64,000 nt of DNA from Allorhodopirellula solitaria. Lineage in GTDB: Bacteria; Planctomycetota; Planctomycetia; Pirellulales; Pirellulaceae. This document shows, one piece after another, positions 1 through 64,000 of this stretch. The stretch spans positions 77,036 to 141,035 of the forward strand of contig NZ_SJPK01000012.1 of the NCBI RefSeq assembly GCF_007859855.1. Direction: 5' to 3'. Every line of letters begins with the position of its first letter. Within the stretch, counting starts at the first letter, position 1. Made by a program: the position numbers and the translations under genes. The notes under the pieces are model-generated. The model did no database searches. It was not told where the DNA came from and was given only the letters and a program-made list of their open reading frames with translations.

Positions 1-257
1 CGTCTCATCTCCCGCGTCCGACGTCGTTGCCAAAGAACCAAACGCAAGGCAAAACCAGGAACAATGGAGTTGCTCGCCGACCCAAACCTCCTCGAGTACT
101 GCTTAACTTGATGCCTATGAGGTGGCGATCCGCTGACCTACGACTATTCTCTTCAACGCCTCCGGCGTAGGAAGACTTGCGAGGCTCAACAGTTCGTCGC
201 CTCGTCCACCACAGAATAGGTTTTCGCTAAATTCTCCACTGATTGATCACGCGTTGC
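1..257. repeat. Left edge: possible CDS tail plus reversed copy of a dispersed repeat
   Basis: Frame 1 of the + strand is open from base 1 to a TGA at 109-111. It could be the tail of a gene cut by the window edge, but it is too short to identify. Bases about 102-260 are a reverse-strand copy of a repeat also found near 42.1 kb and 63.0 kb. It shares the blocks GCAACGCGTGATCAAT, TTTAGCGAAA, GGTGGACGAGGCGACGA and TACGCCGGAGGCGTTGAAGAGAATAG (interrupted). The repeat end (TAAGCAACGC on the minus strand) runs into tadA and supplies its stop codon. Confidence 0.6.
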
Positions 258-767
258 TTACTTCTTGCCCAAGGCACGTTTGGCGGCGAAGAATTCAGTG
301 AGCATGCCGCCGCATCGCTCCGCCATCACGCCGGATGTTACCTGGCACTGATGGTTAAGTCTCGCGTCGCTGAGGACTTGGTATAAACTCGTCACCGCAC
401 CCGCCTTGGCATCGGTTGCTCCGAAGACCACGCGCGGCACGCGGGCCTGTAGGATCGCGCCAGCACACATCAAGCACGGCTCGAGAGTGACGTAGAGGGT
501 CGATTCCTCGAGCCGCCAATCTTCGATCGCTGCTGCCGCTTGAGTGATCGCAATCATCTCCGCGTGCGCTGTGGGGTCGTGCAAGGATTCCCGCTGATTC
601 GCTGCACCGCCGATCATCCGCCCGCGGCGCACGATGACAGCGCCAACAGGCACTTCATCATCGATCGCTGCAGCCTGGGCAAGTTCAATCGCACGTCCCA
701 TCCAATGGGCATCAAAGTCAATCAGGTCCTGGCTATCCAGTGCACCTTCGCTCCCGTTCACAATCAC
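258..767 (-). CDS. tadA: tRNA-specific adenosine deaminase TadA
   Basis: Cytosolic zinc enzyme that deaminates A34 to inosine in the tRNA-Arg(ACG) wobble position. The 169-residue protein is usual length for the family. The cytidine/adenosine deaminase signature is complete: zinc-binding His68 and proton-shuttling Glu70 in HAE, and PCLMC with Cys98 and Cys101. The start overlaps the stop of the upstream secreted protein by 4 bp (ATGA), so the two are probably translated together although their functions look unrelated. The TAA stop lies within the end of a dispersed repeat, so the last codons may have been reshaped by that insertion. The family also contains guanine deaminases, but the motif spacing fits TadA. 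Confidence 0.93.
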
Positions 768-1642
768 CGTTTCTCCTCCGCATCGGACGTCGGGCCGTCA
801 GTCTCTGGGGCGGGAATTGGGGCGGGGGTGGCAGAATCTTCAGCCGGCTTGGCTGTTGGGCTCGCTGCCTGCTGGGCTGCCGGCCCAATTCGACGCAGAC
901 CTATACTCTTGAGCTCGCTGCGGGTGATGTAGTTGGCGATTCCCATCGGCAAACAGGGGTCCATCTCAATTCGAATACTCAATTCGCTCTCGCCCCGGGG
1001 GACGAGTGCGTACTCGTCCTCGTCAATCCAACAGCGGACGGCTTCGTCGTCGACGCGGATCCGGATGGTATACCACCGGTTCGTTTCGAATTCTTTGTAC
1101 TGGGTAGTTTGATTGGTCGACGCGTCATTGCCATCGATGCTGCTGATGCCCACCATACCACCGCCCCAACCGCCGAGCACGAACGAGCAATGCTCTTTGC
1201 CGACGGGAAACGTGATGGCTGCGAAGAAGTCGAACCCCTCGATGCGGCGGGCTTGCAGTCGCAGCTCATAGTTCTCCTGAGGAAAGTCACCTGTCCAACG
1301 AATGCCCGTCAGAGGATCCCCCGCGAGCATCTCTACCAACTCATCGCCCTTGTCGGTTTTGCTGAAGTGCACCGCCCCTTCACCGCCGAAAACGACTTTC
1401 TTCCACGACCCTCGCAGCGGCGTAAAGCTCTGCTTTACCACCGCTTCTGCGGCGTCTTGAACACCGTTTTCAGAGGAACGCAGTCGCCCCTCTTGGCAAA
1501 CTGCACTCGTCGCAGAGACTGCAAAGATCGCTGCAATCGTCATGGTGGACAGGGCGAAGTGTCGGAGAGATCGTATCACAGTATTTGGCCTGTTCGTGGG
1601 AAAGGTTTGATAGCCGTGCGGCAAACGCACGATAGTGACCAT
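764..1642 (-). CDS. Secreted hypothetical protein, DUF1080/concanavalin-like fold
   Basis: 292 residues with a hydrophobic export segment around residues 28-50 ending near SAVCQ. The body (about 75-240) reads as an all-beta lectin-like domain, with a GVQDA..F.PLRGSW.KV opening and a [16 protein letters not shown] strand pair typical of planctomycete DUF1080 (3-keto-disaccharide hydrolase-like) proteins. The C-terminus (from about 255) is a Pro/Ala-rich low-complexity tail. No catalytic residues can be assigned. The stop overlaps tadA by 4 bp. The start is uncertain: GTG at 1579 or ATG at 1543 would leave a more normal signal peptide and a larger gap to the divergent VanZ gene. Confidence 0.6.
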
Positions 1643-1677
1643 CGTGGCGAGTTACATTCTTCAGCAGAGCGTGGTTA

Positions 1678-2112
1678 ATGCAATCGGTTTCAGGAGTTCG
1701 GCTGTTTGGTTTCCGACTGGGAATTCTAATCCTGGTGGTTTACTGGTGCGCGATTTTTACCGGCACCCACCTGCCTGTTATTCCCGGCGGAATGCCACGC
1801 ATCAATGACAAAGTCCTGCATTTTACAGCATTCTTCATTCTCGCCACACTGCTCTGCTACTGCACGACCTCGAAACGAGTCTGGCCGCGGGTGGGATGGA
1901 TCATCGCGACGTGCCTCATCTACGGCGTGGTCGACGAATTAACGCAGGCACTCGTGCGCGGTCGCACCCCCGATGTGAAGGATTTTTTCGCTGACGCGTT
2001 GGGCACCTTAGCCGCCGTCAGTCTGTATTTTGGGATCCGCGCCGTTTGGAGAAGTTGGCGGCGAGCCACTCGCCGCCGCCGGGCGACCGCTCCGAATCGA
2101 TCGCTGTCATAA
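1678..2112 (+). CDS. VanZ-like family membrane protein
   Basis: 144 residues with four predicted membrane segments (about 8-25, 45-62, 70-87, 105-123). It shows the family pattern of a DKVLHF motif after the first extracytoplasmic loop, and a DE.TQ...RGR..D..D...D..G stretch (VDELTQ, RGRTPDVKDFFADALG) near residues 80-105. VanZ relatives are small inner-membrane proteins, some linked to low-level teicoplanin resistance; most have no known role. The C-terminus is Arg-rich and cytosolic. It is divergent from the DUF1080-like gene and convergent with the next gene, with 19 bp between the stops. Confidence 0.8.
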   Translation: MQSVSGVRLFGFRLGILILVVYWCAIFTGTHLPVIPGGMPRINDKVLHFTAFFILATLLCYCTTSKRVWPRVGWIIATCLIYGVVDELTQALVRGRTPDVKDFFADALGTLAAVSLYFGIRAVWRSWRRATRRRRATAPNRSLS

Positions 2113-2131
2113 CGCCGGCTGCAGCTAGACA

Positions 2132-2605
2132 CTATGTTGTCAGCTTCGCCCGGGATCGTCCCGCCCGGGCCGCGGCGGCGTGGTAGGCGGTCGCGTCGGG
2201 GACATCGCTGAGTGCCTCCAGCCTCGCCAGGGCTGGGTCCGCAGCAGCGGCGGCGGTGCCAATCCGCCCGATCATCGTAGCGGTCCAGTACAGCTGGTCG
2301 GCCAGCAGCGGCGCATCCGCACCTTGCGTCCCGGCGGCTTGGCGAGCGAGTAAGTCGCTGAGCAGCTCGTTCAGGGACTTGGTTTCATCCGCCGTGGGCT
2401 GTACTGCGGACTCGAGCGACTCGCTTGTCCACAGACGGACTTCCGAATCGTCGTGGTCGAGAAGTTCAAGGCACCGCCGAGTGATTCCCGATACGCTGTC
2501 CTCGGTCGCGAGTTCTTGTAGCGCAGCGGACAGATCTGCCGCTTGATGGACAGGGTCCAAGCGGTTTGCCCAATCTTCAGCGGGCGATGGAGTTGGATTT
2601 GGCAT
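2132..2605 (-). CDS. Hypothetical alpha-helical (HEAT-like) protein
   Basis: 157 residues, no signal peptide or membrane segment, rich in Ala, Leu and acidic residues. A stretch around residues 42-70 (RRCLELLDHDDSEVRLWTSE) looks like a HEAT/armadillo-type helical repeat. A second helix pair lies around 103-150. No family was recognised. It starts two bases into the longest open frame of the divergent rhomboid gene, which is one reason to place the rhomboid start downstream at 2754. Confidence 0.5.
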   Translation of the reverse strand: MPNPTPSPAEDWANRLDPVHQAADLSAALQELATEDSVSGITRRCLELLDHDDSEVRLWTSESLESAVQPTADETKSLNELLSDLLARQAAGTQGADAPLLADQLYWTATMIGRIGTAAAAADPALARLEALSDVPDATAYHAAAARAGRSRAKLTT

Positions 2606-2753
2606 GGGAGGGGGAAGGTCCGTGCGAGTTCGATGTGAGGGGAATCGTTTCAGACAGGCTGAGTCGTTAGATTATGCCAATTCAACGCTGTGTTGGAGTA
2701 GTGGATATGTCCACATGCAGCGGCAAAAGTTCTACTTAAGTCGACGACTAAAT

Positions 2754-3524
2754 ATGATCCCGCTTCGCGATGATATCCCCAGCCGTACGATCCCGTGGGT
2801 CAATTACGTCGTCATCGCCCTCTGCGCACTCGCCTTCCTGGCCCAAGAGACCTCCCATGACGAGAGCGAGGGGATCGTTGCCAAGTTCGCGATGATTCCC
2901 ATGCGGTTGAGCGATCCCGACGCGGTCCCCGTGATTGAGCAGGAGCGGGCGGTGCAAACTCCCCGGGGGATCGAGGTGGTCCACGTTCAGCAGGAAATTG
3001 GCCCCTCCCCGATTCCACCTTGGATGACACTGATTACCTGCATGTTTTTACATGGTGGCTGGATGCATTTCCTGGGCAATATGTGGTTCCTCTATATCTT
3101 TGGCGATAACGTCGAAGATCGTTTTGGGCACCTCGGCTTTGCGGGACTGTATTTGGGCACGGGGATACTCGCCGGGCTATCGCATTATTTTACCGATCCG
3201 CACAGTCCGATTCCGACGCTTGGGGCCAGCGGCGCGATCGCGGGTGTGATGGGCGCCTACGCGGTGTTGTATCCGCACGCCCGCGTCTTGACGCTATTGC
3301 CGCTGATCGTGATCTTTACGACGATCGTGGTACCGGCTCCCATTTTCCTAGGCATCTGGTTCGTGATCCAGCTCTACAGCGGTGTCGGTTCACTCGTTGG
3401 CGAACCTATCGCGGGGGTTGCGTGGTGGGCTCATGCAGGCGGCTTCGCCGCGGGCATGATTGCCGCCTTCGCCGTCCGGCGTTTTCCGGTAGGTCCCCCA
3501 CCCGTTAGCCAACGACGGTTTTGA
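2754..3524 (+). CDS. Rhomboid family intramembrane serine protease
   Basis: 256-residue polytopic membrane protease that cleaves substrates within or next to their transmembrane helices. The oxyanion region H100-GGW-H105-xxx-N109 precedes the catalytic GASG motif (Ser159). The partner His227 lies in WWAHAGG of a later helix, so the Ser-His dyad is complete. A long loop (residues 34-85) sits between helix 1 and the core, as in many planctomycete rhomboids. The ATG at 2754 (MIPLRDDIPSR) is chosen because this is the conserved family start. The 50 residues upstream are open but not membrane-like and run into the divergent gene. Confidence 0.9.
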   Translation: MIPLRDDIPSRTIPWVNYVVIALCALAFLAQETSHDESEGIVAKFAMIPMRLSDPDAVPVIEQERAVQTPRGIEVVHVQQEIGPSPIPPWMTLITCMFLHGGWMHFLGNMWFLYIFGDNVEDRFGHLGFAGLYLGTGILAGLSHYFTDPHSPIPTLGASGAIAGVMGAYAVLYPHARVLTLLPLIVIFTTIVVPAPIFLGIWFVIQLYSGVGSLVGEPIAGVAWWAHAGGFAAGMIAAFAVRRFPVGPPPVSQRRF

Positions 3525-3563
3525 TACCGACGCGGCCCCTATTTTTCCTTTGCGAGGTTCTCC

Positions 3564-4409
3564 ATGCTATCTCACGAAAAACTTCTCGCCGATTGGCAGT
3601 CCCATCACGAGCAGCGACTTTCAACCCTGATCGAGGTCGGCCTGGCGGCAGGCAACCACACGCTCAAACACTTCCGGGATCGCTCACTCTCGGTCGACCG
3701 CAAGGGAGACGATTCACCGGTCACGATCGCTGATCGCGAGGCCGAGACACTCACGCGTGAATTGCTCGAGAAAAGATTCCCCGATGACACCATCGCGGGT
3801 GAAGAGTTTGCTGAACGCACGGGCAGCAGCGATTATCGCTGGACCGTCGATCCCATCGACGGCACCAAATCCTTCATCTGTGGAGTCCCCCTGTATTCGA
3901 CGCTCTTAGCGCTCGAGCATGCGGGCGAACCGCTCGCTGGGATGATCCTCATTCCAGCCCTCGGCCAGGCCGCCGTGGCTGCCATCGGTCACGGTTGTTA
4001 CTACTCCGACGACCTATCGGGAGCCGATCTTTGCCAACCCAGTCACGCCCAATGGTCAGGGGCGAAGGTTTCCGACTGCGACCAACTCGCCGATGCGGTC
4101 TTTGTCACCAGCGAAGTGGGATCGTTTGCCCAACGCAACAGTCCCGACGCCTACAAACGGCTCGAAGATGCTTGTTTTCTCAGCCGCACCTGGGGCGATG
4201 GCTACGGCTATCTGATGGTGGCAACCGGCCGCGCCGACCTGATGGTCGACCCGATCTGCAACGCCTGGGACGTCGCCGCGATCCTGCCCATCTTGATCGA
4301 GTCCGGTGGGCGATTCTCCGATTGGAAAGGCACGGAGTCGGTGCGCGGTGGTGATGGCGTGGGGAGCAACGGCAAACTGCACGATCAAGTCCTGACACTG
4401 CTGAGATAG
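3564..4409 (+). CDS. hisN: Inositol monophosphatase-family phosphatase, HisN-like
   Basis: 281-residue Mg2+-dependent, Li+-sensitive type phosphatase. The metal site is visible: GEE at 79-81, DPIDGT with Asp96 and Asp99, and the second motif WDVAA near residue 228. The DPIDGTKSF..G.P form and the spacing fit histidinol-phosphatase (HisN) members better than inositol-phosphatase (SuhB) or 3'-phosphoadenosine phosphatase (CysQ). A GAGG-like ribosome site precedes the ATG. No other histidine genes are nearby, so the substrate is assigned by family resemblance only. Confidence 0.78.
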   Translation: MLSHEKLLADWQSHHEQRLSTLIEVGLAAGNHTLKHFRDRSLSVDRKGDDSPVTIADREAETLTRELLEKRFPDDTIAGEEFAERTGSSDYRWTVDPIDGTKSFICGVPLYSTLLALEHAGEPLAGMILIPALGQAAVAAIGHGCYYSDDLSGADLCQPSHAQWSGAKVSDCDQLADAVFVTSEVGSFAQRNSPDAYKRLEDACFLSRTWGDGYGYLMVATGRADLMVDPICNAWDVAAILPILIESGGRFSDWKGTESVRGGDGVGSNGKLHDQVLTLLR

Positions 4410-4455
4410 GTTTTCAACGTCCGTCACGGTGCCGGAATCGTCCGCCAACCAGCAA

Positions 4456-5268
4456 TCAAACCTTCATCGGAATCCCCATCACCCGCGCGAATCGACGCAG
4501 CAGCAAGGGGTGCGTGAGGGCGCCCTCGGACTTCTTGGATAGCTTGTTGCTGGCAACCTGCTGGGCCTGCTCGAAGAGGGCATCGACATTCACCTTGGGC
4601 AGCAATTGCGGGCCCACCGAGAGCAGAGCAAGTGCTTTGCCACACGCCTTTTGGTCGTTGACGATCGCTGCGGCCACCCCGTCACAGGTGAATTCGTTGA
4701 GTCGCGACAGCGGTTTGTAAGCCATTGCGATATGGCTGCGGATCAGTCCGCTGTGTCCGAGATAATGATGGGCGAGTTCGTGTGCGATCACGAACTGCAG
4801 CACCTTGGCACTCTTGGTGGTCAGTGCACCGTAAACCATGTCATCGGTTAGCAAGACGATGCGTTTGCCTTTGATCTTGGCCGCCGCGGCGTTCTGCGTA
4901 TTGTCTTCGTAAATATACGCCTCGGGAACATCAGCCATGCCCATTTGGGCCGCCGCGTGGCAGAGAATATTGTAGACATCAGGGAATTGCTCCGGGCCGA
5001 CCTTGATCGCGCTGCCGTGCAGTTTAGCCAGATGTTTCTTCTGATTGAGAAAGAATAAGAGGAGTCCGATCAGCGCCACCACAAGCCCGATACCAAAGGT
5101 TGCTCCAATCAAGAAGAGCATCGTCAGGAAAAAGCCGAGTGCGGCCAGGATGCCGCCGACGGCCTGGTGGAATCCAGTTCCTGGGGCGATGTAATCCCGC
5201 GGGTCGATGGTGGGACGCACATTGGCAGTCTGGGATGGAGGCGGGGAGGTTGGTGCGACGCTTGACAT
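4456..5268 (-). CDS. M48-family zinc metallopeptidase
   Basis: 270 residues. Two adjacent hydrophobic segments (about 36-57 and 58-75) anchor the protein in the inner membrane after a 30-residue Pro/Ser-rich tail. The catalytic zinc motif HELAH (His163, Glu164, His167) is followed by a Glu-containing FTCDGVAA helix in the place of the third zinc ligand. The family includes HtpX and Oma1-like quality-control proteases. At 270 residues it is the short form with no C-terminal repeat domain. It stands alone between convergent hisN and the psd gene, in the same direction as psd. Confidence 0.85.
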   Translation of the reverse strand: MSSVAPTSPPPSQTANVRPTIDPRDYIAPGTGFHQAVGGILAALGFFLTMLFLIGATFGIGLVVALIGLLLFFLNQKKHLAKLHGSAIKVGPEQFPDVYNILCHAAAQMGMADVPEAYIYEDNTQNAAAAKIKGKRIVLLTDDMVYGALTTKSAKVLQFVIAHELAHHYLGHSGLIRSHIAMAYKPLSRLNEFTCDGVAAAIVNDQKACGKALALLSVGPQLLPKVNVDALFEQAQQVASNKLSKKSEGALTHPLLLRRFARVMGIPMKV

Positions 5269-5319
5269 GGTGGTTTCCGGTAAAAAAGGAGTGCAGAATG
5301 AATCCGCAAAATACCAGAA

Positions 5320-6249
5320 TCACGCCTCCCGGTGGGGGGAACCCCATCTACTCGCTGCGGCCGCTCCGCCCAGGCGGTCACCCACCCGGGCATATAGTTC
5401 ACGATTCTGCTGTGAATTCTCGATGAGATCCGCGTCGAACTCGATCGCCCCCGGAGGAAAGATGACGATCGTCGAGGACCCGCCGAAACGGAAGTAGCCT
5501 TTCTCATCACCTTTGTCGATCGCCACGCCTTCCGGATAGGTCTGACAGATGCCGCCAACGCACGTCGCACCAATCTCCATCACCAATACCTTTCCAAACA
5601 TCGACGTCTGCAATTCAGTGACACACCGCTTGTTCGTTGCCAAGATCTCGATGTTCTGACGCAGCGCGATTGGGTTGACCGAGTACAGCGGCCCGTTGAT
5701 CAACCGGGTCGGCCCGGGAACGCCCGCAACGGGAAAGTGAAATCGGTGGTAGTCGACCGGACATAATCGTGACAACAGGAGACTGCCGGTCGCATACTGC
5801 TCGGTGAGCGCGTCGTCGTCGATCAGTGTCGCCAAATCGAACATCTCGCCCTTGATGAACAAACCTTCGCAGTCCGAGAGGTCTGGCACGCACAGATGAC
5901 GGCCGTCGGCAGGAAAGACAACGGACGCGGGGTCGAGATCAATCGGCCGCGCCTCGGGCCGCAGTTGGCGATAGAAGAACTCGTTGAAGTTCGCGAATTC
6001 ATCCACGTCGCGGACGAACTCGGACGCATCGAGCTCGTATTCTTGGATGAACGGAGCAATCTTCGATCGCGTGCTCGGTTGATCCATACGCCATCCATAC
6101 CAATGCGAAAACAGGGCTCGCTTGACGACTGTGTTCAGCGAGATGCGGCCGGGTAGCGTACCGTAGGTCCACCGCAGCGCCTTGTCACCGTACACCTTTT
6201 CAACGCATGTTTCCTGCAGGTATCGGTCGTAGTAAACGATTTCATCCAC
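5320..6249 (-). CDS. psd: Phosphatidylserine decarboxylase proenzyme
   Basis: 309 residues. Converts phosphatidylserine to phosphatidylethanolamine at the inner membrane, using a pyruvoyl group made by self-cleavage. The cleavage motif is FGGSS at about 255-259, a variant of the usual LGS[ST]; Ser258 would become the pyruvoyl group. Upstream HRFHFPV holds the family histidine, and INGPLYSVNP follows. The N-terminal half contains the NEFFYRQL.PEARPI element typical of the larger (eukaryote/Chlamydia-type) enzyme. About 50 residues follow the cleavage site. It is transcribed away from the DUF2786 gene upstream, with a 44-bp gap, so the two may be co-transcribed. Confidence 0.92.
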   Translation of the reverse strand: MDEIVYYDRYLQETCVEKVYGDKALRWTYGTLPGRISLNTVVKRALFSHWYGWRMDQPSTRSKIAPFIQEYELDASEFVRDVDEFANFNEFFYRQLRPEARPIDLDPASVVFPADGRHLCVPDLSDCEGLFIKGEMFDLATLIDDDALTEQYATGSLLLSRLCPVDYHRFHFPVAGVPGPTRLINGPLYSVNPIALRQNIEILATNKRCVTELQTSMFGKVLVMEIGATCVGGICQTYPEGVAIDKGDEKGYFRFGGSSTIVIFPPGAIEFDADLIENSQQNRELYARVGDRLGGAAAASRWGSPHREA

Positions 6250-6293
6250 GTGGTATTCTCTCGGAGTAGGAGGGCAATGCTGGCGTCACCGGT

Positions 6294-7487
6294 CTAGCGG
6301 CGGACGCCCGAAGAGTGTCCGATCCGCTTGCGACCGCTCGCTCCTCGCAGGTCATGCTTGGAACCATGTGTCTTGCCTCGGCTGGCGGCATCGGGGTCAT
6401 GCTGGCTGCGCCCGCTACTGCCTTTGAGGACGATCGAGATATCACACTCGAGCTTCAGCCACTCGCGACTGGCCTGTTTGACCGCCAGGGTGCGGGCATG
6501 AATCAATGCGGACTCGTTGGCTTGTTGATCGCCCGGCCCCGAAGTGTGGTAGCGAGGCAACCCGTTGACGTACCCCTCCGCGTAGGACGCACCACTGCCG
6601 CGAGCGTACCCGCCGTATTGCAATTGCGCCGACGCCGCAATCGTTAGCAAGAGTTCCCGGAACAGGGCGATGCAGTTGTCGACATCATCCTTGGGCCCGT
6701 AGAACCAGAACAAGGTACGTGCCCCGCGGGTACCGAAATACCAACTCGTCAAGGGAAATATCTCGTTGACAACATAGGCCGCTAAACCTTTTTCCCAGCC
6801 ACAGGCGCGGCGACCATTGACCGGACACGCCATGTTCGTGAATCGCATATTGTCGACGTTGTCTTGCTCAACAATATCGTCTCGCGAGAGATTATGCCGT
6901 AGCAGCAAGTTCTGCATCATCCGCAAGGCGTTGCGTTTCTCACCTTCGGTGCTGGCCGAGTTGCTCGCGGTGCTGTCGAGTGAACGCAAGCGATGCAGAA
7001 CCTTGTTAAACTCCTTCTGCGTCAGCGACTCTTCCGCATTCCGGTGGGCGAGCCGCGAGGCGACCGGCAGTGTGGACTCACCCGTAATCTCCGGCCGCGT
7101 CCAATAAGCCGAGACCACAAAGTTATCATCGTCGCTGGGGTTCCACGTGTCATAGATGACGTGATCGATCACGCTGCAGAAATGTCCCGAGCGACGATGC
7201 TTGGGCGCGTTCAGCTGCACGATCACTGGCCCTTTGGGCAGCCGATCGGGGGCCAGTGCCGTTTCACAGCCTGGAGACTCGACCCAGCCCAGTGTCTCCA
7301 GGTATTCACCTGCGACACTGGTGAGAACACCGTTTCGCGGTGTCATCTCGGAAATCTCACCCAGGGCTCGGTAGACGTCGCGATAACTCGTTCCCGTCGC
7401 AATCGCGATCGCGCGGGTGACGCAGTCGCCAGCCAATCCGACGTAACCACTCGCAGAACGGCCGCCGTCATCCCAAATCAATTCCAT
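6294..7487 (-). CDS. Papain-like cysteine-protease domain fused to DUF2786/DUF7168-type domain
   Basis: 397 residues, cytosolic. Residues 1-130 look like a small papain-fold domain: GDCVTRAIAIATG puts a Cys (residue 22) at the start of a helix, GHFCSVIDHVIYDTWNPS gives a His near 103 followed by an Asp, and the order Cys-His-Asp fits a protease or transglutaminase-like triad. Residues about 155-340 resemble DUF2786 plus its C-terminal partner: a RNALRMMQNLLLRHNLSRDD helix pair, a CGWEKGLAAYV helix, and the hallmark GSGASYAEGYVNGL near the end. The last 45 residues are basic, Ser/Gly-rich and disordered. DUF2786 occurs widely in phages. I know of no experimental function for this combination. 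Confidence 0.62.
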   Translation of the reverse strand: MELIWDDGGRSASGYVGLAGDCVTRAIAIATGTSYRDVYRALGEISEMTPRNGVLTSVAGEYLETLGWVESPGCETALAPDRLPKGPVIVQLNAPKHRRSGHFCSVIDHVIYDTWNPSDDDNFVVSAYWTRPEITGESTLPVASRLAHRNAEESLTQKEFNKVLHRLRSLDSTASNSASTEGEKRNALRMMQNLLLRHNLSRDDIVEQDNVDNMRFTNMACPVNGRRACGWEKGLAAYVVNEIFPLTSWYFGTRGARTLFWFYGPKDDVDNCIALFRELLLTIAASAQLQYGGYARGSGASYAEGYVNGLPRYHTSGPGDQQANESALIHARTLAVKQASREWLKLECDISIVLKGSSGRSQHDPDAASRGKTHGSKHDLRGASGRKRIGHSSGVRR

Positions 7488-7665
7488 CGGTTCGCATCTC
7501 GTCCTGCGTTCAAAAACGCGTGCCGATCATATCCACACGCCCACGGCAAGGTTGTCGCCTGCGGCCGAACCGATGTCAATCAGCCGAATGCTCTCCAATT
7601 CGAACGGAATTTGGGCCCATCGCCGGCCATCAGCGGACGCCCGGCGATAAAAAGTTGTTCCGATG

Positions 7666-8463
7666 TCAGTCCTGGATTGATTTCGCACGGCGGCGACGCA
7701 GGCCAACACCCGCCACCGCGAGCCCAAAACAAGCGATCAGGAATGAACTCGGTTCAGGAACCGTACTGCTAACGAGGGCGTTTGCAACGACATAACCCTC
7801 GCTGGATCCGGAAAGATAATTGGCAAGGGAGTCGCCAAATACCCAGTTCACTCCGAACGATTCGTTAGCTGATCGTCCCGAGAGCACGATCGGTGCCCCC
7901 GATCCCAGGCCAGTCCACTCTGGCACACCATTGGGCGGCGCGATGGTGTAGTCTGCGAAGTCGGCAAATGTATAGCTCGAGCCAGTCATTGTTGGTAACG
8001 CAAATCCATTGGGCGCTTCAAATACCTTGGCTGTCTGGTTGGCGAGGTCCGCGAAGGTCAAGTCGTATCCATCGCTATACAGTGGTTGAAATGCCCCGTT
8101 GGATGGCTCATTCGCCAAGACGGCATATTTACCCGCCCCATCGGTAATCCAGAAGTTCAAGTAGGGCGCAACTGCTGGGCCACTCCCAGCCGTAAATCGG
8201 CTTATATCATCGTGCCGATCGATAGAGAGGCGATTCAGTTCGCCCAGTTTGGTGCCATCGATATCCGATGAGCCCAACGCAGCTTTCTGCCCAGCTTGGG
8301 AAATTGTAAATTCCGTCTGCCCACCAGTAGTCAATATCGTTGGAGAACCTCCTCCGTCTTCTCGGATCACGAAAGATACAAATCCGGCTTCTGAGTTGGT
8401 GGCAGTGCCTATCAGCACTGCTGTGGTGAGGACACCGAGGCAAATAGTCGTCGTCAATCTCAT
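7666..8463 (-). CDS. PEP-CTERM sorting domain protein
   Basis: 265 residues. There is an N-terminal signal peptide (MRLTTTICLGVLTTAVLIG...SEAG). The C-terminus is a complete PEP-CTERM tripartite signal: VPEPSS, a hydrophobic helix (FLIACFGLAVAGVGL) and RRRRAK. Such proteins are exported and then processed by an exosortase. The middle is a Ser/Thr/Gly-rich beta-type domain with no recognised enzyme motif. No exosortase is encoded in this window. The rest of the surroundings gives no hint of partners. Confidence 0.85.
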   Translation of the reverse strand: MRLTTTICLGVLTTAVLIGTATNSEAGFVSFVIREDGGGSPTILTTGGQTEFTISQAGQKAALGSSDIDGTKLGELNRLSIDRHDDISRFTAGSGPAVAPYLNFWITDGAGKYAVLANEPSNGAFQPLYSDGYDLTFADLANQTAKVFEAPNGFALPTMTGSSYTFADFADYTIAPPNGVPEWTGLGSGAPIVLSGRSANESFGVNWVFGDSLANYLSGSSEGYVVANALVSSTVPEPSSFLIACFGLAVAGVGLRRRRAKSIQD

Positions 8464-8947
8464 GAAATTTCCCTTCTCGAGATAGGATCGAAGTCACTGT
8501 CTAGCCAGATCGTCTGGCCAAATCAGAACCTACCTGCCCGGGGGGGCAACTTCAACCCTTCGGTCATCAGGCTCGAACGGAAGCCGCGCCCTATGGCGGC
8601 CGTCGGCAAGAAATCGACTTCGATGCCCGCCCCCCACACGAAGCGTTTCGCATTAAAATATTTCGCCGCAGATCTCACGGATCGACACGCATGAAGATCT
8701 GGATTTCATTCGTATCGATGCGAGCGGTTTGTTGGGTCCAACCGCGTGGCAAATCTCCGCACGCGGGGCGCAATGGAATGCCTGTCAGGCCAATCCTACT
8801 CTTTGCTCACGTGTGCCAGCGTCGGCTACGTTGACAGAGTGCATCGCCCCCATACTGCTCACCATCCACGACAACACCTATCGCGTCTGCGTTGCGAATC
8901 GGCACGGCTAATTTCGCTACGCCCGATCCAATCTCGCTGGCAGCGTC
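8464..8947. other. 484-bp intergenic region, no gene seen
   Basis: Lies between the start of the PEP-CTERM gene and the end of the sulfatase operon, so it should contain the PEP-CTERM promoter. A C/G-rich stretch with a run of seven G (about 8539-8545) is present. No open frame here has the look of a protein, and no hairpin with a T-run was found. Confidence 0.5.
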
Positions 8948-10405
8948 TCAATAGCGGTAGTCTGCGCCGTCTCGGCTGCGTTGGCAACTCGCTTCGATCT
9001 CGGCGAGCTTCCGGCTCAGCGTCGAGGCTCGCTCGGGAAACTCGTCGGTGAGGTCGTGTTCCTCGTAAGGATCTTTGCTTAGATCGAACAGGTATCGCCT
9101 GCCGCTTTTCTTGGCCTCCTGCAGCAGCTTCCAGTCGCCTGAGATAATCGCCTTGCCATCGGTTCCCTGATAGAGCCGGCGGTATCCGAAGAACAGGTCG
9201 CGATCCGGATCCGGATCCGCACCGGTCAGCACGGGCATCAAGTCGATTCCGTCGATCGGCAGCGAACTCTTAATCGCGGACTCAACGCCGCAGGCCTGGG
9301 CGATCGTCGGCAAGAAATCGACGGTCGAGCAGCGTACATCGCTGGTGGTTCCCGCCGGGATCACACCTGGCCATTCCACACAGGCTGGCACCAAGACGCC
9401 ACCCTCGTACATCGTGTGTTTGTGACCACGAAACGGGCCCGCTGAAGCGACGCCTTTTTTCGCTAAACCATCCGACGGGCCGTTGTCGCTGCAGAACAAC
9501 ACGAGCGTGTTCTTCTCGAGATTCAGTTCACGCAGCTTCGCTCGCAGGCGACCAATCTGTTCGTCCATCGCCGTGATACAGCCATAGTAGTTTTGACGCA
9601 GCCGACCAAACTTGGAATAACGCTTTTTGTATTCCTCTCCAGCGACCACGGGTTCGTGCGGCGCGTGGAACCACACCGTGGCCAGAAACGGTTGGTCCGC
9701 GTTGGATTCGATAAACGGGATGACTCGATCCATGATGATCCGGCTATCATCCCCAGCGAGGTTCTCGGTCGCCTCCTCACCGTCCTGGACATAGGGGAAA
9801 CCACCTTTCCATGGTTCGCCAGCCTCATTGCCCCATTTGCTCCACCCCTCGGGCGTGACGGTTGGGTCCCAGGTGGGCACAGCACTCGTGGTTGCAAAGT
9901 ACTGGTCGAACCCATGATGCGATGGCGGCGAATAGAAACCTCGCGAACTGACAACATCCGGTTTGACCCAGCCGATGTGCCACTTCCCAAAGAAGCCGGT
10001 TCGATAGTCCTTCTTTTTCAGCAATTCCGGAATCGTCGTCTCGCCCACTCGCATGGCACCAGTGTGAGCAGCCAGAATCCCGAACCGGAACGGATAGCGT
10101 CCCGTTAAGCAACTGCCTCTCGTTGGTGAACAGAGCGGAGCGGCGGCGTAAAACCGGTCTAGGCGAGCACCGCCAGCGGCCATCGCGTCCAAGTTCGGTG
10201 TGTGGATATCGTCATTGCCGTTGAAACCAACATCCCCCCACCCTTGATCATCACTCATCAGCATGATCACGTTCGGAGGCGCGGACTCACGTTCAGGTTG
10301 CTCGGCGGCCTTGAGCGCAGATTGGCTCAGCCCGATCAAGCAGAAAACCCCGACACTCAGTCGAGCACCGAAACCCGATCGCTCGTTCATTCTCGATTTC
10401 ATCAT
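8948..10405 (-). CDS. Sulfatase (arylsulfatase family S1)
   Basis: 485 residues from the ATG at 10405. An exported, Ca2+-dependent sulfate ester hydrolase. After a signal peptide (about 13-35), the metal-binding strand NVIMLMSDDQGWGDVG is followed by the formylglycine motif C92-S-P-T-R, with GSCLTGRYPFRFG downstream. GKWHIG and the second metal motif CSDNGPS are present, so the active site is complete. The chosen start overlaps the stop of the upstream sulfatase by 4 bp (ATGA). The open frame runs 73 codons further upstream but inside that gene. The paired sulfatases probably act in sequence on one sulfated glycan. The substrate cannot be read from sequence. Confidence 0.9.
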   Translation of the reverse strand: MMKSRMNERSGFGARLSVGVFCLIGLSQSALKAAEQPERESAPPNVIMLMSDDQGWGDVGFNGNDDIHTPNLDAMAAGGARLDRFYAAAPLCSPTRGSCLTGRYPFRFGILAAHTGAMRVGETTIPELLKKKDYRTGFFGKWHIGWVKPDVVSSRGFYSPPSHHGFDQYFATTSAVPTWDPTVTPEGWSKWGNEAGEPWKGGFPYVQDGEEATENLAGDDSRIIMDRVIPFIESNADQPFLATVWFHAPHEPVVAGEEYKKRYSKFGRLRQNYYGCITAMDEQIGRLRAKLRELNLEKNTLVLFCSDNGPSDGLAKKGVASAGPFRGHKHTMYEGGVLVPACVEWPGVIPAGTTSDVRCSTVDFLPTIAQACGVESAIKSSLPIDGIDLMPVLTGADPDPDRDLFFGYRRLYQGTDGKAIISGDWKLLQEAKKSGRRYLFDLSKDPYEEHDLTDEFPERASTLSRKLAEIEASCQRSRDGADYRY

Positions 10406-11862
10406 TTGATTTTTTCCCCTTCGGTCAGCGTGTCGATCCACTGCGCATGTTGATTCTTGATTTCGCGATATTCCGGTTGATCGGCCAGGTTGGTCCATTC
10501 GTTGGGATCTTCGGAATGATCGTACAGTTCTTCGGAGCCGTCTCGATAACGAATGTATCGCCACCGCTCGGACCGCACCGTGTGGTTGCCTGCTTTCGTT
10601 GATGTCAGGGCTGGCCGCGTCCATGTGGCCTGGGGGTTGGTCAACAGGTCGCGGAAACTTTCGCCCTCCAGCTGGTCGGGAGCTTCGATCTCACAAAGTT
10701 CGGTGAGCGTTGGAAAGATGTCAATCAATCCGACCGTCCGATCGCAGACCTCGCCTTCGGCAGAGAGTCCCGGGACGCGAACGGCTAGAAAGCTTCGCGT
10801 GGATTCTTCCCAGGGCATCCATTTCCGCCAGTGACGTTTTTCACCCAGATGCCAGCCATGGTCGGACCACAAGACCACGATGGTGTCATTGGCGTAGGAG
10901 CTGTTCTTTAAGTGCGAGAGCACCTGGCCGATGCAGTCGTCGGTCAACGCCACACAGGCGTGGTAGGCATGCACCAGCTCGCGACGGTAGGTGGGGCTGA
11001 ACTGGTCCACGGCATCGTCAGCGATCAATTCTTGGCGATCCAGAACCCAACGGCGCCCGATCTCCGGCACGTCGTCTAAGTCATTTTTGCGTACCTCAGG
11101 CATCGTCAGCTTGTCTCGCTCAAACTGGTCAAAGTACCGCTTCGGAGCAGTCATCGGCGTGTGTGGCTTGTAGAAACCCAGGGCCAGGAAGAACGGTTTC
11201 TGGTGATCCTTGTTCAACTGTTGCTTCGCCCAGGCTGCGATTTGCTCATCGGGCATCTCACCACGCTCGATATCCAGCGCCGCCCAAGCGAGCGAGTCTT
11301 TTGCCCGACCGCCGAACTTGTTGGCAAACTGCCGCCCATCGGGTGGTTCAGGTCCCCAGCGCAGAGTCTTCGGTCCGACTTCATCCCAGTAAGCTTTTTT
11401 GCCGTGATCATTGTGGTAGATCTTACCCATGCACATCGTGCGGTAACCGTGTTCACGAAACCACAACGGCATCTGCTCAGCCGACCGGTAGGCCGGGCGA
11501 GCCTGTTTCGAGCTGTTTCCGTAGACCCCTGTCGTTGACGCATACATGCCGGTCATGACCGAGGTCCGCGACGCATTGCAGAGCGCGACCTGGCAATGGG
11601 CGTTGCGAAACAGCGTACTCTGCTTCGCAAATTCGTCCATGTTCGGAGTCTGTGCGTCCGGGTTGCCGCCGAGGCAGCCCACCCAGTCGTTGAGGTCGTC
11701 GACAGCGATGAATAAAACGTTGGGCCGCTCACCAGTTGGATCTGATGCCGACACGGAATCCGAATCGGCAGCGAGACATTCACCGTGCCAGGCGATCGCC
11801 AGCAACAGCAGGGCTATCGTTCGGCAGGCCCGAAAACACTGAGAGAAAACCGCTATCATCAT
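10402..11862 (-). CDS. Sulfatase, iduronate-2-sulfatase-like
   Basis: 486 residues with a signal peptide (about 12-32). The metal strand NVLFIAVDDLNDW and the DLNDWVGCLGG.P.A.TPN.D motif are typical of the iduronate-2-sulfatase-like group. The formylglycine motif is C95-N-A-S-R, the C-x-A-x-R variant, so it still fits FGE processing. GKIYH, KPHTPMTAP, LWSDHGWHLGEK and a C-terminal ELYDHSEDPNEWTNLA block complete the fold. It lies 3 bp after the small lipoprotein gene and overlaps the next sulfatase by 4 bp. The three genes, with the DUF1559 gene upstream, form an operon-like run. Confidence 0.9.
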   Translation of the reverse strand: MMIAVFSQCFRACRTIALLLLAIAWHGECLAADSDSVSASDPTGERPNVLFIAVDDLNDWVGCLGGNPDAQTPNMDEFAKQSTLFRNAHCQVALCNASRTSVMTGMYASTTGVYGNSSKQARPAYRSAEQMPLWFREHGYRTMCMGKIYHNDHGKKAYWDEVGPKTLRWGPEPPDGRQFANKFGGRAKDSLAWAALDIERGEMPDEQIAAWAKQQLNKDHQKPFFLALGFYKPHTPMTAPKRYFDQFERDKLTMPEVRKNDLDDVPEIGRRWVLDRQELIADDAVDQFSPTYRRELVHAYHACVALTDDCIGQVLSHLKNSSYANDTIVVLWSDHGWHLGEKRHWRKWMPWEESTRSFLAVRVPGLSAEGEVCDRTVGLIDIFPTLTELCEIEAPDQLEGESFRDLLTNPQATWTRPALTSTKAGNHTVRSERWRYIRYRDGSEELYDHSEDPNEWTNLADQPEYREIKNQHAQWIDTLTEGEKIK

Positions 11863-11865
11863 CGA

Positions 11866-12060
11866 TCAACCTTCTTCTGCGTTGGCTTTTGCTTGAGACG
11901 CTTCTAGCTGCTGTTGATAGGAATCGATGTCACTTTGGGAGACGTCCTGCGACAGCGAGTTGTCTGAGTTACCGCACCCAGTCTGGATGCAGAGGGCGAC
12001 ACTGAGGCTGAGCAGAGCAAGCGCCCCAACGTATGGGCGAGAGGAGATCTGACGTTTCAT
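11866..12060 (-). CDS. Small lipoprotein
   Basis: 64 residues from the ATG at 12060. A lysine/arginine start (MKRQ), a hydrophobic core and a lipobox-like IQTGC (Cys29) indicate a lipoprotein signal. The mature part is about 35 residues, acidic, Gln/Ser-rich and probably helical (DIDSYQQQLEASQAKAN). Planctomycetes often place such short lipoproteins directly after DUF1559 genes, as here. The open frame extends 20 codons further up, but those residues have no signal character. Function unknown. Confidence 0.65.
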   Translation of the reverse strand: MKRQISSRPYVGALALLSLSVALCIQTGCGNSDNSLSQDVSQSDIDSYQQQLEASQAKANAEEG

Positions 12061-12150
12061 GGGTAGAAGGATCCGGAGAGAAAGAGTCGTAATGAAAATG
12101 GATGGAACCTGAGCGAGCATCGGTTGGACGTACGTGTGAGACTTCCTGTG

Positions 12151-13377
12151 CTAGAAATCTTCGATTAATTCACGGGCGGCCCGAGTTCCCAGGCCTCCCC
12201 ACAATCCGTAGGGGCTCGCTGCACCTGGATTGTTGCCCGACCAGATCATTGGGGCCCGAGAATTCCCGGCGTCAATGGACTCGGTAACAAATTTCACAGC
12301 ACCGTCGCCCATCAACACGTGAACGCCGCCTTGATGCCGGCTCGAGGTCGACCCCAGCGTACTGGAGGTCAAACTGATCCCGCAGGTTTCCGAATTCGGC
12401 GGTCGCACTGTGTAAAATCCGCAAAAGTTAGGAAGATAGTCCGCCCAGCGAAAACCGCGACCGGCAATCGCATCATACAGGTTGGAACTTGGATTCCAAA
12501 ACTGAGGGCGTTCAGGATTTATCAACGGGGTGGTGTCGTCGCTGCAAAAAGCAGGGTTCTGAAGAATACTGCTTTGATCGGAGCTCCCTCCGATGTCGTA
12601 ACCAATCGTTCGAGCATCGTTGTCTCCGAGGTCGGTTGCGATCTCTCCGGCGCAGATCGTATTGGACAGACCATCAAGGATATCGCGGAAACGACTGCTT
12701 TGATGGATTTTGAAAAAGCCGCGGTTCTTCGCAAGAGCTGCCTGTGCGAAAGCGGAGTCGGCCTGATAGGGAACCGGTTCGTTATTGCGAACCTTCAACG
12801 CTCCGTCGCGGCCATCGAGAAAGCAGTCGCCCAGGTTGGCAGCGTAATTAGTACGTCCCAGTGCGGGCAATCCGACACCTGGGTCACTTGGGCATCGCAG
12901 GGCAGGGATATTGGTGAACCAGGGGATGTAATTGATCTCTTCCGGGGTTGGCCCCATCGCAGGCCACGGGTTTCCCACCACCCCGCGGACCGCCGATGCG
13001 TTCCCATCGGTGCGAACGGTGCTGGGGTTGGAGATCTGGCTCCACAGGGCCTGCTGCTCCATGAACGGAAGGATCCCCACGAGAAAGCTGAGACGCCGAT
13101 TCGAGGCGTCATTGCGGTCTAGCCAAATATTTCTCCCAGAGGTCGGGTGAGTCCCCGCCCCGTGAATGGGCAGTTGTTGGTAGGCGGAGTGGTAGTTGTG
13201 AACGGCCAGACCGATTTGCTTGAAATTATTGCTGCAGCTCATCCGGCGAGCGGCTTCGCGAGCCGCCTGCACGGCGGGCAATAGCAAACCAACCAGCACG
13301 CCGATGATGGCGATCACAACCAACAATTCTACCAGGGTGAAACCTGCCGGCCCGCGATGACGGAGTCGAGAACGCAT
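12151..13377 (-). CDS. DUF1559 protein with type IV pilin-like N-terminus
   Basis: 408 residues. The N-terminus carries a prepilin cleavage/methylation motif: basic leader MRSRLRHRGPA, then G|FTLVELLVVIAIIG and a hydrophobic helix. LPAVQAAREAARRMSC.NN.KQ.GLA.HNYH follows, the DUF1559 (SBP_bac_10) signature. The C-terminal GGVHVLMGDGAVKFV...I element is the family end motif. The start at 13377 has an AAGGAA ribosome site; the 105 open codons upstream lack the motif and cross into the divergent ECF sigma promoter region. DUF1559 proteins are highly amplified in planctomycetes and thought to be surface pseudopilins. Here the gene heads the lipoprotein-sulfatase run. Confidence 0.9.
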   Translation of the reverse strand: MRSRLRHRGPAGFTLVELLVVIAIIGVLVGLLLPAVQAAREAARRMSCSNNFKQIGLAVHNYHSAYQQLPIHGAGTHPTSGRNIWLDRNDASNRRLSFLVGILPFMEQQALWSQISNPSTVRTDGNASAVRGVVGNPWPAMGPTPEEINYIPWFTNIPALRCPSDPGVGLPALGRTNYAANLGDCFLDGRDGALKVRNNEPVPYQADSAFAQAALAKNRGFFKIHQSSRFRDILDGLSNTICAGEIATDLGDNDARTIGYDIGGSSDQSSILQNPAFCSDDTTPLINPERPQFWNPSSNLYDAIAGRGFRWADYLPNFCGFYTVRPPNSETCGISLTSSTLGSTSSRHQGGVHVLMGDGAVKFVTESIDAGNSRAPMIWSGNNPGAASPYGLWGGLGTRAARELIEDF

Positions 13378-13695
13378 AAGGGTGTTCCTTCGGGAAAAGA
13401 TTATTAAAAAAAGAGGATAAAATGTGATCCGACGCGTTCGTCGGGGAACGTCAAGGTGCATAGGGAGCCAGCACCCTCTTCGAAAACGCCGTACACCGGG
13501 GCGCAAGGGGAAAGGGCAGACCACTATCCCGTTTGGACAAGAAAAAGTGAATTCCGCCAGGAAAAGTCTGCAGGTCGCTTCATTTCTTGGGCAGACCGGG
13601 ATTTCTGTCCATTTCCGGGACTGAAATGCCCTTGTACGATGGGCGGTGTTCCATTCGCGCAACCCTTCACTCCGCTCGTCCAGCAGGTGCACGCC
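13378..13695. promoter_or_regulatory. Divergent control region between DUF1559 operon and ECF sigma operon
   Basis: About 318 bp separate the DUF1559 start from the ECF sigma start. Both transcription units of this polysaccharide module must start here, which fits a shared, possibly self-regulated control region. An A-rich stretch lies near 13400-13415 just upstream of the DUF1559 ribosome site. I could not identify a specific ECF promoter element. Confidence 0.4.
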
Positions 13696-14229
13696 ATGTC
13701 ATTGGATTCCGACCACTCTGAGTTCGCCCGGCTGATTGCACAGCACCAGCGGTCAGTGCAGGGATACATCCTTGCCAACGTGCCCAGTTGGAGTGATGCG
13801 GACGAGATCTGGCAGGAAACGAGCGTCCGACTTTGGCTGGAGTTTGACAAGTTCGAACCCGGATCCAACTTCTCAGCCTGGGCGATTCGCGTTGCTCACT
13901 TTGAAATCCTGACTTGGCGAAAAAAAGCCAGCCGAAGCCGGCTTATCTTTGGTGATGACCTCATCGAATGCCTCGCAAGCGAACAGGGCGGCTTCGCATC
14001 GCCGCATGGCGACGAGCGGCTCAAGGCACTCGACCATTGTCTTGAACATTGCCCGCCGCACCAGCGCGACCTGTTGTCGCGGTTCTACGAACCGGGCCGG
14101 CAAGTCGAACAGGTCGCCGTCACAATGAAGTGCAGCGTCGACGCTGTCTACAAGTCCGTACAGCGAATTCGCAGATCGCTCCGATTCTGCATCGAACACC
14201 AACTTCAACACGCGGGAGTATCTTCCTGA
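13696..14229 (+). CDS. ECF-type RNA polymerase sigma factor
   Basis: 177 residues. Region 2 (about 8-75) contains the core-binding DADEIWQETSVRLWLEFDKFEPGSNFSAWAIRVAHFEILTW..K pattern. Region 4 (about 115-170) has the helix-turn-helix QVEQVAVTMKCSVDAVYKSVQRIRRSL. It belongs to the Rhodopirellula/planctomycete ECF type by its layout with a FecR partner. The start is set at MSLDSDHSEF; the long upstream extension has no sigma features. Its TGA overlaps the next gene's ATG by one base (TGATG), tying synthesis of sigma and regulator together. It probably controls the flanking sulfatase and agarase-like genes. Confidence 0.88.
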   Translation: MSLDSDHSEFARLIAQHQRSVQGYILANVPSWSDADEIWQETSVRLWLEFDKFEPGSNFSAWAIRVAHFEILTWRKKASRSRLIFGDDLIECLASEQGGFASPHGDERLKALDHCLEHCPPHQRDLLSRFYEPGRQVEQVAVTMKCSVDAVYKSVQRIRRSLRFCIEHQLQHAGVSS

Positions 14230-15686
14230 TGAATACCTCCGATGACTCACGACCGTTTGACCTCGTCCACGAACTGGTTACCAAGCAACTCGAAGGTTCA
14301 GCGACGGAGGCCGACCAGCAGCAATTAGCAGCCGCTGTCACCGGCGACACCGATGTGCGGCGCGAGTACATTGAGTACATGCAGGAAACGGCTCACATCG
14401 CTTCGAGATTGGTTCATCCTCAGCCCACCAAGTCGATGGCGAATTCACAGGTTTTGGAAGCCTTTGATTCAGCGGACCTGGCCGGGACCACTCACCAATC
14501 AGGGCGATCGTTCAGCCCAGCAATCGCGGTCAGCGCTGTCGTTTTGCTAGCAGCCTCGTTGGCGATTTGGCAGGTCTTTGTTGGCCAACAGACCCCGGCT
14601 ACTCCGACGCTCATTGCCAATCAATCCCACGTCGCGACATTGATTCACAGTGCCGGCGTGGTCTGGGACAGTCAGCACCGGGCGGTCGACGAACTGAGCC
14701 GTGTATCGATTGGGCAAAAGCTTTGCATTCATGAAGGGACGTTGAAGCTCGTGTTTGATTCAGGCGTCGAAGCGTTGCTGCTGGCTCCCTGCCTGATGGA
14801 AGTCCAGGACCGGGACCGGGTGTACTGTACCTACGGTCGTATCGCGGCGAAGGCGGGACCGCACGGCAGCGGGTTTGTGATCGACACCCCGGTAGCTCGA
14901 GTCACCGACCTGGGTACGGAGTTCGGTGTCGCCATCAGTGACTCGGGTGAAACCGAGGTTGCCGTCTTCGAAGGCGAGGTCGACGTTGAACTGGGGTCTG
15001 CCGATCAGCGTCGCCAGCAAACGGTCTCCACCAAACGCGAACACCTCGTTCAAGGCCAAGCGACTCGGGTAGGCCGCGATGGCCGATCTCGTCGGATCCA
15101 ATCGATCGATAATCAACGACTCCCAGGCGTCCGCGACCTTGCCCCGCTACACTCCAAAAGCCCAGTCATCGCAGCGGTCCGAGATAACCTGAGCGAGCGT
15201 CGCCCTGAAAGCCGTATGTTCTACCGGATCGTCCATGCTGGCCTGCGGGAAGACTGCAAAGCATTTGTCGACCGAGATCACCAATGGAACGGCGTCAGCG
15301 AAGACGGGATCCCAACCGATCTGATTGGTGCCGACTACGTCATGCCTTTCAACGACGATAAGTTCGCCGACGATCTGGAGGTCCGAGTCACTGTGGCCCA
15401 GCCGGCTACGGTTTACCTGTTCTTCAACGACAACATTGCCGTGCCGCCGTGGCTCGCCGACAAATTCCAAGACACAGGCATCGACCTCGGCCTCGATGAG
15501 GCAGCACACCGTTTCAATCACTCCAGACGACTCGCCGTCGGCCCGGCGGCCAGCATCGATCGAACCTTCTCGATTTGGAAATGCGTTGTCGATGAACCCC
15601 AGGATTTGGTGCTCGGTTCCTTCGAGCGTCCCGACGACGTCCAATTGGGATACAACATGTACGGTATCGCTGCGGTCGCCCAGTAG
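14229..15686 (+). CDS. FecR-domain membrane protein (likely anti-sigma/sensor)
   Basis: 485 residues. The N-terminal about 95 residues are cytosolic and helical (ATEADQQQLAAAVTGDTDVRREY, the planctomycete FecR N-domain), and probably bind the sigma factor. One membrane helix lies at about 98-117. A FecR beta-domain follows (about 150-290) with GTLKLVFDSGVEALLLAP, DTPVARVTDLGTEFGV and VAVFEGEVDVEL. The last 150 residues form an extracytoplasmic beta-rich domain of unknown ligand. The start overlaps the sigma stop by one base. In this arrangement the outer domain may sense a glycan or its product; that is inference. Confidence 0.85.
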   Translation: MNTSDDSRPFDLVHELVTKQLEGSATEADQQQLAAAVTGDTDVRREYIEYMQETAHIASRLVHPQPTKSMANSQVLEAFDSADLAGTTHQSGRSFSPAIAVSAVVLLAASLAIWQVFVGQQTPATPTLIANQSHVATLIHSAGVVWDSQHRAVDELSRVSIGQKLCIHEGTLKLVFDSGVEALLLAPCLMEVQDRDRVYCTYGRIAAKAGPHGSGFVIDTPVARVTDLGTEFGVAISDSGETEVAVFEGEVDVELGSADQRRQQTVSTKREHLVQGQATRVGRDGRSRRIQSIDNQRLPGVRDLAPLHSKSPVIAAVRDNLSERRPESRMFYRIVHAGLREDCKAFVDRDHQWNGVSEDGIPTDLIGADYVMPFNDDKFADDLEVRVTVAQPATVYLFFNDNIAVPPWLADKFQDTGIDLGLDEAAHRFNHSRRLAVGPAASIDRTFSIWKCVVDEPQDLVLGSFERPDDVQLGYNMYGIAAVAQ

Positions 15687-15776
15687 GGCTTCCCAGTCAT
15701 GACGACGCCCCCTTGGGTCTCACTTGGATGTCCGTATCCCCTTCCTTTTTTTGCGCTGCCGAACCACCTTGGTTTT

Positions 15777-17156
15777 ATGAATTACCAAAACGCATTCCGG
15801 TCCCGAGTTACCGCTGCCGCTGTCCTGCTGGCAGTGACGATGCCATTGGCTTCCCATGCGGAGACCACGATGGTCATGGCCAAGCCCAAGCCGCACCACA
15901 GTTGGCGTGAGCGACCAACACGAACCGTTGCCCTGCTCGATGGTTTTCAGGCCAAACCGATCCAACGCAACCAGTACGGAAGCCGAATGGATCAACGAGA
16001 AGAATCAACTGGCTTTTTCTATACAGCTCAGCTGGATGGGCGGTGGTGGATCATCGACCCAGAAGGCTATCGCCACATCAATCGTGGCGTTGTCTCGGTC
16101 AAGATCGGGACTGGCCCGGCACAGAAAGAAGCCTTCGATCACGCGTTTAAAAGCAAACAGCAATGGGCAGCCCAGACAGTCGCTCTGCTTCGCGAAAATG
16201 GGTTCACTGGCACAGGCTCCTGGACATCGGACACGCCGATCCAAAAAGCCAGTGATGGAGTCAGCTACTGCGTCAACTGGAACTTCATGACAACGTTCAG
16301 TAGAGGCCGAACCCGACGCGGTTCAGGACACGCCAACTATCCCGGTGACTGTATCCTCGTGTTCGATCCAGGGTGGGAGGAGTTCTGCGATCAGCATGCC
16401 GAGAAGAACCTGCCCGAATTCCGGGACGATCCCAATCTGCTGGGTTATTTCTTCGACAATGAGCTGCCGCTGAAACCCAACATGATCTCGCGATACCTGA
16501 AACTCAACGAACGCGACCATGGTTATCGTGCCGCAGCGGCGTTTTTACAGAATCGTCACGGGGCCGATGCCTCGGAGACTGATCTCACCGAAACGGATCG
16601 TCAAGAATTCGACGACCTCGTGATGGAGAAATACGTTGGTACGGTCGCCCGAGCGATCCGCCGTGTTGACGCCAACCACATGCTGCTGGGACCACGACTC
16701 TACTCGGCCAATACATCGTATGACGTTCTCGGAAAATACATCGATGCGTTCTGTTACAACCTCTACGGAAAATGGTCGCCTGCGAAGAAGGCGACGGAGT
16801 TGGCCAATGCGATCGGCAAACCGTTGATCGTGACGGAATTTTACACCAAAGGGATGGACGCCCCCGGGCTGACTAATGACAGCGGGGCGGGTTGGTGCGT
16901 GCCGACCCAAGCCGATCGCGGGCGGTTCTACCAGAATTTCTGCATCGATTTGATCGAGTCAAAAATCTGTGTCGGCTGGCACTGGTTCAAATACCAAGAC
17001 AACGATCCTACCGACAAAACCAAGGACCCTTCAAACCTGCATTCCAACAAGGGAATCCTGAACAATCAGTACGAACCCTATTCGCCACTGTTGTCACGGA
17101 TGAGGGAACTCAATACGCAGGTCTATTCCCTGGCCGATCATTTCGATCAGCCGTAA
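15777..17156 (+). CDS. Agarase-like glycoside hydrolase (clan GH-A)
   Basis: 459 residues with a signal peptide (about 8-28, ASHA). The body resembles planctomycete proteins annotated as agarases. WWIIDPEGYRHINRGVVS forms the first strand. LLGYFFDNELPL puts the acid/base candidate Glu229 in the clan GH-A Asn-Glu pair. LIVTEFYTKG provides the nucleophile candidate Glu354. VGWHWFKYQDND closes the barrel. Closest in feel to GH50/GH86-type beta-agarases, but the family number needs a profile search. The start MNYQNAF is chosen because it gives a normal signal peptide. It lies 90 bp after the FecR gene, in a module with two sulfatases, so a sulfated galactan is a likely substrate. Confidence 0.7.
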   Translation: MNYQNAFRSRVTAAAVLLAVTMPLASHAETTMVMAKPKPHHSWRERPTRTVALLDGFQAKPIQRNQYGSRMDQREESTGFFYTAQLDGRWWIIDPEGYRHINRGVVSVKIGTGPAQKEAFDHAFKSKQQWAAQTVALLRENGFTGTGSWTSDTPIQKASDGVSYCVNWNFMTTFSRGRTRRGSGHANYPGDCILVFDPGWEEFCDQHAEKNLPEFRDDPNLLGYFFDNELPLKPNMISRYLKLNERDHGYRAAAAFLQNRHGADASETDLTETDRQEFDDLVMEKYVGTVARAIRRVDANHMLLGPRLYSANTSYDVLGKYIDAFCYNLYGKWSPAKKATELANAIGKPLIVTEFYTKGMDAPGLTNDSGAGWCVPTQADRGRFYQNFCIDLIESKICVGWHWFKYQDNDPTDKTKDPSNLHSNKGILNNQYEPYSPLLSRMRELNTQVYSLADHFDQP

Positions 17157-17170
17157 TCGTTCAGTAGCCG

Positions 17171-18925
17171 CTAACGGAGGCTCGTGCCGAACGAGGTCCG
17201 CAGCTTGCCGAGATAGCTATCGGCGTCACCGACTTCGGCGAGCACTTTCTGGCTCATCTCTTCAATCGATCGATCCGCTGAGGCGAGCAGAGACTGGGCT
17301 TCGTTCTGTTGTTGGGACATCCATTCACGGAGCTGGAGCATTTGCTCGCGATGGGCATCGTCGACTTTGGCTGCGAGTTTGGCTTTACTCTCGGAGAGTT
17401 GCTGGGCGATGGCTGCTTCCAGTGCATCTCCAAACACGCTGCCCAGATTCGTCTTCAGGTCCAGATCGAACTTCTTCCAATCGCCGCGGAAGGCCGCGTC
17501 GACTTCGATGCTTTCGATGTTGGCGAGGGATTGATTCATCGTGACGACGGCCGGCGAGTTGGCCGCATCGCCATCGACATCGAGGTGCATGTTGACGCCC
17601 ATTTGCTTGCTCACCAATCGGCCTTGAACCTGTTCCCCCTGGCTATCGAGCTGCACCCATACTTCACGCTGGCCCCCGTTAACGGCAACGGCGACGTTCT
17701 TTCCGTCGCCCAGCCGCATCGGGTCGGCGTCCATTTGCGGCCAGTGCAGGGTCAAGCGATCATTGGTCATGCCCTGGCGTCGATCGCGAATGTAGTCAAC
17801 CTGAACCGTCTCAGGACCTTCGAGCAGCAACCGGGCGCGGGTGGGGTTGGCCAAATATTCAGGCTGCGGCGTCATGTTTTCAATCAACCCGGTCAATGAA
17901 TAGGTCTTGCCATCGGCGCGCATCAGACCATCGACCTGGCATTTCTGGATCAGCATTTCCGGTTGCCGGCGATCGCCGAGGAAGTCGAAGTTTTCCCCGC
18001 GAACCCGCTCGGTATCCGGTGCGACGACGGTGTAATTGGCGAGCGTTCGCCCGTTGTCGAGATAGCCCCGCAGCTGAGTCAACGAGCTGCGAATTTGTGT
18101 CGAGATCAAATCGATGCCAAAGTTCTCTGATTCACTCAGATCGCCGGGCACATAGGCGTCCACTTTCGCCAAGTCGGCTTGCCGGGCCTCTTCGAGTTTC
18201 ACCAGATCGCTGCGCAATTGGTCAGGCATCTTGTCCATCGCTTCGCGGACCTGCAATAGCTCCTCGCGTGCGGTGCGAGCTTCGGCAAGGGTACGCTCGA
18301 GCTCGGGCCAATCGCGGAGCGGGTTATCTATCCCCTTGGCTGCATCGCGAATCGTCTTGACGCGTTGTTCGAGACTGCGAGCCTGCTGAACGAGCGTTTC
18401 GTACTGCGACTTCCATCGCACGCGAATGTCTTCGCCGGTTTGAACCGTTTCGAGGTTCTCTCCGATGGACTCGGCACGATCCGCCAAACCGCTGGTCGCC
18501 TGCGAGAGCATCTGTCCAATCATCGACGGCCCAGCGTCCTCTTCGGGAGTCTCCGGTTCCTCTTCAAAATGCCCAGAGGTCTCTCGTTGGGAACCAACCT
18601 GCAGGCCACTGATTCTGCCCTCACGAATCACCCAGCGACGGCGTAGAAGAGCATCGCCATCGATGGCTAGCTCGATGGAGTCCGCCATGAAGGCATCTCG
18701 CATCTCTTTGCCATCGCGTGGATCAGCGACGTGCACGTCCGTGAATCGCAGCGAGGGTGGGAACAGATTCACAGAGGTGGCGCCAATTTCCGCCCGGGCC
18801 CCCGTTGATGTTTGCAGCCCCGCTACCGTGATGTAACTCGCGATCGGGCCGAGGCCCAACGTGAGGATCATTAAGATCGCAACGGCGACAATCAATCGCG
18901 TTAATAGAAATCGCCAACGAATCAT
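17171..18925 (-). CDS. TIGR03545 family protein
   Basis: 584 residues with an N-terminal membrane anchor (residues 9-33), then an AsmA-like periplasmic opening (GARAEIGATSVNLFPPSLRFTDVHVADPR). A central coiled-coil rich in Glu/Arg spans about 150-260. The later half is beta-rich, and a second helical coil lies near the C-terminus (AKLAAKVDDAHREQMLQLREWMSQQQ). The layout matches the uncharacterised TIGR03545 family, whose genes sit next to TIGR03546 genes. Here the pair overlaps by 4 bp. A role in the envelope, perhaps lipid or protein transport across the periplasm, is a guess from the AsmA resemblance. Confidence 0.72.
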   Translation of the reverse strand: MIRWRFLLTRLIVAVAILMILTLGLGPIASYITVAGLQTSTGARAEIGATSVNLFPPSLRFTDVHVADPRDGKEMRDAFMADSIELAIDGDALLRRRWVIREGRISGLQVGSQRETSGHFEEEPETPEEDAGPSMIGQMLSQATSGLADRAESIGENLETVQTGEDIRVRWKSQYETLVQQARSLEQRVKTIRDAAKGIDNPLRDWPELERTLAEARTAREELLQVREAMDKMPDQLRSDLVKLEEARQADLAKVDAYVPGDLSESENFGIDLISTQIRSSLTQLRGYLDNGRTLANYTVVAPDTERVRGENFDFLGDRRQPEMLIQKCQVDGLMRADGKTYSLTGLIENMTPQPEYLANPTRARLLLEGPETVQVDYIRDRRQGMTNDRLTLHWPQMDADPMRLGDGKNVAVAVNGGQREVWVQLDSQGEQVQGRLVSKQMGVNMHLDVDGDAANSPAVVTMNQSLANIESIEVDAAFRGDWKKFDLDLKTNLGSVFGDALEAAIAQQLSESKAKLAAKVDDAHREQMLQLREWMSQQQNEAQSLLASADRSIEEMSQKVLAEVGDADSYLGKLRTSFGTSLR

Positions 18926-20007
18926 GCTACATCCTTGTCTTTGGAATCACGCAACTGTCGAAGCAGATAGCTGAGGGCTTCATCAATTTTGTGTTGGTCA
19001 TCGACGGACGATCCCTGCGAATCGTCTGCTGTTTGTATTTGGGCGGATCGGTTGGCAACCAGCTTTTGGGTCGTCATGAATCCTTCTGACGAGCCCGGAC
19101 TAATCGCGACACGGGTGGGACGTGAGGCGGGCGCCGATCCAGCGGGTCGCCAACTGGCCTGGTCCGACACGATCTCTCCGGCGGGTCGGGAATCGGCATC
19201 TGTATTCCCGGCAATCGTTGACGGATCACGCTCGTCTTGATGTTCCAACGCGACGCTCTGCTGGGTCGCTGGAGAGGACGGGCTCTCGGCCGGTACGTGT
19301 TCCGGGGCCACCGGCTGCGAAGCCTGATAGCTCGCGGCGACTGGACTGGCGACTAGCGGGGTCTCGATGTGGTTGTTTCGACTATCAGCATGACTGGCAT
19401 CAATTCGCTGCACCGAAGCGTCTTGCTCGGGCGTGTCGGTACCCTGATGAGGATCTGCCGCTCGGCCGGTCTGGGCGTGGGCCGCGGCCTCGGCGTTTGT
19501 CTCGGCCTCAGCCCCAGCGTGCGTCTCAGTGCCTGCGTCTGGATCGTCCGCATCAGCGGCATCGTCGGCGGCATCGACAGGTGCCCAGGCGCGAAGCAGC
19601 GGGTAGGTGATCAGGAAAATTGGCACGACGGAGATCAGTCCAATGACGAAGCTTCCCATCACGATCGTGTTGTTGAGATCCGTCCAAGGCACCAGCGGAT
19701 ACTGCCACGCCAAACTGAGCCGCTCGGCGACCTGGGGTTGCTCGAACAGCCACCGACCGAAGGCATCGAAGGTCGGATCGAGACGTGGGGCTGCAAACGT
19801 GACCATCACGCCGACCAATGCGACCATGGCGTGATTGACGTGTAGCATCAAAACGAGCAGCACCAATACCACGGCCAACAGGTTGCCGTGCGGGATCAGA
19901 CCCACGAGGGCACCCAGCGCAATGCCCCAAGCGAGCTGGGAAGGATGCTTCCTTCCCGCGATTGCTTTGCGCACGCTGCGTATGAGCTTGATCGTCCAGA
20001 GAATCAT
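18922..20007 (-). CDS. TIGR03546/DUF2062 family membrane protein
   Basis: 361 residues from ATG 20007 (MILWTIKLIRS). The first about 160 residues hold a DUF2062-like membrane region: GRKHPSQLAWGIALGALVGLIPHGNLL, followed by three or four hydrophobic helices and WQYPLVPWTDLNNTIVMG. The C-terminal 200 residues are disordered, rich in Ala, Glu, His, Thr and Asp, and end in a short helix (KIDEALSYLLRQLRDS). The long linker is unusual compared with about 160-residue family members. It is directly upstream of the TIGR03545 gene with a 4-bp overlap, so the two products very likely act together. Confidence 0.72.
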   Translation of the reverse strand: MILWTIKLIRSVRKAIAGRKHPSQLAWGIALGALVGLIPHGNLLAVVLVLLVLMLHVNHAMVALVGVMVTFAAPRLDPTFDAFGRWLFEQPQVAERLSLAWQYPLVPWTDLNNTIVMGSFVIGLISVVPIFLITYPLLRAWAPVDAADDAADADDPDAGTETHAGAEAETNAEAAAHAQTGRAADPHQGTDTPEQDASVQRIDASHADSRNNHIETPLVASPVAASYQASQPVAPEHVPAESPSSPATQQSVALEHQDERDPSTIAGNTDADSRPAGEIVSDQASWRPAGSAPASRPTRVAISPGSSEGFMTTQKLVANRSAQIQTADDSQGSSVDDQHKIDEALSYLLRQLRDSKDKDVA

Positions 20008-20224
20008 GGTTTCCGCCTCTTGCGGTGAATCGCGACGCAACTCGATCGATGAGACTGGTCAGCCGAAAGACCTGCTCAAAAATCGCTTGCTATCCATGCG
20101 GTGGGGTAGGGCGCAATCGTTTCAACAACGCGCTGTCCTACTAAATCGGCACGATTGGCCCGGACATTGAATACAATCCGCAAAATCGTCGCTGCTAGTC
20201 CAAAACCTCATTTGGATCCGACAA

Positions 20225-21163
20225 TCAGGCGGTGGAGAGTCCCGCACACATCGAGAGCGTCGCCAGGCCGTAAAAGGTGTACTCCACATCAGCGGTCTGA
20301 TCGAGAGCGAAGCCGACAAAGCCGCCCGAGCCTGCCGACTGCATCGATTCCGCATAGGCGGCCAACCGCGGAATCGAAAGTCCTGCAGCGGCATCCAAGT
20401 CGGCCAACGTCGTCAGCCCCGTGAAACTGCTCAGTAGGTCGGCGAAGGGGATACGCGTGTTTGCGGTCAGGCCGCCCTCGTCGCCCTGCATCTCTAAGAG
20501 AAACTCGACAGTATCGACTTCGCTTGCAACCTCGAGGCGGCCGAGAGCCTTCAGTGCCCCGATAGCTGCTGCGGTGGGATTGACGCCTGGGCGTTTGGCG
20601 GCGCGAATTTCCAGGTAGCCACCATCCTCGTGACGCTGCGAATTCAGAAAACGGATCACACCATCAACGTCGGCAACAGGGACCTCCATCAATTCGTGAC
20701 AGAGGATACATAGAAACGTTTGGTAGGTACTGCCCGCCCGGCCCTCGGGTGTTTTCGCGAATCCGCCGTCGCTACAACGCAGTTCCCCGAGCATCCCCGC
20801 GACATTCTCTCGCCATGTCGTGTCCTCGTCCGAGATCACGATCTCGCCAGCGGCCATCTCCAAGATCGCGGCGCCGAAAATTAGCGAGATCAGGTCAATG
20901 ACGCTGTCGCGATGCGACAATCGCTGACGCAGGAATTGGCCCGCTCGCTCGGCCACCGAGGCGTCGAGGCGTTCGAGAATCCACAGGGAACGCAGTGCAA
21001 AGGCTGTGTAGTACGGATCGCTCGCCCCTTCGCGGCCGGCAAATCCACCGTCGGCCCCTTGCTGGGCGAGCAGCCACTGCGCGTGCGTATCGCGCTGTTT
21101 CGATGGCAGCATGGCCGCGCCGAGCGCCAGCCGAAGTGTGAGTTCGTGTAGATACCCGCTCAT
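20225..21163 (-). CDS. Prenyltransferase beta-subunit-like alpha/alpha-barrel protein
   Basis: 312 residues. Five repeats of the prenyltransferase/squalene-cyclase type are visible: ADGGFAGREGASDPYYTAFALRSL, DGGFAKTPEGRAGSTYQTFLCIL, DGGYLEIRAAKRPGVNPTAAAIGAL, EGGLTANTRIPFADLLSSFTGLTTL and SGGFVGFALDQTADVEYTFYGLATL. The Zn ligands of protein prenyltransferases (Asp-x-Cys and a later His) are not seen: the last repeat has Tyr where His is expected. So it is probably not an active prenyltransferase. The DxDD cyclase motif is also missing. The ATG at 21163 has an AGGTGA site upstream and is preferred over the 17-codon-longer frame. Confidence 0.68.
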   Translation of the reverse strand: MSGYLHELTLRLALGAAMLPSKQRDTHAQWLLAQQGADGGFAGREGASDPYYTAFALRSLWILERLDASVAERAGQFLRQRLSHRDSVIDLISLIFGAAILEMAAGEIVISDEDTTWRENVAGMLGELRCSDGGFAKTPEGRAGSTYQTFLCILCHELMEVPVADVDGVIRFLNSQRHEDGGYLEIRAAKRPGVNPTAAAIGALKALGRLEVASEVDTVEFLLEMQGDEGGLTANTRIPFADLLSSFTGLTTLADLDAAAGLSIPRLAAYAESMQSAGSGGFVGFALDQTADVEYTFYGLATLSMCAGLSTA

Positions 21164-21508
21164 GTCGCGATCACCTCGTTTCCATCGGTTGAGAACCCCT
21201 CGGTTCCTGGGCAATCTGTTCTGTGAGACTCGTCGAACTCATCGGGCAGCAGATTGTCATTGAGTGAGTCGACCACCGTTGCGATCCAACGTTGGCGAAA
21301 ACCGGGAAAGATTCCTGCTTCGACTTCGTGGGCGTCGCTACCGGTTCGCGATGGAGTGTAATCGTTCGCCACCGTCAATCAGCTGCGAAAATGGCCGAAA
21401 GATCATTCAATCATTGGGAAACGGCAGCACTTTCCCAGTTCGGCGGGTCGGGGGCCGTTCCTTTTTTTGACAAGTTGCGTAGAGTGAAGGAGAGGAGCGC
21501 CACGCGAA

Positions 21509-22069
21509 ATGATGACGAAGACTCAGGCACTGCGTGCTCCTGTCGCCTATTTTTCCACGCCCTTCTACGTTTCCACGCCAATGGCCCACCCCCAGGACAA
21601 TCCTGACGACCAGGACATTTACCAAGAAAACGTGCTCGACCATTACGAAGACCCCTATAACCGGGGGGCCCTCGCGACGGCGACTCACGCTCATGATGGA
21701 AAAAATCCGCTCTGTGGTGATAAAATCCACATCGATCTGCAATTGGACGATCAGGGACGTGTGGCCCAAGCCTGGTTCGAAGGCGATGGCTGCGTGATCA
21801 GCCAGGCGTCAGCCTCGATGCTGCTCGAAGAGCTCGAGGGCAAGTCGATTGATGAGATCCAGTCGTTTTCGGCTGAGAACATGCTGCAGCTCTTTGGCCC
21901 CCGCCTGACGCCGAATCGCCAGAAGTGCTGCCTGCTCAGCTGGAAGGTATTGCAGGGTGCGCTGAAGCGTCCCGTCGGTACCGATGCGGACCCGATTGTG
22001 ACCGAGAACGATGAGGAGATCGAAACCGATCCGTCCTTCGGTGGCCCGTCACTGGGGGAGGAACAATGA
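21509..22069 (+). CDS. sufU: SufU-type iron-sulfur cluster assembly protein
   Basis: 186 residues. The SufU/IscU zinc- or cluster-binding residues are present: Cys69 and Asp71 in NPLCGD, Cys95 in EGDGCVISQASASM, and Cys140 in RQKCCLLSWK. The insertion between the second and third sites marks it as SufU rather than IscU. SufU activates the cysteine desulfurase SufS and accepts its sulfur. A GGAG site lies 11 bases before the ATG at 21509. A second ATG at 21581 (MAHPQDN) gives a length closer to other SufU proteins and may be the real start. The stop overlaps sufS by 4 bp. Confidence 0.88.
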   Translation: MMTKTQALRAPVAYFSTPFYVSTPMAHPQDNPDDQDIYQENVLDHYEDPYNRGALATATHAHDGKNPLCGDKIHIDLQLDDQGRVAQAWFEGDGCVISQASASMLLEELEGKSIDEIQSFSAENMLQLFGPRLTPNRQKCCLLSWKVLQGALKRPVGTDADPIVTENDEEIETDPSFGGPSLGEEQ

Positions 22070-23346
22070 GTTTGCTCGATACCGATCGGATCCGCGAAGA
22101 TTTTCCCGTTCTCGATCGCAACGTCGCCAGTGGCCAGCCGTTGGCCTATCTCGACAACGCCGCGTCGACGCAGCGGCCGCGGGCGGTGATCGATGCAATG
22201 GATGACTGCTATCGCCGCTACTACAGCAACGTTCACCGCGGCATCCACACGCTCAGCGAAGAATCGACGCGCGCCTATGAAATGGCCCGCAAAACGACAG
22301 CCTCCTTCATCAACGCGCCCGCCACATGCGAAGTCATTTTCGCTGCCGGTACGACGGCGGCCATCAACACAGTGGCTCGTTCGTGGGGCGATACCCATGT
22401 TGGTCCGGATGACGTGATCTTGGTGCTCATCAGTGAGCATCATGCCAATATCGTTCCCTGGCACCAGCTCGCTGCCCGCACGGGGTGCCGAGTCGAGTTT
22501 GTCCCGATGGATGAGAATTTCGAGATTTCCGACGCCGTGGTGGCGGAGTATCTCGATCGATTCCAACCCAAGATGTTTGCCTTTGCCGCTGCCAGCAATA
22601 CGCTCGGCAGCGAGTATCCGGTCCAGCGGTGGACGTCGATGGCACACGACTATGGTGCGACCGTGTTGATCGATGCCGCCCAAGCCGCGCCACACCAACA
22701 GATTGACGTGCAAGCCTGGGATGCCGACTTCATCGTCTTCAGCGGCCACAAGGTTTGTGGACCGACCGGGATCGGCGTGCTCTATGGAAAACAGGAACTG
22801 CTCGAAGAGATTCCTGCGTTTCTCGGCGGTGGCGGCATGATACTCAATGTCACGACCGACGGTTTTACGAGCCAGGAGCTGCCCGAAAAATTCGAAGCTG
22901 GCACGCCACCGATTGTCGAAGCGATCGGGTTAGCCGCCGCACTGAAATACCTCTCGGCAATCGGCATGGATCGTATCCATGCCCACGAGTGCGTGCTCGG
23001 CCAGCGTGTTGACGCTGGACTACGCGCCATCGATGGTGTTCGCGTGATCGGACCGACCGCAGACAAAAAGGCGGGGATCAACAGTTTCCTGATCGATGGT
23101 GTGCACGCCCACGACGTGTCTCAATTCCTCGACGGATACGGCGTGGCCGTGCGAGCCGGTCATCACTGCACGATGCCACTGCATGAGGCGATGGGCGTGA
23201 CGGCCACCACGCGAGCGAGTTGCTACCTCTACAACACACCGGCAGAGGTGGATCGATTGCTCGAAGCGGTTACCGACGTGCGCTCCAAGTTCGCCAAATC
23301 GGGACGGCGGCGCCGTTCGCGACGATCGGCTGAGTCGACTTCATGA
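22066..23346 (+). CDS. sufS: Cysteine desulfurase SufS
   Basis: 426-residue PLP-dependent class V aminotransferase-fold enzyme that takes sulfur from L-cysteine as a persulfide. The PLP lysine is Lys229 in FSGHKVCGPTGIG. YLDNAAS.QRP begins the domain. The catalytic cysteine is Cys368 in RAGHHCTMPL, the SufS (group II) form. The C-terminal 20 residues are basic and extra. It overlaps sufU upstream and xseA downstream by 4 bp each (ATGA), so it is part of one transcript. No sufBCD is present in the window. Confidence 0.94.
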   Translation: MSLLDTDRIREDFPVLDRNVASGQPLAYLDNAASTQRPRAVIDAMDDCYRRYYSNVHRGIHTLSEESTRAYEMARKTTASFINAPATCEVIFAAGTTAAINTVARSWGDTHVGPDDVILVLISEHHANIVPWHQLAARTGCRVEFVPMDENFEISDAVVAEYLDRFQPKMFAFAAASNTLGSEYPVQRWTSMAHDYGATVLIDAAQAAPHQQIDVQAWDADFIVFSGHKVCGPTGIGVLYGKQELLEEIPAFLGGGGMILNVTTDGFTSQELPEKFEAGTPPIVEAIGLAAALKYLSAIGMDRIHAHECVLGQRVDAGLRAIDGVRVIGPTADKKAGINSFLIDGVHAHDVSQFLDGYGVAVRAGHHCTMPLHEAMGVTATTRASCYLYNTPAEVDRLLEAVTDVRSKFAKSGRRRRSRRSAESTS

Positions 23347-24719
23347 CCGGTGGCGATCAGCAACTCCCCTTTGACTTCGGGGGCGGCGACGATGACACGG
23401 TCGCCCCCTCGGTAAAGCCAGCCTCGAAATCCAAACCACGCGGTAAACGGAAGTCAGCCGCGCCGAAGAAGGCGACCCAATCCAGTGGTGCGGCGACCAA
23501 GGCCGTAGCGTCCACAGCCGACGACGCGCTGAGCATCAGTGAGGTCACTCTGCGGATCAAACAGGCTGTTGAGTCGTCGCTGTCGAGCATGTGGGTGGCG
23601 GGCGAGATCACCGACATCGCCCGGCCGCGCAGCGGGCACCTGTACTTCACGCTCAAGGACGAGCGTTCGCAACTGCGTGGCGTGATGTGGCGGAGCGTGG
23701 CCGAACGATTGCCGTTTGACCTCGATGATGGCCAGAGTGTGCTCTGCTATGGCGATATCGAAGTCTACGCGGCTCGTGGTTCGGTGCAGATGGTGGTTCG
23801 CAAATGTCAACCGCAAGGCATGGGGGCCCTGCAGTTGGCGCTGGCACAATTGCAGGCCAAACTCGAATCCGAGGGTTTGTTTGCGCCCGAACGCAAACGC
23901 CCACTGCCGCGACTGCCGCGGAAGGTAGCGATCATCTCCAGCCCCACGGGAGCAGCCATTCGCGACTTTTTACAAGCTGCGGCCTCGCGGCACGCAGGCG
24001 TCGAGATCGTCCTCATTCCCGCGAGCGTCCAGGGACCGGGCAGCGTCGATGCACTCGTTGCGGGAATTGCCGCCGCACACCAGCTCGATCCCCAACCCGA
24101 TGTACTGATCGTCTCGCGAGGTGGCGGGTCGCTCGAGGACCTGTGGTCGTTCAACGACGAACGCTTCGTTAGAACGCTCGCCCGATCGCGAATCCCCACC
24201 GTCTCGGCGGTCGGCCACGAAATCGACGTCACCCTGTCGGATCTCGTCGCCGACGTGCGTGCACTCACGCCCACCGATGCCGCCAGCCGTGTGTTGCCGG
24301 ATCGAGAAGTCCTCGTCGACGTGCTCGGCGCTCTTGCCGCAACGATGCGGCGGTCGCTCTTCCAGCGGATCGAGGGCTCGCGTCAGCGACTCGATTGGAT
24401 TGAATCGCGACCAATCTTTCGGAATCCCTTTGAGCTGGTCCAGCATCGAAGCCGTCTGGTGGACGATCTCGATGAACAGGCTCGAGGCTTGATGTGGCGC
24501 CGTGTTGAGCAACAACGCAGCCGTCTGCAACAGCTCGCCGCCGCAGTCTCAGCACTGTCACCACTCGATGTACTGGCGCGAGGTTACAGTGTCACGCTGA
24601 ACGAACATGGCGACGTCGTGCGCTCGGTCGCTGATATGCAGCCAGGCCAAACGTTACGCAGCCGGGTCACCGATGGGGTGATCGAATCAACCGTCGTGGA
24701 CGAGGCGGGGCGTCCCTGA
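23343..24719 (+). CDS. xseA: Exodeoxyribonuclease VII large subunit
   Basis: 458 residues. Degrades single-stranded DNA to oligonucleotides together with XseB. An unusual 55-residue Lys/Ala-rich N-terminal tail precedes the OB-fold (ISEVTLRIKQAVESS...W..GEI.....SGH.YF.LKD). The nuclease core has VAIISSPTGAAIRDFLQ, VLIVSRGGGSLEDLWSFNDE and PTVSAVGHEIDVTLSDLVADVRA.TPTDAA, then the coiled-coil region and LARGYSV. The small subunit gene xseB is not found next to it. It overlaps sufS by 4 bp. Confidence 0.93.
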   Translation: MTGGDQQLPFDFGGGDDDTVAPSVKPASKSKPRGKRKSAAPKKATQSSGAATKAVASTADDALSISEVTLRIKQAVESSLSSMWVAGEITDIARPRSGHLYFTLKDERSQLRGVMWRSVAERLPFDLDDGQSVLCYGDIEVYAARGSVQMVVRKCQPQGMGALQLALAQLQAKLESEGLFAPERKRPLPRLPRKVAIISSPTGAAIRDFLQAAASRHAGVEIVLIPASVQGPGSVDALVAGIAAAHQLDPQPDVLIVSRGGGSLEDLWSFNDERFVRTLARSRIPTVSAVGHEIDVTLSDLVADVRALTPTDAASRVLPDREVLVDVLGALAATMRRSLFQRIEGSRQRLDWIESRPIFRNPFELVQHRSRLVDDLDEQARGLMWRRVEQQRSRLQQLAAAVSALSPLDVLARGYSVTLNEHGDVVRSVADMQPGQTLRSRVTDGVIESTVVDEAGRP

Positions 24720-24806
24720 ATGCCAACCGATCACGCGAAGCGAGCGGACTCGCTGCCGGACTTCGCTGTAGGACTTCGAAAAGGAGTCGGTGGTCATCCG
24801 TTTTAT

Positions 24807-26360
24807 TTAGTACTTGCCGTTGGTCCCAAACATTTCCTGCTTCGATGGCCGGGGGCGTTTTCGCACGCTGTGGTCGGGTTCCCCAGTTACGCGGTCGAAC
24901 TCGTCGGGAGTGCGTTTGCTCGGAAGATAGTCGTCGGTCTGTATCGACCATTCCTGAAGAGCCGATCGCAGCCGCGAATGGATCGCCGCGTAGGCGGGGT
25001 CGTCGATGCGGTTGTCCAGTTCACCGGGATCCCGCTGCAGGTCATACAGTTCCCACTTCGCGCGTGGGGCACGGAAACAGCTCTGTTGTTCAGGCGTGAG
25101 CGTCCCTTCAGCCTGGCGTTGGAGCATGTCCTGCCACGACAGGCCGCGACCAGCATCCGCCGAAGGCGTGGAAGGTAGATCCACGTAGTCGTTTCGAATC
25201 AGCTTGAACTGTTGATCGACCACGCACCTCGCATGGTCTTCGTAGTCGTGCCAATGGTCCTCGGCGAAGGCGTATCGGCGGTGCGATTGAGCAGGATCGG
25301 CGAGTACAGCAGCAAAGCTCTCGCCCTCGGTCGACAGCGCGTCCGAAGGCAAGCCAGCAATCTGCAGCAGTGTTGCCGCGATATCGACTGAACTCACGAT
25401 CGTCTCGGCGACGCCTCCCGGAGCGATCTCACCGGGCCACCGCACAATCCACGGTGTACGGATACCGCCATCGTAGAGCGTCGTCTTGTCGCGCGGGAAA
25501 GGACGGCCGTTGTCGCTGATGAACAAGACGATCGTATCATCGGCCACGCTCTGGGCTTCGAGCTCGTCGAGTACCTTGCCAACGTACCCATCGAGCCGTC
25601 CGATCTCATCGTAGTACAAACGCAAGTCCTCACGAACGTCCGGCGTGTCGGGCAAATGAGGTGGAACGATCACGTCGGAGAGTTGATGCGGGGGATCGAG
25701 AGCTCCGTCGTGATACTCACGGTGCGGGTCCAGAGACGCCAACCACATGAAGAACGGTTTGGACCGCTCGCGTTCCTGCAGAGCTCGCTCCCAATCCTCG
25801 CAACCACTCGGTTGCTTGGCGATCATCTGAGCTGGCTCGCCGTCTGCACTGCTTGGCAATACGAAGCCTGCCGTCGACGCCTCGTAGATTCGGTCAAAGT
25901 GGTCGCGGACGGCATCGCCCATGTGCCACTTCCCTGCCGCAGCGGTGTAGTAGCCAGATGATTGTAGCTTGCCCACAAACGTCGAGGTGTCCGCTGGGAT
26001 GGGCCAGTGCAACTGTTCGGCGCCGGTGTTGTGCGGGTACTTGCCGGTGATGATGCTCGCCCGTGAAGGGCTGCAGGAGTTCGTCGTCAGGTACGCGTGC
26101 TGAAATCGCAATCCCTCGCTGGCGAGCTGATCGATGTGAGGTGTCGCGATGGCGGGATGTCCGTAGGCGCCGCAATCATCCCAGTTCATGTCGTCGGCAA
26201 TGATCAACACGATGTTGGGCGGCTGCCTATCAATCGCCTCGACCGCGTTCGCGCTCGATCCCGACACCCCCACAGCGACGACAACCAGGCAACACAGTCG
26301 CCAGACGTCACGTGCTGCGAGGCGGTCTTGCTGTGTCGATTGCGATTGGATTCTGCTCAT
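24807..26360 (-). CDS. Sulfatase
   Basis: 517 residues from ATG 26360. An export signal (about 20-40) is followed by NIVLIIADDMNWDDCGAYG, the formylglycine motif C96-S-P-S-R, GKYPHNTG, GKWHMGD, and ISDNGRPFPRDKTTLYDGGIRTP with the second metal site. It resembles heparan N-sulfatase-like (S1_8) members by the DDMNWDDCG opening. The open frame extends 75 codons upstream into recQ; 26360 is taken because the signal peptide begins there and it clears recQ. It is not beside other polysaccharide genes, so it looks like a lone sulfatase. Confidence 0.88.
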   Translation of the reverse strand: MSRIQSQSTQQDRLAARDVWRLCCLVVVAVGVSGSSANAVEAIDRQPPNIVLIIADDMNWDDCGAYGHPAIATPHIDQLASEGLRFQHAYLTTNSCSPSRASIITGKYPHNTGAEQLHWPIPADTSTFVGKLQSSGYYTAAAGKWHMGDAVRDHFDRIYEASTAGFVLPSSADGEPAQMIAKQPSGCEDWERALQERERSKPFFMWLASLDPHREYHDGALDPPHQLSDVIVPPHLPDTPDVREDLRLYYDEIGRLDGYVGKVLDELEAQSVADDTIVLFISDNGRPFPRDKTTLYDGGIRTPWIVRWPGEIAPGGVAETIVSSVDIAATLLQIAGLPSDALSTEGESFAAVLADPAQSHRRYAFAEDHWHDYEDHARCVVDQQFKLIRNDYVDLPSTPSADAGRGLSWQDMLQRQAEGTLTPEQQSCFRAPRAKWELYDLQRDPGELDNRIDDPAYAAIHSRLRSALQEWSIQTDDYLPSKRTPDEFDRVTGEPDHSVRKRPRPSKQEMFGTNGKY

Positions 26361-26466
26361 GATTTGCGGGGCTGATTGCGGGCGACTCGGATGGGTTGAC
26401 TTTCTGCTCAAACAATCCGGCGGACGGGAGAAGCGCTGGCATCTGGAGGGGAAGCGGGCAGGTACC

Positions 26467-28689
26467 TCAGGCGTCGACTCGGTTTTGCCAACACGTGAAA
26501 ACGATACGGATCTCATCGCAACTGATCGGCGGATCGAGGGTTTGTTGGGATTGAACCGCTTCGAAGATCGGTTTGAGCCGGCCATCCTCGCTGGCGGGGA
26601 TCGCCGCTTCGATCAGCCGGATTCGCTCTGGGGAAACCCAGGCCGACGCGTCGGTAATCTCGGCGCTGCGGAGGTACTCGCTGAGGTAGCCACACACCGT
26701 GGACGAGGCTCGTCCCATTTTTTCGGCGACCTCGTCGATCGATATCCCTTTGGCGAACATCTCGTCCGCCTCCTGTTGGGCCATGGCTCCCTTGATACTT
26801 TTCGGCGGGGACGATGTGCTGACAGGCGTACTGGGTGAATCAGCCCCAGCGACATCGCGTGACAAATCGGTCTGTTGGCAATACGCGTCGATTTCTGTTA
26901 AGAAAATCTCGCCATACTCTTCGAGTTTGCGTTGGCCGATACCGCGGATGTCCCCTAGTCGGGCGATCGAAGTGGGACGGATCCGAGCCAGGTCACGGAG
27001 CACGGCATCTCCAAAAACAATGTAGGCGGGAACGCCGCGCTCGGTTGCCAACTCACTGCGTTTGGCACGCAGCGCATCGAAGAGTGCCCGGTCGACGCCC
27101 TCCCAAGAATCCACGGCCGGTGATTTGGCTGAGCGTCCGCCCGAGGAAGGGGCGGCGCGGGTCAGAGTGACGGTCCCCCGCCGGTGCAGTAGCTCCCGTC
27201 CGGCTGGGGTCAGTTGCAACACGTTGTACTCGCCGGTGCGTTGGAGAAAACGCTGCGAGACCAATTGTTCGATCCAAGTCCGCACGTTGGCAGCCGATTC
27301 ATTGCCGAGCAGGTTGTGGGTGCTGAGCTGATCGTGACCGGCGCGAGTGATTTTTTGGTCCCGGGATCCTGTCAGGACTTTGACGTTATAGGCGACCCCA
27401 AAACGTTCCTGCAGCCGCAACACATTGGAGAGAATCTTCTGTGACAAGGTGATCGGATCGTCGACCGTATCGAGTTCGCCCAAACAGACATCGCAGGCGT
27501 TGCAATTATCAACATCGAACTCTTGCCCAAAGTAGTTCACGATTGCTGCGTGCCGGCACTGCACGCCGGAACACAGCTCCGCCATGGCATTCACGTTTGC
27601 CATCGCTTCATCAAAGTTCGATCGGTCGCCCATCTCGAGGATGCGTTTCCAGGTCATCAGGTCGCCGCCGCTGTACAAGAGAATGCACTGAGACGCCAAT
27701 CCATCGCGCCCAGCGCGGCCGCTTTCCTGTTGGTAGTGCTCGATCGATTTGGGCATCCCGGCATGGATGACGAATCGAACATTCGATTTGTCGATGCCCA
27801 TTCCGAAGGCCACCGTGGCCACGATCACATCTACCTGTTCACGAATAAAGGCTTCCTGGTTGGCATGCCGGGTCACGTCATCGAGGCCGGCATGGTACGG
27901 CTTGGTTGAGATGCCTCTTGCCGCCAACGCCGCAGCGGTCTGCTCCACTTCCTTTCGCGTGATGCAGTACACGATTCCGGATTCGCCGGGGTGCTGTTCG
28001 ACGACGCCCATGATCTGCTGCAGCGCGTTATCGCGGCGGAGCATGCGATAGGTAAGGTTCGGGCGGTCGAAACTGCCGACCAACATCTGAGGTTGGCGAA
28101 GCTCGAGTTGTTCGGCGATGTCCTCACGCACTCGCTCGGACGCCGTTGCAGTGAAGGCGTGCACCGATGCCTCGGGAAACCGCTGTTTTAAAACCCGCAG
28201 GCCACGGTACTCCGGACGAAAATCATGCCCCCAATTACTCACACAGTGAGCTTCGTCGATGGCGAAGAATGAGATCGGGATCGACGTGAGAAAATCGAGC
28301 GTGCGTGGGGAGAGCAGTCGTTCGGGTGCGAGGTAGAGCAAGCGAATCTCGCCCCGTCGAATCCGAGCGGCCGTCTCGCGTTTCTGATCCTCGCTCTGGG
28401 TGCTGTTGACTAACGCCGCCGCAACACCGTTGCTCTGCAACGCGTCGACTTGATCCTTCATCAGCGAGATCAGTGGCGAGACGACCACCGCCATCCCGTC
28501 GCGGACCAGAGCCGGGACTTGATAGCACAGCGATTTGCCTCCGCCCGTCGGTAGCACCACCACGCTGTCGCGGCCCGCGATCACATCGCCGACCGCTTCC
28601 TCCTGTAAGGGGCGGAAGTCGTCAAAGCCCCAGACCTGAGCAAGAATCTCCCGGGCGGAGGAGGATTCGTCTTGAGTTGAATGAACCAT
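26467..28689 (-). CDS. recQ: ATP-dependent DNA helicase RecQ
   Basis: 740 residues; a 3'-5' superfamily 2 helicase for recombination and repair. Walker A LPTGGGKS (Lys52), DEAH at 145-148 and the SRGVGRxGR-type motif VI (QESGRAGRDG) are intact. The RQC zinc region has CRHAAIVNYFG and CNACDVC. An HRDC domain lies around 515-600. Beyond it is an extra 130-residue C-terminus with a GISIDEVAEKMGRASSTVCGYLSEYLR helix-turn-helix, as in RecQ proteins with a C-terminal HTH. All catalytic motifs are present. The gene lies between the sulfatase and the cysteine-cluster gene on the same strand. Confidence 0.95.
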   Translation of the reverse strand: MVHSTQDESSSAREILAQVWGFDDFRPLQEEAVGDVIAGRDSVVVLPTGGGKSLCYQVPALVRDGMAVVVSPLISLMKDQVDALQSNGVAAALVNSTQSEDQKRETAARIRRGEIRLLYLAPERLLSPRTLDFLTSIPISFFAIDEAHCVSNWGHDFRPEYRGLRVLKQRFPEASVHAFTATASERVREDIAEQLELRQPQMLVGSFDRPNLTYRMLRRDNALQQIMGVVEQHPGESGIVYCITRKEVEQTAAALAARGISTKPYHAGLDDVTRHANQEAFIREQVDVIVATVAFGMGIDKSNVRFVIHAGMPKSIEHYQQESGRAGRDGLASQCILLYSGGDLMTWKRILEMGDRSNFDEAMANVNAMAELCSGVQCRHAAIVNYFGQEFDVDNCNACDVCLGELDTVDDPITLSQKILSNVLRLQERFGVAYNVKVLTGSRDQKITRAGHDQLSTHNLLGNESAANVRTWIEQLVSQRFLQRTGEYNVLQLTPAGRELLHRRGTVTLTRAAPSSGGRSAKSPAVDSWEGVDRALFDALRAKRSELATERGVPAYIVFGDAVLRDLARIRPTSIARLGDIRGIGQRKLEEYGEIFLTEIDAYCQQTDLSRDVAGADSPSTPVSTSSPPKSIKGAMAQQEADEMFAKGISIDEVAEKMGRASSTVCGYLSEYLRSAEITDASAWVSPERIRLIEAAIPASEDGRLKPIFEAVQSQQTLDPPISCDEIRIVFTCWQNRVDA

Positions 28690-28720
28690 TGGAATCTCGT
28701 GAGCGACCGATCGCCAGCGG

Positions 28721-29215
28721 TCAGACTAGTGGCAATCCGGTGGGGCGGCGACTGCGGAGGGAGTCCTCTTTCCGGCGGCCAGACTGTTCGAACTGGGGGC
28801 CGAAGAGCGCATCGGCATACTCGTCTATCTGTTCCGGGGTTTCGAAATAGCGTTCGTAACACCAATCGTCTTCGAACTCGCACTCGTCGGTCGTGTACTC
28901 CCGGCAGATTTGAGGGCGTGTCTCGTAGATCCCACAACGGTTGTCATCTTGCAGATGTTTGCAGGTCGTGTGTACCAACAGATACCAGGTTTCCTCGTCC
29001 ACAAATACGCTCGCTCGGTCATGCAGCAGGTACCAACGGACGAAATCGAAATCCTTACGTGAGACCGGTTCGTCGATCGGCAAGGCGAAATAATGGCAGC
29101 ACTTGGCCGAGCAATGGTCACACAGATTTTCGCCCTGGGGCAGATCCTCGCGGCGCCGGATCCGCTGCCGGGTCGCGGCGGGCGATGGGTCTTTTTTTGC
29201 TTTCGGTTTTGACAT
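28721..29215 (-). CDS. YkgJ-type cysteine-cluster protein
   Basis: 164 residues, no signal peptide. Cysteines are arranged as in the YkgJ/CxxCxxCC family: C-D-H-C-SAK-CC-HYFALPID near residues 31-38, then C-KHLQDDNR-C-GIYETRP-Q-I-C-REY around 85-103, and C-EFEDDW-C after that. They probably bind Zn2+ or an Fe-S cluster. YRTRPxICR-like elements are the family signature. The substrate or partner is unknown. It lies 31 bp upstream of recQ on the same strand, and divergent from purU. Confidence 0.82.
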   Translation of the reverse strand: MSKPKAKKDPSPAATRQRIRRREDLPQGENLCDHCSAKCCHYFALPIDEPVSRKDFDFVRWYLLHDRASVFVDEETWYLLVHTTCKHLQDDNRCGIYETRPQICREYTTDECEFEDDWCYERYFETPEQIDEYADALFGPQFEQSGRRKEDSLRSRRPTGLPLV

Positions 29216-29412
29216 GGGATGAGTCTCGGGCGAACGCCAGCAACAAGGATGGTATAGGCAACGCTGGATTGCCCTCTATCATGATACGCCATCCACCCTC
29301 CATTACGAGGCCGCGGCTCCCGTCGCCACTGCGATCACGCGAGATTCCACCCTCTCGGACTTCGTGCCTCCTATTCCTGCCATCCTTGTCCTCCACACCT
29401 GCTCCGTCGCTC

Positions 29413-30294
29413 ATGGAAGTCGTCATCACCGCTCTCGGACCTGACCACACCGGCCTGGCCGATCCCATCATTCACCATCTCACCGGTCGCGGGGCGCGGA
29501 TCGCTGAGATTCAGATGTACGACCACGACGAGCAATCACTGTTCGCGATGCTCTGCCGAATCCAGTTCGACGAGATGCCCGAGGTCCAAGGCCAAGTCTC
29601 GCTGGCAGAATTGCGAAATGAGATGCGTCAGATCGGCGACCACACGGGGCTGTCGATCCGCGTCTGGAGCCCGAATGTCCGCCCGCACAGGCGGCCCCGT
29701 ATCGCGCTAGCCTGCACTTACGTGGAAGACACGCCGCGCGCCGTCCTGCAAGCCGTTGCCAATGGCACGATCGCGGCGGATGTCCCCGTCGTGATTTCCA
29801 ATCGCAAGAAACTCGAACCCCTCGCCGGTGAATTCGGCTCGGAATTTCGCATGATCGGCGATGGACAAGGCGGCGCCGACAACGAAGCGATGGTCCAGAT
29901 TCTCGATAAAATGGACATCGATTATCTGATCCTCGCCCGCTACATGCGCGTGCTTCCTGCGGAGGTGTGTTGGCAGTTCGCCGGTGGGCGGATCATCAAT
30001 CTCCATCATGGTCTATTGCCAGGATTCCCCGGTTTTCGGCCCTACCACGATGCCAACAACGCCCGCATGCTCACGTTCGGGGCGACCTGCCACTTCATCA
30101 TCCCCGAGCTCGATGCCGGCAATCAAACCATCAATCAACGCACCTTCTCGGTCGCACCTGGCACACCGATTGAAAAGATCATTGCCGAAGGCGAGCGCGA
30201 CAATGAGCCCAAATGCCTCGTCGAGGGCGTGCGGCGCGTGGTCGACCGGGAAGTGTACCTGCACTTTCACCGCGTCGTGCCGAGACAACGCTAG
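29413..30294 (+). CDS. purU: Formyltetrahydrofolate deformylase
   Basis: 293 residues from ATG 29413. Hydrolyses 10-formyl-THF to formate and THF. An N-terminal ACT domain (1-85, MEVVITALGPDHTGLADPI) is followed by the formyl transferase fold. Candidate catalytic residues Asn196, His198 and Asp234 sit in INLHHGLLPGF and PELDAG. The His-His-Gly-Leu-Leu variant replaces the more common HHSFLPAF. The open frame runs 244 codons upstream, but those residues do not look like protein and cross the divergent gene. An IS3 fragment lies directly behind the stop. Confidence 0.88.
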   Translation: MEVVITALGPDHTGLADPIIHHLTGRGARIAEIQMYDHDEQSLFAMLCRIQFDEMPEVQGQVSLAELRNEMRQIGDHTGLSIRVWSPNVRPHRRPRIALACTYVEDTPRAVLQAVANGTIAADVPVVISNRKKLEPLAGEFGSEFRMIGDGQGGADNEAMVQILDKMDIDYLILARYMRVLPAEVCWQFAGGRIINLHHGLLPGFPGFRPYHDANNARMLTFGATCHFIIPELDAGNQTINQRTFSVAPGTPIEKIIAEGERDNEPKCLVEGVRRVVDREVYLHFHRVVPRQR

Positions 30295-30296
30295 TT

Positions 30297-30445
30297 TTCG
30301 GTGCCAAGAACGCAAAGTGGCAGCGTCGACGCCCAACGATTCCGAGGCGGCATTGAACGAGTAGTCTTGTCTGACAATCAGATCGACCGCGTTCTGCTTA
30401 AATTCCGCGGTGAACGTTCCCTTGCTTCTTCTGTTTTTCTGACCT
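30297..30445 (-). pseudogene. IS3-family transposase OrfA fragment
   Basis: On the minus strand an open stretch reads as the N-terminal helix-turn-helix of an IS3 OrfA: RRSKGTFTAEFKQNAVDLIV, then RQDYSFNAASESLGVDAATLRSWHRKL. The opening of the HTH_Tnp_1 domain and the final W-x-x-K-L are typical. After the HRKL the match stops at the end of purU, so about 50 residues of OrfA survive and the rest, with OrfB, is gone. No inverted repeats were found. An AGGAG sequence sits upstream of the fragment. Confidence 0.6.
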
Positions 30446-30519
30446 GGTAGGTCTCCTGAGAGGATTGTGGAAATTTCTCAGGTGTCCGCCAGTCGTGGGC
30501 GAACGCCGCAACGTGGAGT

Positions 30520-31749
30520 TCAGCTGTCGCGTCCACGCCAGGACACCCGTTTGCCGCACAGGTGGGTGAAAAATGCCCACCATTGAAGGAGCAGGAACAA
30601 CACGATGGAGAGGGGATGGAAGAACGCGCCCGTTGGACTTTGCGGTAGTTTCCACGCCGCGACCCACCGCGGTAGATGACTGAGGATGATCGCTGCGAAA
30701 CTGGTCAGGGCAGCAAACCAAACCGCGACGCCATGGTTATCGTCGGAATATTGAACGAGAGCATATCCCAACGTCACGTAGGGCAGCACGTTGGCACCGC
30801 TGAGGAGCACGGTAAAGGGCATCAGCAATCGCCAGTTCGCAATGCCTTCATGGGCGTTCTTGAGCAGTCCTCGGACCACTTCTCCAGCACCACGGTACAT
30901 CCGGCAGTTGGCCAGCCCCGTGCCGTCGACGCAGTCCGTCAGCATGCCATTTTGGCGATAGATTCTTGGCAGCTGCAGCCCATCGTGTCGCGATGTTCGG
31001 ATCGCCGCATGCGTGCCGCTGCGTTGGTAGGCTTCCCGGTCGGTCACAAAGATTTGCCCACACCCCGCTGCATACCCCGGGTCGGTCCGCGATCGCATTC
31101 GGTCGAAGGGCAGGTAACACAGCAGGATGTAGTGCATCATCGGGATCAGTATTTTCTCAAACAGCGACCCGGTCTCTTGGTTCGGAAACGCGCTGAGCAG
31201 CGAGATCGGTTCGCCCTTGGCGGGGCCCTGGTCCGCGTACTGAGCTTTGCGCCGCGTCAGCTGTTGCAGCGCGGTTGGCTTCAGCCGCACATCGGCATCG
31301 AGAAATAGCAGCAAGTCAAATTGGGCCGCCTCGGCGAGACGGCAGCAGGCGTGTTGTTTTCCGTTCCAGCCCGGTGGCAGCGTCACGCCGTCGAGCAACC
31401 GCACGCGTCCGTCGTCCTGAGCGATTTCACGAACGAGCTCGGCCGTACTGTCACTGGAATCGTCATCGAGCACGACAACTTCTAAAACGACGCCCGTGTT
31501 CGCTAGCACGGCTTGGACGGAGTCGCTGATCCCGGCGGCTTCGTTACGGGCGGGGATCAACACGGAGATCGACGGTTCCTCCTCGGTGGGACTGAGCTCG
31601 CCGGCCCGCCATCTCAGAAACCTGGGCAGGTTTCCAGAAAACATCAGTGCTGCCAAACCGGCCAGCAGCAGGGCAACGGCAGGGAGCACCCAGAGCATGA
31701 CGATCATGAACCAATCATTCACTCGAGCGAACTCCAAATTTGTCTCCAT
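30520..31749 (-). CDS. Family 2 glycosyltransferase, CrtQ-like (carotenoid)
   Basis: 409 residues from ATG 31749. An N-terminal membrane helix (about 14-38) is followed by a GT2 domain: SVLIPARNEAAGISDSVQAV, a DDDSSDST nucleotide-sugar motif and FLDADVRL (DxD). The PPGWNGKQHACC segment is close to the GK.HAC element of 4,4'-diaponeurosporenoate glycosyltransferase CrtQ. Three or four C-terminal membrane helices follow. Neighbours (acyltransferase, CrtI-type enzyme, aldehyde dehydrogenase) support a carotenoid glycosylation role. The start overlaps the acyltransferase end by 35 bp; 31758 and 31707 are alternatives. Confidence in the CrtQ call is moderate. Confidence 0.72.
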   Translation of the reverse strand: METNLEFARVNDWFMIVMLWVLPAVALLLAGLAALMFSGNLPRFLRWRAGELSPTEEEPSISVLIPARNEAAGISDSVQAVLANTGVVLEVVVLDDDSSDSTAELVREIAQDDGRVRLLDGVTLPPGWNGKQHACCRLAEAAQFDLLLFLDADVRLKPTALQQLTRRKAQYADQGPAKGEPISLLSAFPNQETGSLFEKILIPMMHYILLCYLPFDRMRSRTDPGYAAGCGQIFVTDREAYQRSGTHAAIRTSRHDGLQLPRIYRQNGMLTDCVDGTGLANCRMYRGAGEVVRGLLKNAHEGIANWRLLMPFTVLLSGANVLPYVTLGYALVQYSDDNHGVAVWFAALTSFAAIILSHLPRWVAAWKLPQSPTGAFFHPLSIVLFLLLQWWAFFTHLCGKRVSWRGRDS

Positions 31750-32533
31750 GTGCAGCATCGAACTTGCGAAGGGATAACCATGATTGGATGCGGCGTGACC
31801 AATCGTAGACGCCGGAGGCGCCCTGTTTTCCACGCAGCAGGTTCTCGAAGGGTTCGGCCGAGCGGGCGATGGCGAGCGAGGAGAGTTTCCTCTGGTTCTC
31901 ACGCAGCCCGACGGTGAGCCGCTCGGCCCATCTTGATTTCGAATCCCCCGGGTGCTCGGCGAGCGAGACCACCTCACCGATTCGCAGCAAGCATTCTGGC
32001 AACCGCTCTTCCCAAAAAACATACTCCAGAGCGATGGGGACGACTAACCCTCGCGGCAATTTGGAACACAGGTGGGCGAGTCCCGGCATCAGGTTGGCCG
32101 CGTGATCTCGGGCGTCAGCAAAATGCCCTTCCGGCGTCAACCATAACGCCGAGGCGGGCCGCTGCAATAACTCCCCAGTTGATCGCAGAAAACGAGCCGC
32201 CCCGCGATTCGAATTCAGATCAACGCCAAAAAAACCGAGCTTCGCCAGCACCTTGTATTTCGCCAGTGCCACCTCGTCGATGGGCGCGTAGAGTTGACGC
32301 GGCGACATCAAGCGACGATTGATGAAGTGGGCGATCATCGGATCCCACCACGATGGATGGTTGCAATATACGATCACGGGCACGTTCTCGTCGGGATCCA
32401 TCGTGGCCCAGGACCGCGATCCCTCTCGCTCAACGGCGATCGCGTGAAAGTGGCGTTTCAAATAGGAATCGAGGAACCGATGAAATCCATTTTGAAACCA
32501 AGCGGCTGGCGCGGGGGCGAGTTCAGACGTCAC
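31715..32533 (-). CDS. 1-acyl-glycerol-3-phosphate-type acyltransferase, CrtO-like
   Basis: 272 residues starting at GTG 32533, which overlaps the CrtI stop in a GTGA. The longer ATG frame at 32608 has no supporting feature. The PlsC acyltransferase motif HPSWWDP (H-x4-D) and a later LTPEGHF glycerophosphate-type motif are present, plus LVVPIALEYVFWEERLPE. In staphyloxanthin synthesis the acyltransferase CrtO adds a fatty acid to the glycosylated carotenoid; this gene's position between CrtI-type and GT2 genes suits that. A lysophospholipid acyltransferase is the alternative. Confidence 0.72.
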   Translation of the reverse strand: MTSELAPAPAAWFQNGFHRFLDSYLKRHFHAIAVEREGSRSWATMDPDENVPVIVYCNHPSWWDPMIAHFINRRLMSPRQLYAPIDEVALAKYKVLAKLGFFGVDLNSNRGAARFLRSTGELLQRPASALWLTPEGHFADARDHAANLMPGLAHLCSKLPRGLVVPIALEYVFWEERLPECLLRIGEVVSLAEHPGDSKSRWAERLTVGLRENQRKLSSLAIARSAEPFENLLRGKQGASGVYDWSRRIQSWLSLRKFDAAHGDKFGVRSSE

Positions 32534-34158
32534 GCGGTCGATTCCGCTGTGATCGTACCGAATTGGCCAGCCCGTGCGTCTTGATCGAGGGAATCCGCCG
32601 CGATCCATCCGCTCATCAACACCATCGGCATGCCCGGGCCGGGATGGGCTGCGCCGCCCGCGAGGTATAAGCCTGGAATTTCTTTTCGACGATTGCCCGG
32701 TTTGAACGCACCTGTGAATTTGCCGTGACTGGCGAGCCCGTAGATCGCACCGTTGAGCACTCGATAGCGATTGTGAATGTCCTCAGGAGTCAGCGCATCT
32801 TCGGTCACGATGGCGTCCCGGATCCCTTCCATGCCCGCCGTCCGTTCGAGCTTGTCGAGAATCACGTCGCGGTAGTCCGGCAACATCGCTTTCCAGTCAT
32901 GCCCGCTGCGGAGATAGGGGGTGTGGACGAGCACATACAAAGCCTCTCCTCCCTCGGGCGCAACGCCTGGCTCGGAAATCGAAGGGGCGCAAACGTACGC
33001 TGTCGGATCAGGGGCAACCTCACCGCGGCGATAGATCGAGTCGAATTCCGCTTTGGGGTCTTTGGAAAAGATGAAATTGTGGTGTAGCAGTTGTTCGTAG
33101 CGGCGATTCAAACCGAGATACAAAACCACGCCGCTGCAGGCAGCCTCGTAGTCGCTCTTGCGCTGGAAGGTTTTCGCCGCAGGCGTTCCCCGCAACAACT
33201 CTCGGTAGGTGCGAACCGAATCACAATTACTGACCACGGCATCGCAGGCAATCGTTTCGTCTCCCGCCGTAACCACATCGCGAACACCGGACGCGTCCGA
33301 TTCAATGCGCAGGATATCGGTGCCGGTGCGGATGTCGACGCCCAGTTCCTCGGCGAGCTTTGCCAAAGCTTCTGGAACGGCGCCGGTGCCGCCGACGGGA
33401 TACCAGATGCCTTCCTCGGTCTGCATGTGGGCAATCCCGCAGAGCACGGCAGGCGACGCGTAGGGAGACGACCCCACGTACTGGGTGAAGTGGTCCATCA
33501 TCTGGGAAACGCGGTGCTCGGGCACATGCGACCGCACCACGGAGGCCACGCTCCGCCCCATCCGCAGGGACATGACGTCCTTGAGCACAGCCGCGGAGAA
33601 CGCCCCTCCCATCTCCATCGTGTCCGCCAAACCGCCGATCGATCGCCAAAAGAAAAATCGATCCGAAACACCATGCAACTGCTCGCTGACGCGGAGGAAC
33701 TTTTCATAGCCGTCGGCAGTCACCTCTTCCCCGGTGAACTCGCGGAGGTGTTGTTTCATCGCGTCGACATCGGCCACGAGGTCGAGCACCGTGTTCTCGC
33801 TCGTTTTGGCGGCCTCGGATCCCTCAAAGAAACAACGCCACTGCGGATCCAAGGGGACCAATTCGAGGTAGTCATCGAGATTGCGGTCCGCTTCGGCGAA
33901 GACGCGTCGCAGCACGCTCGGGAGCGTGAGGATCGTCGGGCCCATGTCGAACCGATACCCGTCCGTATGCAGGACCGCCGCCTTGCCCCCGACCCAATCG
34001 TTCTTCTCGCACAAGGTGACACGATGGCCTCGAGCCGCCAGCACGCAGGCCGATGACAATCCCGCCAATCCACCCCCGATGACGACCACATGCTGCGGGG
34101 CGGTTGTCGCGCCAGTGGCTTCAGATTGGTCGGGAGCAATCATGAGAAGTGGGTTCAC
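32530..34158 (-). CDS. CrtI-family carotenoid desaturase/oxidase
   Basis: 542 residues. An N-terminal FAD Rossmann motif HVVVIGGGLAGLSSACVLAARGHRVTLCEK, GGKAAV, and a DMGPTILTLPSVLRRVF block match the phytoene desaturase/CrtN/CrtP group. The C-terminal FAD signature GLYLAGGAAHPGPGMPMVLMSGWIAA is complete. In this four-gene operon, with aldehyde dehydrogenase, acyltransferase and glycosyltransferase, it is more likely a terminal-methyl oxidase (CrtP/CrtNb) or diapophytoene desaturase than a C40 enzyme. Sequence alone does not decide between these. Overlaps the acyltransferase by 4 bp (GTGA). Confidence 0.85.
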   Translation of the reverse strand: MNPLLMIAPDQSEATGATTAPQHVVVIGGGLAGLSSACVLAARGHRVTLCEKNDWVGGKAAVLHTDGYRFDMGPTILTLPSVLRRVFAEADRNLDDYLELVPLDPQWRCFFEGSEAAKTSENTVLDLVADVDAMKQHLREFTGEEVTADGYEKFLRVSEQLHGVSDRFFFWRSIGGLADTMEMGGAFSAAVLKDVMSLRMGRSVASVVRSHVPEHRVSQMMDHFTQYVGSSPYASPAVLCGIAHMQTEEGIWYPVGGTGAVPEALAKLAEELGVDIRTGTDILRIESDASGVRDVVTAGDETIACDAVVSNCDSVRTYRELLRGTPAAKTFQRKSDYEAACSGVVLYLGLNRRYEQLLHHNFIFSKDPKAEFDSIYRRGEVAPDPTAYVCAPSISEPGVAPEGGEALYVLVHTPYLRSGHDWKAMLPDYRDVILDKLERTAGMEGIRDAIVTEDALTPEDIHNRYRVLNGAIYGLASHGKFTGAFKPGNRRKEIPGLYLAGGAAHPGPGMPMVLMSGWIAADSLDQDARAGQFGTITAESTA

Positions 34159-34208
34159 TCGGAAAAGAAGACGAAAAGACTACTCGAAAAGAGGGCTGCT
34201 ATGACTCG

Positions 34209-35639
34209 CTATTTTACCCGACGGCGCTTGCCAACGGCAGAGGCCAGTCGGCGTAGACCGGCGATTCGAGCTCGAAAATTGCCGCCGTGATCCCATTGCA
34301 TCACCCCGGTCAGCAATTCCGCATCGGAGTCGCGGCGTGATACCAAGTGAGGGGCCAGTCGCCCCGATCGCGTCGAAATCACACGAGGGGTCGTCATCGC
34401 CAGCAGTCCTTCGGGGCCACGCGTCACGCCGAATCCACTCGATCCACGCCCGCCAAAGGGCAATCGTGGATCGGCCGTTGGCGCGACGAGATCGTTGATT
34501 GTCACCGAACCGACCCGCAATTCGGCCGCCACTTGCTCGGCCTCATGACGCGGACCAAACACGGAGGCTGCCAAGCGATAGGGGCAATCGTTCACTTCGG
34601 CAATCATCTCATCGCGTGAATCCATCTCCATCAAGGTCATCACGGGAGCAAACAGGTCGGTCTGCAAGATCGCGTGATCGCGGGGAACATCGGCCAACAC
34701 CACCGGGTGCATGCGGCCACTGCGACGAACTTCGCTTTCATCAAACCGTCCGATCCGGTCCACGCCGCCTGCAGCGAGCGCCGAGGCAACCGCGTCGGCC
34801 ACCGCCTCCCGAGCGGCGGGGTGCACGATCATCGGCGGGCAGCTCTGCAGTTTCTCGGTCAGCTCGCCCAGCCAAGTCGGCTCTGCTGGGCGTTTTAAAT
34901 CTTCGTCTGGCAGATTTCGCCCTCGCAGATACATCACCCGCCGAGGTCCGATGCAGGTTGCCCCACTGTTGAACAGCAATCCGAAACCGATCGCGTTGAC
35001 GAGACGCTCGGGATCCGCAGCGGGCAAGACGACGACGGCATCGACACCCGAAAGTTCCATGATCGTGGGCGTCAACGAGTCAGCCGTCTGATGCAGGACC
35101 GCTTGCCCAGTCTTCGCCGCGCCCGTCAGCACCACCAGTTCCACGCCGTCATCGATCGCATTTTTCGCAGCCTCAGTCGAACTGTCGAGCAACTGCAGCG
35201 CGTCCGTCGGCACGCCCGCCCGGTAGAATGCGTTGACCAACTCCTCCGAGACCGCTTCACTGCCCCGGGCGGGTTTGAGCAGCACCGTATTTCCGCCTGC
35301 GAGTGCCTGGGCCAGCTGCACACCGCTTAAAAAAACGGGGTAATTCCAAGTCCCCAGGATCAGCACACGGCCCCACGGCAATCGCTCGACCCGGCTGCCG
35401 ACGCCCCACAACCAGAGTGGGCGTCCTGACAAACCGACGCGGCGATCGGCCAATACCTTTGGCCCGCGGCGGGCGATCCACCCCAATGCATCGCACAAGG
35501 GAATCAACTCCGACGCCACCGTCTCCACATCCTCCCGACGCTGTTCATTGCGTGAGGCTGCGACCAACCGATCGGCTGCAGCGGCGACCTCGTGACGCGC
35601 CGCACCAATGAGCCGGCAACGAGCCCGATTCGACCGCAT
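34209..35639 (-). CDS. Aldehyde dehydrogenase, CrtNc/AldH-like
   Basis: 476 residues from ATG 35639. The NAD(P)+-dependent fold shows GTWNYPVFL..VQLAQALAGGNTVLLKPA, general base Glu195 (MELSGVD) and nucleophile Cys229 (FNSGATCIGP). The C-terminal LPFGGRGSSGFGVTRG is class-3-like, as in membrane/fatty aldehyde and carotenoid aldehyde enzymes. In the staphyloxanthin pathway AldH oxidises 4,4'-diaponeurosporenal to the acid, which fits this operon. The ORF could start up to 35786, but that would overlap the divergent activator; 35639 leaves about 100 bp for both promoters. Gap of 50 bp to the CrtI gene. Confidence 0.82.
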   Translation of the reverse strand: MRSNRARCRLIGAARHEVAAAADRLVAASRNEQRREDVETVASELIPLCDALGWIARRGPKVLADRRVGLSGRPLWLWGVGSRVERLPWGRVLILGTWNYPVFLSGVQLAQALAGGNTVLLKPARGSEAVSEELVNAFYRAGVPTDALQLLDSSTEAAKNAIDDGVELVVLTGAAKTGQAVLHQTADSLTPTIMELSGVDAVVVLPAADPERLVNAIGFGLLFNSGATCIGPRRVMYLRGRNLPDEDLKRPAEPTWLGELTEKLQSCPPMIVHPAAREAVADAVASALAAGGVDRIGRFDESEVRRSGRMHPVVLADVPRDHAILQTDLFAPVMTLMEMDSRDEMIAEVNDCPYRLAASVFGPRHEAEQVAAELRVGSVTINDLVAPTADPRLPFGGRGSSGFGVTRGPEGLLAMTTPRVISTRSGRLAPHLVSRRDSDAELLTGVMQWDHGGNFRARIAGLRRLASAVGKRRRVK

Positions 35640-35738
35640 AGCCCAAATCGGCTGTTCATGATAATTTGTCGCTCGATTCAATTCGTTCTCGTCAGGTTGG
35701 AAAAACCGGGTGAAAGACAATCCTACCAGCCCAGCTAG

Positions 35739-36896
35739 TTGCCCGTGAGTGTCCGGAATCAATTGTTGCCGGGCGTGATTGGACAATCGCCTGCCATGCG
35801 CGAAGTCAATCGCGTGACCCGCAAGGTCGCCGTTAGCAATGCATCGGTTTTGATCCTCGGTGAGACCGGGACCGGGAAAGAACTCGTTGCCTCAGCGATC
35901 CATCAACTCAGCCAACGCAGCGGTGGCCCTTTCGTCAAAGTGAACTGTGGCGCACTGAGCGAAAGCCTGCTCGAGAGTGAACTGTTCGGACACGTTCGCG
36001 GTTCGTTCACCGGCGCCATTGCCAACCGGGCCGGCCGTTTCGAAGCCGCCGATGGCGGTTCGATCTTCCTCGATGAGATCAATTCAACCACCATGACCCT
36101 GCAGGTCAAACTGCTGCGTGTGCTGCAGGAGCGCGAGTTCGAGCGGGTCGGCGATACCGCCACCCATCACACCGACGCCCGTGTGATCGCTGCGAGTAAC
36201 CGCGATCTGATGCGGCAGGTCCACAACGATCGATTCCGCGAAGATCTCTATTGGCGGCTCAATGTGGTCCCGATCGAAATCCCTGCCCTCCGCCACCGCC
36301 GCGACGATATTCCCGATCTCGTTTCGTTTTTCTTGGACTATTACAACGAGACCAACGATCGCTACGTCACCCATATCGAGCCCTCAGTGATGCTGGCCCT
36401 GCAGGACTATCACTGGCCCGGCAATGTGCGGGAACTGCAAAACTATATCGAACGCGCTGTCGTGATGAGCGATACCGACGAACTGACGCTCGACCTTTTG
36501 CCCGCCTGCGTCACCAGCGGCGAGCCACTCGTCAGCGGACCGACTGAATCATTTGCAGCGGGCGAACCGGCAGGCACCGGACCACCGTCACCCGGCCACA
36601 CGCCGGCGGGCGAATCAGCAACCGCTGCCCAGCCCGCTGCCGAACCGGCCGTCAGTCCAGCGGCCTATGTCGATCGCATGGATGTCAAAACCCTGACTCG
36701 TTTCGTCGTCTCGCGTGGTCTCGCCGAAGCGGGCGACGACGAAAATGTGCACGCCACGGTCGTCGACCAGATCGAGAAAGAACTCATTTCCCAGGTCCTG
36801 ACGCAGTGTGGCGGCGTGCAAACCAAAGCGGCAGCTCGGTTGGGGATGAACCGCAACACACTCTATAAGAAAATCAAACAGTACGACTTGGGCTGA
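35739..36896 (+). CDS. Sigma-54-dependent transcriptional activator
   Basis: 385 residues. The AAA+ activator domain (10-260) has Walker A GETGTGKE (41-48), GSFTGA (88-93, the usual loop contacting sigma-54 is GAFTGA), FLDEI Walker B (Asp112) and the WPGNVRELQN sensor-2 region. An unstructured Pro/Ala-rich linker (about 265-310) leads to a C-terminal Fis-type HTH (TKAAARLGMNRNTLYKKIK). There is no N-terminal receiver or PAS domain, so activity may be set by expression or by a partner. It diverges from the carotenoid-type operon. Whether it controls that operon is untested; no -24/-12 site was confirmed there. Confidence 0.9.
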   Translation: MPVSVRNQLLPGVIGQSPAMREVNRVTRKVAVSNASVLILGETGTGKELVASAIHQLSQRSGGPFVKVNCGALSESLLESELFGHVRGSFTGAIANRAGRFEAADGGSIFLDEINSTTMTLQVKLLRVLQEREFERVGDTATHHTDARVIAASNRDLMRQVHNDRFREDLYWRLNVVPIEIPALRHRRDDIPDLVSFFLDYYNETNDRYVTHIEPSVMLALQDYHWPGNVRELQNYIERAVVMSDTDELTLDLLPACVTSGEPLVSGPTESFAAGEPAGTGPPSPGHTPAGESATAAQPAAEPAVSPAAYVDRMDVKTLTRFVVSRGLAEAGDDENVHATVVDQIEKELISQVLTQCGGVQTKAAARLGMNRNTLYKKIKQYDLG

Positions 36897-37057
36897 TCCC
36901 GCTCACTCGTGTCCACCGCCTGGCCGATGATGCTAGACTACTGAGCCAGCCAACGACTCTCTGCTGTGATTCCACCAACCGGGATGGCTGTTTTCCATCC
37001 TGATTCGGTGCTGCTGATTTCTCGCAGTCTCCCCGTCACACCCCACCTTGCTGCACC

Positions 37058-38104
37058 ATGGTCACACCACCCCCACGCGAAGATGATGCCAGCCAACTCC
37101 CGCAAAGTGACAACGAAGTTGCTGCGTCCTTGATCGCAAGCGTCAACGAGGTCAAGGATCAAGTCAGCCGGATCGTGGTCGGCCAAAGCGAAGTGGTCGA
37201 ACAGCTGCTGATTGCCATCCTTGCGCGAGGCCATTGCCTGCTCGAGGGAGTACCGGGGCTGGCCAAGACCCTGATGGTCCGCACCTTGGCGTCGTCCATG
37301 AGCCTCGAATTCCGGCGCATTCAGTTCACTCCCGATTTGATGCCAGGCGATATCACGGGTACCGATATCATCCAAGAGGATCACGAGACCGGGCGGCGTG
37401 AGATGGTGTTTCGCAAGGGGCCGATTTTCACTCAGATGCTGCTCGCCGACGAGATCAACCGCACGCCACCGAAAACCCAAGCGGCGCTGCTCGAAGCGAT
37501 GCAGGAACACGAGGTCACCGCGGGCGGGCAAACCTACCGTCTCGCAGAGCCGTTCTTCGTACTCGCCACGCAAAACCCGATCGAACAGGAAGGCACCTAT
37601 CCGCTGCCCGAAGCCCAACGCGACCGGTTCTTATTCCATGTCGTTGTCGCTTACCCAAGCCGCGACGAAGAGGCCGAGATCGTCGATCGCACCACCTCGG
37701 GGGAACTCCCCGACGTTCAACATGTGATCAGCGGCGAGGATATCGTTCGCTTTCAATCGCTCGTCCGCCGGGTCCCGCTTCCCGACCACGTGAAGGACTG
37801 GGTGATCGACTTGGTCCGCGACGCGCGACCGGGTGAAGCCGATGCCAAACCCTGGGTGCGCGAGTGGATTCAGTGGGGCCCGGGGCCTCGAGCGAGCCAG
37901 CAGCTGGTGCTCGCCTCCAAAGCCCGGGCACTGCTGCATGGGCGTACCCACGTGACCATGGACGATGTCCAGACGCTCGCACTGCCCGTGCTGAGACACC
38001 GGATCGTGCCCACGTTTGCCGCCGAAGCGGACGGGGTTTCCGTGTCCGACCTGATCGCCAGACTCGTTAAGGAACATCGGGTAGCCGCCGCAAGCCTGCT
38101 CTAA
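37058..38104 (+). CDS. MoxR-family AAA+ ATPase
   Basis: 348 residues. [21 protein letters not shown] (Walker A GxPGxAKT) and [23 protein letters not shown] (Walker B and MoxR signature) are present, followed by [21 protein letters not shown] and the C-terminal lid with [19 protein letters not shown]. MoxR ATPases normally act as chaperones for von Willebrand A-domain and DUF58 proteins encoded next to them. Neither is found in this window: a repeat-filled gap and pyruvate carboxylase follow. That may mean the operon was cut, or that the partner lies elsewhere. Confidence 0.9.
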
Positions 38105-38491
38105 AATATGCAGTGGATAAAACCTTCCCCATCGTTGTGGGCGAGGCGACGAGTCCATGATTACCCGCACGCATCCCGGCAGGGATGATAGAGAACAGCC
38201 GTAGTTCGGCGCGCCGCCACCTCCGGTGGTCCTACGCTAGGCTGGACCGTCCAAACCTTGGGGTTGTGAGCCGCTTCGGGTTGAATTTCCTTGGGGTGCT
38301 CTCGTCCTGATTTCACCGTCCCGAGCGAAGCCTGGGAGGTGCGAAGAGCGAGCCCTCAGCGAGTTTCACGGGGCGGGAATATTCAGGGATTCGAGTGGGC
38401 GAGATCGGGTTGGGGAGTTTCGCCTGGGACCTCGGATTCGTTACGCTTTGTGAGTCTCTGAACCTGTTTCTTCCTCCCGCTTTCGATCTGC
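38105..38491. repeat. 387-bp gap with composite dispersed repeat
   Basis: Contains no convincing gene. Bases about 38120-38290 carry modules also found around 42.1, 60.1 and 63.1 kb: GGGCGAGGCGACGAGTC and GGGATGATAGAGAACAGCCG, and a TTGGGGTTGTGAGCCGCTTCGGG block resembling the one near 63170-63210. The last 150 bp, GC-rich, should hold the pyruvate carboxylase promoter. No motif was identified. Confidence 0.5.
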
Positions 38492-41400
38492 ATGATGTCT
38501 GCACCCGCTGATGCTGTCGCCTCGACCGATTCTGTCCGCCCGGTACGCAAATTACTGGTGGCCAACCGCAGTGAAATTGCGACGCGTGTCTTCCGCTCGG
38601 CAACAGAACTGGGGATTCGCACCGTTGCTATCTACTCGCACGAAGATCGCTATGCGCTGCACCGGTTCAAAGCGGATGAGGCCTACCAGATTGGCCAGCC
38701 CGGAGAGCCGATCCGCTCGTACCTGAACATCGATGCGATCGTTGACATCTGCAAACAACACGACGTCGATGCGGTCCATCCCGGCTATGGCTTCCTGTCG
38801 GAGAATCCGGAATTCGCGCAAGCACTCGACGATGCCGGGATTCTGTTTGTCGGTCCGAGCGTCCGGTCGCTGCGAGATTTGGGGGACAAGACCAGTGCCC
38901 GGAGTTTGGCCGAGGTCGCCGGCGTGCCCGTGCTCAGCGGGACGGCGGGAGCGGTATCGTCACTCGACGAAGCCGAGAAGGCCGCCGAAAAGCTGGGGTA
39001 TCCGATTATCCTGAAGGCGTCCAAGGGCGGTGGAGGACGCGGCATGCGGGTCGTCCAGAAACCGGAGGAACTCGCTGGTTCACTCGAGACGGCTCAGCGG
39101 GAAGCCAAGACGGCATTCGGCAGCGACGAGGTCTTTTTAGAGAAATTTGTGCAGCGGGCCAGGCACCTCGAGGTCCAATTGCTCGGTGACCGACACGGCA
39201 ATCTCGTCCACCTCTGGGAACGCGACTGCAGCGTCCAACGTCGCCATCAGAAAGTTGTCGAACTCGCTCCCGCACCGAACTTGCCACCGCAAATGCGGAT
39301 CGACCTGTGCGAAGCGGCGCTGAAGATCGGACGCGCCGTGGGCGGCGGCGGAGGCTATGAGAATGCGGGCACTGTCGAGTTCCTGCTCGATGTCGATGAG
39401 AACAAATTCTACTTCATCGAAGTCAATCCCCGCATCCAAGTCGAGCACACGGTGAGCGAGGAGGTGACCGGGATCGATGTCGTCCGCAGCCAAATCCTGA
39501 TCGCCCAAGGCAATCCGCTCGGCAGCGACGAAGTGGGATTGGGGTCGCAAGAGGCGATCCGCACCAATGGCTTCGCGATGCAGTGCCGCGTGACGACCGA
39601 AGACCCCGCCGCTGATTTCCGGCCCGATTATGGACGGATCAGCCATTATCGCTCCGCTGCGGGTTTAGGCATTCGGCTCGATGCGGGTAGCGCCTATAGC
39701 GGTGCGGTCGTCAATCCTTTCTACGACTCGATGCTCGTGAAAGTCACCGCCCGCGCCCCGACGCTCGCAGCGGCCGCATCGCGAATGGACCGCGTCCTGC
39801 AGGAGTTCCGGGTGCGAGGCGTGAAAACGAACATCCCCTTCCTGCTGAAACTGGTCAACCATCCGACATTTTTGGCGGGTGAAGCAACAACGCGACTGAT
39901 CGACACGACGCCGGAGCTGTTCCGTTTGCCTCGCCGCCGCGACCGGGCGACCAAACTGCTCACCTTCCTGGCCGAGACGATCGTCAACGGCAACACGCTC
40001 GTCGCCGATCGCCCGGTCGCCGTGCGGACCGAGCCCGCACCGATCCCCGCTTTTCCAAAACGCCCCACGCCACCGCGTGGAACCGCCGACATCTTCCGCG
40101 AGGAGGGTATCGAAGGATTGACCCGCTGGATCGGTCAACAGAAAGGGCTGTTGATCACCGACACCACCATGCGTGACGCGCATCAATCCCTCCTGGCCAC
40201 GCGGGTTCGCAGTTTCGACATGCTGCAAATTGCCCCTGCGTACGCTCATCTGGCCCCGGAACTCTTCTCGCTGGAGATGTGGGGCGGGGCAACGTTCGAC
40301 ACCAGCATGCGGTTTCTCAAAGAATCCCCTTGGCAACGGCTCGCTGATCTCCGCGCCACCGTGCCCAACATTCTCACTCAAATGTTGCTGCGGGCCAGCA
40401 ACGCGGTGGGGTACACGAACTATCCCGATAACGTCGTCCGTGTCTTCGTCCGCGAAGCCGTGCAGGCTGGCATGGATATCTTCCGTGTCTTCGACGCGTT
40501 GAACTGGGAAGAGAACATGCGTGTCGCCATGGATGCGGTCTTGGCCGAAGGCGGTATCTGTGAAGCCTCGATTTGCTACACCGGCGACCTGCAGAATCCA
40601 TCGCGCACCAAGTACAACCTCAAGTACTACGTCGACCTGGCGAAGAAACTCGAGGCTGGTGGCGCTCATCTGCTTGCGATCAAGGACATGGCGGGGCTGC
40701 TCAAACCAGCGGCCGCGGTGACGCTGATGCGTGCCCTGCGCGAGGAGATCGGTATCCCCATCCATCTCCACACGCACGACACGGCTGGCATTCAAGCTTC
40801 CACGCTGCTCGCCGCTGCCGGGGAGGGACTGCAGATCGCTGATGCGGCTTTGGCACCGATGTCCGGTGGCACCAGCCAAGTGAACCTCAACACGCTCGTC
40901 GAAGCCCTTCGCTACACCGATCGGGAATCATCGCTCGACACCACGGCGCTGACGAACCTGGCAACCTATTGGCAGGCCGCCCGCGAGTTTTATCGTCCCT
41001 TTGAAAGCGACGTGCTACCCGCGACGGGCGACCTCTACGAACATGAAATGCCCGGCGGGCAATACACCAACCTGTTCCAACAAGCCCGCGCTCTCGGGCT
41101 CGCCGATCGCTGGTCAGGGGTCTGCCGCGCCTACGCCGACGTCAATCGCTTGTTCGGCGATATCGTCAAAGTCACGCCGACGAGCAAAGCCGTTGGCGAC
41201 ATGGCCTTGTTCTTGGTCGCTAACGACATGTCCGCCAGCGATGTGCTGACGTCGGGTAAACAACACGCCTACCCCGCCAGTGTGCTCGATCTGATCGGCG
41301 GCCGGATGGGCCAACCACCCGGAGGTTTCCCCGCCGACGTCACCAAGACCATTTTGGCCGGTGAGGCGCCGCTGAAGGACCGCCCCGGGGCCAGCATGCC

Positions 41401-41989
41401 GGCAGCCGATATGGACGCTGCCCGCGAGAAAGCCGCTGAGCTGACCAAGGAAAAACCGAGCGATCGGGATGCCGTCACCTATCTGCTCTACCCTAAGGTT
41501 TTCGAAGAGTTCGCCGCCCACCGCGAGAAGTACGGGGACGTCGCTCCCTTGCCCACGACGAACTTCCTCTACGGCCAAAAACCTGGAGATGAGATCGCCG
41601 TCGACATCGAGCCCGGCAAACGCTTGATCGTCAAATACCTCGCCGTGGGCCAACCCCACCCCGACGGCAGTCGCACGGTGTTCTTCGAACTCAACGGCCA
41701 ACCCCGCGAGGTCGCCGTCATCGACCGGTCCCTGGACGTCCAGGTCAAAGCGGCCGTCCAAGCCGACGCCCAGGACCCGACGCACATCGCCGCCTCGATG
41801 CCCGGCATGGTGATCACCGTCGCCGTGGCGGAAGGTGACAAGGTCAAAGCCGGTCAAAAACTGTTTGTGCTCGAGGCGATGAAGATGGAAACCACCATCA
41901 ACGCCTCCATCGACGGGGTGGTGGAAACCATCCACACCCCACCGGGCACCCAGGTCGAAGCCGGCAACCTGCTCGCGATCGTCAAATAG
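38492..41989 (+). CDS. pyc: Pyruvate carboxylase
   Basis: 1165 residues; single-chain enzyme adding CO2 to pyruvate to give oxaloacetate. The biotin carboxylase domain (about 18-470) has the ATP-grasp KASKGGGGRGMR loop, YFIEVNPRIQVEHTVSEEVTG and a long DLGDKTSAR helix. The carboxyltransferase (about 540-830) has TDTTMRDAHQSLLATR with the metal ligands, and a carboxyl-Lys site region around KDMAGLLKP. The tetramerisation/central domain precedes the C-terminal biotinyl domain with EAMKMET, biotinyl lysine about 1131. Full length, no frameshift. A hairpin without a T-run (42001-42019) follows the stop. Confidence 0.96.
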   Translation: MMSAPADAVASTDSVRPVRKLLVANRSEIATRVFRSATELGIRTVAIYSHEDRYALHRFKADEAYQIGQPGEPIRSYLNIDAIVDICKQHDVDAVHPGYGFLSENPEFAQALDDAGILFVGPSVRSLRDLGDKTSARSLAEVAGVPVLSGTAGAVSSLDEAEKAAEKLGYPIILKASKGGGGRGMRVVQKPEELAGSLETAQREAKTAFGSDEVFLEKFVQRARHLEVQLLGDRHGNLVHLWERDCSVQRRHQKVVELAPAPNLPPQMRIDLCEAALKIGRAVGGGGGYENAGTVEFLLDVDENKFYFIEVNPRIQVEHTVSEEVTGIDVVRSQILIAQGNPLGSDEVGLGSQEAIRTNGFAMQCRVTTEDPAADFRPDYGRISHYRSAAGLGIRLDAGSAYSGAVVNPFYDSMLVKVTARAPTLAAAASRMDRVLQEFRVRGVKTNIPFLLKLVNHPTFLAGEATTRLIDTTPELFRLPRRRDRATKLLTFLAETIVNGNTLVADRPVAVRTEPAPIPAFPKRPTPPRGTADIFREEGIEGLTRWIGQQKGLLITDTTMRDAHQSLLATRVRSFDMLQIAPAYAHLAPELFSLEMWGGATFDTSMRFLKESPWQRLADLRATVPNILTQMLLRASNAVGYTNYPDNVVRVFVREAVQAGMDIFRVFDALNWEENMRVAMDAVLAEGGICEASICYTGDLQNPSRTKYNLKYYVDLAKKLEAGGAHLLAIKDMAGLLKPAAAVTLMRALREEIGIPIHLHTHDTAGIQASTLLAAAGEGLQIADAALAPMSGGTSQVNLNTLVEALRYTDRESSLDTTALTNLATYWQAAREFYRPFESDVLPATGDLYEHEMPGGQYTNLFQQARALGLADRWSGVCRAYADVNRLFGDIVKVTPTSKAVGDMALFLVANDMSASDVLTSGKQHAYPASVLDLIGGRMGQPPGGFPADVTKTILAGEAPLKDRPGASMPAADMDAAREKAAELTKEKPSDRDAVTYLLYPKVFEEFAAHREKYGDVAPLPTTNFLYGQKPGDEIAVDIEPGKRLIVKYLAVGQPHPDGSRTVFFELNGQPREVAVIDRSLDVQVKAAVQADAQDPTHIAASMPGMVITVAVAEGDKVKAGQKLFVLEAMKMETTINASIDGVVETIHTPPGTQVEAGNLLAIVK

Positions 41990-42566
41990 ACGGGCGGATT
42001 GCGTCGATTCATTCGACGCTGGCACCACAATATTGAGCCGAGCGCCCTCAGACGCTCGGTAGCGCGGCCTACCCGGCCGCATACGCGACGCGTGATCAAT
42101 AAGTGGCGAATTTTGCGAAAGCTTTTCTGTGGTGGACAAGGCGACGAGCTGTGGATCCCCCGCAAGTTTCCCTACGCCGAAGGCGTTGAAGAAAATAGCC
42201 GGTGGCTGGAGCGCAGCGAACACCACCGGAACAGATACGAAACGCAGAAGCCGACCCCGAATGGGGTTGAAGACCATTCACGATGAGGCCTGCTACCCAC
42301 TGCGGGGTCGGCGTTCGATGACCAACGAACCACCGTAGGAGACGCTGCGCTGACCTACGGCGATTCTCGATCATTCCTGACGAGACTCGGGAGAATCAGC
42401 ACAATCCCACCCGGCGAAAACATGAAATTTCGAGAATTTTGGATCTCTGCCCTGACCCCCATTGCATGACACAGCAGCACGGATATACTTCCACCCACAC
42501 GAACGAAGGAGCCACCCAAGCCACCTTCGCTCGTCGCCTTTTCAGGAAGGCATCGCCTCATACGAA
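41990..42566. repeat. 577-bp gap holding dispersed repeat copy
   Basis: A hairpin with 7-bp arms (GCGTCGA...TCGACGC, 42001-42019) comes first. The repeat copy runs about 42084-42370 on the + strand, with GACGCGTGATCAATAAGTGGCG, TTTTCTGTGGTGGACAAGGCGACGA, TACGCCGAAGGCGTTGAAG and ATAGCC blocks shared with 102-260 (reversed) and 62966-63110. A GGTGG...GCAGCGAACACCACCGG hairpin lies at about 42200-42230. The rest up to the tRNA contains no gene. Confidence 0.6.
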
Positions 42567-42640
42567 GGCGCGGTAGCTCAATTGGTTAGAGCCCCGGACT
42601 GTCGATCCGGAGGTTGCGGGTTCGAGTCCCGTCCGCGTCG
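42567..42640 (+). tRNA. tRNA-Asp (GTC)
   Basis: 74 nt cloverleaf read from the sequence. Acceptor arms GGCGCGG and CCGCGTC (with one G-U) are followed by discriminator G. The D arm is GCTC/GAGC. The anticodon stem CCGGA/TCCGG carries loop CTGTCGA with anticodon GTC. The T arm has the TTCGAGT loop. CCA is not encoded. A terminator follows within 10 bp, so the tRNA seems to be a separate unit. Accessory genes and mobile element fragments begin right after it. Confidence 0.93.
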
Positions 42641-42647
42641 CTTCTTC

Positions 42648-42687
42648 AAAAAACCGCGTTAGCAAATTCGCTACCGCGGTTTTTTTC
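42648..42687 (+). terminator. Rho-independent terminator after tRNA-Asp
   Basis: An A-rich left arm AAAACCGCG...TAGC pairs with GCTA...CGCGGTTTT across an AAATTC loop, ending in a run of seven T (42680-42686). The A/T extension means it could work in both directions. Starts 8 bp after the tRNA end. Confidence 0.85.
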
Positions 42688-42893
42688 GTTATTGAAGGCT
42701 GGCAGCGCAGGCTAGACGTTGATCCAGTACTCGCGACAAATGCGGGAAGCGGTCTCGGCCGGTCTTTCGAGAATTCATGACGCGGGAGGGAACTCGGGCT
42801 TGGTTTCCCACGCTACAATGCGGTAACAGGAACTGCCAGTTGTTCCGCACAGATTGCTGAGTGAACTAACAATTTTTCAAATCGCAGCAAGCC

Positions 42894-43484
42894 GTGTTCG
42901 AGATCGAATCCGCCAAGATCGTTCTGCTGGGGAGTTTCAACCCTTACATCATCTCCCCTGAGTGGCTGAAGGAGAGGTCCATTTGGACCCCTTCGGACGT
43001 TCGCCGTAACCTCGGTGGGGGCGCTCGCGATGGCGCGCAGTTCCGCGGTGACGGAACGGAATGGATTGTTACGGCTGAGCGACTTGTCATCGCATCGGTG
43101 ACGACTGACTGCGGTTTGCTTGTCGATGGACTTCTGGCCGTGTTGCCACATACGCCACTCTCGGCAGTTCTCTCGAGCTTTGCATTTGCGATCACACCAA
43201 GTGATAGCAACGCCGAAACGACCCACGACATATTTGACGCAATCAGAGCGAGGACTCCAAGAGGCTTCGATGCGGAGTTGCTACGCTGGGGTGTTGTTTT
43301 GCATCGCGATCAAACTCGAATCGATTTAACATTTGTAAGTGGCGAGCAAGGCGTGACCGTTGCGGTGAACCATCGCCGTACTGCTCGAACCGCAAACGAA
43401 GCGAGGCAGGCGGGCAACAAGTTCATTGGCGATCGCGACGTCTCCGAACAACTGATCCGTGACATGGCTCGTCCCTCCGCTTAG
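42894..43484 (+). CDS. Hypothetical protein, unrecognised family
   Basis: 196 residues, no signal peptide or membrane helix. Begins MFEIESAKIVLLGSFNPYII, a beta-strand-rich opening. The middle has WIVTAERLVIASVTTDCG. Near the end lies VAVNHRRTARTANEARQAG...DVSEQLIRDM, likely a helix pair. The predicted core is a mixed alpha/beta fold. I cannot assign a family. It is the first gene after tRNA-Asp and is followed by two other orphan genes in the same direction, spaced 80 bp and about 40 bp. Confidence 0.5.
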   Translation: MFEIESAKIVLLGSFNPYIISPEWLKERSIWTPSDVRRNLGGGARDGAQFRGDGTEWIVTAERLVIASVTTDCGLLVDGLLAVLPHTPLSAVLSSFAFAITPSDSNAETTHDIFDAIRARTPRGFDAELLRWGVVLHRDQTRIDLTFVSGEQGVTVAVNHRRTARTANEARQAGNKFIGDRDVSEQLIRDMARPSA

Positions 43485-43564
43485 CCCAACGCAGGTTTCG
43501 TCCAACTGCTCTACATTCCATTGATACTCCGGTAATCCCTTCCTCTCTTTCGCCAAAGCAACCG

Positions 43565-44167
43565 ATGTCTTCCGTACTCGACGATCCAGCTGACCAGTGG
43601 ATGAATGACGAACAGACTCGAGATGGGGAGCTCGAAGGAGAGCATGGTCGCTTCTGTATGATTTTTCGTCACTATGCAGCAGCTTCCGGGGATCGACGAC
43701 GTGAATTGCGAAACGAATTGCTCGAGTACTTGAAGTTCAGCCCACAAAGCGAGTCCCTCATCACGGAGCTAATCGCTCTCGCCGTTGACCATCATTCTCC
43801 GGACCGCCTGTACCTCGCAATCGATATTCTGCCACAGCTTGGCGACAGACTGTTCGAGTACGCTCACACGTTTTTGATTCGCGATGTTGATCGCTGGAAT
43901 CAGGTCTATTCGAGTCGCGCCTACGAGCCCGATGACGATTACTGGTTTGTGCTATTGAGATCGGTTGGACAAGCAGACATCGCGGAAGCAACCAAGCTGA
44001 TGTTCATTACGTCGTGTTTAATCGAAAGCAACCGCGGAATCGCCGAAGCCGTGGTAGAGGCTTTAGGAGATATCGATTCAGGGGCTGCTTATGATGCATT
44101 GCGTCGGCTGACGACCGAGCAAGACCGCTTTATCGCGGAACTGACGCAAAATGCTCTCGACGAGTAA
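43565..44167 (+). CDS. Hypothetical alpha-helical protein, HEAT-like
   Basis: 200 residues, acidic, with no signal peptide. Regular helix pairs run through about 30-195: RRRELRNELLEYLKF.PQSESLITELIALAVDHH, DRLYLAIDILPQLGDRLFEYA, and GIAEAVVEALGDIDSGAAYDALRRLTT. These look like HEAT-type repeats. Small helical proteins of this type often serve as immunity or scaffold proteins, but nothing here shows that. The order with the flanking genes is conserved only within this window as far as I can tell. Confidence 0.5.
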   Translation: MSSVLDDPADQWMNDEQTRDGELEGEHGRFCMIFRHYAAASGDRRRELRNELLEYLKFSPQSESLITELIALAVDHHSPDRLYLAIDILPQLGDRLFEYAHTFLIRDVDRWNQVYSSRAYEPDDDYWFVLLRSVGQADIAEATKLMFITSCLIESNRGIAEAVVEALGDIDSGAAYDALRRLTTEQDRFIAELTQNALDE

Positions 44168-44208
44168 CGCGTTTGAGTTGGGTGGGTGACTTAACGACTC
44201 GGTGTGAG

Positions 44209-44766
44209 ATGATGTTTGACGAAAAATCGATTGATTTAGGCGGTCTCTGGCTTGATGAAGCAACGAAAGCAGGCAGATCGCAAACGCTGTATCTTCAAAA
44301 GTTGGGCAGACAGAGCGACTGGGGACACGAAACCGACCCAATCGATACCCGGGTTGAGTCAGCCGTCGCTGCTGTTTTTCGTCCGGACGACTCCGCATTC
44401 AGTCTCTATCAAATCGGATCTTACCCAGAACTATCGAGTGTCATTGCAGGATTACCCGCCAACCGCGAGAAGCCGCGCCAGAACATTGACGTCATCGTCT
44501 TCACACACGCCGAACTGGTGTCGGCAGGCATCACGGTTCTATCGGACGTTCCCGGAGAACTGGGGTGTGTTGCTGCCAATCGACTTCACGTTGATATCGA
44601 ATCAGACAACCGAGACTCGTACGCGACACTTTGCCGCCAGGCGATGAGTGGTGGCAGGACCGTTCGCAGGTTCAAAAAGAAAAGCGAGGTTTCCCAAATC
44701 GTCTCCGCGCAAGAAGCATACGGTTGCGAGGCATTCGCAGGAAATGGAAATTGCCCCTGTCACTGA
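44209..44766 (+). CDS. Hypothetical protein, unrecognised
   Basis: 185 residues from ATG 44209 (a second ATG follows at once; a TTG at 44173 would add 12 residues). Mixed alpha/beta: QNIDVIVFTHAELVSAGITVLSDVPGELGCVAANRLHVDIE in the middle, then a basic stretch (SGGRTVRRFKKKSE) and a Cys-rich end (GNGNCPCH). No catalytic motif was seen. The CxC end is not a recognised metal site. It is the last of three co-directional orphan genes after tRNA-Asp. Confidence 0.45.
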   Translation: MMFDEKSIDLGGLWLDEATKAGRSQTLYLQKLGRQSDWGHETDPIDTRVESAVAAVFRPDDSAFSLYQIGSYPELSSVIAGLPANREKPRQNIDVIVFTHAELVSAGITVLSDVPGELGCVAANRLHVDIESDNRDSYATLCRQAMSGGRTVRRFKKKSEVSQIVSAQEAYGCEAFAGNGNCPCH

Positions 44767-45786
44767 GTGTTCTTCGAGTCTTGGCTACCAGACACTCATG
44801 CAGTTTATATCGAATCACCCAGCTTGCATTTCCCAGATCTTTGCCGCAAGCCTAGAACTGAGCCGCCTCTCAACTGAATAAAGTCCAATTCCTGGCAATA
44901 GTGCTGTGTCCCTCGGACCATTGCATCGAGTCGACACACTAGGACCACCCGGCCACGCTACAAAACAATCGCTCACCAGTTCACATCACTTCGCCAAATC
45001 CAGGCCAAGTCGGACCAGAACCGGTGACACACCTGCGTCGTCTTCTTCATCCTTTCCTTCTGCAAGTTGTCTACGCACTGCGACTTGAAGGAAACTGGAT
45101 GGGGACGGAAACTGGATGGGGACAGAGCACTTTGGCAAGTTAGTCGACGCTGGCGTAATTGAACGATGTGCGCGTTGGGGTGACCGTAGTGCCAGCGGTG
45201 TTCGCGCGTAACGATTCGCACCTCGTTCTTGACTGGGCGCGCCGACCTCAGCACGTCCCCCCCTGTACTCCAGTTCCTAACAACCTCACGATTAACCGGA
45301 CAAGCGTGAGTCGATCCCGAAATTGGCGACGAGTTGTTGCAAATATACTTCGATCGAGACCTTCCGGTTGTCGAAGTGCTCGCCGGAGAGTGGATCCTCC
45401 CTCAGCGGAAAGCACCTGCGGCAAACGTGGGTGGAATCAGGGACGATGGCGACCTCATCGGGAACAACGATTTCTCAGCGTGGCATTCGAAGCTATTACC
45501 CACCGCGCCTTCCCAGGAACTTTGCCGCAAGGCAAAATCTCGGCCCACCCATCAACTGAGTGATGTCAAATTCCGGGTAAAAGTGCTGTGTCCCTCAGCC
45601 ACTTTCAAAAGCCTCCGTGTGTGAATTGCAACCCACGTGAAGGATGCAGCACTTTCCGCTATGTTCAAACCTCGTACATGGTCAGCTCAATTGAGGTTGT
45701 CGAGAGTCGGTGAGTGGCGGTGCGAAGTAAGGGGCTGAGCAGTGATGATAAAAATGACACCAAAGTTTTCAGACCGTTTGATTTAG
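44767..45786. repeat. 1-kb region with repeats, no intact gene
   Basis: Two diverged direct repeats: 44837-44922 and 45507-45598, both running TTTGCCGCAAG ... CAACTGA ... CAATTCC..G ... GTGCTGTGTCCCTC. A perfect tandem of a 17-bp unit GGAAACTGGATGGGGAC lies at 45090-45123, followed by AGAGCACTTT, which matches the reversed end of the direct repeats. A frame at 45334-45624 resembles a protein edge (YFDRDLPVVEVLAGEWILP) but is too short to name. This looks like worn mobile-element DNA. Confidence 0.5.
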
Positions 45787-47187
45787 CTACTCTTTGGTCT
45801 GCTCTACGTTACCGCTGTCGGTGGCACGTTCAATGCGAATATGTTCTGGACCACGACTTTTATGTTCGTGCTCGACGACGGCGTCGGAGTTTTGGCGGTC
45901 AGCAGACAATTGCTTCAGCTTCATCTTCCTCAAGCGAATATCGGTTTTAAGTCTATCTCCGTCCGATGGGAGATCGAGGAATGTGTGGAGCTCGGAGACG
46001 TTCTTGAATTGGGTGCACGTTCTAAGACAAAAGAAGAGCAGGCCATGGACACAACGAAGTAACATGAACATCGACTGCGGCGTAGTTGCACCTCGCAAGT
46101 CATGAATCATCTGATTCCGAAGTATCCGGAGGTGAGCGAGGATTGTCTTCTTTTCGTTCGGATGGGCGAAAGCGTTTACGGTTCGCTTTATCAGCCGATC
46201 ATAGTTCATTTGCCCATCAGTGCCGCAGCCAGAAAGGCTTTCGAGCACGGCCCAGAGATTGGGGTAAATCTCCAAATGGTGCGATGAATCCAGAGCAATC
46301 GTGTAGTTGATGAGGTTGGTCTCAATGATGTCGGCATAGCTACATTTGGTAAGGTTTCGCAGCAACCACTTCTCTTGCTGTCGGTAAAATACGACTTCGT
46401 CGTCGGTGTAATAACTCGGTCGTCCCGGGTAGTCCATCGCAACAAATGGGTTTTGGTACCACCAATTTTGAATGACCGGCCCTGACGCTTCCGCGTGAGA
46501 CGTCTGCAGTGGCCCTAGCCGGATGGGATTTATCGGCGTCGGAGTTGGTGACGAGTGGCGTGACTGCAAGCCCGCTTGTGCAGAGAAGTTCCAAATCGAT
46601 CTAAGAAGATTGATTGACCGAAAAGCTTTTGACGCTGCTTCGGCCGAGTCTCTCGCATCCACCCGTATCGTCGCGTAGTACCACTCCGGTTGGTCTTGAT
46701 GAATCCCAAGTGACTTGAGTTGACGCGAATAATGCTCCGAAGTCGGTGCATGCTTTTGGCGGATTTCAGAAAAACACACAGTCCCATCAGCAACCTTCAC
46801 CCTCTGCGGCAACTTGGTTCCAATATCTATCGATATCTGCGTGAAAAGAAAGTGCGGCGTCCTTCGTGTGCGACGGTATTTCCGTTCGTTAGCGGCAATG
46901 CAATGGTCAATGCTTTTCGGTGTGATTTTATTGCTGTCTGATTCCTTCGCAATTTCGAAGAGGCTGCTCTGGATGATGTTGTGGCAATTGTGCGCCGACA
47001 CGTCGTGATGAAACCTGTAGCTGTGGCTCAGCAGTTCGCAAACGTCTTGGAAATACGGTTCAGTACTACTAAAAGCAATCGACGTAGTTGTACCGTCAGA
47101 CGGTCGGCGATTCTTTCGGATTAACTCTGCGGCCAACTCGAGGTGCTTCTCGTGACGCCCACTGCGGTTTGATCGTGTTTCAGACAT
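45787..47187 (-). CDS. Hypothetical protein with C-terminal HEPN-like R-x4-H motif
   Basis: 466 residues, cytosolic. The N-terminal 100 residues are helical (HDVSAHNCHNIIQSSLF). A central alpha/beta region lies about 110-280. A helical C-terminal domain (about 320-415) has the sequence R-N-Q-M-I-H-D following a helix bundle (LWAVLESLSGC, DRLIKRTVNAFAHPNEK). R-x4-6-H is the catalytic signature of HEPN ribonucleases and appears in ApeA and similar defence proteins. No partner gene with antitoxin features is adjacent. The C-terminus is basic and disordered. Function not assigned; defence is an inference from the motif and the accessory setting. Confidence 0.55.
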   Translation of the reverse strand: MSETRSNRSGRHEKHLELAAELIRKNRRPSDGTTTSIAFSSTEPYFQDVCELLSHSYRFHHDVSAHNCHNIIQSSLFEIAKESDSNKITPKSIDHCIAANERKYRRTRRTPHFLFTQISIDIGTKLPQRVKVADGTVCFSEIRQKHAPTSEHYSRQLKSLGIHQDQPEWYYATIRVDARDSAEAASKAFRSINLLRSIWNFSAQAGLQSRHSSPTPTPINPIRLGPLQTSHAEASGPVIQNWWYQNPFVAMDYPGRPSYYTDDEVVFYRQQEKWLLRNLTKCSYADIIETNLINYTIALDSSHHLEIYPNLWAVLESLSGCGTDGQMNYDRLIKRTVNAFAHPNEKKTILAHLRILRNQMIHDLRGATTPQSMFMLLRCVHGLLFFCLRTCTQFKNVSELHTFLDLPSDGDRLKTDIRLRKMKLKQLSADRQNSDAVVEHEHKSRGPEHIRIERATDSGNVEQTKE

Positions 47188-47297
47188 CTGGGAAAAGGAC
47201 TCTCAAGTGTGTGCGATAGAAATTAGGGTTCTTCTCGGAATTTAGTGGCAGATAGCCGATTTTAGCTGGTTTTTGTAAACTGGTGGGATGAACAGTC

Positions 47298-47513
47298 TCA
47301 ACGAACATTACCGTGATCTTCTTGGCCTCGATGATTCTTGGACAGTGTCCAAGACTTGGATCTGCGTTTGGCGCAGTCGACCGAAACGACACCAAAGTGA
47401 GAGGGACCGACCGCCTCGACTCGCTGCTGAATCACCCCAGCTGGCTTGCCGATGTAACGGGCCTGATTGGATTTTGACGATTTTGACGAACGTTTCTTGG
47501 TGGCGATTGCCAT
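47298..47513 (-). pseudogene. IS110-family transposase N-terminal fragment
   Basis: ATG at 47513 with an AAGGA site 9 bases upstream. The residues KPAGVIQQRVEAVGPSHFG, then VVSVDCAKRRSK, match the start of IS110-type transposases and carry the first Asp of their RuvC-like DEDD site. After CAKRRSK the resemblance ends and 18 unrelated residues lead to the stop, so only about 52 residues of an about 400-residue transposase remain. It overlaps the end of the truncated sulfatase frame. Confidence 0.55.
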
Positions 47514-48034
47514 ATCGGAGTTCCTTGATTGAAGGGAAAGTGAATTCCTTCAATGAAAGCACTCAGAATGCGCCCCTGGTAGTTTTTTAGGCTAACTTGG
47601 GGACATACCAGGCATGGCTCTCGTATCCAATGATCGTTCAAAAATGCGTCCCTGACGAACAAACGCTCGCCAGGGACCGACAACACCATTGTCGTACCGC
47701 TTTTGCAGGGAAACGCTGGCGACCGAGATATCCCTTGCCAAGCCAGCACCTCTGCAGAGCTCGGCTCCGTTTCTCCCGGCAGTGCCAGTCTAACATTGAT
47801 AATCACATCCCACAAATCAATCCTTGGATACGGGAGCCATGCCTTGAAAACCTCGGGCGCACGCTTCCGTCGGATGAGCCGACTTTGGTCCAAGACTCCC
47901 ATGATGAACAAGACGTTCGGCGGCGAGTCGGTTTCTTCTGCACACACCGCTGGCATCAGCGAGAGCGTGAACAGCAACGTCGCGAGTGTCCGCATGACTT
48001 GGTTGCACCGAGAGAGCGTCGACTTATTGATCAT
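47432..48034 (-). pseudogene. Truncated sulfatase (N-terminal fragment)
   Basis: The ATG at 48034 overlaps the stop of the GH110-sulfatase gene in an ATGA, so translation would be coupled. The first 55 residues are a clear sulfatase beginning: signal peptide MRTLATLLFTLSLMPAVCA, then EETDSPPNVLFIM in place of the usual NVLFI.VDD. After that (VLDQSRLIRRKRAP) the metal-site Asps, the C-x-P-x-R motif and the rest of the enzyme are missing. The remaining 145 open codons match no sulfatase. An IS110 fragment sits at its 3' side, suggesting loss by insertion and deletion. Confidence 0.6.
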
Positions 48035-51000
48035 TGGACGCCTGAGTATTGCTGCACGCTCATCTTCTGTTCCCATTGGATCAGCTCGTCAGTGAGTTGG
48101 CGAACTACCGATTGGTTTTCACTCGCGACGTCGTGTTTCTCAGAGACATCTTTCACCACGTCGTAAAGCTCTACTTTGCCGCTTCGGTAAGCCAACATGT
48201 TCCAGTCGCCCTTCCGAACGGACGCATAAAGATCCTGGTAGGCGCGGTAGCCAAACAGTGGACTCGAGCGTTCCAGTGAATGCTTTCCATTCAAAAGCGG
48301 GGCCAGTGAAACGCCATCAAGATCGCTGTGAGATTCAGGATCGCCGCCCGCAATTTCAACGATGGTGGGGAAAAGATCGGTCGATTGAACCGGTATGTCG
48401 GATTTCGCGCCAGCATCCGTTTTGCCAGGCCAATGAATCATCATGGGAACGCGGACTCCGCCTTCGCAGAGCGTGTCGACTCGTTTATTGCCGCGAAGTG
48501 GAAGGTTCTCGTACCAGCTTCCTTGATCCGAAAGGAACACGAGGATCGTTTCCCTCTCGATTCCCTTACTTGAAATCGCCTCTCGAATCCTGCCGACCGA
48601 CTCGTCGACGGCTTTGACTTGGGCTGCATAGATCGCGTCTGATTCCGCGTAACCCTTGTCCAAAAAATATTCGACTAGGTCGGGCCGTCCAATCGGTGGC
48701 CGATGGACACCGTAGTACCACAGCGAAAGCATGAATGGCTGATCACGCTCGTATTCGGATAGGAACCGGACTGATTCGTCGGTGAGCACATCCGTGAGAT
48801 GTTGGCTTTTGGCGTCCGTGAGTACGTCGGTGTTTTTGAAGAATGGCGAGTTGTATGACTTCGGGTGGCCAAAGTTTGTGGTTCCAAACTGCGAGTCAAA
48901 GCCTTGATGAACAGGATGGTACGGCTCGTGACCTAAATGCCACTTGCCGACGAATTGGTTGTAGTAGCCCAGTTCGCGGAGTGCTTCGGCATAGGTTGTG
49001 TGTTCAAGCGGCAGCCAGTTGCGACAGGGGAACCTGGCTGGATCACCTTCCCAGTGGTTGTACTCGACATCGGTGCGTCCCCACGTGTCGAAATCCTCGT
49101 TCTTCGATCCTGTCGGAATGTGCCGAACCATCTGTAGTCGCGCCGGATGTTGCCCGGTCAGTAGCGTCGCTCGACTTGGACTGCAGGTTGGACTGGCGAC
49201 GTAAGCTCGTTGAAAATCCAGCGACTGGCCCGCCAATCGGTCAATGTTTGGTGTTTCAAATTTTGCGTTGCGATATCCCAGGTCGTTCCAACCCAAATCA
49301 TCGACGAACAGCAAAACGATGTTCGGATTCTTCGCCTTCGCTTGGGCATTGTCATCCGCAGACGGCGATGCAGCATCGATCCCTTGGTTCGCATCAAGTT
49401 GCACATCCTCGCTGTTCTCGGAAGAGATGACGCTGAGGTTTCGATCGAATCCGTCCGCATCATTGCTGTTGATCGTGACGTTTTGACAATACTCCAGGTC
49501 AATCGACGGCCCCTCGTTCGCTCCGGGGTAGTCGTCGTTCAAAACGACCTGGTTCCCAGTGATGGTGAGTCCTGACACGGAGGCCGCTTTGGCGATCAAT
49601 CCATTGAATCCAGAAATGGTATTGTCTGTGAAGTGAATGTTTCGGTGGTACCTTTGGTCACCCCAACGTTGTTCGGACGTGAGCAGCGGCGATGCCAGCA
49701 ACGGATAGCATTGATTGACCGAAAAGCCAATGTTCTCGAAGCGATTGCGCCGAATGGTGACATCGTCGACCGCGCCTGACTCGTACCACTTGTTATTGTC
49801 GCCTTCGATCAGGATGCCGTGCATCTGTGACGAGAATAGGTTGTCTTCAATCAGGACCTTTCCCTTCGTCGTCACCAAGATGCTGCGAGCCCGGTTTTCG
49901 CGGATCGTGGTGTTGCGAACGACAAGATCGGGATACCACGTCAAATTCTCGACTGAGAGGGCAACGTCGGGCAATTCGTCGGGAAGGTCGGCAAGCGTGA
50001 TAGCGAAGCGGTGTTCGTTGAGCGGTTGAACAGCCTCGATCGTGGTTTCATGAAAAGGCAATAACGTCTCGCGTGACAACAAGGCGACCTTGTCGCCCGG
50101 TTGAGCAAAGGTGAGTCCCCACTGTTGAAAGTGACTGATCTCGCACAGCAGCCTTCGCTCGCCAAGACCCTCGATGACTTTGACGTACGCACCATGAACG
50201 TTGATGCCATCGTCGAGCATGTGCTCGAAGAGACAATTTTCGATCCGCACCGTTCCTTTGCAGCCGATGAAGTGAGTGGCATCGGCACGTGTTGCCGCCA
50301 ATCGTTCCTCATTGGATGTCACGACCATGCCGTCGAGGGAGATGTTGTCGGTTCGTTCGACGATCAGCCCCATTCCGCCGGCTTCGTGGACCGTGACGTT
50401 TTCAATCCGCAGATCATTCGAGTTGGTGACATGAATCGCAGGGCAAAGGCGACTGGTCGGGTGGACGCCGTAGACGACCAGGACGCTGCCCACCGGCGGT
50501 GGCTGCTTGAAGCCCTTCTCGATTGCAAAACGACCCGGTCCGATGGCAGTGAATTTCGCTTTCTTTTCATTCAAACGATATTCGTTGGTTCGATAGATCG
50601 GCGAATTCGTTTTAGGGTCGAAGACGATGTTGGAACCGACGGGATCGTCTTGACCGTATCGGTGAAAGCGGATCTCGCCGCCCGCAATCGTGTAGGGATA
50701 GGCTTCGGCATCGGTCTCGACCACGCAGCGTTTCTCCGCGGCGTCGCTCCCGACGACATGAAGTTCGGCGTGAAAGGACTGAGTCCAGTCGATCGTGAAG
50801 TTTTTCAAGGTGACTTCGCTGCCACCGTCGACGGTGAACGGCACCATGCGTCCATGAAATAGAAACGTGGAGCCGCCGCCATCGATGGTCAGTGAATCAC
50901 GACCAAATATTGGAAATCCGAACCGCTTCAGCCCGTTGTCGTGATTGGCGACCGCTCGGTAGCTCTCGAAGGCGTTGTCGGGGTGAAAGTCATAGACACC

Positions 51001-51204
51001 CTTGGGAAATGAGAGCGTGACGTCCTTGCGGTCCCGCACTGATTCCAGCAGATCCCTGACTGCGAGCGTCACATCTCTGCCAGGTACGATGCCGTGGTCG
51101 GCGACGTCAATGGTTTCTGCGGCGACTGTTGACGTGGCGGCTGTTGACATGGCTAAGCAAGCCAACCCGAGAATGAGAACTCTCAATAAATCGTTGCAGT
51201 TCAT
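48031..51204 (-). CDS. Fusion of GH110-like beta-helix glycosidase and sulfatase
   Basis: 1057 residues from ATG 51204, signal peptide 1-29. Residues 30-605 are a right-handed beta-helix related to GH110 alpha-1,3-galactosidases: RAVANHDNGLKRFGFPIFG, LTIDGGGSTFLFHGRMVPF and LKNFTIDW, then ADATHFIGCKGTVRIENCLFEHMLDDGINVHG, which has the Asp-rich stretch where GH110 enzymes carry their catalytic acids. After a 20-residue linker, residues 627-1057 are a full sulfatase: NIVLLFVDDLGWNDLGY, formylglycine motif C674-S-P-S-R, GKWHLGHEP, FLSDQGSWYENLPLRG. Such an enzyme could remove both sulfate and terminal alpha-galactose from carrageenan-like chains. The single frame is intact. The 90-bp gap upstream holds no gene. 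Confidence 0.85.
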   Translation of the reverse strand: MNCNDLLRVLILGLACLAMSTAATSTVAAETIDVADHGIVPGRDVTLAVRDLLESVRDRKDVTLSFPKGVYDFHPDNAFESYRAVANHDNGLKRFGFPIFGRDSLTIDGGGSTFLFHGRMVPFTVDGGSEVTLKNFTIDWTQSFHAELHVVGSDAAEKRCVVETDAEAYPYTIAGGEIRFHRYGQDDPVGSNIVFDPKTNSPIYRTNEYRLNEKKAKFTAIGPGRFAIEKGFKQPPPVGSVLVVYGVHPTSRLCPAIHVTNSNDLRIENVTVHEAGGMGLIVERTDNISLDGMVVTSNEERLAATRADATHFIGCKGTVRIENCLFEHMLDDGINVHGAYVKVIEGLGERRLLCEISHFQQWGLTFAQPGDKVALLSRETLLPFHETTIEAVQPLNEHRFAITLADLPDELPDVALSVENLTWYPDLVVRNTTIRENRARSILVTTKGKVLIEDNLFSSQMHGILIEGDNNKWYESGAVDDVTIRRNRFENIGFSVNQCYPLLASPLLTSEQRWGDQRYHRNIHFTDNTISGFNGLIAKAASVSGLTITGNQVVLNDDYPGANEGPSIDLEYCQNVTINSNDADGFDRNLSVISSENSEDVQLDANQGIDAASPSADDNAQAKAKNPNIVLLFVDDLGWNDLGYRNAKFETPNIDRLAGQSLDFQRAYVASPTCSPSRATLLTGQHPARLQMVRHIPTGSKNEDFDTWGRTDVEYNHWEGDPARFPCRNWLPLEHTTYAEALRELGYYNQFVGKWHLGHEPYHPVHQGFDSQFGTTNFGHPKSYNSPFFKNTDVLTDAKSQHLTDVLTDESVRFLSEYERDQPFMLSLWYYGVHRPPIGRPDLVEYFLDKGYAESDAIYAAQVKAVDESVGRIREAISSKGIERETILVFLSDQGSWYENLPLRGNKRVDTLCEGGVRVPMMIHWPGKTDAGAKSDIPVQSTDLFPTIVEIAGGDPESHSDLDGVSLAPLLNGKHSLERSSPLFGYRAYQDLYASVRKGDWNMLAYRSGKVELYDVVKDVSEKHDVASENQSVVRQLTDELIQWEQKMSVQQYSGVQ

Positions 51205-51293
51205 GGCGTTGGTAAACAATGGTGTTGATAAGTTCGGGGAAAATGAATGCCGTGGATCGCTCCTGGCTTCGGCACATTGGCCCGGCAACGGTT

Positions 51294-51704
51294 TCATGCG
51301 TCAAACAGTTCATCGATGGTTCCGGTCGAATCGCCAAAAGAGGCCGCGTTGGCGTCTTCCGGAACTGGATTGCCCGCCAGCTCTTCGACCGGCTTCCCCG
51401 TTAACTTGCCTCGATTGACAAAGATGCGTTCCAACTCACCTTCAAACAGAATTCCGTTGCCGTGTGCCAGGTGCGACGAATCGACATCGCACAACGCGAC
51501 CAGATCGGCAAACGTCTGACCGACCGGAGCCGTGCGAGTGTCATTGCCGCCAACCCCAATCAATGCAAATCGTCGTCGCTCGTTGGGCGACGCTGCCAAT
51601 GCTTGACGGGTTGGTGCAGTCCAAGGAATCAGTGAGCCAGCCTGAATTGCGCTCGCGGCTTTTAAGAATCGTCGGCGGGTGAGGCAATGTTGGAAATCAT
51701 TCAT
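51294..51704 (-). pseudogene. Internally deleted Gfo/Idh/MocA oxidoreductase
   Basis: 136 residues from ATG 51704 (a GTG at 51737 that overlaps the upstream sulfatase stop is also possible). A Tat signal (LTRRRFLKAAS) is followed by the Rossmann start RRRFALIGVGGNDTR and DLVALCDVDSSHLA. The next residues, HGNGILFEGELERIFVNRGKLTGKPVEEL, are from the far C-terminal part of planctomycete Gfo/Idh/MocA proteins. The central about 250 residues, with substrate residues, have been lost in frame. The product is unlikely to be an enzyme. It is coupled with the sulfatase and lies 90 bp before the GH110-sulfatase gene. Confidence 0.65.
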
Positions 51705-51733
51705 GAGTTTGCAGTCGGATGGAGTTTCGCGAA

Positions 51734-53291
51734 TCACTTCTCGCGAACTTTCGGTTTTTTCGTAAACGGGATCTCAGGGCGTTTCATGTCGCTGTTGACA
51801 TCACGAAACACCCATGGCTCCCAAGTCTTCCGCACTTCTCGCCACTGCTGAAGCGTTCGTGTTGGGTACCAAGGAGGAACTCCATTGTCCAGGAAATCAT
51901 ATTCGCCTGCGTGCTCGACAGACCACTGACCGACCGTTTGATCCGCTGTGCGTTCAGCAGGAAAGACGTTCTCGGCACGGAATGCTTCGGAGACTCCCTG
52001 GTCACGGATGACTTCGTCTCGCCAACGATTGAGTTCCGCGAGCAATTTCGACTTCACGTCAGCGTATTTTGGATCGTCAGCGACATTGTGGACTTCGTGT
52101 GGATCGTCGCGCAGATCAAACAACTCGATAGGTGGCTTCGTGGGTGACATGAACGCGGCTTGTTCCGGTGTGAGCTTCCCTTCCAAATTCAAGACGTTTA
52201 ATTCGGCCAGCGGCGGATACGCACCCTCTTTGTAGAAACTGAATTGGCAGTAAGCCCGCTCCGGCATCAGATTCAAAATAAGCTTGTGGTCCTTTGACCG
52301 GATGCTTCGCATCGCGTCGTGCGTCGTATCCATCTTGTCACGGGCGGCAAAGGTGTACTGACGACTTTTTACGTCATCGCTGAATAGACTCTTTCCGTGA
52401 AGTGGCACCGGAGGAGTCACCCCGGCTGCTTCGAGGACTGTCGCACAGATATCAATCGACATCACCAGGTCGCCATTCACCTGCCCAGGCTGAACCTTAC
52501 CGGGCCAACGCATGACCATCGGTATGCGAGTTCCTTCGTCATACAGAAATTGCTTGCCACGAATGTGGCAGCGTCCGTGGTCGCCGATGAAGAACACAAT
52601 CGTGTTGTTGGCCAGGCCCTCGTCATCGAGACGTTTCAAAATCGCTCCCACTTCACGATCGACCAGTTGCATTTGCTCGAGCCCATTGGCCCAGTCGCGT
52701 CGAATGAAAGGCGTGTCGGGATAGTAGGGCGGAAGTTCAACGTCCTCTATATCAATGGGGCGTTCGGGGTCGCGTGCCCACTTGCGGTGAGTGCCGCCGA
52801 ACGTGATGCGAGCGAAAAACGGTTGATTGGCGTCACGATTCTTCCAGTCCTTCACATCCATGAACAACTCTTCCTTTTGATCGGGCAGGAAGTTGCAGTC
52901 CGTCTTCCAGCTCATCAAAACGGTGTAGTACCCTGCGTCGGCAAGCAGTTGCGGGATCGGCCGAATTCCGTAGGGTAGCGGCTGCTTGTCTTCGGTTCGG
53001 TGTTGGTGCGCACCGATATAGTTCTGATGAAACCCCGTCATCATCGCTGATCGAGAGGTCGAGCAAACGGGCGAGGTCGTGAAGGCCCGTTCATATCGAA
53101 TGCCTTGGGAAGCAAGCCTGTCGACGTTTGGCGTCGCGATCCCCTTCGTGCCGTAGCAAGACAGATCGGGTGACCAGTCCTCAATCGTGATCCACAAAAT
53201 GTTCGGTCGCTCCGCGACTGAGGTGTTCAGCTCCCCCCCCAAGCAGAAACAAAGCGACGGAAGCAATTAGGCGAATAGATTGCGTCACCAT
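51734..53291 (-). CDS. Sulfatase with frameshifted signal peptide
   Basis: The intact frame (from TTG at 53266, 510 residues) covers the whole enzyme: PNILWITIEDWSPDLSCYG, formylglycine motif C68-S-T-S-R (C-x-T-x-R variant), FFIGDHGRCHIRGK and the C-terminal ELFDLRDDPHEVHNV block. It lacks a signal peptide. An ATG at 53291, with AAGG 8 bases upstream, opens MVTQSIRLIASVALFLLGG, a normal signal peptide, in a frame one base off. The two frames meet at a G8 tract (53233-53240); with G7 they join as LLGGELNTSVAERPN. Either a sequencing/assembly error, a recent mutation or phase variation. Stop overlaps the next gene region. Confidence 0.8.
53233..53240 (-). repeat. G8 homopolymer tract at sulfatase frameshift
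   Basis: Eight consecutive C on the + strand (G on the coding strand). One base fewer would fuse the signal peptide encoded from 53291 to the sulfatase frame. Runs of this length are typical sites of slipped-strand change and also of sequencing error. Confidence 0.8.
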
Positions 53292-53465
53292 TCAGACCTT
53301 CATGAAATTTGGAAGCATTCGTGCTGTCTCGACGCAGAACGAGGTTTTGCGGGAATCAGCATCAGGGACAACGATGAGTGGTAATCGCAGCTCCAACGTA
53401 AGTTTGGAATTTATTCTTGGAATTTCTTCCAAAATGAACGGGTTGCCGCGATTACCTATCATCGG

Positions 53466-56006
53466 ATGGCGAACCACCGTTGCCCGTCGGACCATTGTGG
53501 TCGAAAAATTGACCTGCCACCTCATTGTTCCCATCGAATCGTGCTCAAACCGCTTGAAGTGACTGAACCTACCAACTTCAAAGAAGCCTTCAGCTTCTCA
53601 TTCGCGACGCTGCGCGGTATTTGCTGCTTGCTGCTGTTTGGGGTGGCGGCCAATGCGAACGCTGCCGGGCCGCCTGCAAGCATTGCGGAATTTTTAGATT
53701 TGAATTGCACTGGGTGTCACGACGCTAGCACGCACGAAGGTGGCCTGGACCTGGATTCGCTCACTCTGACGCTCGAAGATCCCGACAATTTTCACCTTTG
53801 GCAGCGAGTGTTCGATCGCGTTGGAACGGGCGAGATGCCGCCGGACGAGGATCTCGACCAAGAGGAAACCACACCATTCCTTGCGAGTCTCCACCAACGA
53901 TTGAAAGCAACCGATTCTGCTCGGATTGCATCCGAGGGACGTGTGTCTGCAAGACGACTGACACGCTCTCAGTACGAACGCAATGTGTGCGAATTGCTGG
54001 CCATCGACATTCCGCTCCGCGATTTCCTACCTGAGGAGTCGTATACCAGAATCTTCGACACGGTTTCTAAAAGCCAACAGGTTTCTGATCACTCGATGGC
54101 AGCTTACCTGCAAGCTGCCGATGCAGCGCTCGAGGCCTCATTCAACCGACTGCTGACGGAAACGGAACCACTGAACGTTCGCTTGGACTGGAATCAATTA
54201 CGACGTGATGAAGAGCGTACAGATCGTGAACCGGAGGGACGCCCTCAACATCAAGACATTGTTTCCTGGTCGACGCGGAAGAACTTCTATGGACGGATGC
54301 CGGCCACCAGCGTCCCCACGACGGGTCGCTACCGAGTCCGGATGAGGGTTCGTTCAGTTCACCCGCCGGATGCTGGTCGCGTTTGGTGCAGCGTCCAAAG
54401 TGGTGTTTGCAATGCCACGGCTTCAACGATGTATTGGGTTGGAAGCTTCGAGGCGACTGGCGAAACCAGCGAGTACGAATTGGAAGCCTGGATTCGCGAA
54501 GGACATATGCTGCGCGTCGTTCCGAATGACCGCGGTCTTCGCCAAGTTCCCGTGCCGATGATCGACGATCCAGCGGGAACCGTCGAGCCGCTGGGAATGC
54601 CGGGTGTCTCGATCAAGTGGATCGAGATACGACGCGTTGAGGCCGATCGTGCCGATGTTCAGCGAGCGTTGCTTGGCGACCTAGAGTTGCGCCGGATCGC
54701 GACAGACGTCTCGGAAGATGATCAACACGAACCGCAACGATTTGAGATCGAATCGAAAAACCCTGAACAGGATTTACGCAATACGGTTGAGTCGTTTGCC
54801 CAGCGAGCGTTTCGTCGACCCGTCACGCAAGCCGAATTGAGGCCCACGATTGAGTTCGCGTTGAAGCGACTGCAGGACGAGGGCAGCATGCTCGATGCTT
54901 TGCGAGCGGCGTACCGAACGATCCTTTGCTCGCCACAATTTCTCTACTTCGAGGAAGCACCCGGTGTACTCGACGACTACGCGTTGGCGAATCGGCTTAG
55001 TCATTTCCTGTGGGGAATCGGACCTGACGAAGAGCTACGGCAGTGGGCTGCGGCGGGCCGGCTCAGTGATCCAGCCGAGCTGCGCCGTCAGACGGATCGG
55101 TTGCTTGACGATTCTCGATCCAAGATTTTTGTTGAAGAGTTCACCGACCAATGGTTGATGTTGCATGAAATCAATAGCACGACGCCGGACAGCAAGCTGT
55201 ATCCGGAGTACGACGATGTGCTTCATCATACGCTGCCAATGGAAACCTACGCGTTCGTTCACGGACTGATCGAGCATGACCTGCCTGTCCGCAACATCGT
55301 GGATTCCGATTTTACTTTCCTCAACAGCAGGCTGGCCCGCCACTACGACATCGAGTGGCCAGGTGGGATGGGAATGCAGCGAGTGAAACTTGGTCCGCTG
55401 AGCCGACGCGGTGGCATCATCACACACGCGAGTGTGTTGAAGGTAACGGCGAATGGAACCACCACGTCTCCGATCATTCGCGGCGTCTGGATGCTCGAGA
55501 GAGTGATGGGAGAGCATATTCCTCCGCCGCCAGCGAATGTGTCAGCGGTCGAACCTGACATCCGCGGTGCGACGTCGATCCGTGATCAGATTGATAAGCA
55601 CAAGAGTCTCGATAGCTGCGCTGCCTGCCATGTTAAAATTGATCCTCCAGGTTTCGCATTGGAAAGCTACGATGTGATCGGCGGGTGGCGTGAGCGTTAC
55701 CGAGCGGTTTCAAGCGGCAAGGGCAAGAAGTGGGTGGATGGAATGCCAGTCGACCCAAGTCATGAATTTGCCAGCGGAGAGTCGTTCGACAGTATCGAGG
55801 GCTTGAAACAGATTGTCAGCTCGCGACCAGAGCAACTCGCCAGGGCCTTGGCGACGCATCTGGCAACTTATTCGACGGGAGCCGCACCCACGTTTGCGGA
55901 TCGCGAGACGCTTGATGCGATCGTTGCCGCCACCGAGTCCACGAACTACGGCGTGCGGTCGCTGATACACGAAGTTATTCAGAGTTCACTGTTCCAACAG
56001 AAGTAG
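53466..56006 (+). CDS. Planctomycete cytochrome-type protein, DUF1587-1592-1588-1585
   Basis: 846 residues. After a hydrophobic export segment (LLLFGVAANANAAG) comes a PSCyt1-like haem motif CTGCH near residue 80, then DUF1587 (RRLTRSQYERNV.ELLAID), a beta-rich insert (about 270-400), DUF1595/DUF1592 (AQRAFRRPV, LRAAYRTILCSPQFLYFEEA, LSHFLWG..PD.EL) and DUF1588/DUF1585, with a second CAACH (residue about 720) before KIDPPGFALESYD. The role is unknown; electron transfer linked to a periplasmic oxidoreductase is likely. The start is uncertain: GTG 53559 would give a proper signal peptide. Followed by DUF1552, as usual for the family. Confidence 0.85.
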   Translation: MANHRCPSDHCGRKIDLPPHCSHRIVLKPLEVTEPTNFKEAFSFSFATLRGICCLLLFGVAANANAAGPPASIAEFLDLNCTGCHDASTHEGGLDLDSLTLTLEDPDNFHLWQRVFDRVGTGEMPPDEDLDQEETTPFLASLHQRLKATDSARIASEGRVSARRLTRSQYERNVCELLAIDIPLRDFLPEESYTRIFDTVSKSQQVSDHSMAAYLQAADAALEASFNRLLTETEPLNVRLDWNQLRRDEERTDREPEGRPQHQDIVSWSTRKNFYGRMPATSVPTTGRYRVRMRVRSVHPPDAGRVWCSVQSGVCNATASTMYWVGSFEATGETSEYELEAWIREGHMLRVVPNDRGLRQVPVPMIDDPAGTVEPLGMPGVSIKWIEIRRVEADRADVQRALLGDLELRRIATDVSEDDQHEPQRFEIESKNPEQDLRNTVESFAQRAFRRPVTQAELRPTIEFALKRLQDEGSMLDALRAAYRTILCSPQFLYFEEAPGVLDDYALANRLSHFLWGIGPDEELRQWAAAGRLSDPAELRRQTDRLLDDSRSKIFVEEFTDQWLMLHEINSTTPDSKLYPEYDDVLHHTLPMETYAFVHGLIEHDLPVRNIVDSDFTFLNSRLARHYDIEWPGGMGMQRVKLGPLSRRGGIITHASVLKVTANGTTTSPIIRGVWMLERVMGEHIPPPPANVSAVEPDIRGATSIRDQIDKHKSLDSCAACHVKIDPPGFALESYDVIGGWRERYRAVSSGKGKKWVDGMPVDPSHEFASGESFDSIEGLKQIVSSRPEQLARALATHLATYSTGAAPTFADRETLDAIVAATESTNYGVRSLIHEVIQSSLFQQK

Positions 56007-56016
56007 CGACCGAAAC

Positions 56017-57312
56017 ATGACCCATTTTGCAAAGAACAGCTCGCTATCCCGGCGCAAACTGATCCGCGGTAGTGCAGGCGTGTCGCTGGCTCTTCCTTGG
56101 CTCAGCTCGATGGTTCCGGCGTTCGGCCGAGAAGCCTCTTCGGCCGAGTCGCCGCCACGTCGATTCGTGGGGATCAGTAACGCGTTAGGATTCCACGGTC
56201 CGTTTCTGTTCCCAAAGAAATCCGGGCGCGACTACGAAACGACGCGATACTTGAAGCCGATCGAGGACCTACGTGAGCATTTCACCATTGTGTCGGGAGC
56301 CTCGCACCCGGGCGTGGGCGGTGGCCATAAGGCGGAGCCGTGCATCTTGTCGGCAGCACCCTACAGCGGATCGAACTTTCGCAACACGATTTCGTTAGAC
56401 CAAGTCATGGTCCGGGAACTCGGGGGCGAGACCCGTTACCCGTCGCTGGTGTTAAGTGCCGACGGAACGACGAGTACTTCGTATACGGCGAACGGGTCGA
56501 TGATTCCGCCGCAAAACTCTCCTCAGCGACTCTTCGCTCAAATGTTCACGGACGACACACCCGCGTCCCGTATCGCTCAAAAGCAGCGGATCCGCGAAGG
56601 CCGCAGCATCATGGATCTTGTCGGCGACGAAGCGAGGGCAATGCAGCGTCGGCTTGGCCCAGGCGATCGCGATAAGTTGGACGCCTACTTTACCAGCGTT
56701 CGTGATCTTGAACGTCGCCTCGTCGTGAATCAGGGCTGGGCGGAGCGTCCCAAACCCAAAGTGGACGCAAAGGCACCGGCTCCCGTTCGTGACAACTCGG
56801 ATACGATCGCGATGCAAACGGCAATGCACGACGTCATTTTTCTGGCATTGCAAACCGATAGCACACGCTTCATCACGATGCACACTGCCGGGAACGGCCA
56901 ACGGATTCCGCTCGATGGCGTCGAGCAGGGATATCACCAGCTCAGTCATCACGGGCGCGATGAAGAAAAGATCGCGCAGCTAGCCATCATTGAAGAAGCC
57001 CAGATGAGATCTTGGGGCGGTTTAGTCCGACGGCTTCATGAGACACAGGAACGCGATGGAACGCTGCTCGATCACACGATGTTGTTACTCACCTCGAATC
57101 TCGGTAACGCTTCGGCGCACGACACCAAAAACATGCCAGTCGTCGTTGCCGGCGGCGGATTCAAGCACGGCCAACATCTTGCCTTCGATCGCACCAACAA
57201 TTATCCGCTGCCCAACCTCTACACTTCGATGCTTCAGCGTCTCGATCTCGAAGTCGACGCATTCGCTAGCGCCACCGGAACGATGCGTGGTCTTGAGATG
57301 TTGTCTTCATGA
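56017..57312 (+). CDS. DUF1552 protein (Tat-exported)
   Basis: 431 residues. Twin-arginine signal SRRKLIRGSAGVSLALPWL, then the DUF1552 body: RFVGISNALGFHGPFLFPKKSG, LRPIED.REHFTIVSG, SHPGVGGGH, and a C-terminal LLTSNLGNASAHDTKNMPVVVAGGGFKHGQH. DUF1552 almost always follows a DUF1592-type gene and is thought to be its periplasmic partner; no reaction is proven. It begins 10 bp after the preceding stop. The stop overlaps the ECF sigma start by 4 bp, which ties the pair to a regulator. Confidence 0.88.
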   Translation: MTHFAKNSSLSRRKLIRGSAGVSLALPWLSSMVPAFGREASSAESPPRRFVGISNALGFHGPFLFPKKSGRDYETTRYLKPIEDLREHFTIVSGASHPGVGGGHKAEPCILSAAPYSGSNFRNTISLDQVMVRELGGETRYPSLVLSADGTTSTSYTANGSMIPPQNSPQRLFAQMFTDDTPASRIAQKQRIREGRSIMDLVGDEARAMQRRLGPGDRDKLDAYFTSVRDLERRLVVNQGWAERPKPKVDAKAPAPVRDNSDTIAMQTAMHDVIFLALQTDSTRFITMHTAGNGQRIPLDGVEQGYHQLSHHGRDEEKIAQLAIIEEAQMRSWGGLVRRLHETQERDGTLLDHTMLLLTSNLGNASAHDTKNMPVVVAGGGFKHGQHLAFDRTNNYPLPNLYTSMLQRLDLEVDAFASATGTMRGLEMLSS

Positions 57313-57851
57313 ATAATCCTGAAGATCTGAAAACCGATATCGCCAGCGAAGAGGTGTTCATGCAATTGTTCCTGCAATCGGAAAGACGAATCCTTGGATT
57401 CATCTTGGCGTTGGTCCCTCACTTGGCCGATGCCGAAGATTTACTGCAAGAGACCTGTTCGATCATGTGGCGCAAGTTCGATCAATTTGAACGCAATACT
57501 GATTTCACCGCTTGGGGAATTTCGATCGCTAGGTATCGCGTCCTCACTTATCGCCGCAAGGCGGCTAGCAGTAAGGTTCGCTTCAACGACCAACTGCTTG
57601 AGAAAATCGCGGACGCGGCAATCGGTGTTTCGATGAAGAGTGACGAGCGAGCGCTGGCTTTGCAGACGTGTTTGGCAGCGCTTCGCGAGAAGGATCGCGA
57701 GCTGATTCGGTTGCGTTACTTTGCCGAGAATTCAACCAAGCAAACTGCCGAGCAACTCGGTCGAAGCGTCGACTCGGTTTACAAGGCGCTCAACCGCGTC
57801 CACGATTCGCTGTTGTGGTGCATTCGTCGTTCATTGCTGGGAGAAGTCTGA
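57309..57851 (+). CDS. ECF-type RNA polymerase sigma factor
   Basis: 180 residues. Region 2: EEVFMQLFLQSERRILGFILALVPHLADAEDLLQETCSIMWRKFDQFE..TDFTAWGISIARYRVLTYRRK. Region 4: REKDRELIRLRYFAENSTKQTAEQLGRSVDSVYKALNRV helix-turn-helix. Longer and better conserved than the first sigma in this window, but in the same ECF/FecR layout. The start overlaps DUF1552 by 4 bp and the FecR gene begins 5 bp after the stop. It probably controls the DUF1592 operon and perhaps the divergent sulfatase genes. Confidence 0.92.
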   Translation: MNNPEDLKTDIASEEVFMQLFLQSERRILGFILALVPHLADAEDLLQETCSIMWRKFDQFERNTDFTAWGISIARYRVLTYRRKAASSKVRFNDQLLEKIADAAIGVSMKSDERALALQTCLAALREKDRELIRLRYFAENSTKQTAEQLGRSVDSVYKALNRVHDSLLWCIRRSLLGEV

Positions 57852-57855
57852 TACA

Positions 57856-59508
57856 ATGGACCAACCACAACACGAACGCCTGATGAAACTGATCGGAATG
57901 GTACGCGATGGCGACCTGAGCGACGATCAACAAAGCGAACTGGAGGCGATGCTGGAGCAAGACCCCGGGGCGCTGGCATATTACGTTGAATCCATTGATT
58001 TGATCTCGACGTTGCATCGTCAACAAGGGATCGCCGGCGACGATCAAGTGACGCAAACGCCTCAGCCAACCGCACTGCCAGCCGCGCAGGCACCCGCCTC
58101 GCCAGCACCGATTGGTTGGTCGTCGGCGTTACAATGGAGCGGGGCTGTGCTCGCAAGCCTGGCAATTGGCGTGTTGGTAGGGCGTTTGTTCTTACCGATC
58201 CGTGACAACGTCGCGACACTTCCAGCGAACGTGAATCTGGTGAGTGCGAAGGGAAAGCCTGAGATTGCGACGCTCACCTCGGCATCGGGATGTGTCTGGG
58301 GGCCGCCCCCCGCGATGCCCCACGACGCACGCTACGACGTGCCTTACGAGGGCCAGCGACTAACGGCCCGTGCTCTGCGTCTGGCCGAGGGAGTGGCCGT
58401 TGTGCATTTCGATTGCGACGTGCGGCTTGTCCTTGAAGGCCCCGCAGATTTGGATTTGGTCAGTGTCGATCGAGCCAGACTGAACCGGGGAAAGGTCGTG
58501 TTCACTGGCGAAGGTGACCTCGATCGCTTCACGCTAGCGACTCCGTTTTCAGAGATCCGAGACGAGGGAACCGAATATGCCGTCAGCGTTGAAGAATCGG
58601 GGACGGTCGGCGAAATCCACGTCTTCGATGGACGCGTGAGTTACGTCCCCATTGACGAGTCTCCAGCGGATACAGCGGAAACGTCCATTCAAGTCGAATC
58701 GGGACAGGCAAGGCGATTTATTGGTTCTCGCCAAGTGGAAACGATCACGTTGGATCCATCGCGGTTTGTGCGGTCACCAATTAGCTCTCGCGGCACAGCG
58801 GATTCCGCCACGACAATCGAAACCTTTGCATATGACGCCAAGGCGTTGGTCGGACTTACCGGTGGATGGGGATGGCGAGGGGCTTGGAGCCAGCCGAGCA
58901 GGTTCGATTCCAAACAGGGTGCCGTGCTGCGACCGAGCGACTCATTGGCTTGGTCAAAAACACGCACACAAACAAGCGATGGAAGCTTGATCCTTGCGGG
59001 AGACACCGGATTGCATCGCACCTTGCAAGATCCGATTCGCATGGATCGCAACGCAGCCTACTACCTCAGCTTTCTGGTTCAGAAACACTCGGCGACTGGT
59101 TCCGAGAATTCAAACGGATGGGCCTACCTCACGCTCCGCGATCCGCGAACCGAAGCAGAGAAGATTGCCATTCGACTAACGAGTACTCGAGGAATCCCAC
59201 GAGTGGCGCACAAGGGCCGAGCTGCGAATGCCACCAACCGACTGAACAACGAAACCGTTTACCTCATCGTGTGCAAAATTTTGGCGAGGCAAGATCAAGA
59301 AGACCAAGTTTCGGTTCGGATCTATGGCGATGATGAACCCGTTGATTCGGTAGAACCCTCGGCGTGGACCATCAAGACGCGGCCGGTTGATGACGACAGC
59401 GTGTTCAGCGAATTGCGGTTGTACTCAAAGAACAGTGACCCCATCGCGCTCGATAACATTCGTATCGGTCGAACTTGGTCGAGTGTCGCGTCCGAGTATT
59501 CGAATTAG
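57856..59508 (+). CDS. FecR-domain membrane protein with lectin-like C-terminus
   Basis: 550 residues from ATG 57856. Cytosolic N-domain (1-85: DGDLSDDQQSELEAMLEQDPGALAYYVE). A membrane helix lies near 90-115. A FecR domain (about 150-290) has VVHFDCDVRLVLEGPADL, ATPFSEIRDEGTEYAV and VGEIHVFDGRVSY. A C-terminal beta-sandwich about 320-550 resembles a LamG/jelly-roll domain (WGWRGAWSQPS, YYLSFLVQKHS, LDNIRIGRTW). The outer domain may bind carbohydrate and signal to the sigma factor; this is inference. The gene ends close to an ISL3 fragment, which marks the end of the operon. Confidence 0.85.
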   Translation: MDQPQHERLMKLIGMVRDGDLSDDQQSELEAMLEQDPGALAYYVESIDLISTLHRQQGIAGDDQVTQTPQPTALPAAQAPASPAPIGWSSALQWSGAVLASLAIGVLVGRLFLPIRDNVATLPANVNLVSAKGKPEIATLTSASGCVWGPPPAMPHDARYDVPYEGQRLTARALRLAEGVAVVHFDCDVRLVLEGPADLDLVSVDRARLNRGKVVFTGEGDLDRFTLATPFSEIRDEGTEYAVSVEESGTVGEIHVFDGRVSYVPIDESPADTAETSIQVESGQARRFIGSRQVETITLDPSRFVRSPISSRGTADSATTIETFAYDAKALVGLTGGWGWRGAWSQPSRFDSKQGAVLRPSDSLAWSKTRTQTSDGSLILAGDTGLHRTLQDPIRMDRNAAYYLSFLVQKHSATGSENSNGWAYLTLRDPRTEAEKIAIRLTSTRGIPRVAHKGRAANATNRLNNETVYLIVCKILARQDQEDQVSVRIYGDDEPVDSVEPSAWTIKTRPVDDDSVFSELRLYSKNSDPIALDNIRIGRTWSSVASEYSN

Positions 59509-59649
59509 ATCTACTGAATGCCTGTTCTGGCTAGTCCGTCGTGTCAAGTTGCTCAACCGAGGCCGAGAAACCTCACGCTCCAATGCTGCGTTAGCCCACG
59601 ACTGGCGGACACCCGAGATTGCTTTTCTTCTGGCTCTTCAGCCAAACAG

Positions 59650-60036
59650 ACCGTGAAGCTGAATGAACTGCTTCAGTACAATCTTCGCAGTGTGAAAGCC
59701 TATCTGATGCGAGAAGACTTCCAACGATTCTGGACTTACGAGAGTGCGACGTGGGCGGGAAAGTTTTTGGACCAATGGTGTACTCGGGCCATGCGGTCGA
59801 AGATTGAGCTGATGAAAGAGATGGCAGGCACACTGCGTCGCCACCGTGAGCTGATGTTGAATTGGTTTCGGGCCCGGGGAGAGATTTCAAACGGCAGCGC
59901 GGAGGGCATGAACAACAAGGCCAAGCTGGCATTAAGAAAGGCCTACGGTTTCAAATCCTACGAAGCGTACGGAATGGCCCTGTATCACCAGCTCGGAAAG
60001 CTCCCTGAGCCAAATCGAACCCACCGATTCTGCTAA
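59650..60036 (+). pseudogene. ISL3-family transposase C-terminal fragment
   Basis: About 128 residues of the C-terminus of an ISL3-type DDE transposase survive: SVKAYLMREDFQRFWTYES, FLDQWCTRAMRSKIELMKEMAGTLRRHRELMLNWF, and ISNGSAEGMNNKAKLALRKAYGF with the catalytic Glu of VEGLNNKAK-like motifs. The N-terminal two thirds, with the two catalytic Asp, are missing. The preceding 45 codons of the open frame are not transposase. It lies between the FecR gene and a 116-bp MITE-like element. Confidence 0.7.
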
Positions 60037-60054
60037 CGAGGCTTTCTTCGAGGG

Positions 60055-60170
60055 CTAAGCAACACACGATGAATAAGTGTCGGTTTTAGTAGTGGACGAG
60101 GCGATGAGTCCTGCGGCTTTGGAATCGTCGCCTCGTCCACTACGACAGAAATTGATCGTGCGTTGCTAAA
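60055..60170 (+). repeat. 116-bp MITE-like palindromic element, copy 1
   Basis: Terminal inverted repeats CTAAGCAACACAC and GTGCGTTGCTAAA enclose an inner palindrome AGTGGACGAGGCGATGAGTCC / GGAATCGTCGCCTCGTCCACT (nested hairpin). A near-identical copy in inverted orientation lies at 61698-61813. It has no coding capacity and no transposase. It was probably mobilised by an enzyme elsewhere. Confidence 0.8.
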
Positions 60171-60681
60171 ACACTTTCGTAAGGGGCTTCGTGTTCGTCG
60201 GGCGCCGGGTAGCTTAGGGACTAGCGGATGTGCCATGTGTTGTAATGCTCTTCGATGTAGTCAACCACGCTCAGTTCGGCTGCTTAGTGATCGATGAACG
60301 CATCCGTTCCGTCAGCGGAATGCTCACGCATCACGCACTGACAGTTCGTGTCTGCACGTCTACTGCGCGGTGACTGCTGCGATCGAAGGCAGTCCCGATG
60401 ATGCCAGCCGCTCTCGACAATGCTCGGCATTCTGACGCTACGTGGCCATAAGGCGATTGCAGTCGCTGTAGAGCGAGCAGCGATGCGAAAATGTCGCACC
60501 CCCTGTTCATTGGCATTTCCTTTGCCAACCGGTGTTCAACGTATGGGTGACGACGACGACCCAACCGGGACCAGAGCTCATGCGACGAGATCTTTTGAGA
60601 AGGATTTTTCCTATCTTCACCTTAAGTTTCGAACTCGAGAGTCTACTCGCGATTTCGAGACTCTAACCTAGAGGACTGTCG
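60171..60681. other. Upstream region of DUF1559 gene, no gene seen
   Basis: About 510 bp. Open frames here are short and do not look like protein. The last 70 bp contain the ribosome site (AGAGGA) of the DUF1559 gene. A TCTCGA/TCGAGA-rich stretch at 60635-60665 may be a control element; I have no specific assignment. Confidence 0.4.
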
Positions 60682-61674
60682 ATGAGTCAGACGAAACTGA
60701 AGAATTCTGGATTCACACTGGTCGAGCTTCTGGTTGTCATTGCAATCATAGGAGTGTTGGTCGGACTGTTGCTGCCTGCGGTCCAGTCGGCAAGAGAAGC
60801 GGCCCGCCGAATGAGTTGCTCTAACAACATGAAGCAACTTGGTCTCGCGATGCATAACTATCACGACACCATGTCATCCTTCCCTCTGGGTTCCTATAAC
60901 CTTCGGGAAGCCTGGCCCGCCAGCGGATCGAACTGGCGAGCATTGATCCTGCCGTTCATCGAGCAGAACAACATCTACGAACAGCTTGAGTTCAGCTATT
61001 CGTCGCACTTCATGGCTGGCGGTGCCGCGGGGGCCGACGCCCTGAAAGGCAATGAAATCCTCAAATTTCTCGCCGTGCCAACTTACGCGTGCCCGTCCTC
61101 AGCGATTGAGATATTCGAGGAAGCGCCAGTCTCCAACAACTCCGAAGGAGCCATGAACGTCCATTATGTTGGAATTCAAGGGGCCGCACGTCCTGTTCCT
61201 GGTGGTGATCCTAACAAGGGGACCGCTGACCTCGGTCACGGATGGTCCTCCAACAACGGGATGCTGTTTGCCAATGGCAAAATCAAGATGCGAGACGTTG
61301 TCGACGGTACCACCAATGCGATCATGATCGCCGAGCAGTCGGGATGGGTCGACGGAGTCAATCGCACGTCCAACTACTACGGTGGCTGGATGGGGTCGCG
61401 TCACCCGCGACCCGTGGATGGTTCTAGCAGTTGGGATCTCTGGCAAACCGGGACCACCTGCGTCCGCTTTGCGCCAAATTCACAGATCGTACAGACCGGA
61501 GCAACTGATCGCATGTATCGAAACAATACCGTGATCAATTCCATGCACACCGGCGGGATCAATGTGGTCATGGGAGATGCGAGTGTTCAGTTCATTACTG
61601 ACTCGATCGACTTCATGCTGCTGAAACAGCTGTGCTGTCGCTACGACGGCCAAGTCACCAGCCTCCCGCAATGA
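60682..61674 (+). CDS. DUF1559 protein with type IV pilin-like N-terminus
   Basis: 330 residues. Leader MSQTKLKNS-G|FTLVELLVVIAIIGVLVGLLL, then VQSAREAARRMSCSNNMKQLGLAMHNYH, as in the family. The C-terminal MHTGGINVVMGDASVQFI is the matching end motif. AGAGGA lies before the ATG. The N-terminal 60 residues are nearly the same as those of the DUF1559 protein encoded at 12151-13377, but the bodies differ, consistent with recent family expansion. It is enclosed by inverted copies of a 116-bp MITE-like element, and followed by a lipoprotein gene as often seen. Confidence 0.9.
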   Translation: MSQTKLKNSGFTLVELLVVIAIIGVLVGLLLPAVQSAREAARRMSCSNNMKQLGLAMHNYHDTMSSFPLGSYNLREAWPASGSNWRALILPFIEQNNIYEQLEFSYSSHFMAGGAAGADALKGNEILKFLAVPTYACPSSAIEIFEEAPVSNNSEGAMNVHYVGIQGAARPVPGGDPNKGTADLGHGWSSNNGMLFANGKIKMRDVVDGTTNAIMIAEQSGWVDGVNRTSNYYGGWMGSRHPRPVDGSSSWDLWQTGTTCVRFAPNSQIVQTGATDRMYRNNTVINSMHTGGINVVMGDASVQFITDSIDFMLLKQLCCRYDGQVTSLPQ

Positions 61675-61697
61675 AGTCGAGACATCAGGCAATTCGG

Positions 61698-61813
61698 CTA
61701 AGCAACGCACATTCAATTTCTGTCGTAGTGGACGAAGCGACGAGTCCAAAGCCGCAGGACTCGTCGCCTCGTCCATTACTAAAACCGACACTTATTCATT
61801 GTGTGTTGCTAAG
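61698..61813 (-). repeat. 116-bp MITE-like element, copy 2 (inverted)
   Basis: The reverse complement of this segment matches the element at 60055-60170 over its full length with only a few mismatches, including the TIRs (CTAAGCAACGCAC ... GTGTGTTGCTAAG) and the inner palindrome GTAGTGGACGA.GCGACGAGTCC. The two copies point towards each other around the DUF1559 gene. Confidence 0.82.
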
Positions 61814-61876
61814 TCAGGAATCAAAAGCAGTCACCGAACGTTTTGATGACGTTTTCTACTACGAACAAACGAACGA

Positions 61877-62317
61877 ATGAGATTCAAACTTCCTATGAAA
61901 TTATTAATCCCATTAAACTTTCCTGCCGCTATCCTTTGCACCGCCATGGCTTTCTTTGCGACGCTATCTGTCGGTTGCAGTCAAGCACCGCCGGTAGGAA
62001 CTGTTGAGGGAACTGTGACTCTTAACGGCAAACCCTACGATGATGCCGCCGTCATGTTCCTGGATGCCACAACTGGACAAGCAGCAGGTACAGACATCGA
62101 AGACGGCGGCCAATTCAGATTGAAAGAATCGATTCCCACAGGAACCTACAGCGTTTACCTCGCGCCGCGAACAGTTCCGATGGAGGAAGGTTCGCCAGAG
62201 GCCGTCAAGATTGATAAATCAGTTCCCGAAAAGTACTGGAACGAAGCGACCACCGATGTTCAGGCGGTCGTCAACGAAGGCGAGAATAGCGTGACTATCG
62301 AGCTCATGCAGTCTTAG
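61877..62317 (+). CDS. Lipoprotein with carboxypeptidase-regulatory-like (transthyretin-type) domain
   Basis: 146 residues. A lipobox LSVGC (Cys34) is followed by PPVGTVEGTVTLNGKPYDDAAVMFLDATTGQAAGTDIEDGGQFRL, the beta-sandwich start of carboxypeptidase-regulatory-like domains, then TGTYSVYLAPRT. This short lipoprotein follows a DUF1559 gene in many planctomycete clusters. It is separated from that gene here by the MITE-like element. The product is probably anchored in the outer or inner membrane with the domain outside. No enzymatic residues. Confidence 0.8.
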   Translation: MRFKLPMKLLIPLNFPAAILCTAMAFFATLSVGCSQAPPVGTVEGTVTLNGKPYDDAAVMFLDATTGQAAGTDIEDGGQFRLKESIPTGTYSVYLAPRTVPMEEGSPEAVKIDKSVPEKYWNEATTDVQAVVNEGENSVTIELMQS

Positions 62318-63336
62318 AGTCACGACCTGATGAATCCATGACCTCGACTCGCAATTCGCACGGAACATTCGCGTACGACCGGTGCGTGAGTGTTCCGTTG
62401 CAATCGCTTTTCCCGGCGCTTCGACATCAGACAGCCTGGGCGGCATGCATCACGCTCGCACTCGGATGAGCTTACCGGGCGTGTACTGTGGCGCGGGTTT
62501 GGTCGCCAAGGCAGTTGGGGAGCCCCAAAGACGGCGTTCCCGAAGGCTGGCTGACTTGGAGGCCAGGTTGGACGGCGCCTGCATCTCGATCAGAGGCCTG
62601 CATCTCGATCACCGGCGATTTCGGAAACGATCAGTAGCTCCTGATCACCGGGACTCACGGTCGAGGAACCGCTGGGTGGTCAGCAAGAATTCTGTCGTGG
62701 GGCGAATCCGACCACGGGGGTCGAAGGCGAGTCCATCTCGCTGAGGAATGTTCGGCGGGACACCGAAATTGGAAGGGCGCTGATGGAAGCCCCTGAAGTC
62801 CACCGGGTCGGTATTAGCTCCGATGCGGCGCAGTCGGAGCCAGTCATCGGTAGCTTATTGCCGTCCCCCGGTGACGATGGCGTGGGGGTGGTCGGCGTCG
62901 TCGGCAGCTCCGCGATTCGTTCACCGAAGCAGCACAGTCACGGTTTCCTCGGGGTGGTACCGGTTGCTTCGCAACGCGTGATCAATAACTGGCGGATTTA
63001 GCGAAAGCTATTCTGTCGTGGACGCGGCGATGAACTGTCGGGCCCCGCAAGTCTTACTACGCCGAAGGCGTTGAAGAGAATAGCCGTAGGTCAGCGCCGC
63101 GCAACCTAAGGTGTTTCGTCGGTCGTGGAGCGTCGACCCGCAAGTGGGTCGCAGATCCCGTCATGAACGATCTTCAGCCCCATTCGGGGTTAGCCCTTGA
63201 GGCTCGGGTCGTATCCGGTGGTGCTCGCTCGCGCTCAAACCACCGGCTATTTTCTATCATCCCTGACGGGATCCTTGTGGGGAAACGACAGCAGGCGACG
63301 TGGTCGCCTACGCTGCGATCGTTTGTCGCTCACCGC
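62318..63336. repeat. 1-kb gap with dispersed repeat copy, no gene
   Basis: 62318-62960 has short frames with no protein character. Bases 62966-63110 are a + strand copy of the repeat seen at 102-260 (reversed) and 42084-42370, with GCAACGCGTGATCAATAA, TTTAGCGAAAGC, CTGTCGTGGACGCGGCGATGAAC and TACGCCGAAGGCGTTGAAGAG. A second module to about 63290 has ATCCGGTGGTGCTCGCTCGCGCTCAAACCACCGG (a hairpin) and CTATCATCCCTGACGGGA, also at 38.2 kb reversed. Confidence 0.6.
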
Positions 63337-63690
63337 TCACTGAGCGTATTTGTAATCGTACGCGTGACGAATGTAGGCGCGGTCTCGGTCGTAGTCGCCT
63401 GCGTACTCGGCCCGCAGACGATCGTCCAGGTCCTCGTTCCATTGCGGGTGGTCGTTGCGGTAGTGACGATGGGCGGCGTGGCCGAAGCGAAACGCTTGCT
63501 CGCGGTTTTCGAACGCATCGTCGCTGCCCGCCATCTGCTTGACCGTGTCATCGACATCTTGGTCCATGTCACGAGCGCTGTCGGATCCGAAGTCCGCTTT
63601 CGTCTGCTCCCAGTCATTTGCAAAGGCTGCTTTCACCCGTTCCCAGGTGTTGTCATAGTCTGCGGTGTTCCATTTGGCTTCAGTACTCAT
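63337..63690 (-). CDS. Small acidic hypothetical protein
   Basis: 117 residues, rich in Asp, Ala and Tyr, with no signal peptide. WERVKAAFANDWEQTKADFG at the start and WNEDLDDRLRAEYAGD near the end are predicted amphipathic helices. The N-terminal WxxVKxxFxxDWEQTK pattern resembles short stress proteins of planctomycetes that are induced with CsbD-like proteins, but no assignment can be made. Length and a clean ATG support a real gene. It is convergent with the repeat-filled region. Confidence 0.6.
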   Translation of the reverse strand: MSTEAKWNTADYDNTWERVKAAFANDWEQTKADFGSDSARDMDQDVDDTVKQMAGSDDAFENREQAFRFGHAAHRHYRNDHPQWNEDLDDRLRAEYAGDYDRDRAYIRHAYDYKYAQ

Positions 63691-63846
63691 CTTGATCTCC
63701 AGTTGGGTTGGTCATCTCTATTGCGAAAACTCAGCCGCTCGCCGGACAGACGGGCTCCGAAAACACATCGGAGTTGCTGAGTGCATCGAGAGGACCAAGA
63801 GATGCAATTCCTGGGCCAATGTTGCCGAGATACGGCAGGAATTTCA

Positions 63847-64000
63847 CTATGCTTTGCGGATGAAGTCTGCGGCGTAGCTTCGCACATCGCTGCCATTGAG
63901 CACATGGACCATCCGCAACTGTTGGACTTCCTGGTCGCTGAATGAAGTCAGTGGCACGTGAACGAGTTGTTTCTTGAAACGCCGGGCCAGTCTTCGCCAA
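63847..64000 (-). CDS. Partial CDS at right edge, C-terminus of unknown protein
   Basis: Minus-strand frame ending in TAG at 63847-63849 and open to the window end. It gives WRRLARRFKKQLVHVPLT, then SFSDQEVQQLRMVHVLNGSDVRSYAADFIRKA. This has a normal protein composition, unlike the overlapping 89-codon frame, which is the shadow. The gene begins outside the window, so the family cannot be named. Confidence 0.5.
   Translation of the reverse strand, partial: WRRLARRFKKQLVHVPLTSFSDQEVQQLRMVHVLNGSDVRSYAADFIRKA

What the first reader, a model, noticed from the sequence alone, without database searches (positions are those of the whole stretch)
48031..51204. Single-chain GH110-like glycosidase fused to a sulfatase
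Residues 30-605 read as a GH110-type beta-helix and 627-1057 as a complete sulfatase with C674-S-P-S-R. The two activities would act on neighbouring bonds of a sulfated galactan (an alpha-1,3-galactose end and its sulfate), so one protein could couple desulfation and cleavage. I am not aware of this architecture being described. It is the strongest candidate for a novel enzyme in the window.
Basis: partly seen in the sequence, partly recalled or inferred. Interest (0 to 1): 0.78.

Follow-up and report, generated by a model that had tools for sequence, protein, structure and literature searches.

The report
Alpha-galactosidase fused to a sugar sulfatase
One protein of a marine planctomycete joins an enzyme domain of the kind that clips off terminal galactose with one of the kind that strips sulfate from sugars; relatives carry the same pairing, which suggests the two steps are coupled, although fusions of this general kind were already known.

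Summary
GH110: PDB 9beh, E 1.7e-97; all 11 catalytic and subsite residues named for PdGH110B are kept. The sulfatase is nearest S1_16 (9fo1, E 3.3e-79) but sits in a clade with Trp79 changed to His695 and Ca-ligand Asn264 to Gln894. Not an artefact: 5 of 241 family genomes carry the fusion. The sulfatase clade tracks close GH110: 14 of 16 genomes versus 8 of 225; without the fused five, 9 of 11. In another genome it is fused to a GH97 alpha-galactosidase-type domain, and two solo forms look as if they lost a glycosidase. The upstream gene is nearest S1_8 galactose-2-O-sulfatases. Best reading: a secreted bifunctional exo-enzyme on a carrageenan-like galactan, removing one sulfate and the terminal alpha-1,3-galactose. 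Sulfate position and order are unresolved; no activity was measured. GH-sulfatase fusions are published as a kind; I found no GH110 case. New variant of a known kind.

The parts
51118..51204 (-). Signal peptide (residues 1-29); cleavage site judged by eye
   Evidence: translation; AF2 helix 4-22 and block pLDDT 63-72 for residues 1-30; no signal-peptide predictor was run
49390..51117 (-). GH110 alpha-1,3-galactosidase-type beta-helix domain (residues 30-605)
   Evidence: Pfam; PDB 9beh E 1.7e-97; Foldseek TMt 0.92
50281..50283 (-). D308, aligned with base candidate Asp321 of PdGH110B
   Evidence: alignment; invariant in the 14 GH110 rows of A1
50209..50214 (-). D331-D332, aligned with general acid Asp344 and base candidate Asp345 of PdGH110B
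   Evidence: invariant in A1
49333..49389 (-). Linker (residues 606-624), variable in length and sequence between species
   Evidence: linker identity 24-38%, domains 68-87%, in the five pairs compared; AF2 pLDDT under 50 at 615-624
48034..49332 (-). S1-type sulfatase domain (residues 625-1057), nearest to subfamily S1_16
   Evidence: Pfam; PDB 9fo1 E 3.3e-79; Foldseek
49183..49185 (-). C674 of C-S-P-S-R, the residue to be converted to formylglycine
   Evidence: FGE-sulfatase (PF03781) matches in the own genome
51734..53266 (-). Upstream same-strand sulfatase gene, nearest S1_8A then S1_8B (galactose 2-O-sulfatases of a lambda-carrageenan cascade); likely partner, separate protein
   Evidence: PDB 9bb9 E 2.4e-96 and 9bbd E 2.7e-81; relatives of 68-73% identity lie in GH110 loci L082, L060, L081, L107

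Best explanation
A secreted bifunctional exo-enzyme for a carrageenan-like sulfated galactan. The GH110 half is an inverting exo-alpha-1,3-galactosidase whose -1 pocket is of the PdGH110B type, i.e. it wants a terminal alpha-galactose without sulfate. The sulfatase half, matured at C674 to formylglycine, removes one sulfate ester at the non-reducing end of the same chain. A flexible linker keeps both sites on one molecule, so the product of one site is at hand for the other. Either the sulfatase prepares the end for GH110, or it clears the beta-galactose that GH110 uncovers; the order is open. The upstream S1_8-like enzyme would remove another sulfate (2-O). Shown here by sequence: architecture, kept catalytic residues, conservation of the fusion, co-occurrence, a second fusion of the same sulfatase clade to a GH97 alpha-galactosidase-type domain. 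Inferred: secretion, both activities, substrate, order, any gain from coupling.
For: All 11 PdGH110B residues (catalytic, -1 subsite, and +1 Arg451) named in PMC7939477 (sections 6-7 read) are kept: N87, R252, D308, D331, D332, N335, R438, R440, E467, W473, E475, the same in 5 of 5 fused proteins. E467 matches GH110B E480, which blocks a 6-sulfate pocket; GH110A has Arg (PMC12549532 passages). Sulfatase D635, D636, C674, H756, H780, H834, D893, K907 kept in 5 of 5. In the published cascade GH110A and GH110B released sugar from lambda-carrageenan oligosaccharides only after S1_8B treatment (PMC12549532). Fusion in 5 of 241 family genomes. Sulfatase clade in 14 of 16 genomes with close GH110 and 8 of 225 without, Fisher p 2e-15; without the fused five 9 of 11 versus 8 of 225, p 2e-10; by genus 5 of 5 versus 4 of 63. 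GH97 fusion in G621, nearest PDB 3a24 alpha-galactosidase, E 6e-51. 12 of the 76 non-fused loci hold a sulfatase with the clade signature. Upstream S1_8-like gene; S1_15-like gene upstream of the fusion in L054, 92% and 83% identical genes in L055 and L056.
Against: No activity was measured. Lambda-carrageenan carries 2- and 6-sulfates, whereas the S1_16 enzymes described in the papers seen remove 4-sulfate from Gal/GalNAc or, in 6ust, 6-sulfate from GalNAc, so the fused sulfatase does not fit the published lambda cascade (S1_8 and S1_15). Trp79 and Asn264 of 9fo1 are His and Gln here and the sugar contacts N369/Q370 are not kept, so specificity, and in principle activity, may differ. 11 of 16 genomes with close GH110 have it unfused; of the 9 of these with the sulfatase, it lies within 20 kb of a GH110 in three (G561, G566, G574) and elsewhere in six. 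8 of 22 sulfatase-clade genomes have no close GH110 and 2 of 16 GH110 genomes lack the sulfatase. The thresholds (E 1e-100; the strong GH110 group) were chosen after seeing hits, only 5 and 7 candidates per genome at most were scored, and relatedness is not corrected beyond a genus count. The upstream gene is nearest S1_8A, described as specific for the free monosaccharide, with S1_8B second. AF2 pTM 0.64 gives no reliable mutual placement of the two sites.
Confidence: 0.68

Rival explanations
1. Cleave-then-desulfate: GH110 first removes an unsulfated alpha-galactose, and the tethered S1_16-like sulfatase then removes the 4-sulfate from the newly exposed non-reducing beta-galactose, preparing it for a separate beta-galactosidase (mu/nu- or hybrid-carrageenan type substrate; substrate structures recalled).
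For: AMOR_S1_16A (9fo1), the nearest solved relative, desulfates non-reducing-end G4S of kappa-carrageenan oligomers in exo mode (PMC11760155 passages); a GH110B-type -1 pocket needs an unsulfated alpha-Gal (PMC7939477).
Against: The clade lacks the Trp that stacks on the S1_16 sugar (H695) and the N369/Q370 contacts; whether the GH110 +1 site tolerates a 4-sulfate is unknown.
Confidence: 0.35
2. Desulfate-then-cleave: the sulfatase removes a sulfate from the terminal alpha-galactose itself, which then fits the GH110 -1 pocket.
For: In P. distincta U2A, GH110A and GH110B act on lambda-carrageenan oligosaccharides only after S1_8B desulfates the terminal alpha-Gal, GH110B best after S1_15B too (PMC12549532); the sulfatase clade was joined to two unrelated alpha-galactosidase-type families, GH110 and GH97, which points to the alpha-galactosyl end as common substrate.
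Against: Terminal alpha-Gal of lambda-carrageenan has 2- and 6-sulfates, removed by S1_8 and S1_15 in the published case, not by S1_16 relatives; the upstream S1_8-like gene may already offer the 2-O step.
Confidence: 0.42
3. Passive fusion: the two domains are active but simply co-expressed and co-exported as one chain; tethering gives dosage, not coupling.
For: Linker is variable and floppy; 11 of 16 genomes with close GH110 have it unlinked; solo sulfatases that seem to have lost a glycosidase remain intact frames.
Against: Pairing of one sulfatase clade with two different alpha-galactosidase-type families; similar conservation of both halves in the fused species.
Confidence: 0.3
4. One half is catalytically dead and serves as a binding module.
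For: Sulfatase Ca ligand Asn is Gln and Trp79 is His.
Against: Nucleophile and the other catalytic residues checked are kept in 5 of 5 fused proteins; the signature is shared by the whole clade, solo sulfatases included (37 of 228 sulfatase domains, duplicates counted), as for a working variant.
Confidence: 0.08

Closest known systems
PdGH110A/PdGH110B, GH110 alpha-1,3-galactosidases of the Pseudoalteromonas distincta U2A lambda-carrageenan cascade (9beh, 7jw4)
   Same: fold, catalytic Asp triad, the named -1 residues and +1 Arg451 (E467 as GH110B E480); S1_8-like gene next door in the window; L054 and L055 also have a GH110A-like gene
   Different: those are single-domain proteins; 27-33% identity over the model; here a sulfatase is attached
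AMOR_S1_16A exo-kappa-carrageenan 4-O-sulfatase (9fo1) and other S1_16 (6ust, 7oz9, 7oza)
   Same: 9fo1 and 6ust are the nearest sequences and sulfatase folds; Cys nucleophile, Lys and His residues kept
   Different: 35% identity to 9fo1; Trp79 to His695, Ca ligand Asn264 to Gln894, N369/Q370 contacts not kept; fused to a glycosidase
Published sulfatase-glycosidase fusions: multi-domain sulfatases of Planctomycetes P1/P2 (PMC4807772, passages), S1_7-GH10, S1_7-GH32, S1_15-GH29 (PMC6388578, passages)
   Same: same general architecture, same phylum or superphylum
   Different: other or unnamed glycosidase families; GH110 is not named in the passages seen
GH97-sulfatase of genome G621 (L201:6559-9885) and sulfatase-GH97 of G574 (L230:5999-9394), found here
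   Same: alpha-galactosidase-type domain with sulfatase in one chain; L201 has the same sulfatase clade (71% identity)
   Different: GH97 instead of GH110; L230 has another sulfatase, at the N-terminus

Membership tests
GH110 | sequence match to GH110 proteins over the domain | tested here: met
   9beh E 1.7e-97 over 42-594; PF23763, PF23764 over cut-off; no CAZy/dbCAN model was available
GH110 | three-Asp inverting catalytic centre and -1 subsite | tested here: met
   11 of 11 residues kept, 5 of 5 fused proteins
GH110 | parallel beta-helix fold of solved GH110 | tested here: met
   AF2 pLDDT 93.3, Foldseek 9beh TMt 0.92
[quoted passage not shown]
   no assay
S1 formylglycine sulfatase | C/S-x-P/A-x-R motif, Ca-binding Asp residues, Lys/His of the sulfate site | tested here: met
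   C674-S-P-S-R; D635, D636, D893, H834, K907; K907 placed by the A3 alignment, as HMMER put the Lys of 9fo1 in an insertion
S1 formylglycine sulfatase | fourth Ca ligand Asn (His in some) | tested here: not met
   Gln894, shared by the clade rows of A3; a variant not named in the passages seen of PMC11760155
Sulfatase subfamily S1_16 | nearest relatives are S1_16 members | tested here: met
   9fo1 and 6ust are the top two PDB sequence hits and the top sulfatase folds
Sulfatase subfamily S1_16 | Trp79 and two His of the 0 subsite | tested here: not met
   the two His are kept (H756, H780) but Trp79 is His695; a review puts the Trp in 37% of S1_16 sequences (PMC10154612 passage), so not decisive
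Sulfatase subfamily S1_16 | SulfAtlas assignment | not testable with these tools
   SulfAtlas models not available; I call it S1_16-like
Lambda-carrageenan cascade | S1_8 2-O-sulfatase and S1_15 6-O-sulfatase near GH110 | tested here: inconclusive
   S1_8-like gene, but no S1_15 identified, beside the fusion in the window (the window's other three sulfatases were not typed); S1_15-like in L054 with close relatives in L055, L056, where S1_8 was not sought
Lambda-carrageenan cascade | GH150 lambda-carrageenase in the genome | not tested
   no GH150 query at hand; a PMC4807772 passage reports lambda-carrageenase in R. sallentina, a PMC6262041 passage GH150 with GH110 in Rhodopirellula sp. SWK7

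The most novel reading that the evidence does not exclude
The sulfatase belongs to a distinct clade (His695, Gln894) with a sulfate specificity not yet described, which has been attached to, and cut loose from, two unrelated alpha-galactosidase families (inverting GH110, retaining-type GH97), so that desulfation and alpha-galactoside cleavage are coupled within one molecule: a swappable desulfation module for alpha-galactan breakdown.
Probability: 0.4. Interest if true: 0.68.

Novelty: new variant of a known kind. Interest (0 to 1): 0.52.

Why it matters
If the two sites cooperate, the protein is a natural test of whether tethering a sulfatase to an exo-glycosidase speeds sulfated-galactan breakdown, which in the published lambda-carrageenan cascade needs ordered steps by separate enzymes. 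The partner swap (GH110, GH97) points to the substrate of a sulfatase clade for which I know of no measured activity, and gives a handle on what the many planctomycete sulfatases do.

Tried and rejected
(a) Artefact reading (two genes joined by a sequencing error): rejected, four other genomes carry the fusion. (b) Simple descent from one fusion: the five fused GH110 domains are not one clade (AU p 0.0068), while the five GH110-fused sulfatase halves are not rejected as one (p 0.111); one early fusion with later losses, or repeated fusion, both remain. Both trees warned of long branches (L136, L003, L004; distant rows, and the chosen outgroup was not one side of a branch). (c) Filing as S1_16: not done, because of Trp79 and Asn264. 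(d) The sulfatase-like stub at 47432-48076: no Pfam match, and its first 60 residues matched only themselves in my ORF set; left unexplained. (e) dN/dS: of ten pair-by-domain computations one gave a value (GH110 of L054/L055, 0.056); nine failed numerically. (f) Sulfatase clade across the phylum: 2 of 382 genomes, own included, at most 4 candidates per genome scored; no further fusion. (g) L202 shows no trace of a glycosidase. (h) Rows: eight loci that repeat genomes taken from the genome search were left out of both trees (L090-L093, L099, L101, L113, L115); the sulfatase tree took BLAST bits over 290 plus L002-L004, the GH110 tree profile E under 1e-220 plus L121 and L125. (i) In one search, G537 has two shorter GH97 pieces, one with three in-frame TGA, and G495, G450, G410 have 35-40% matches; none of these four is in the count of ten. 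(j) No paper search named GH97.
Full report
1. What is there. The open frame at 48031-51204 on the minus strand gives 1057 residues ending at a stop; a longer start at 51297 (1088 aa) is also open, but the shorter one begins with a good signal peptide by eye. Pfam finds GLAA-B barrel domains I and II, Beta_helix, Sulfatase (627-953), SGSH_C (913-1046) and the related Phosphodiest, all over their cut-offs, and NosD below its cut-off. Against PDB sequences, residues 1-605 hit 11 distinct sequences at E up to 1: nine GH110/alpha-galactosidase sequences, best 9beh GH110A, E 1.7e-97 over 42-594, and two weak ones (Cag7/CagY, E 0.0068). The sulfatase half hits 78 sequences at 1e-10, best 9fo1 (S1_16 kappa-carrageenan sulfatase, E 3.3e-79), then 6ust. 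An AF2 model from 47 aligned window and locus proteins has mean pLDDT 93.3, pTM 0.64 and a break at 615-624; Foldseek finds GH110A for one half (TMt 0.92) and 9fo1 for the other (TMt 0.82).

2. Are the active sites intact? PdGH110B residues named in PMC7939477 (sections 6 and 7 read) map by the alignment to N87, R252, D308, D331, D332, N335, R438, R440, E467, W473, E475: 11 of 11 identical, and identical in the five fused proteins. D308, D331 and D332 are among the invariant columns of 14 GH110 rows. The +1 residues Lys195, Lys207 and Arg208 were not mapped. E467 corresponds to GH110B E480, which blocks a 6-sulfate, where GH110A has R460; E480 is held by D518, for which this protein has Ser/Pro at 505-506 (PMC12549532 passages; alignment), so the 6-sulfate inference is not tight. 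The second GH110 of L054 and L055 has the Arg. In the sulfatase, D635, D636, C674, H756, H780, H834, D893 and K907 are kept; Trp79 of 9fo1 is H695 and Ca-ligand Asn264 is Q894 (9fo1 numbering from PMC11760155 passages). Among 228 sulfatase domains collected, 37 (duplicates counted) carry both RHI and SDQG; they are exactly the 37 best BLAST matches to the fused sulfatase. N369/Q370 of 9fo1 fall on a conserved GYRAYEDLY-type stretch here, so sugar recognition probably differs. FGE-family matches are in the own genome.

3. Is the fusion conserved? In 241 genomes of the family, 28 match the GH110 half at E 0.001; in 16 of them the best match has 59% identity or more, in the rest 35% or less. Five of the 16 are fused: window, G399 (L054; contig length equals Aporhodopirellula aestuarii, L092), G394 (L055), G403 (L056; equals Rhodopirellula sallentina SM41, L113) and G562 (L080; equals an uncultured Pirellulaceae MAG, L093). 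In the genus, 5 of 13 genomes have a GH110 match and 4 of these 5 the fusion. A scan of frames of 700 aa or more (224 frames from 243 sequences held) found the GH110-sulfatase chain in these five genomes only; several loci hold only 1.5 kb of flank, so cut frames could be missed. Between the window and L054 or L080 the GH110 half is 68-70%, the sulfatase half 68-70% and the linker 24-38% identical. In a phylum sample, 23 of 392 genomes match the GH110 half.

4. The same sulfatase without GH110. Of 14 genomes chosen by me (11 with unfused close GH110, 3 without), 9 of 11 and 0 of 3 hold a stand-alone orthologue at 57-64% identity, the next paralogues being at 44% or less (E 1e-70). In the family 22 of 241 genomes have the clade (E 1e-100). 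Overlap with close GH110: 14 of 16, against 8 of 225 (Fisher p 2e-15); leaving out the five fused genomes 9 of 11 against 8 of 225 (p 2e-10); by genus 5 of 5 against 4 of 63 (p 1e-5). In a phylum sample it occurs in 2 of 382, own included. Of the 76 non-fused loci, 12 hold a sulfatase with the signature on the fetched DNA, 11 of them from Bacteroidota to judge by the organism names, where the genes are neighbours and not fused. In the nine unfused Pirellulaceae genomes that have it, it lies within 20 kb of a GH110 in three and elsewhere in six.

5. A second partner. In G621 the same sulfatase (71%) is the C-terminal part of a 1108-aa protein (L201:6559-9885) whose N-part is GH97_N, GH97 and GH97_C, nearest 3a24 and 5e1q (alpha-galactosidase; 5e1q is titled retaining), with the Asp kept that is Gly in the 5e1q chain. 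A stand-alone sulfatase in G618 (L203), 94% identical to it, has similar upstream DNA and signal peptide (84 bp, 83%) joined directly to the same linker and sulfatase (1342 bp, 92%): the GH97 is missing between them. In G582 (L204) the solo sulfatase starts with a signal peptide and a stretch like the last GH110 coil and linker (score 94 against L080, best of 300 shuffles 53; above all shuffles for 7 of 8 GH110s, not L056; tblastn E only 0.088). So these two solo forms look like fusions that lost their glycosidase; for L203 an insertion in L201 is not excluded. L202 shows no trace. In G574 a GH97 relative is fused to another sulfatase at its N-terminus (L230). GH97 of this type is in 10 of 241 genomes as a long match of 61% or more; 9 of these 10 also have close GH110. 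The window's genome has none at E 1e-60.

6. Trees. The sulfatase tree (36 rows) puts all six fused sulfatases and three solos (L202, L203, L204) in one clade (100/97); one clade of the five GH110-fused is not rejected (p 0.111), one clade of all six is (p 2e-5). In the GH110 tree (46 rows) the five fused domains do not form one clade (p 0.0068): unfused L081 is sister to the window's. Number and direction of fusion events are open.

7. Surroundings. The upstream same-strand gene 51734-53266 is nearest S1_8A (9bb9, E 2.4e-96), then S1_8B (E 2.7e-81) and S1_8C (E 4.5e-54). In the lambda-carrageenan cascade S1_8B takes the 2-sulfate off the terminal alpha-Gal before GH110, while S1_8A is described as specific for free G2S (PMC12549532, section 6 and passages). 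Relatives of 68-73% sit in other GH110 loci. In L054 the gene upstream of the fusion is S1_15-like (6s20, E 4e-157), with close relatives upstream in L055 and L056. Published work places GH110 and lambda-carrageenase GH150 in one locus of Rhodopirellula sp. SWK7 (PMC6262041 passage) and reports lambda-carrageenase in R. sallentina (PMC4807772 passage). I did not test GH150.

8. Mechanism. Best supported: two exo-acting sites on one secreted chain, both at the non-reducing end of a carrageenan-like galactan. GH110 needs an unsulfated terminal alpha-galactose (published for PdGH110B; residues kept here). Whether the sulfatase works before it (on the alpha-Gal) or after it (on the uncovered beta-Gal, as 9fo1 does on G4S) cannot be decided from sequence.

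9. Known or new. GH-sulfatase fusions are published for Planctomycetes (34 and 21 multi-domain sulfatase genes estimated in two strains, most often with glycoside hydrolase and hypothetical domains; PMC4807772) and Kiritimatiellota (GH10, GH32, GH29; PMC6388578). No paper on a GH110-sulfatase fusion appeared in my ten searches of the held open-access library (searches returned no paper). Of the 14 papers that hold both GH110 and sulfatase I opened ten, two with whole sections and the rest by passages; none of what I saw describes such a protein, and four were seen as listing only. Supplementary tables, where such a protein could be listed, were not available, and most subscription papers are not held. 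Hence: new variant of a known kind.

Noticed in passing
window 47432-48076 (-): ORF right after the fusion begins with a signal-peptide-like stretch and SPPNVLFIM, as a sulfatase would, then nothing recognisable; perhaps a gene remnant. No Pfam match.
   Followed up: partly
L230:5999-9394 (-): Sulfatase (N-terminal) fused to a GH97 domain 74% identical to that of L201, in the genome whose contig length equals Planctomycetes bacterium CA13.
   Followed up: partly
L201:2455-4899 (+): Partial sulfatase domain fused to a PhoD-like phosphatase.
   Followed up: no
L136:7700-11290 (+): 1196-aa frame with two GH110 domains in tandem, uncultured Alistipes.
   Followed up: no
L061:5597-9832 (-): 1411-aa frame with GH110 at its C-terminal end and about 840 residues of unidentified kind before it.
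   Followed up: no
L084:12182-15409 (-): 1075-aa frame with an N-terminal sulfatase and about 500 further residues, near an unfused GH110.
   Followed up: no
window 53466-57312 (+): Pair of genes divergent from the sulfatases: planctomycete cytochrome/DUF1592 protein and DUF1552 protein; proteins of both kinds also lie upstream of the sulfatase in L203.
   Followed up: no
window 8948-10624, 10402-11862, 24807-26585 (-): Three further sulfatase frames in the window; the genome gives 178 matching pieces to the fusion protein, nearly all of those listed to its sulfatase half.
   Followed up: no
L241 (G000:C5:97686-98447): FGE-sulfatase domain match inside a 1790-aa open frame.
   Followed up: no
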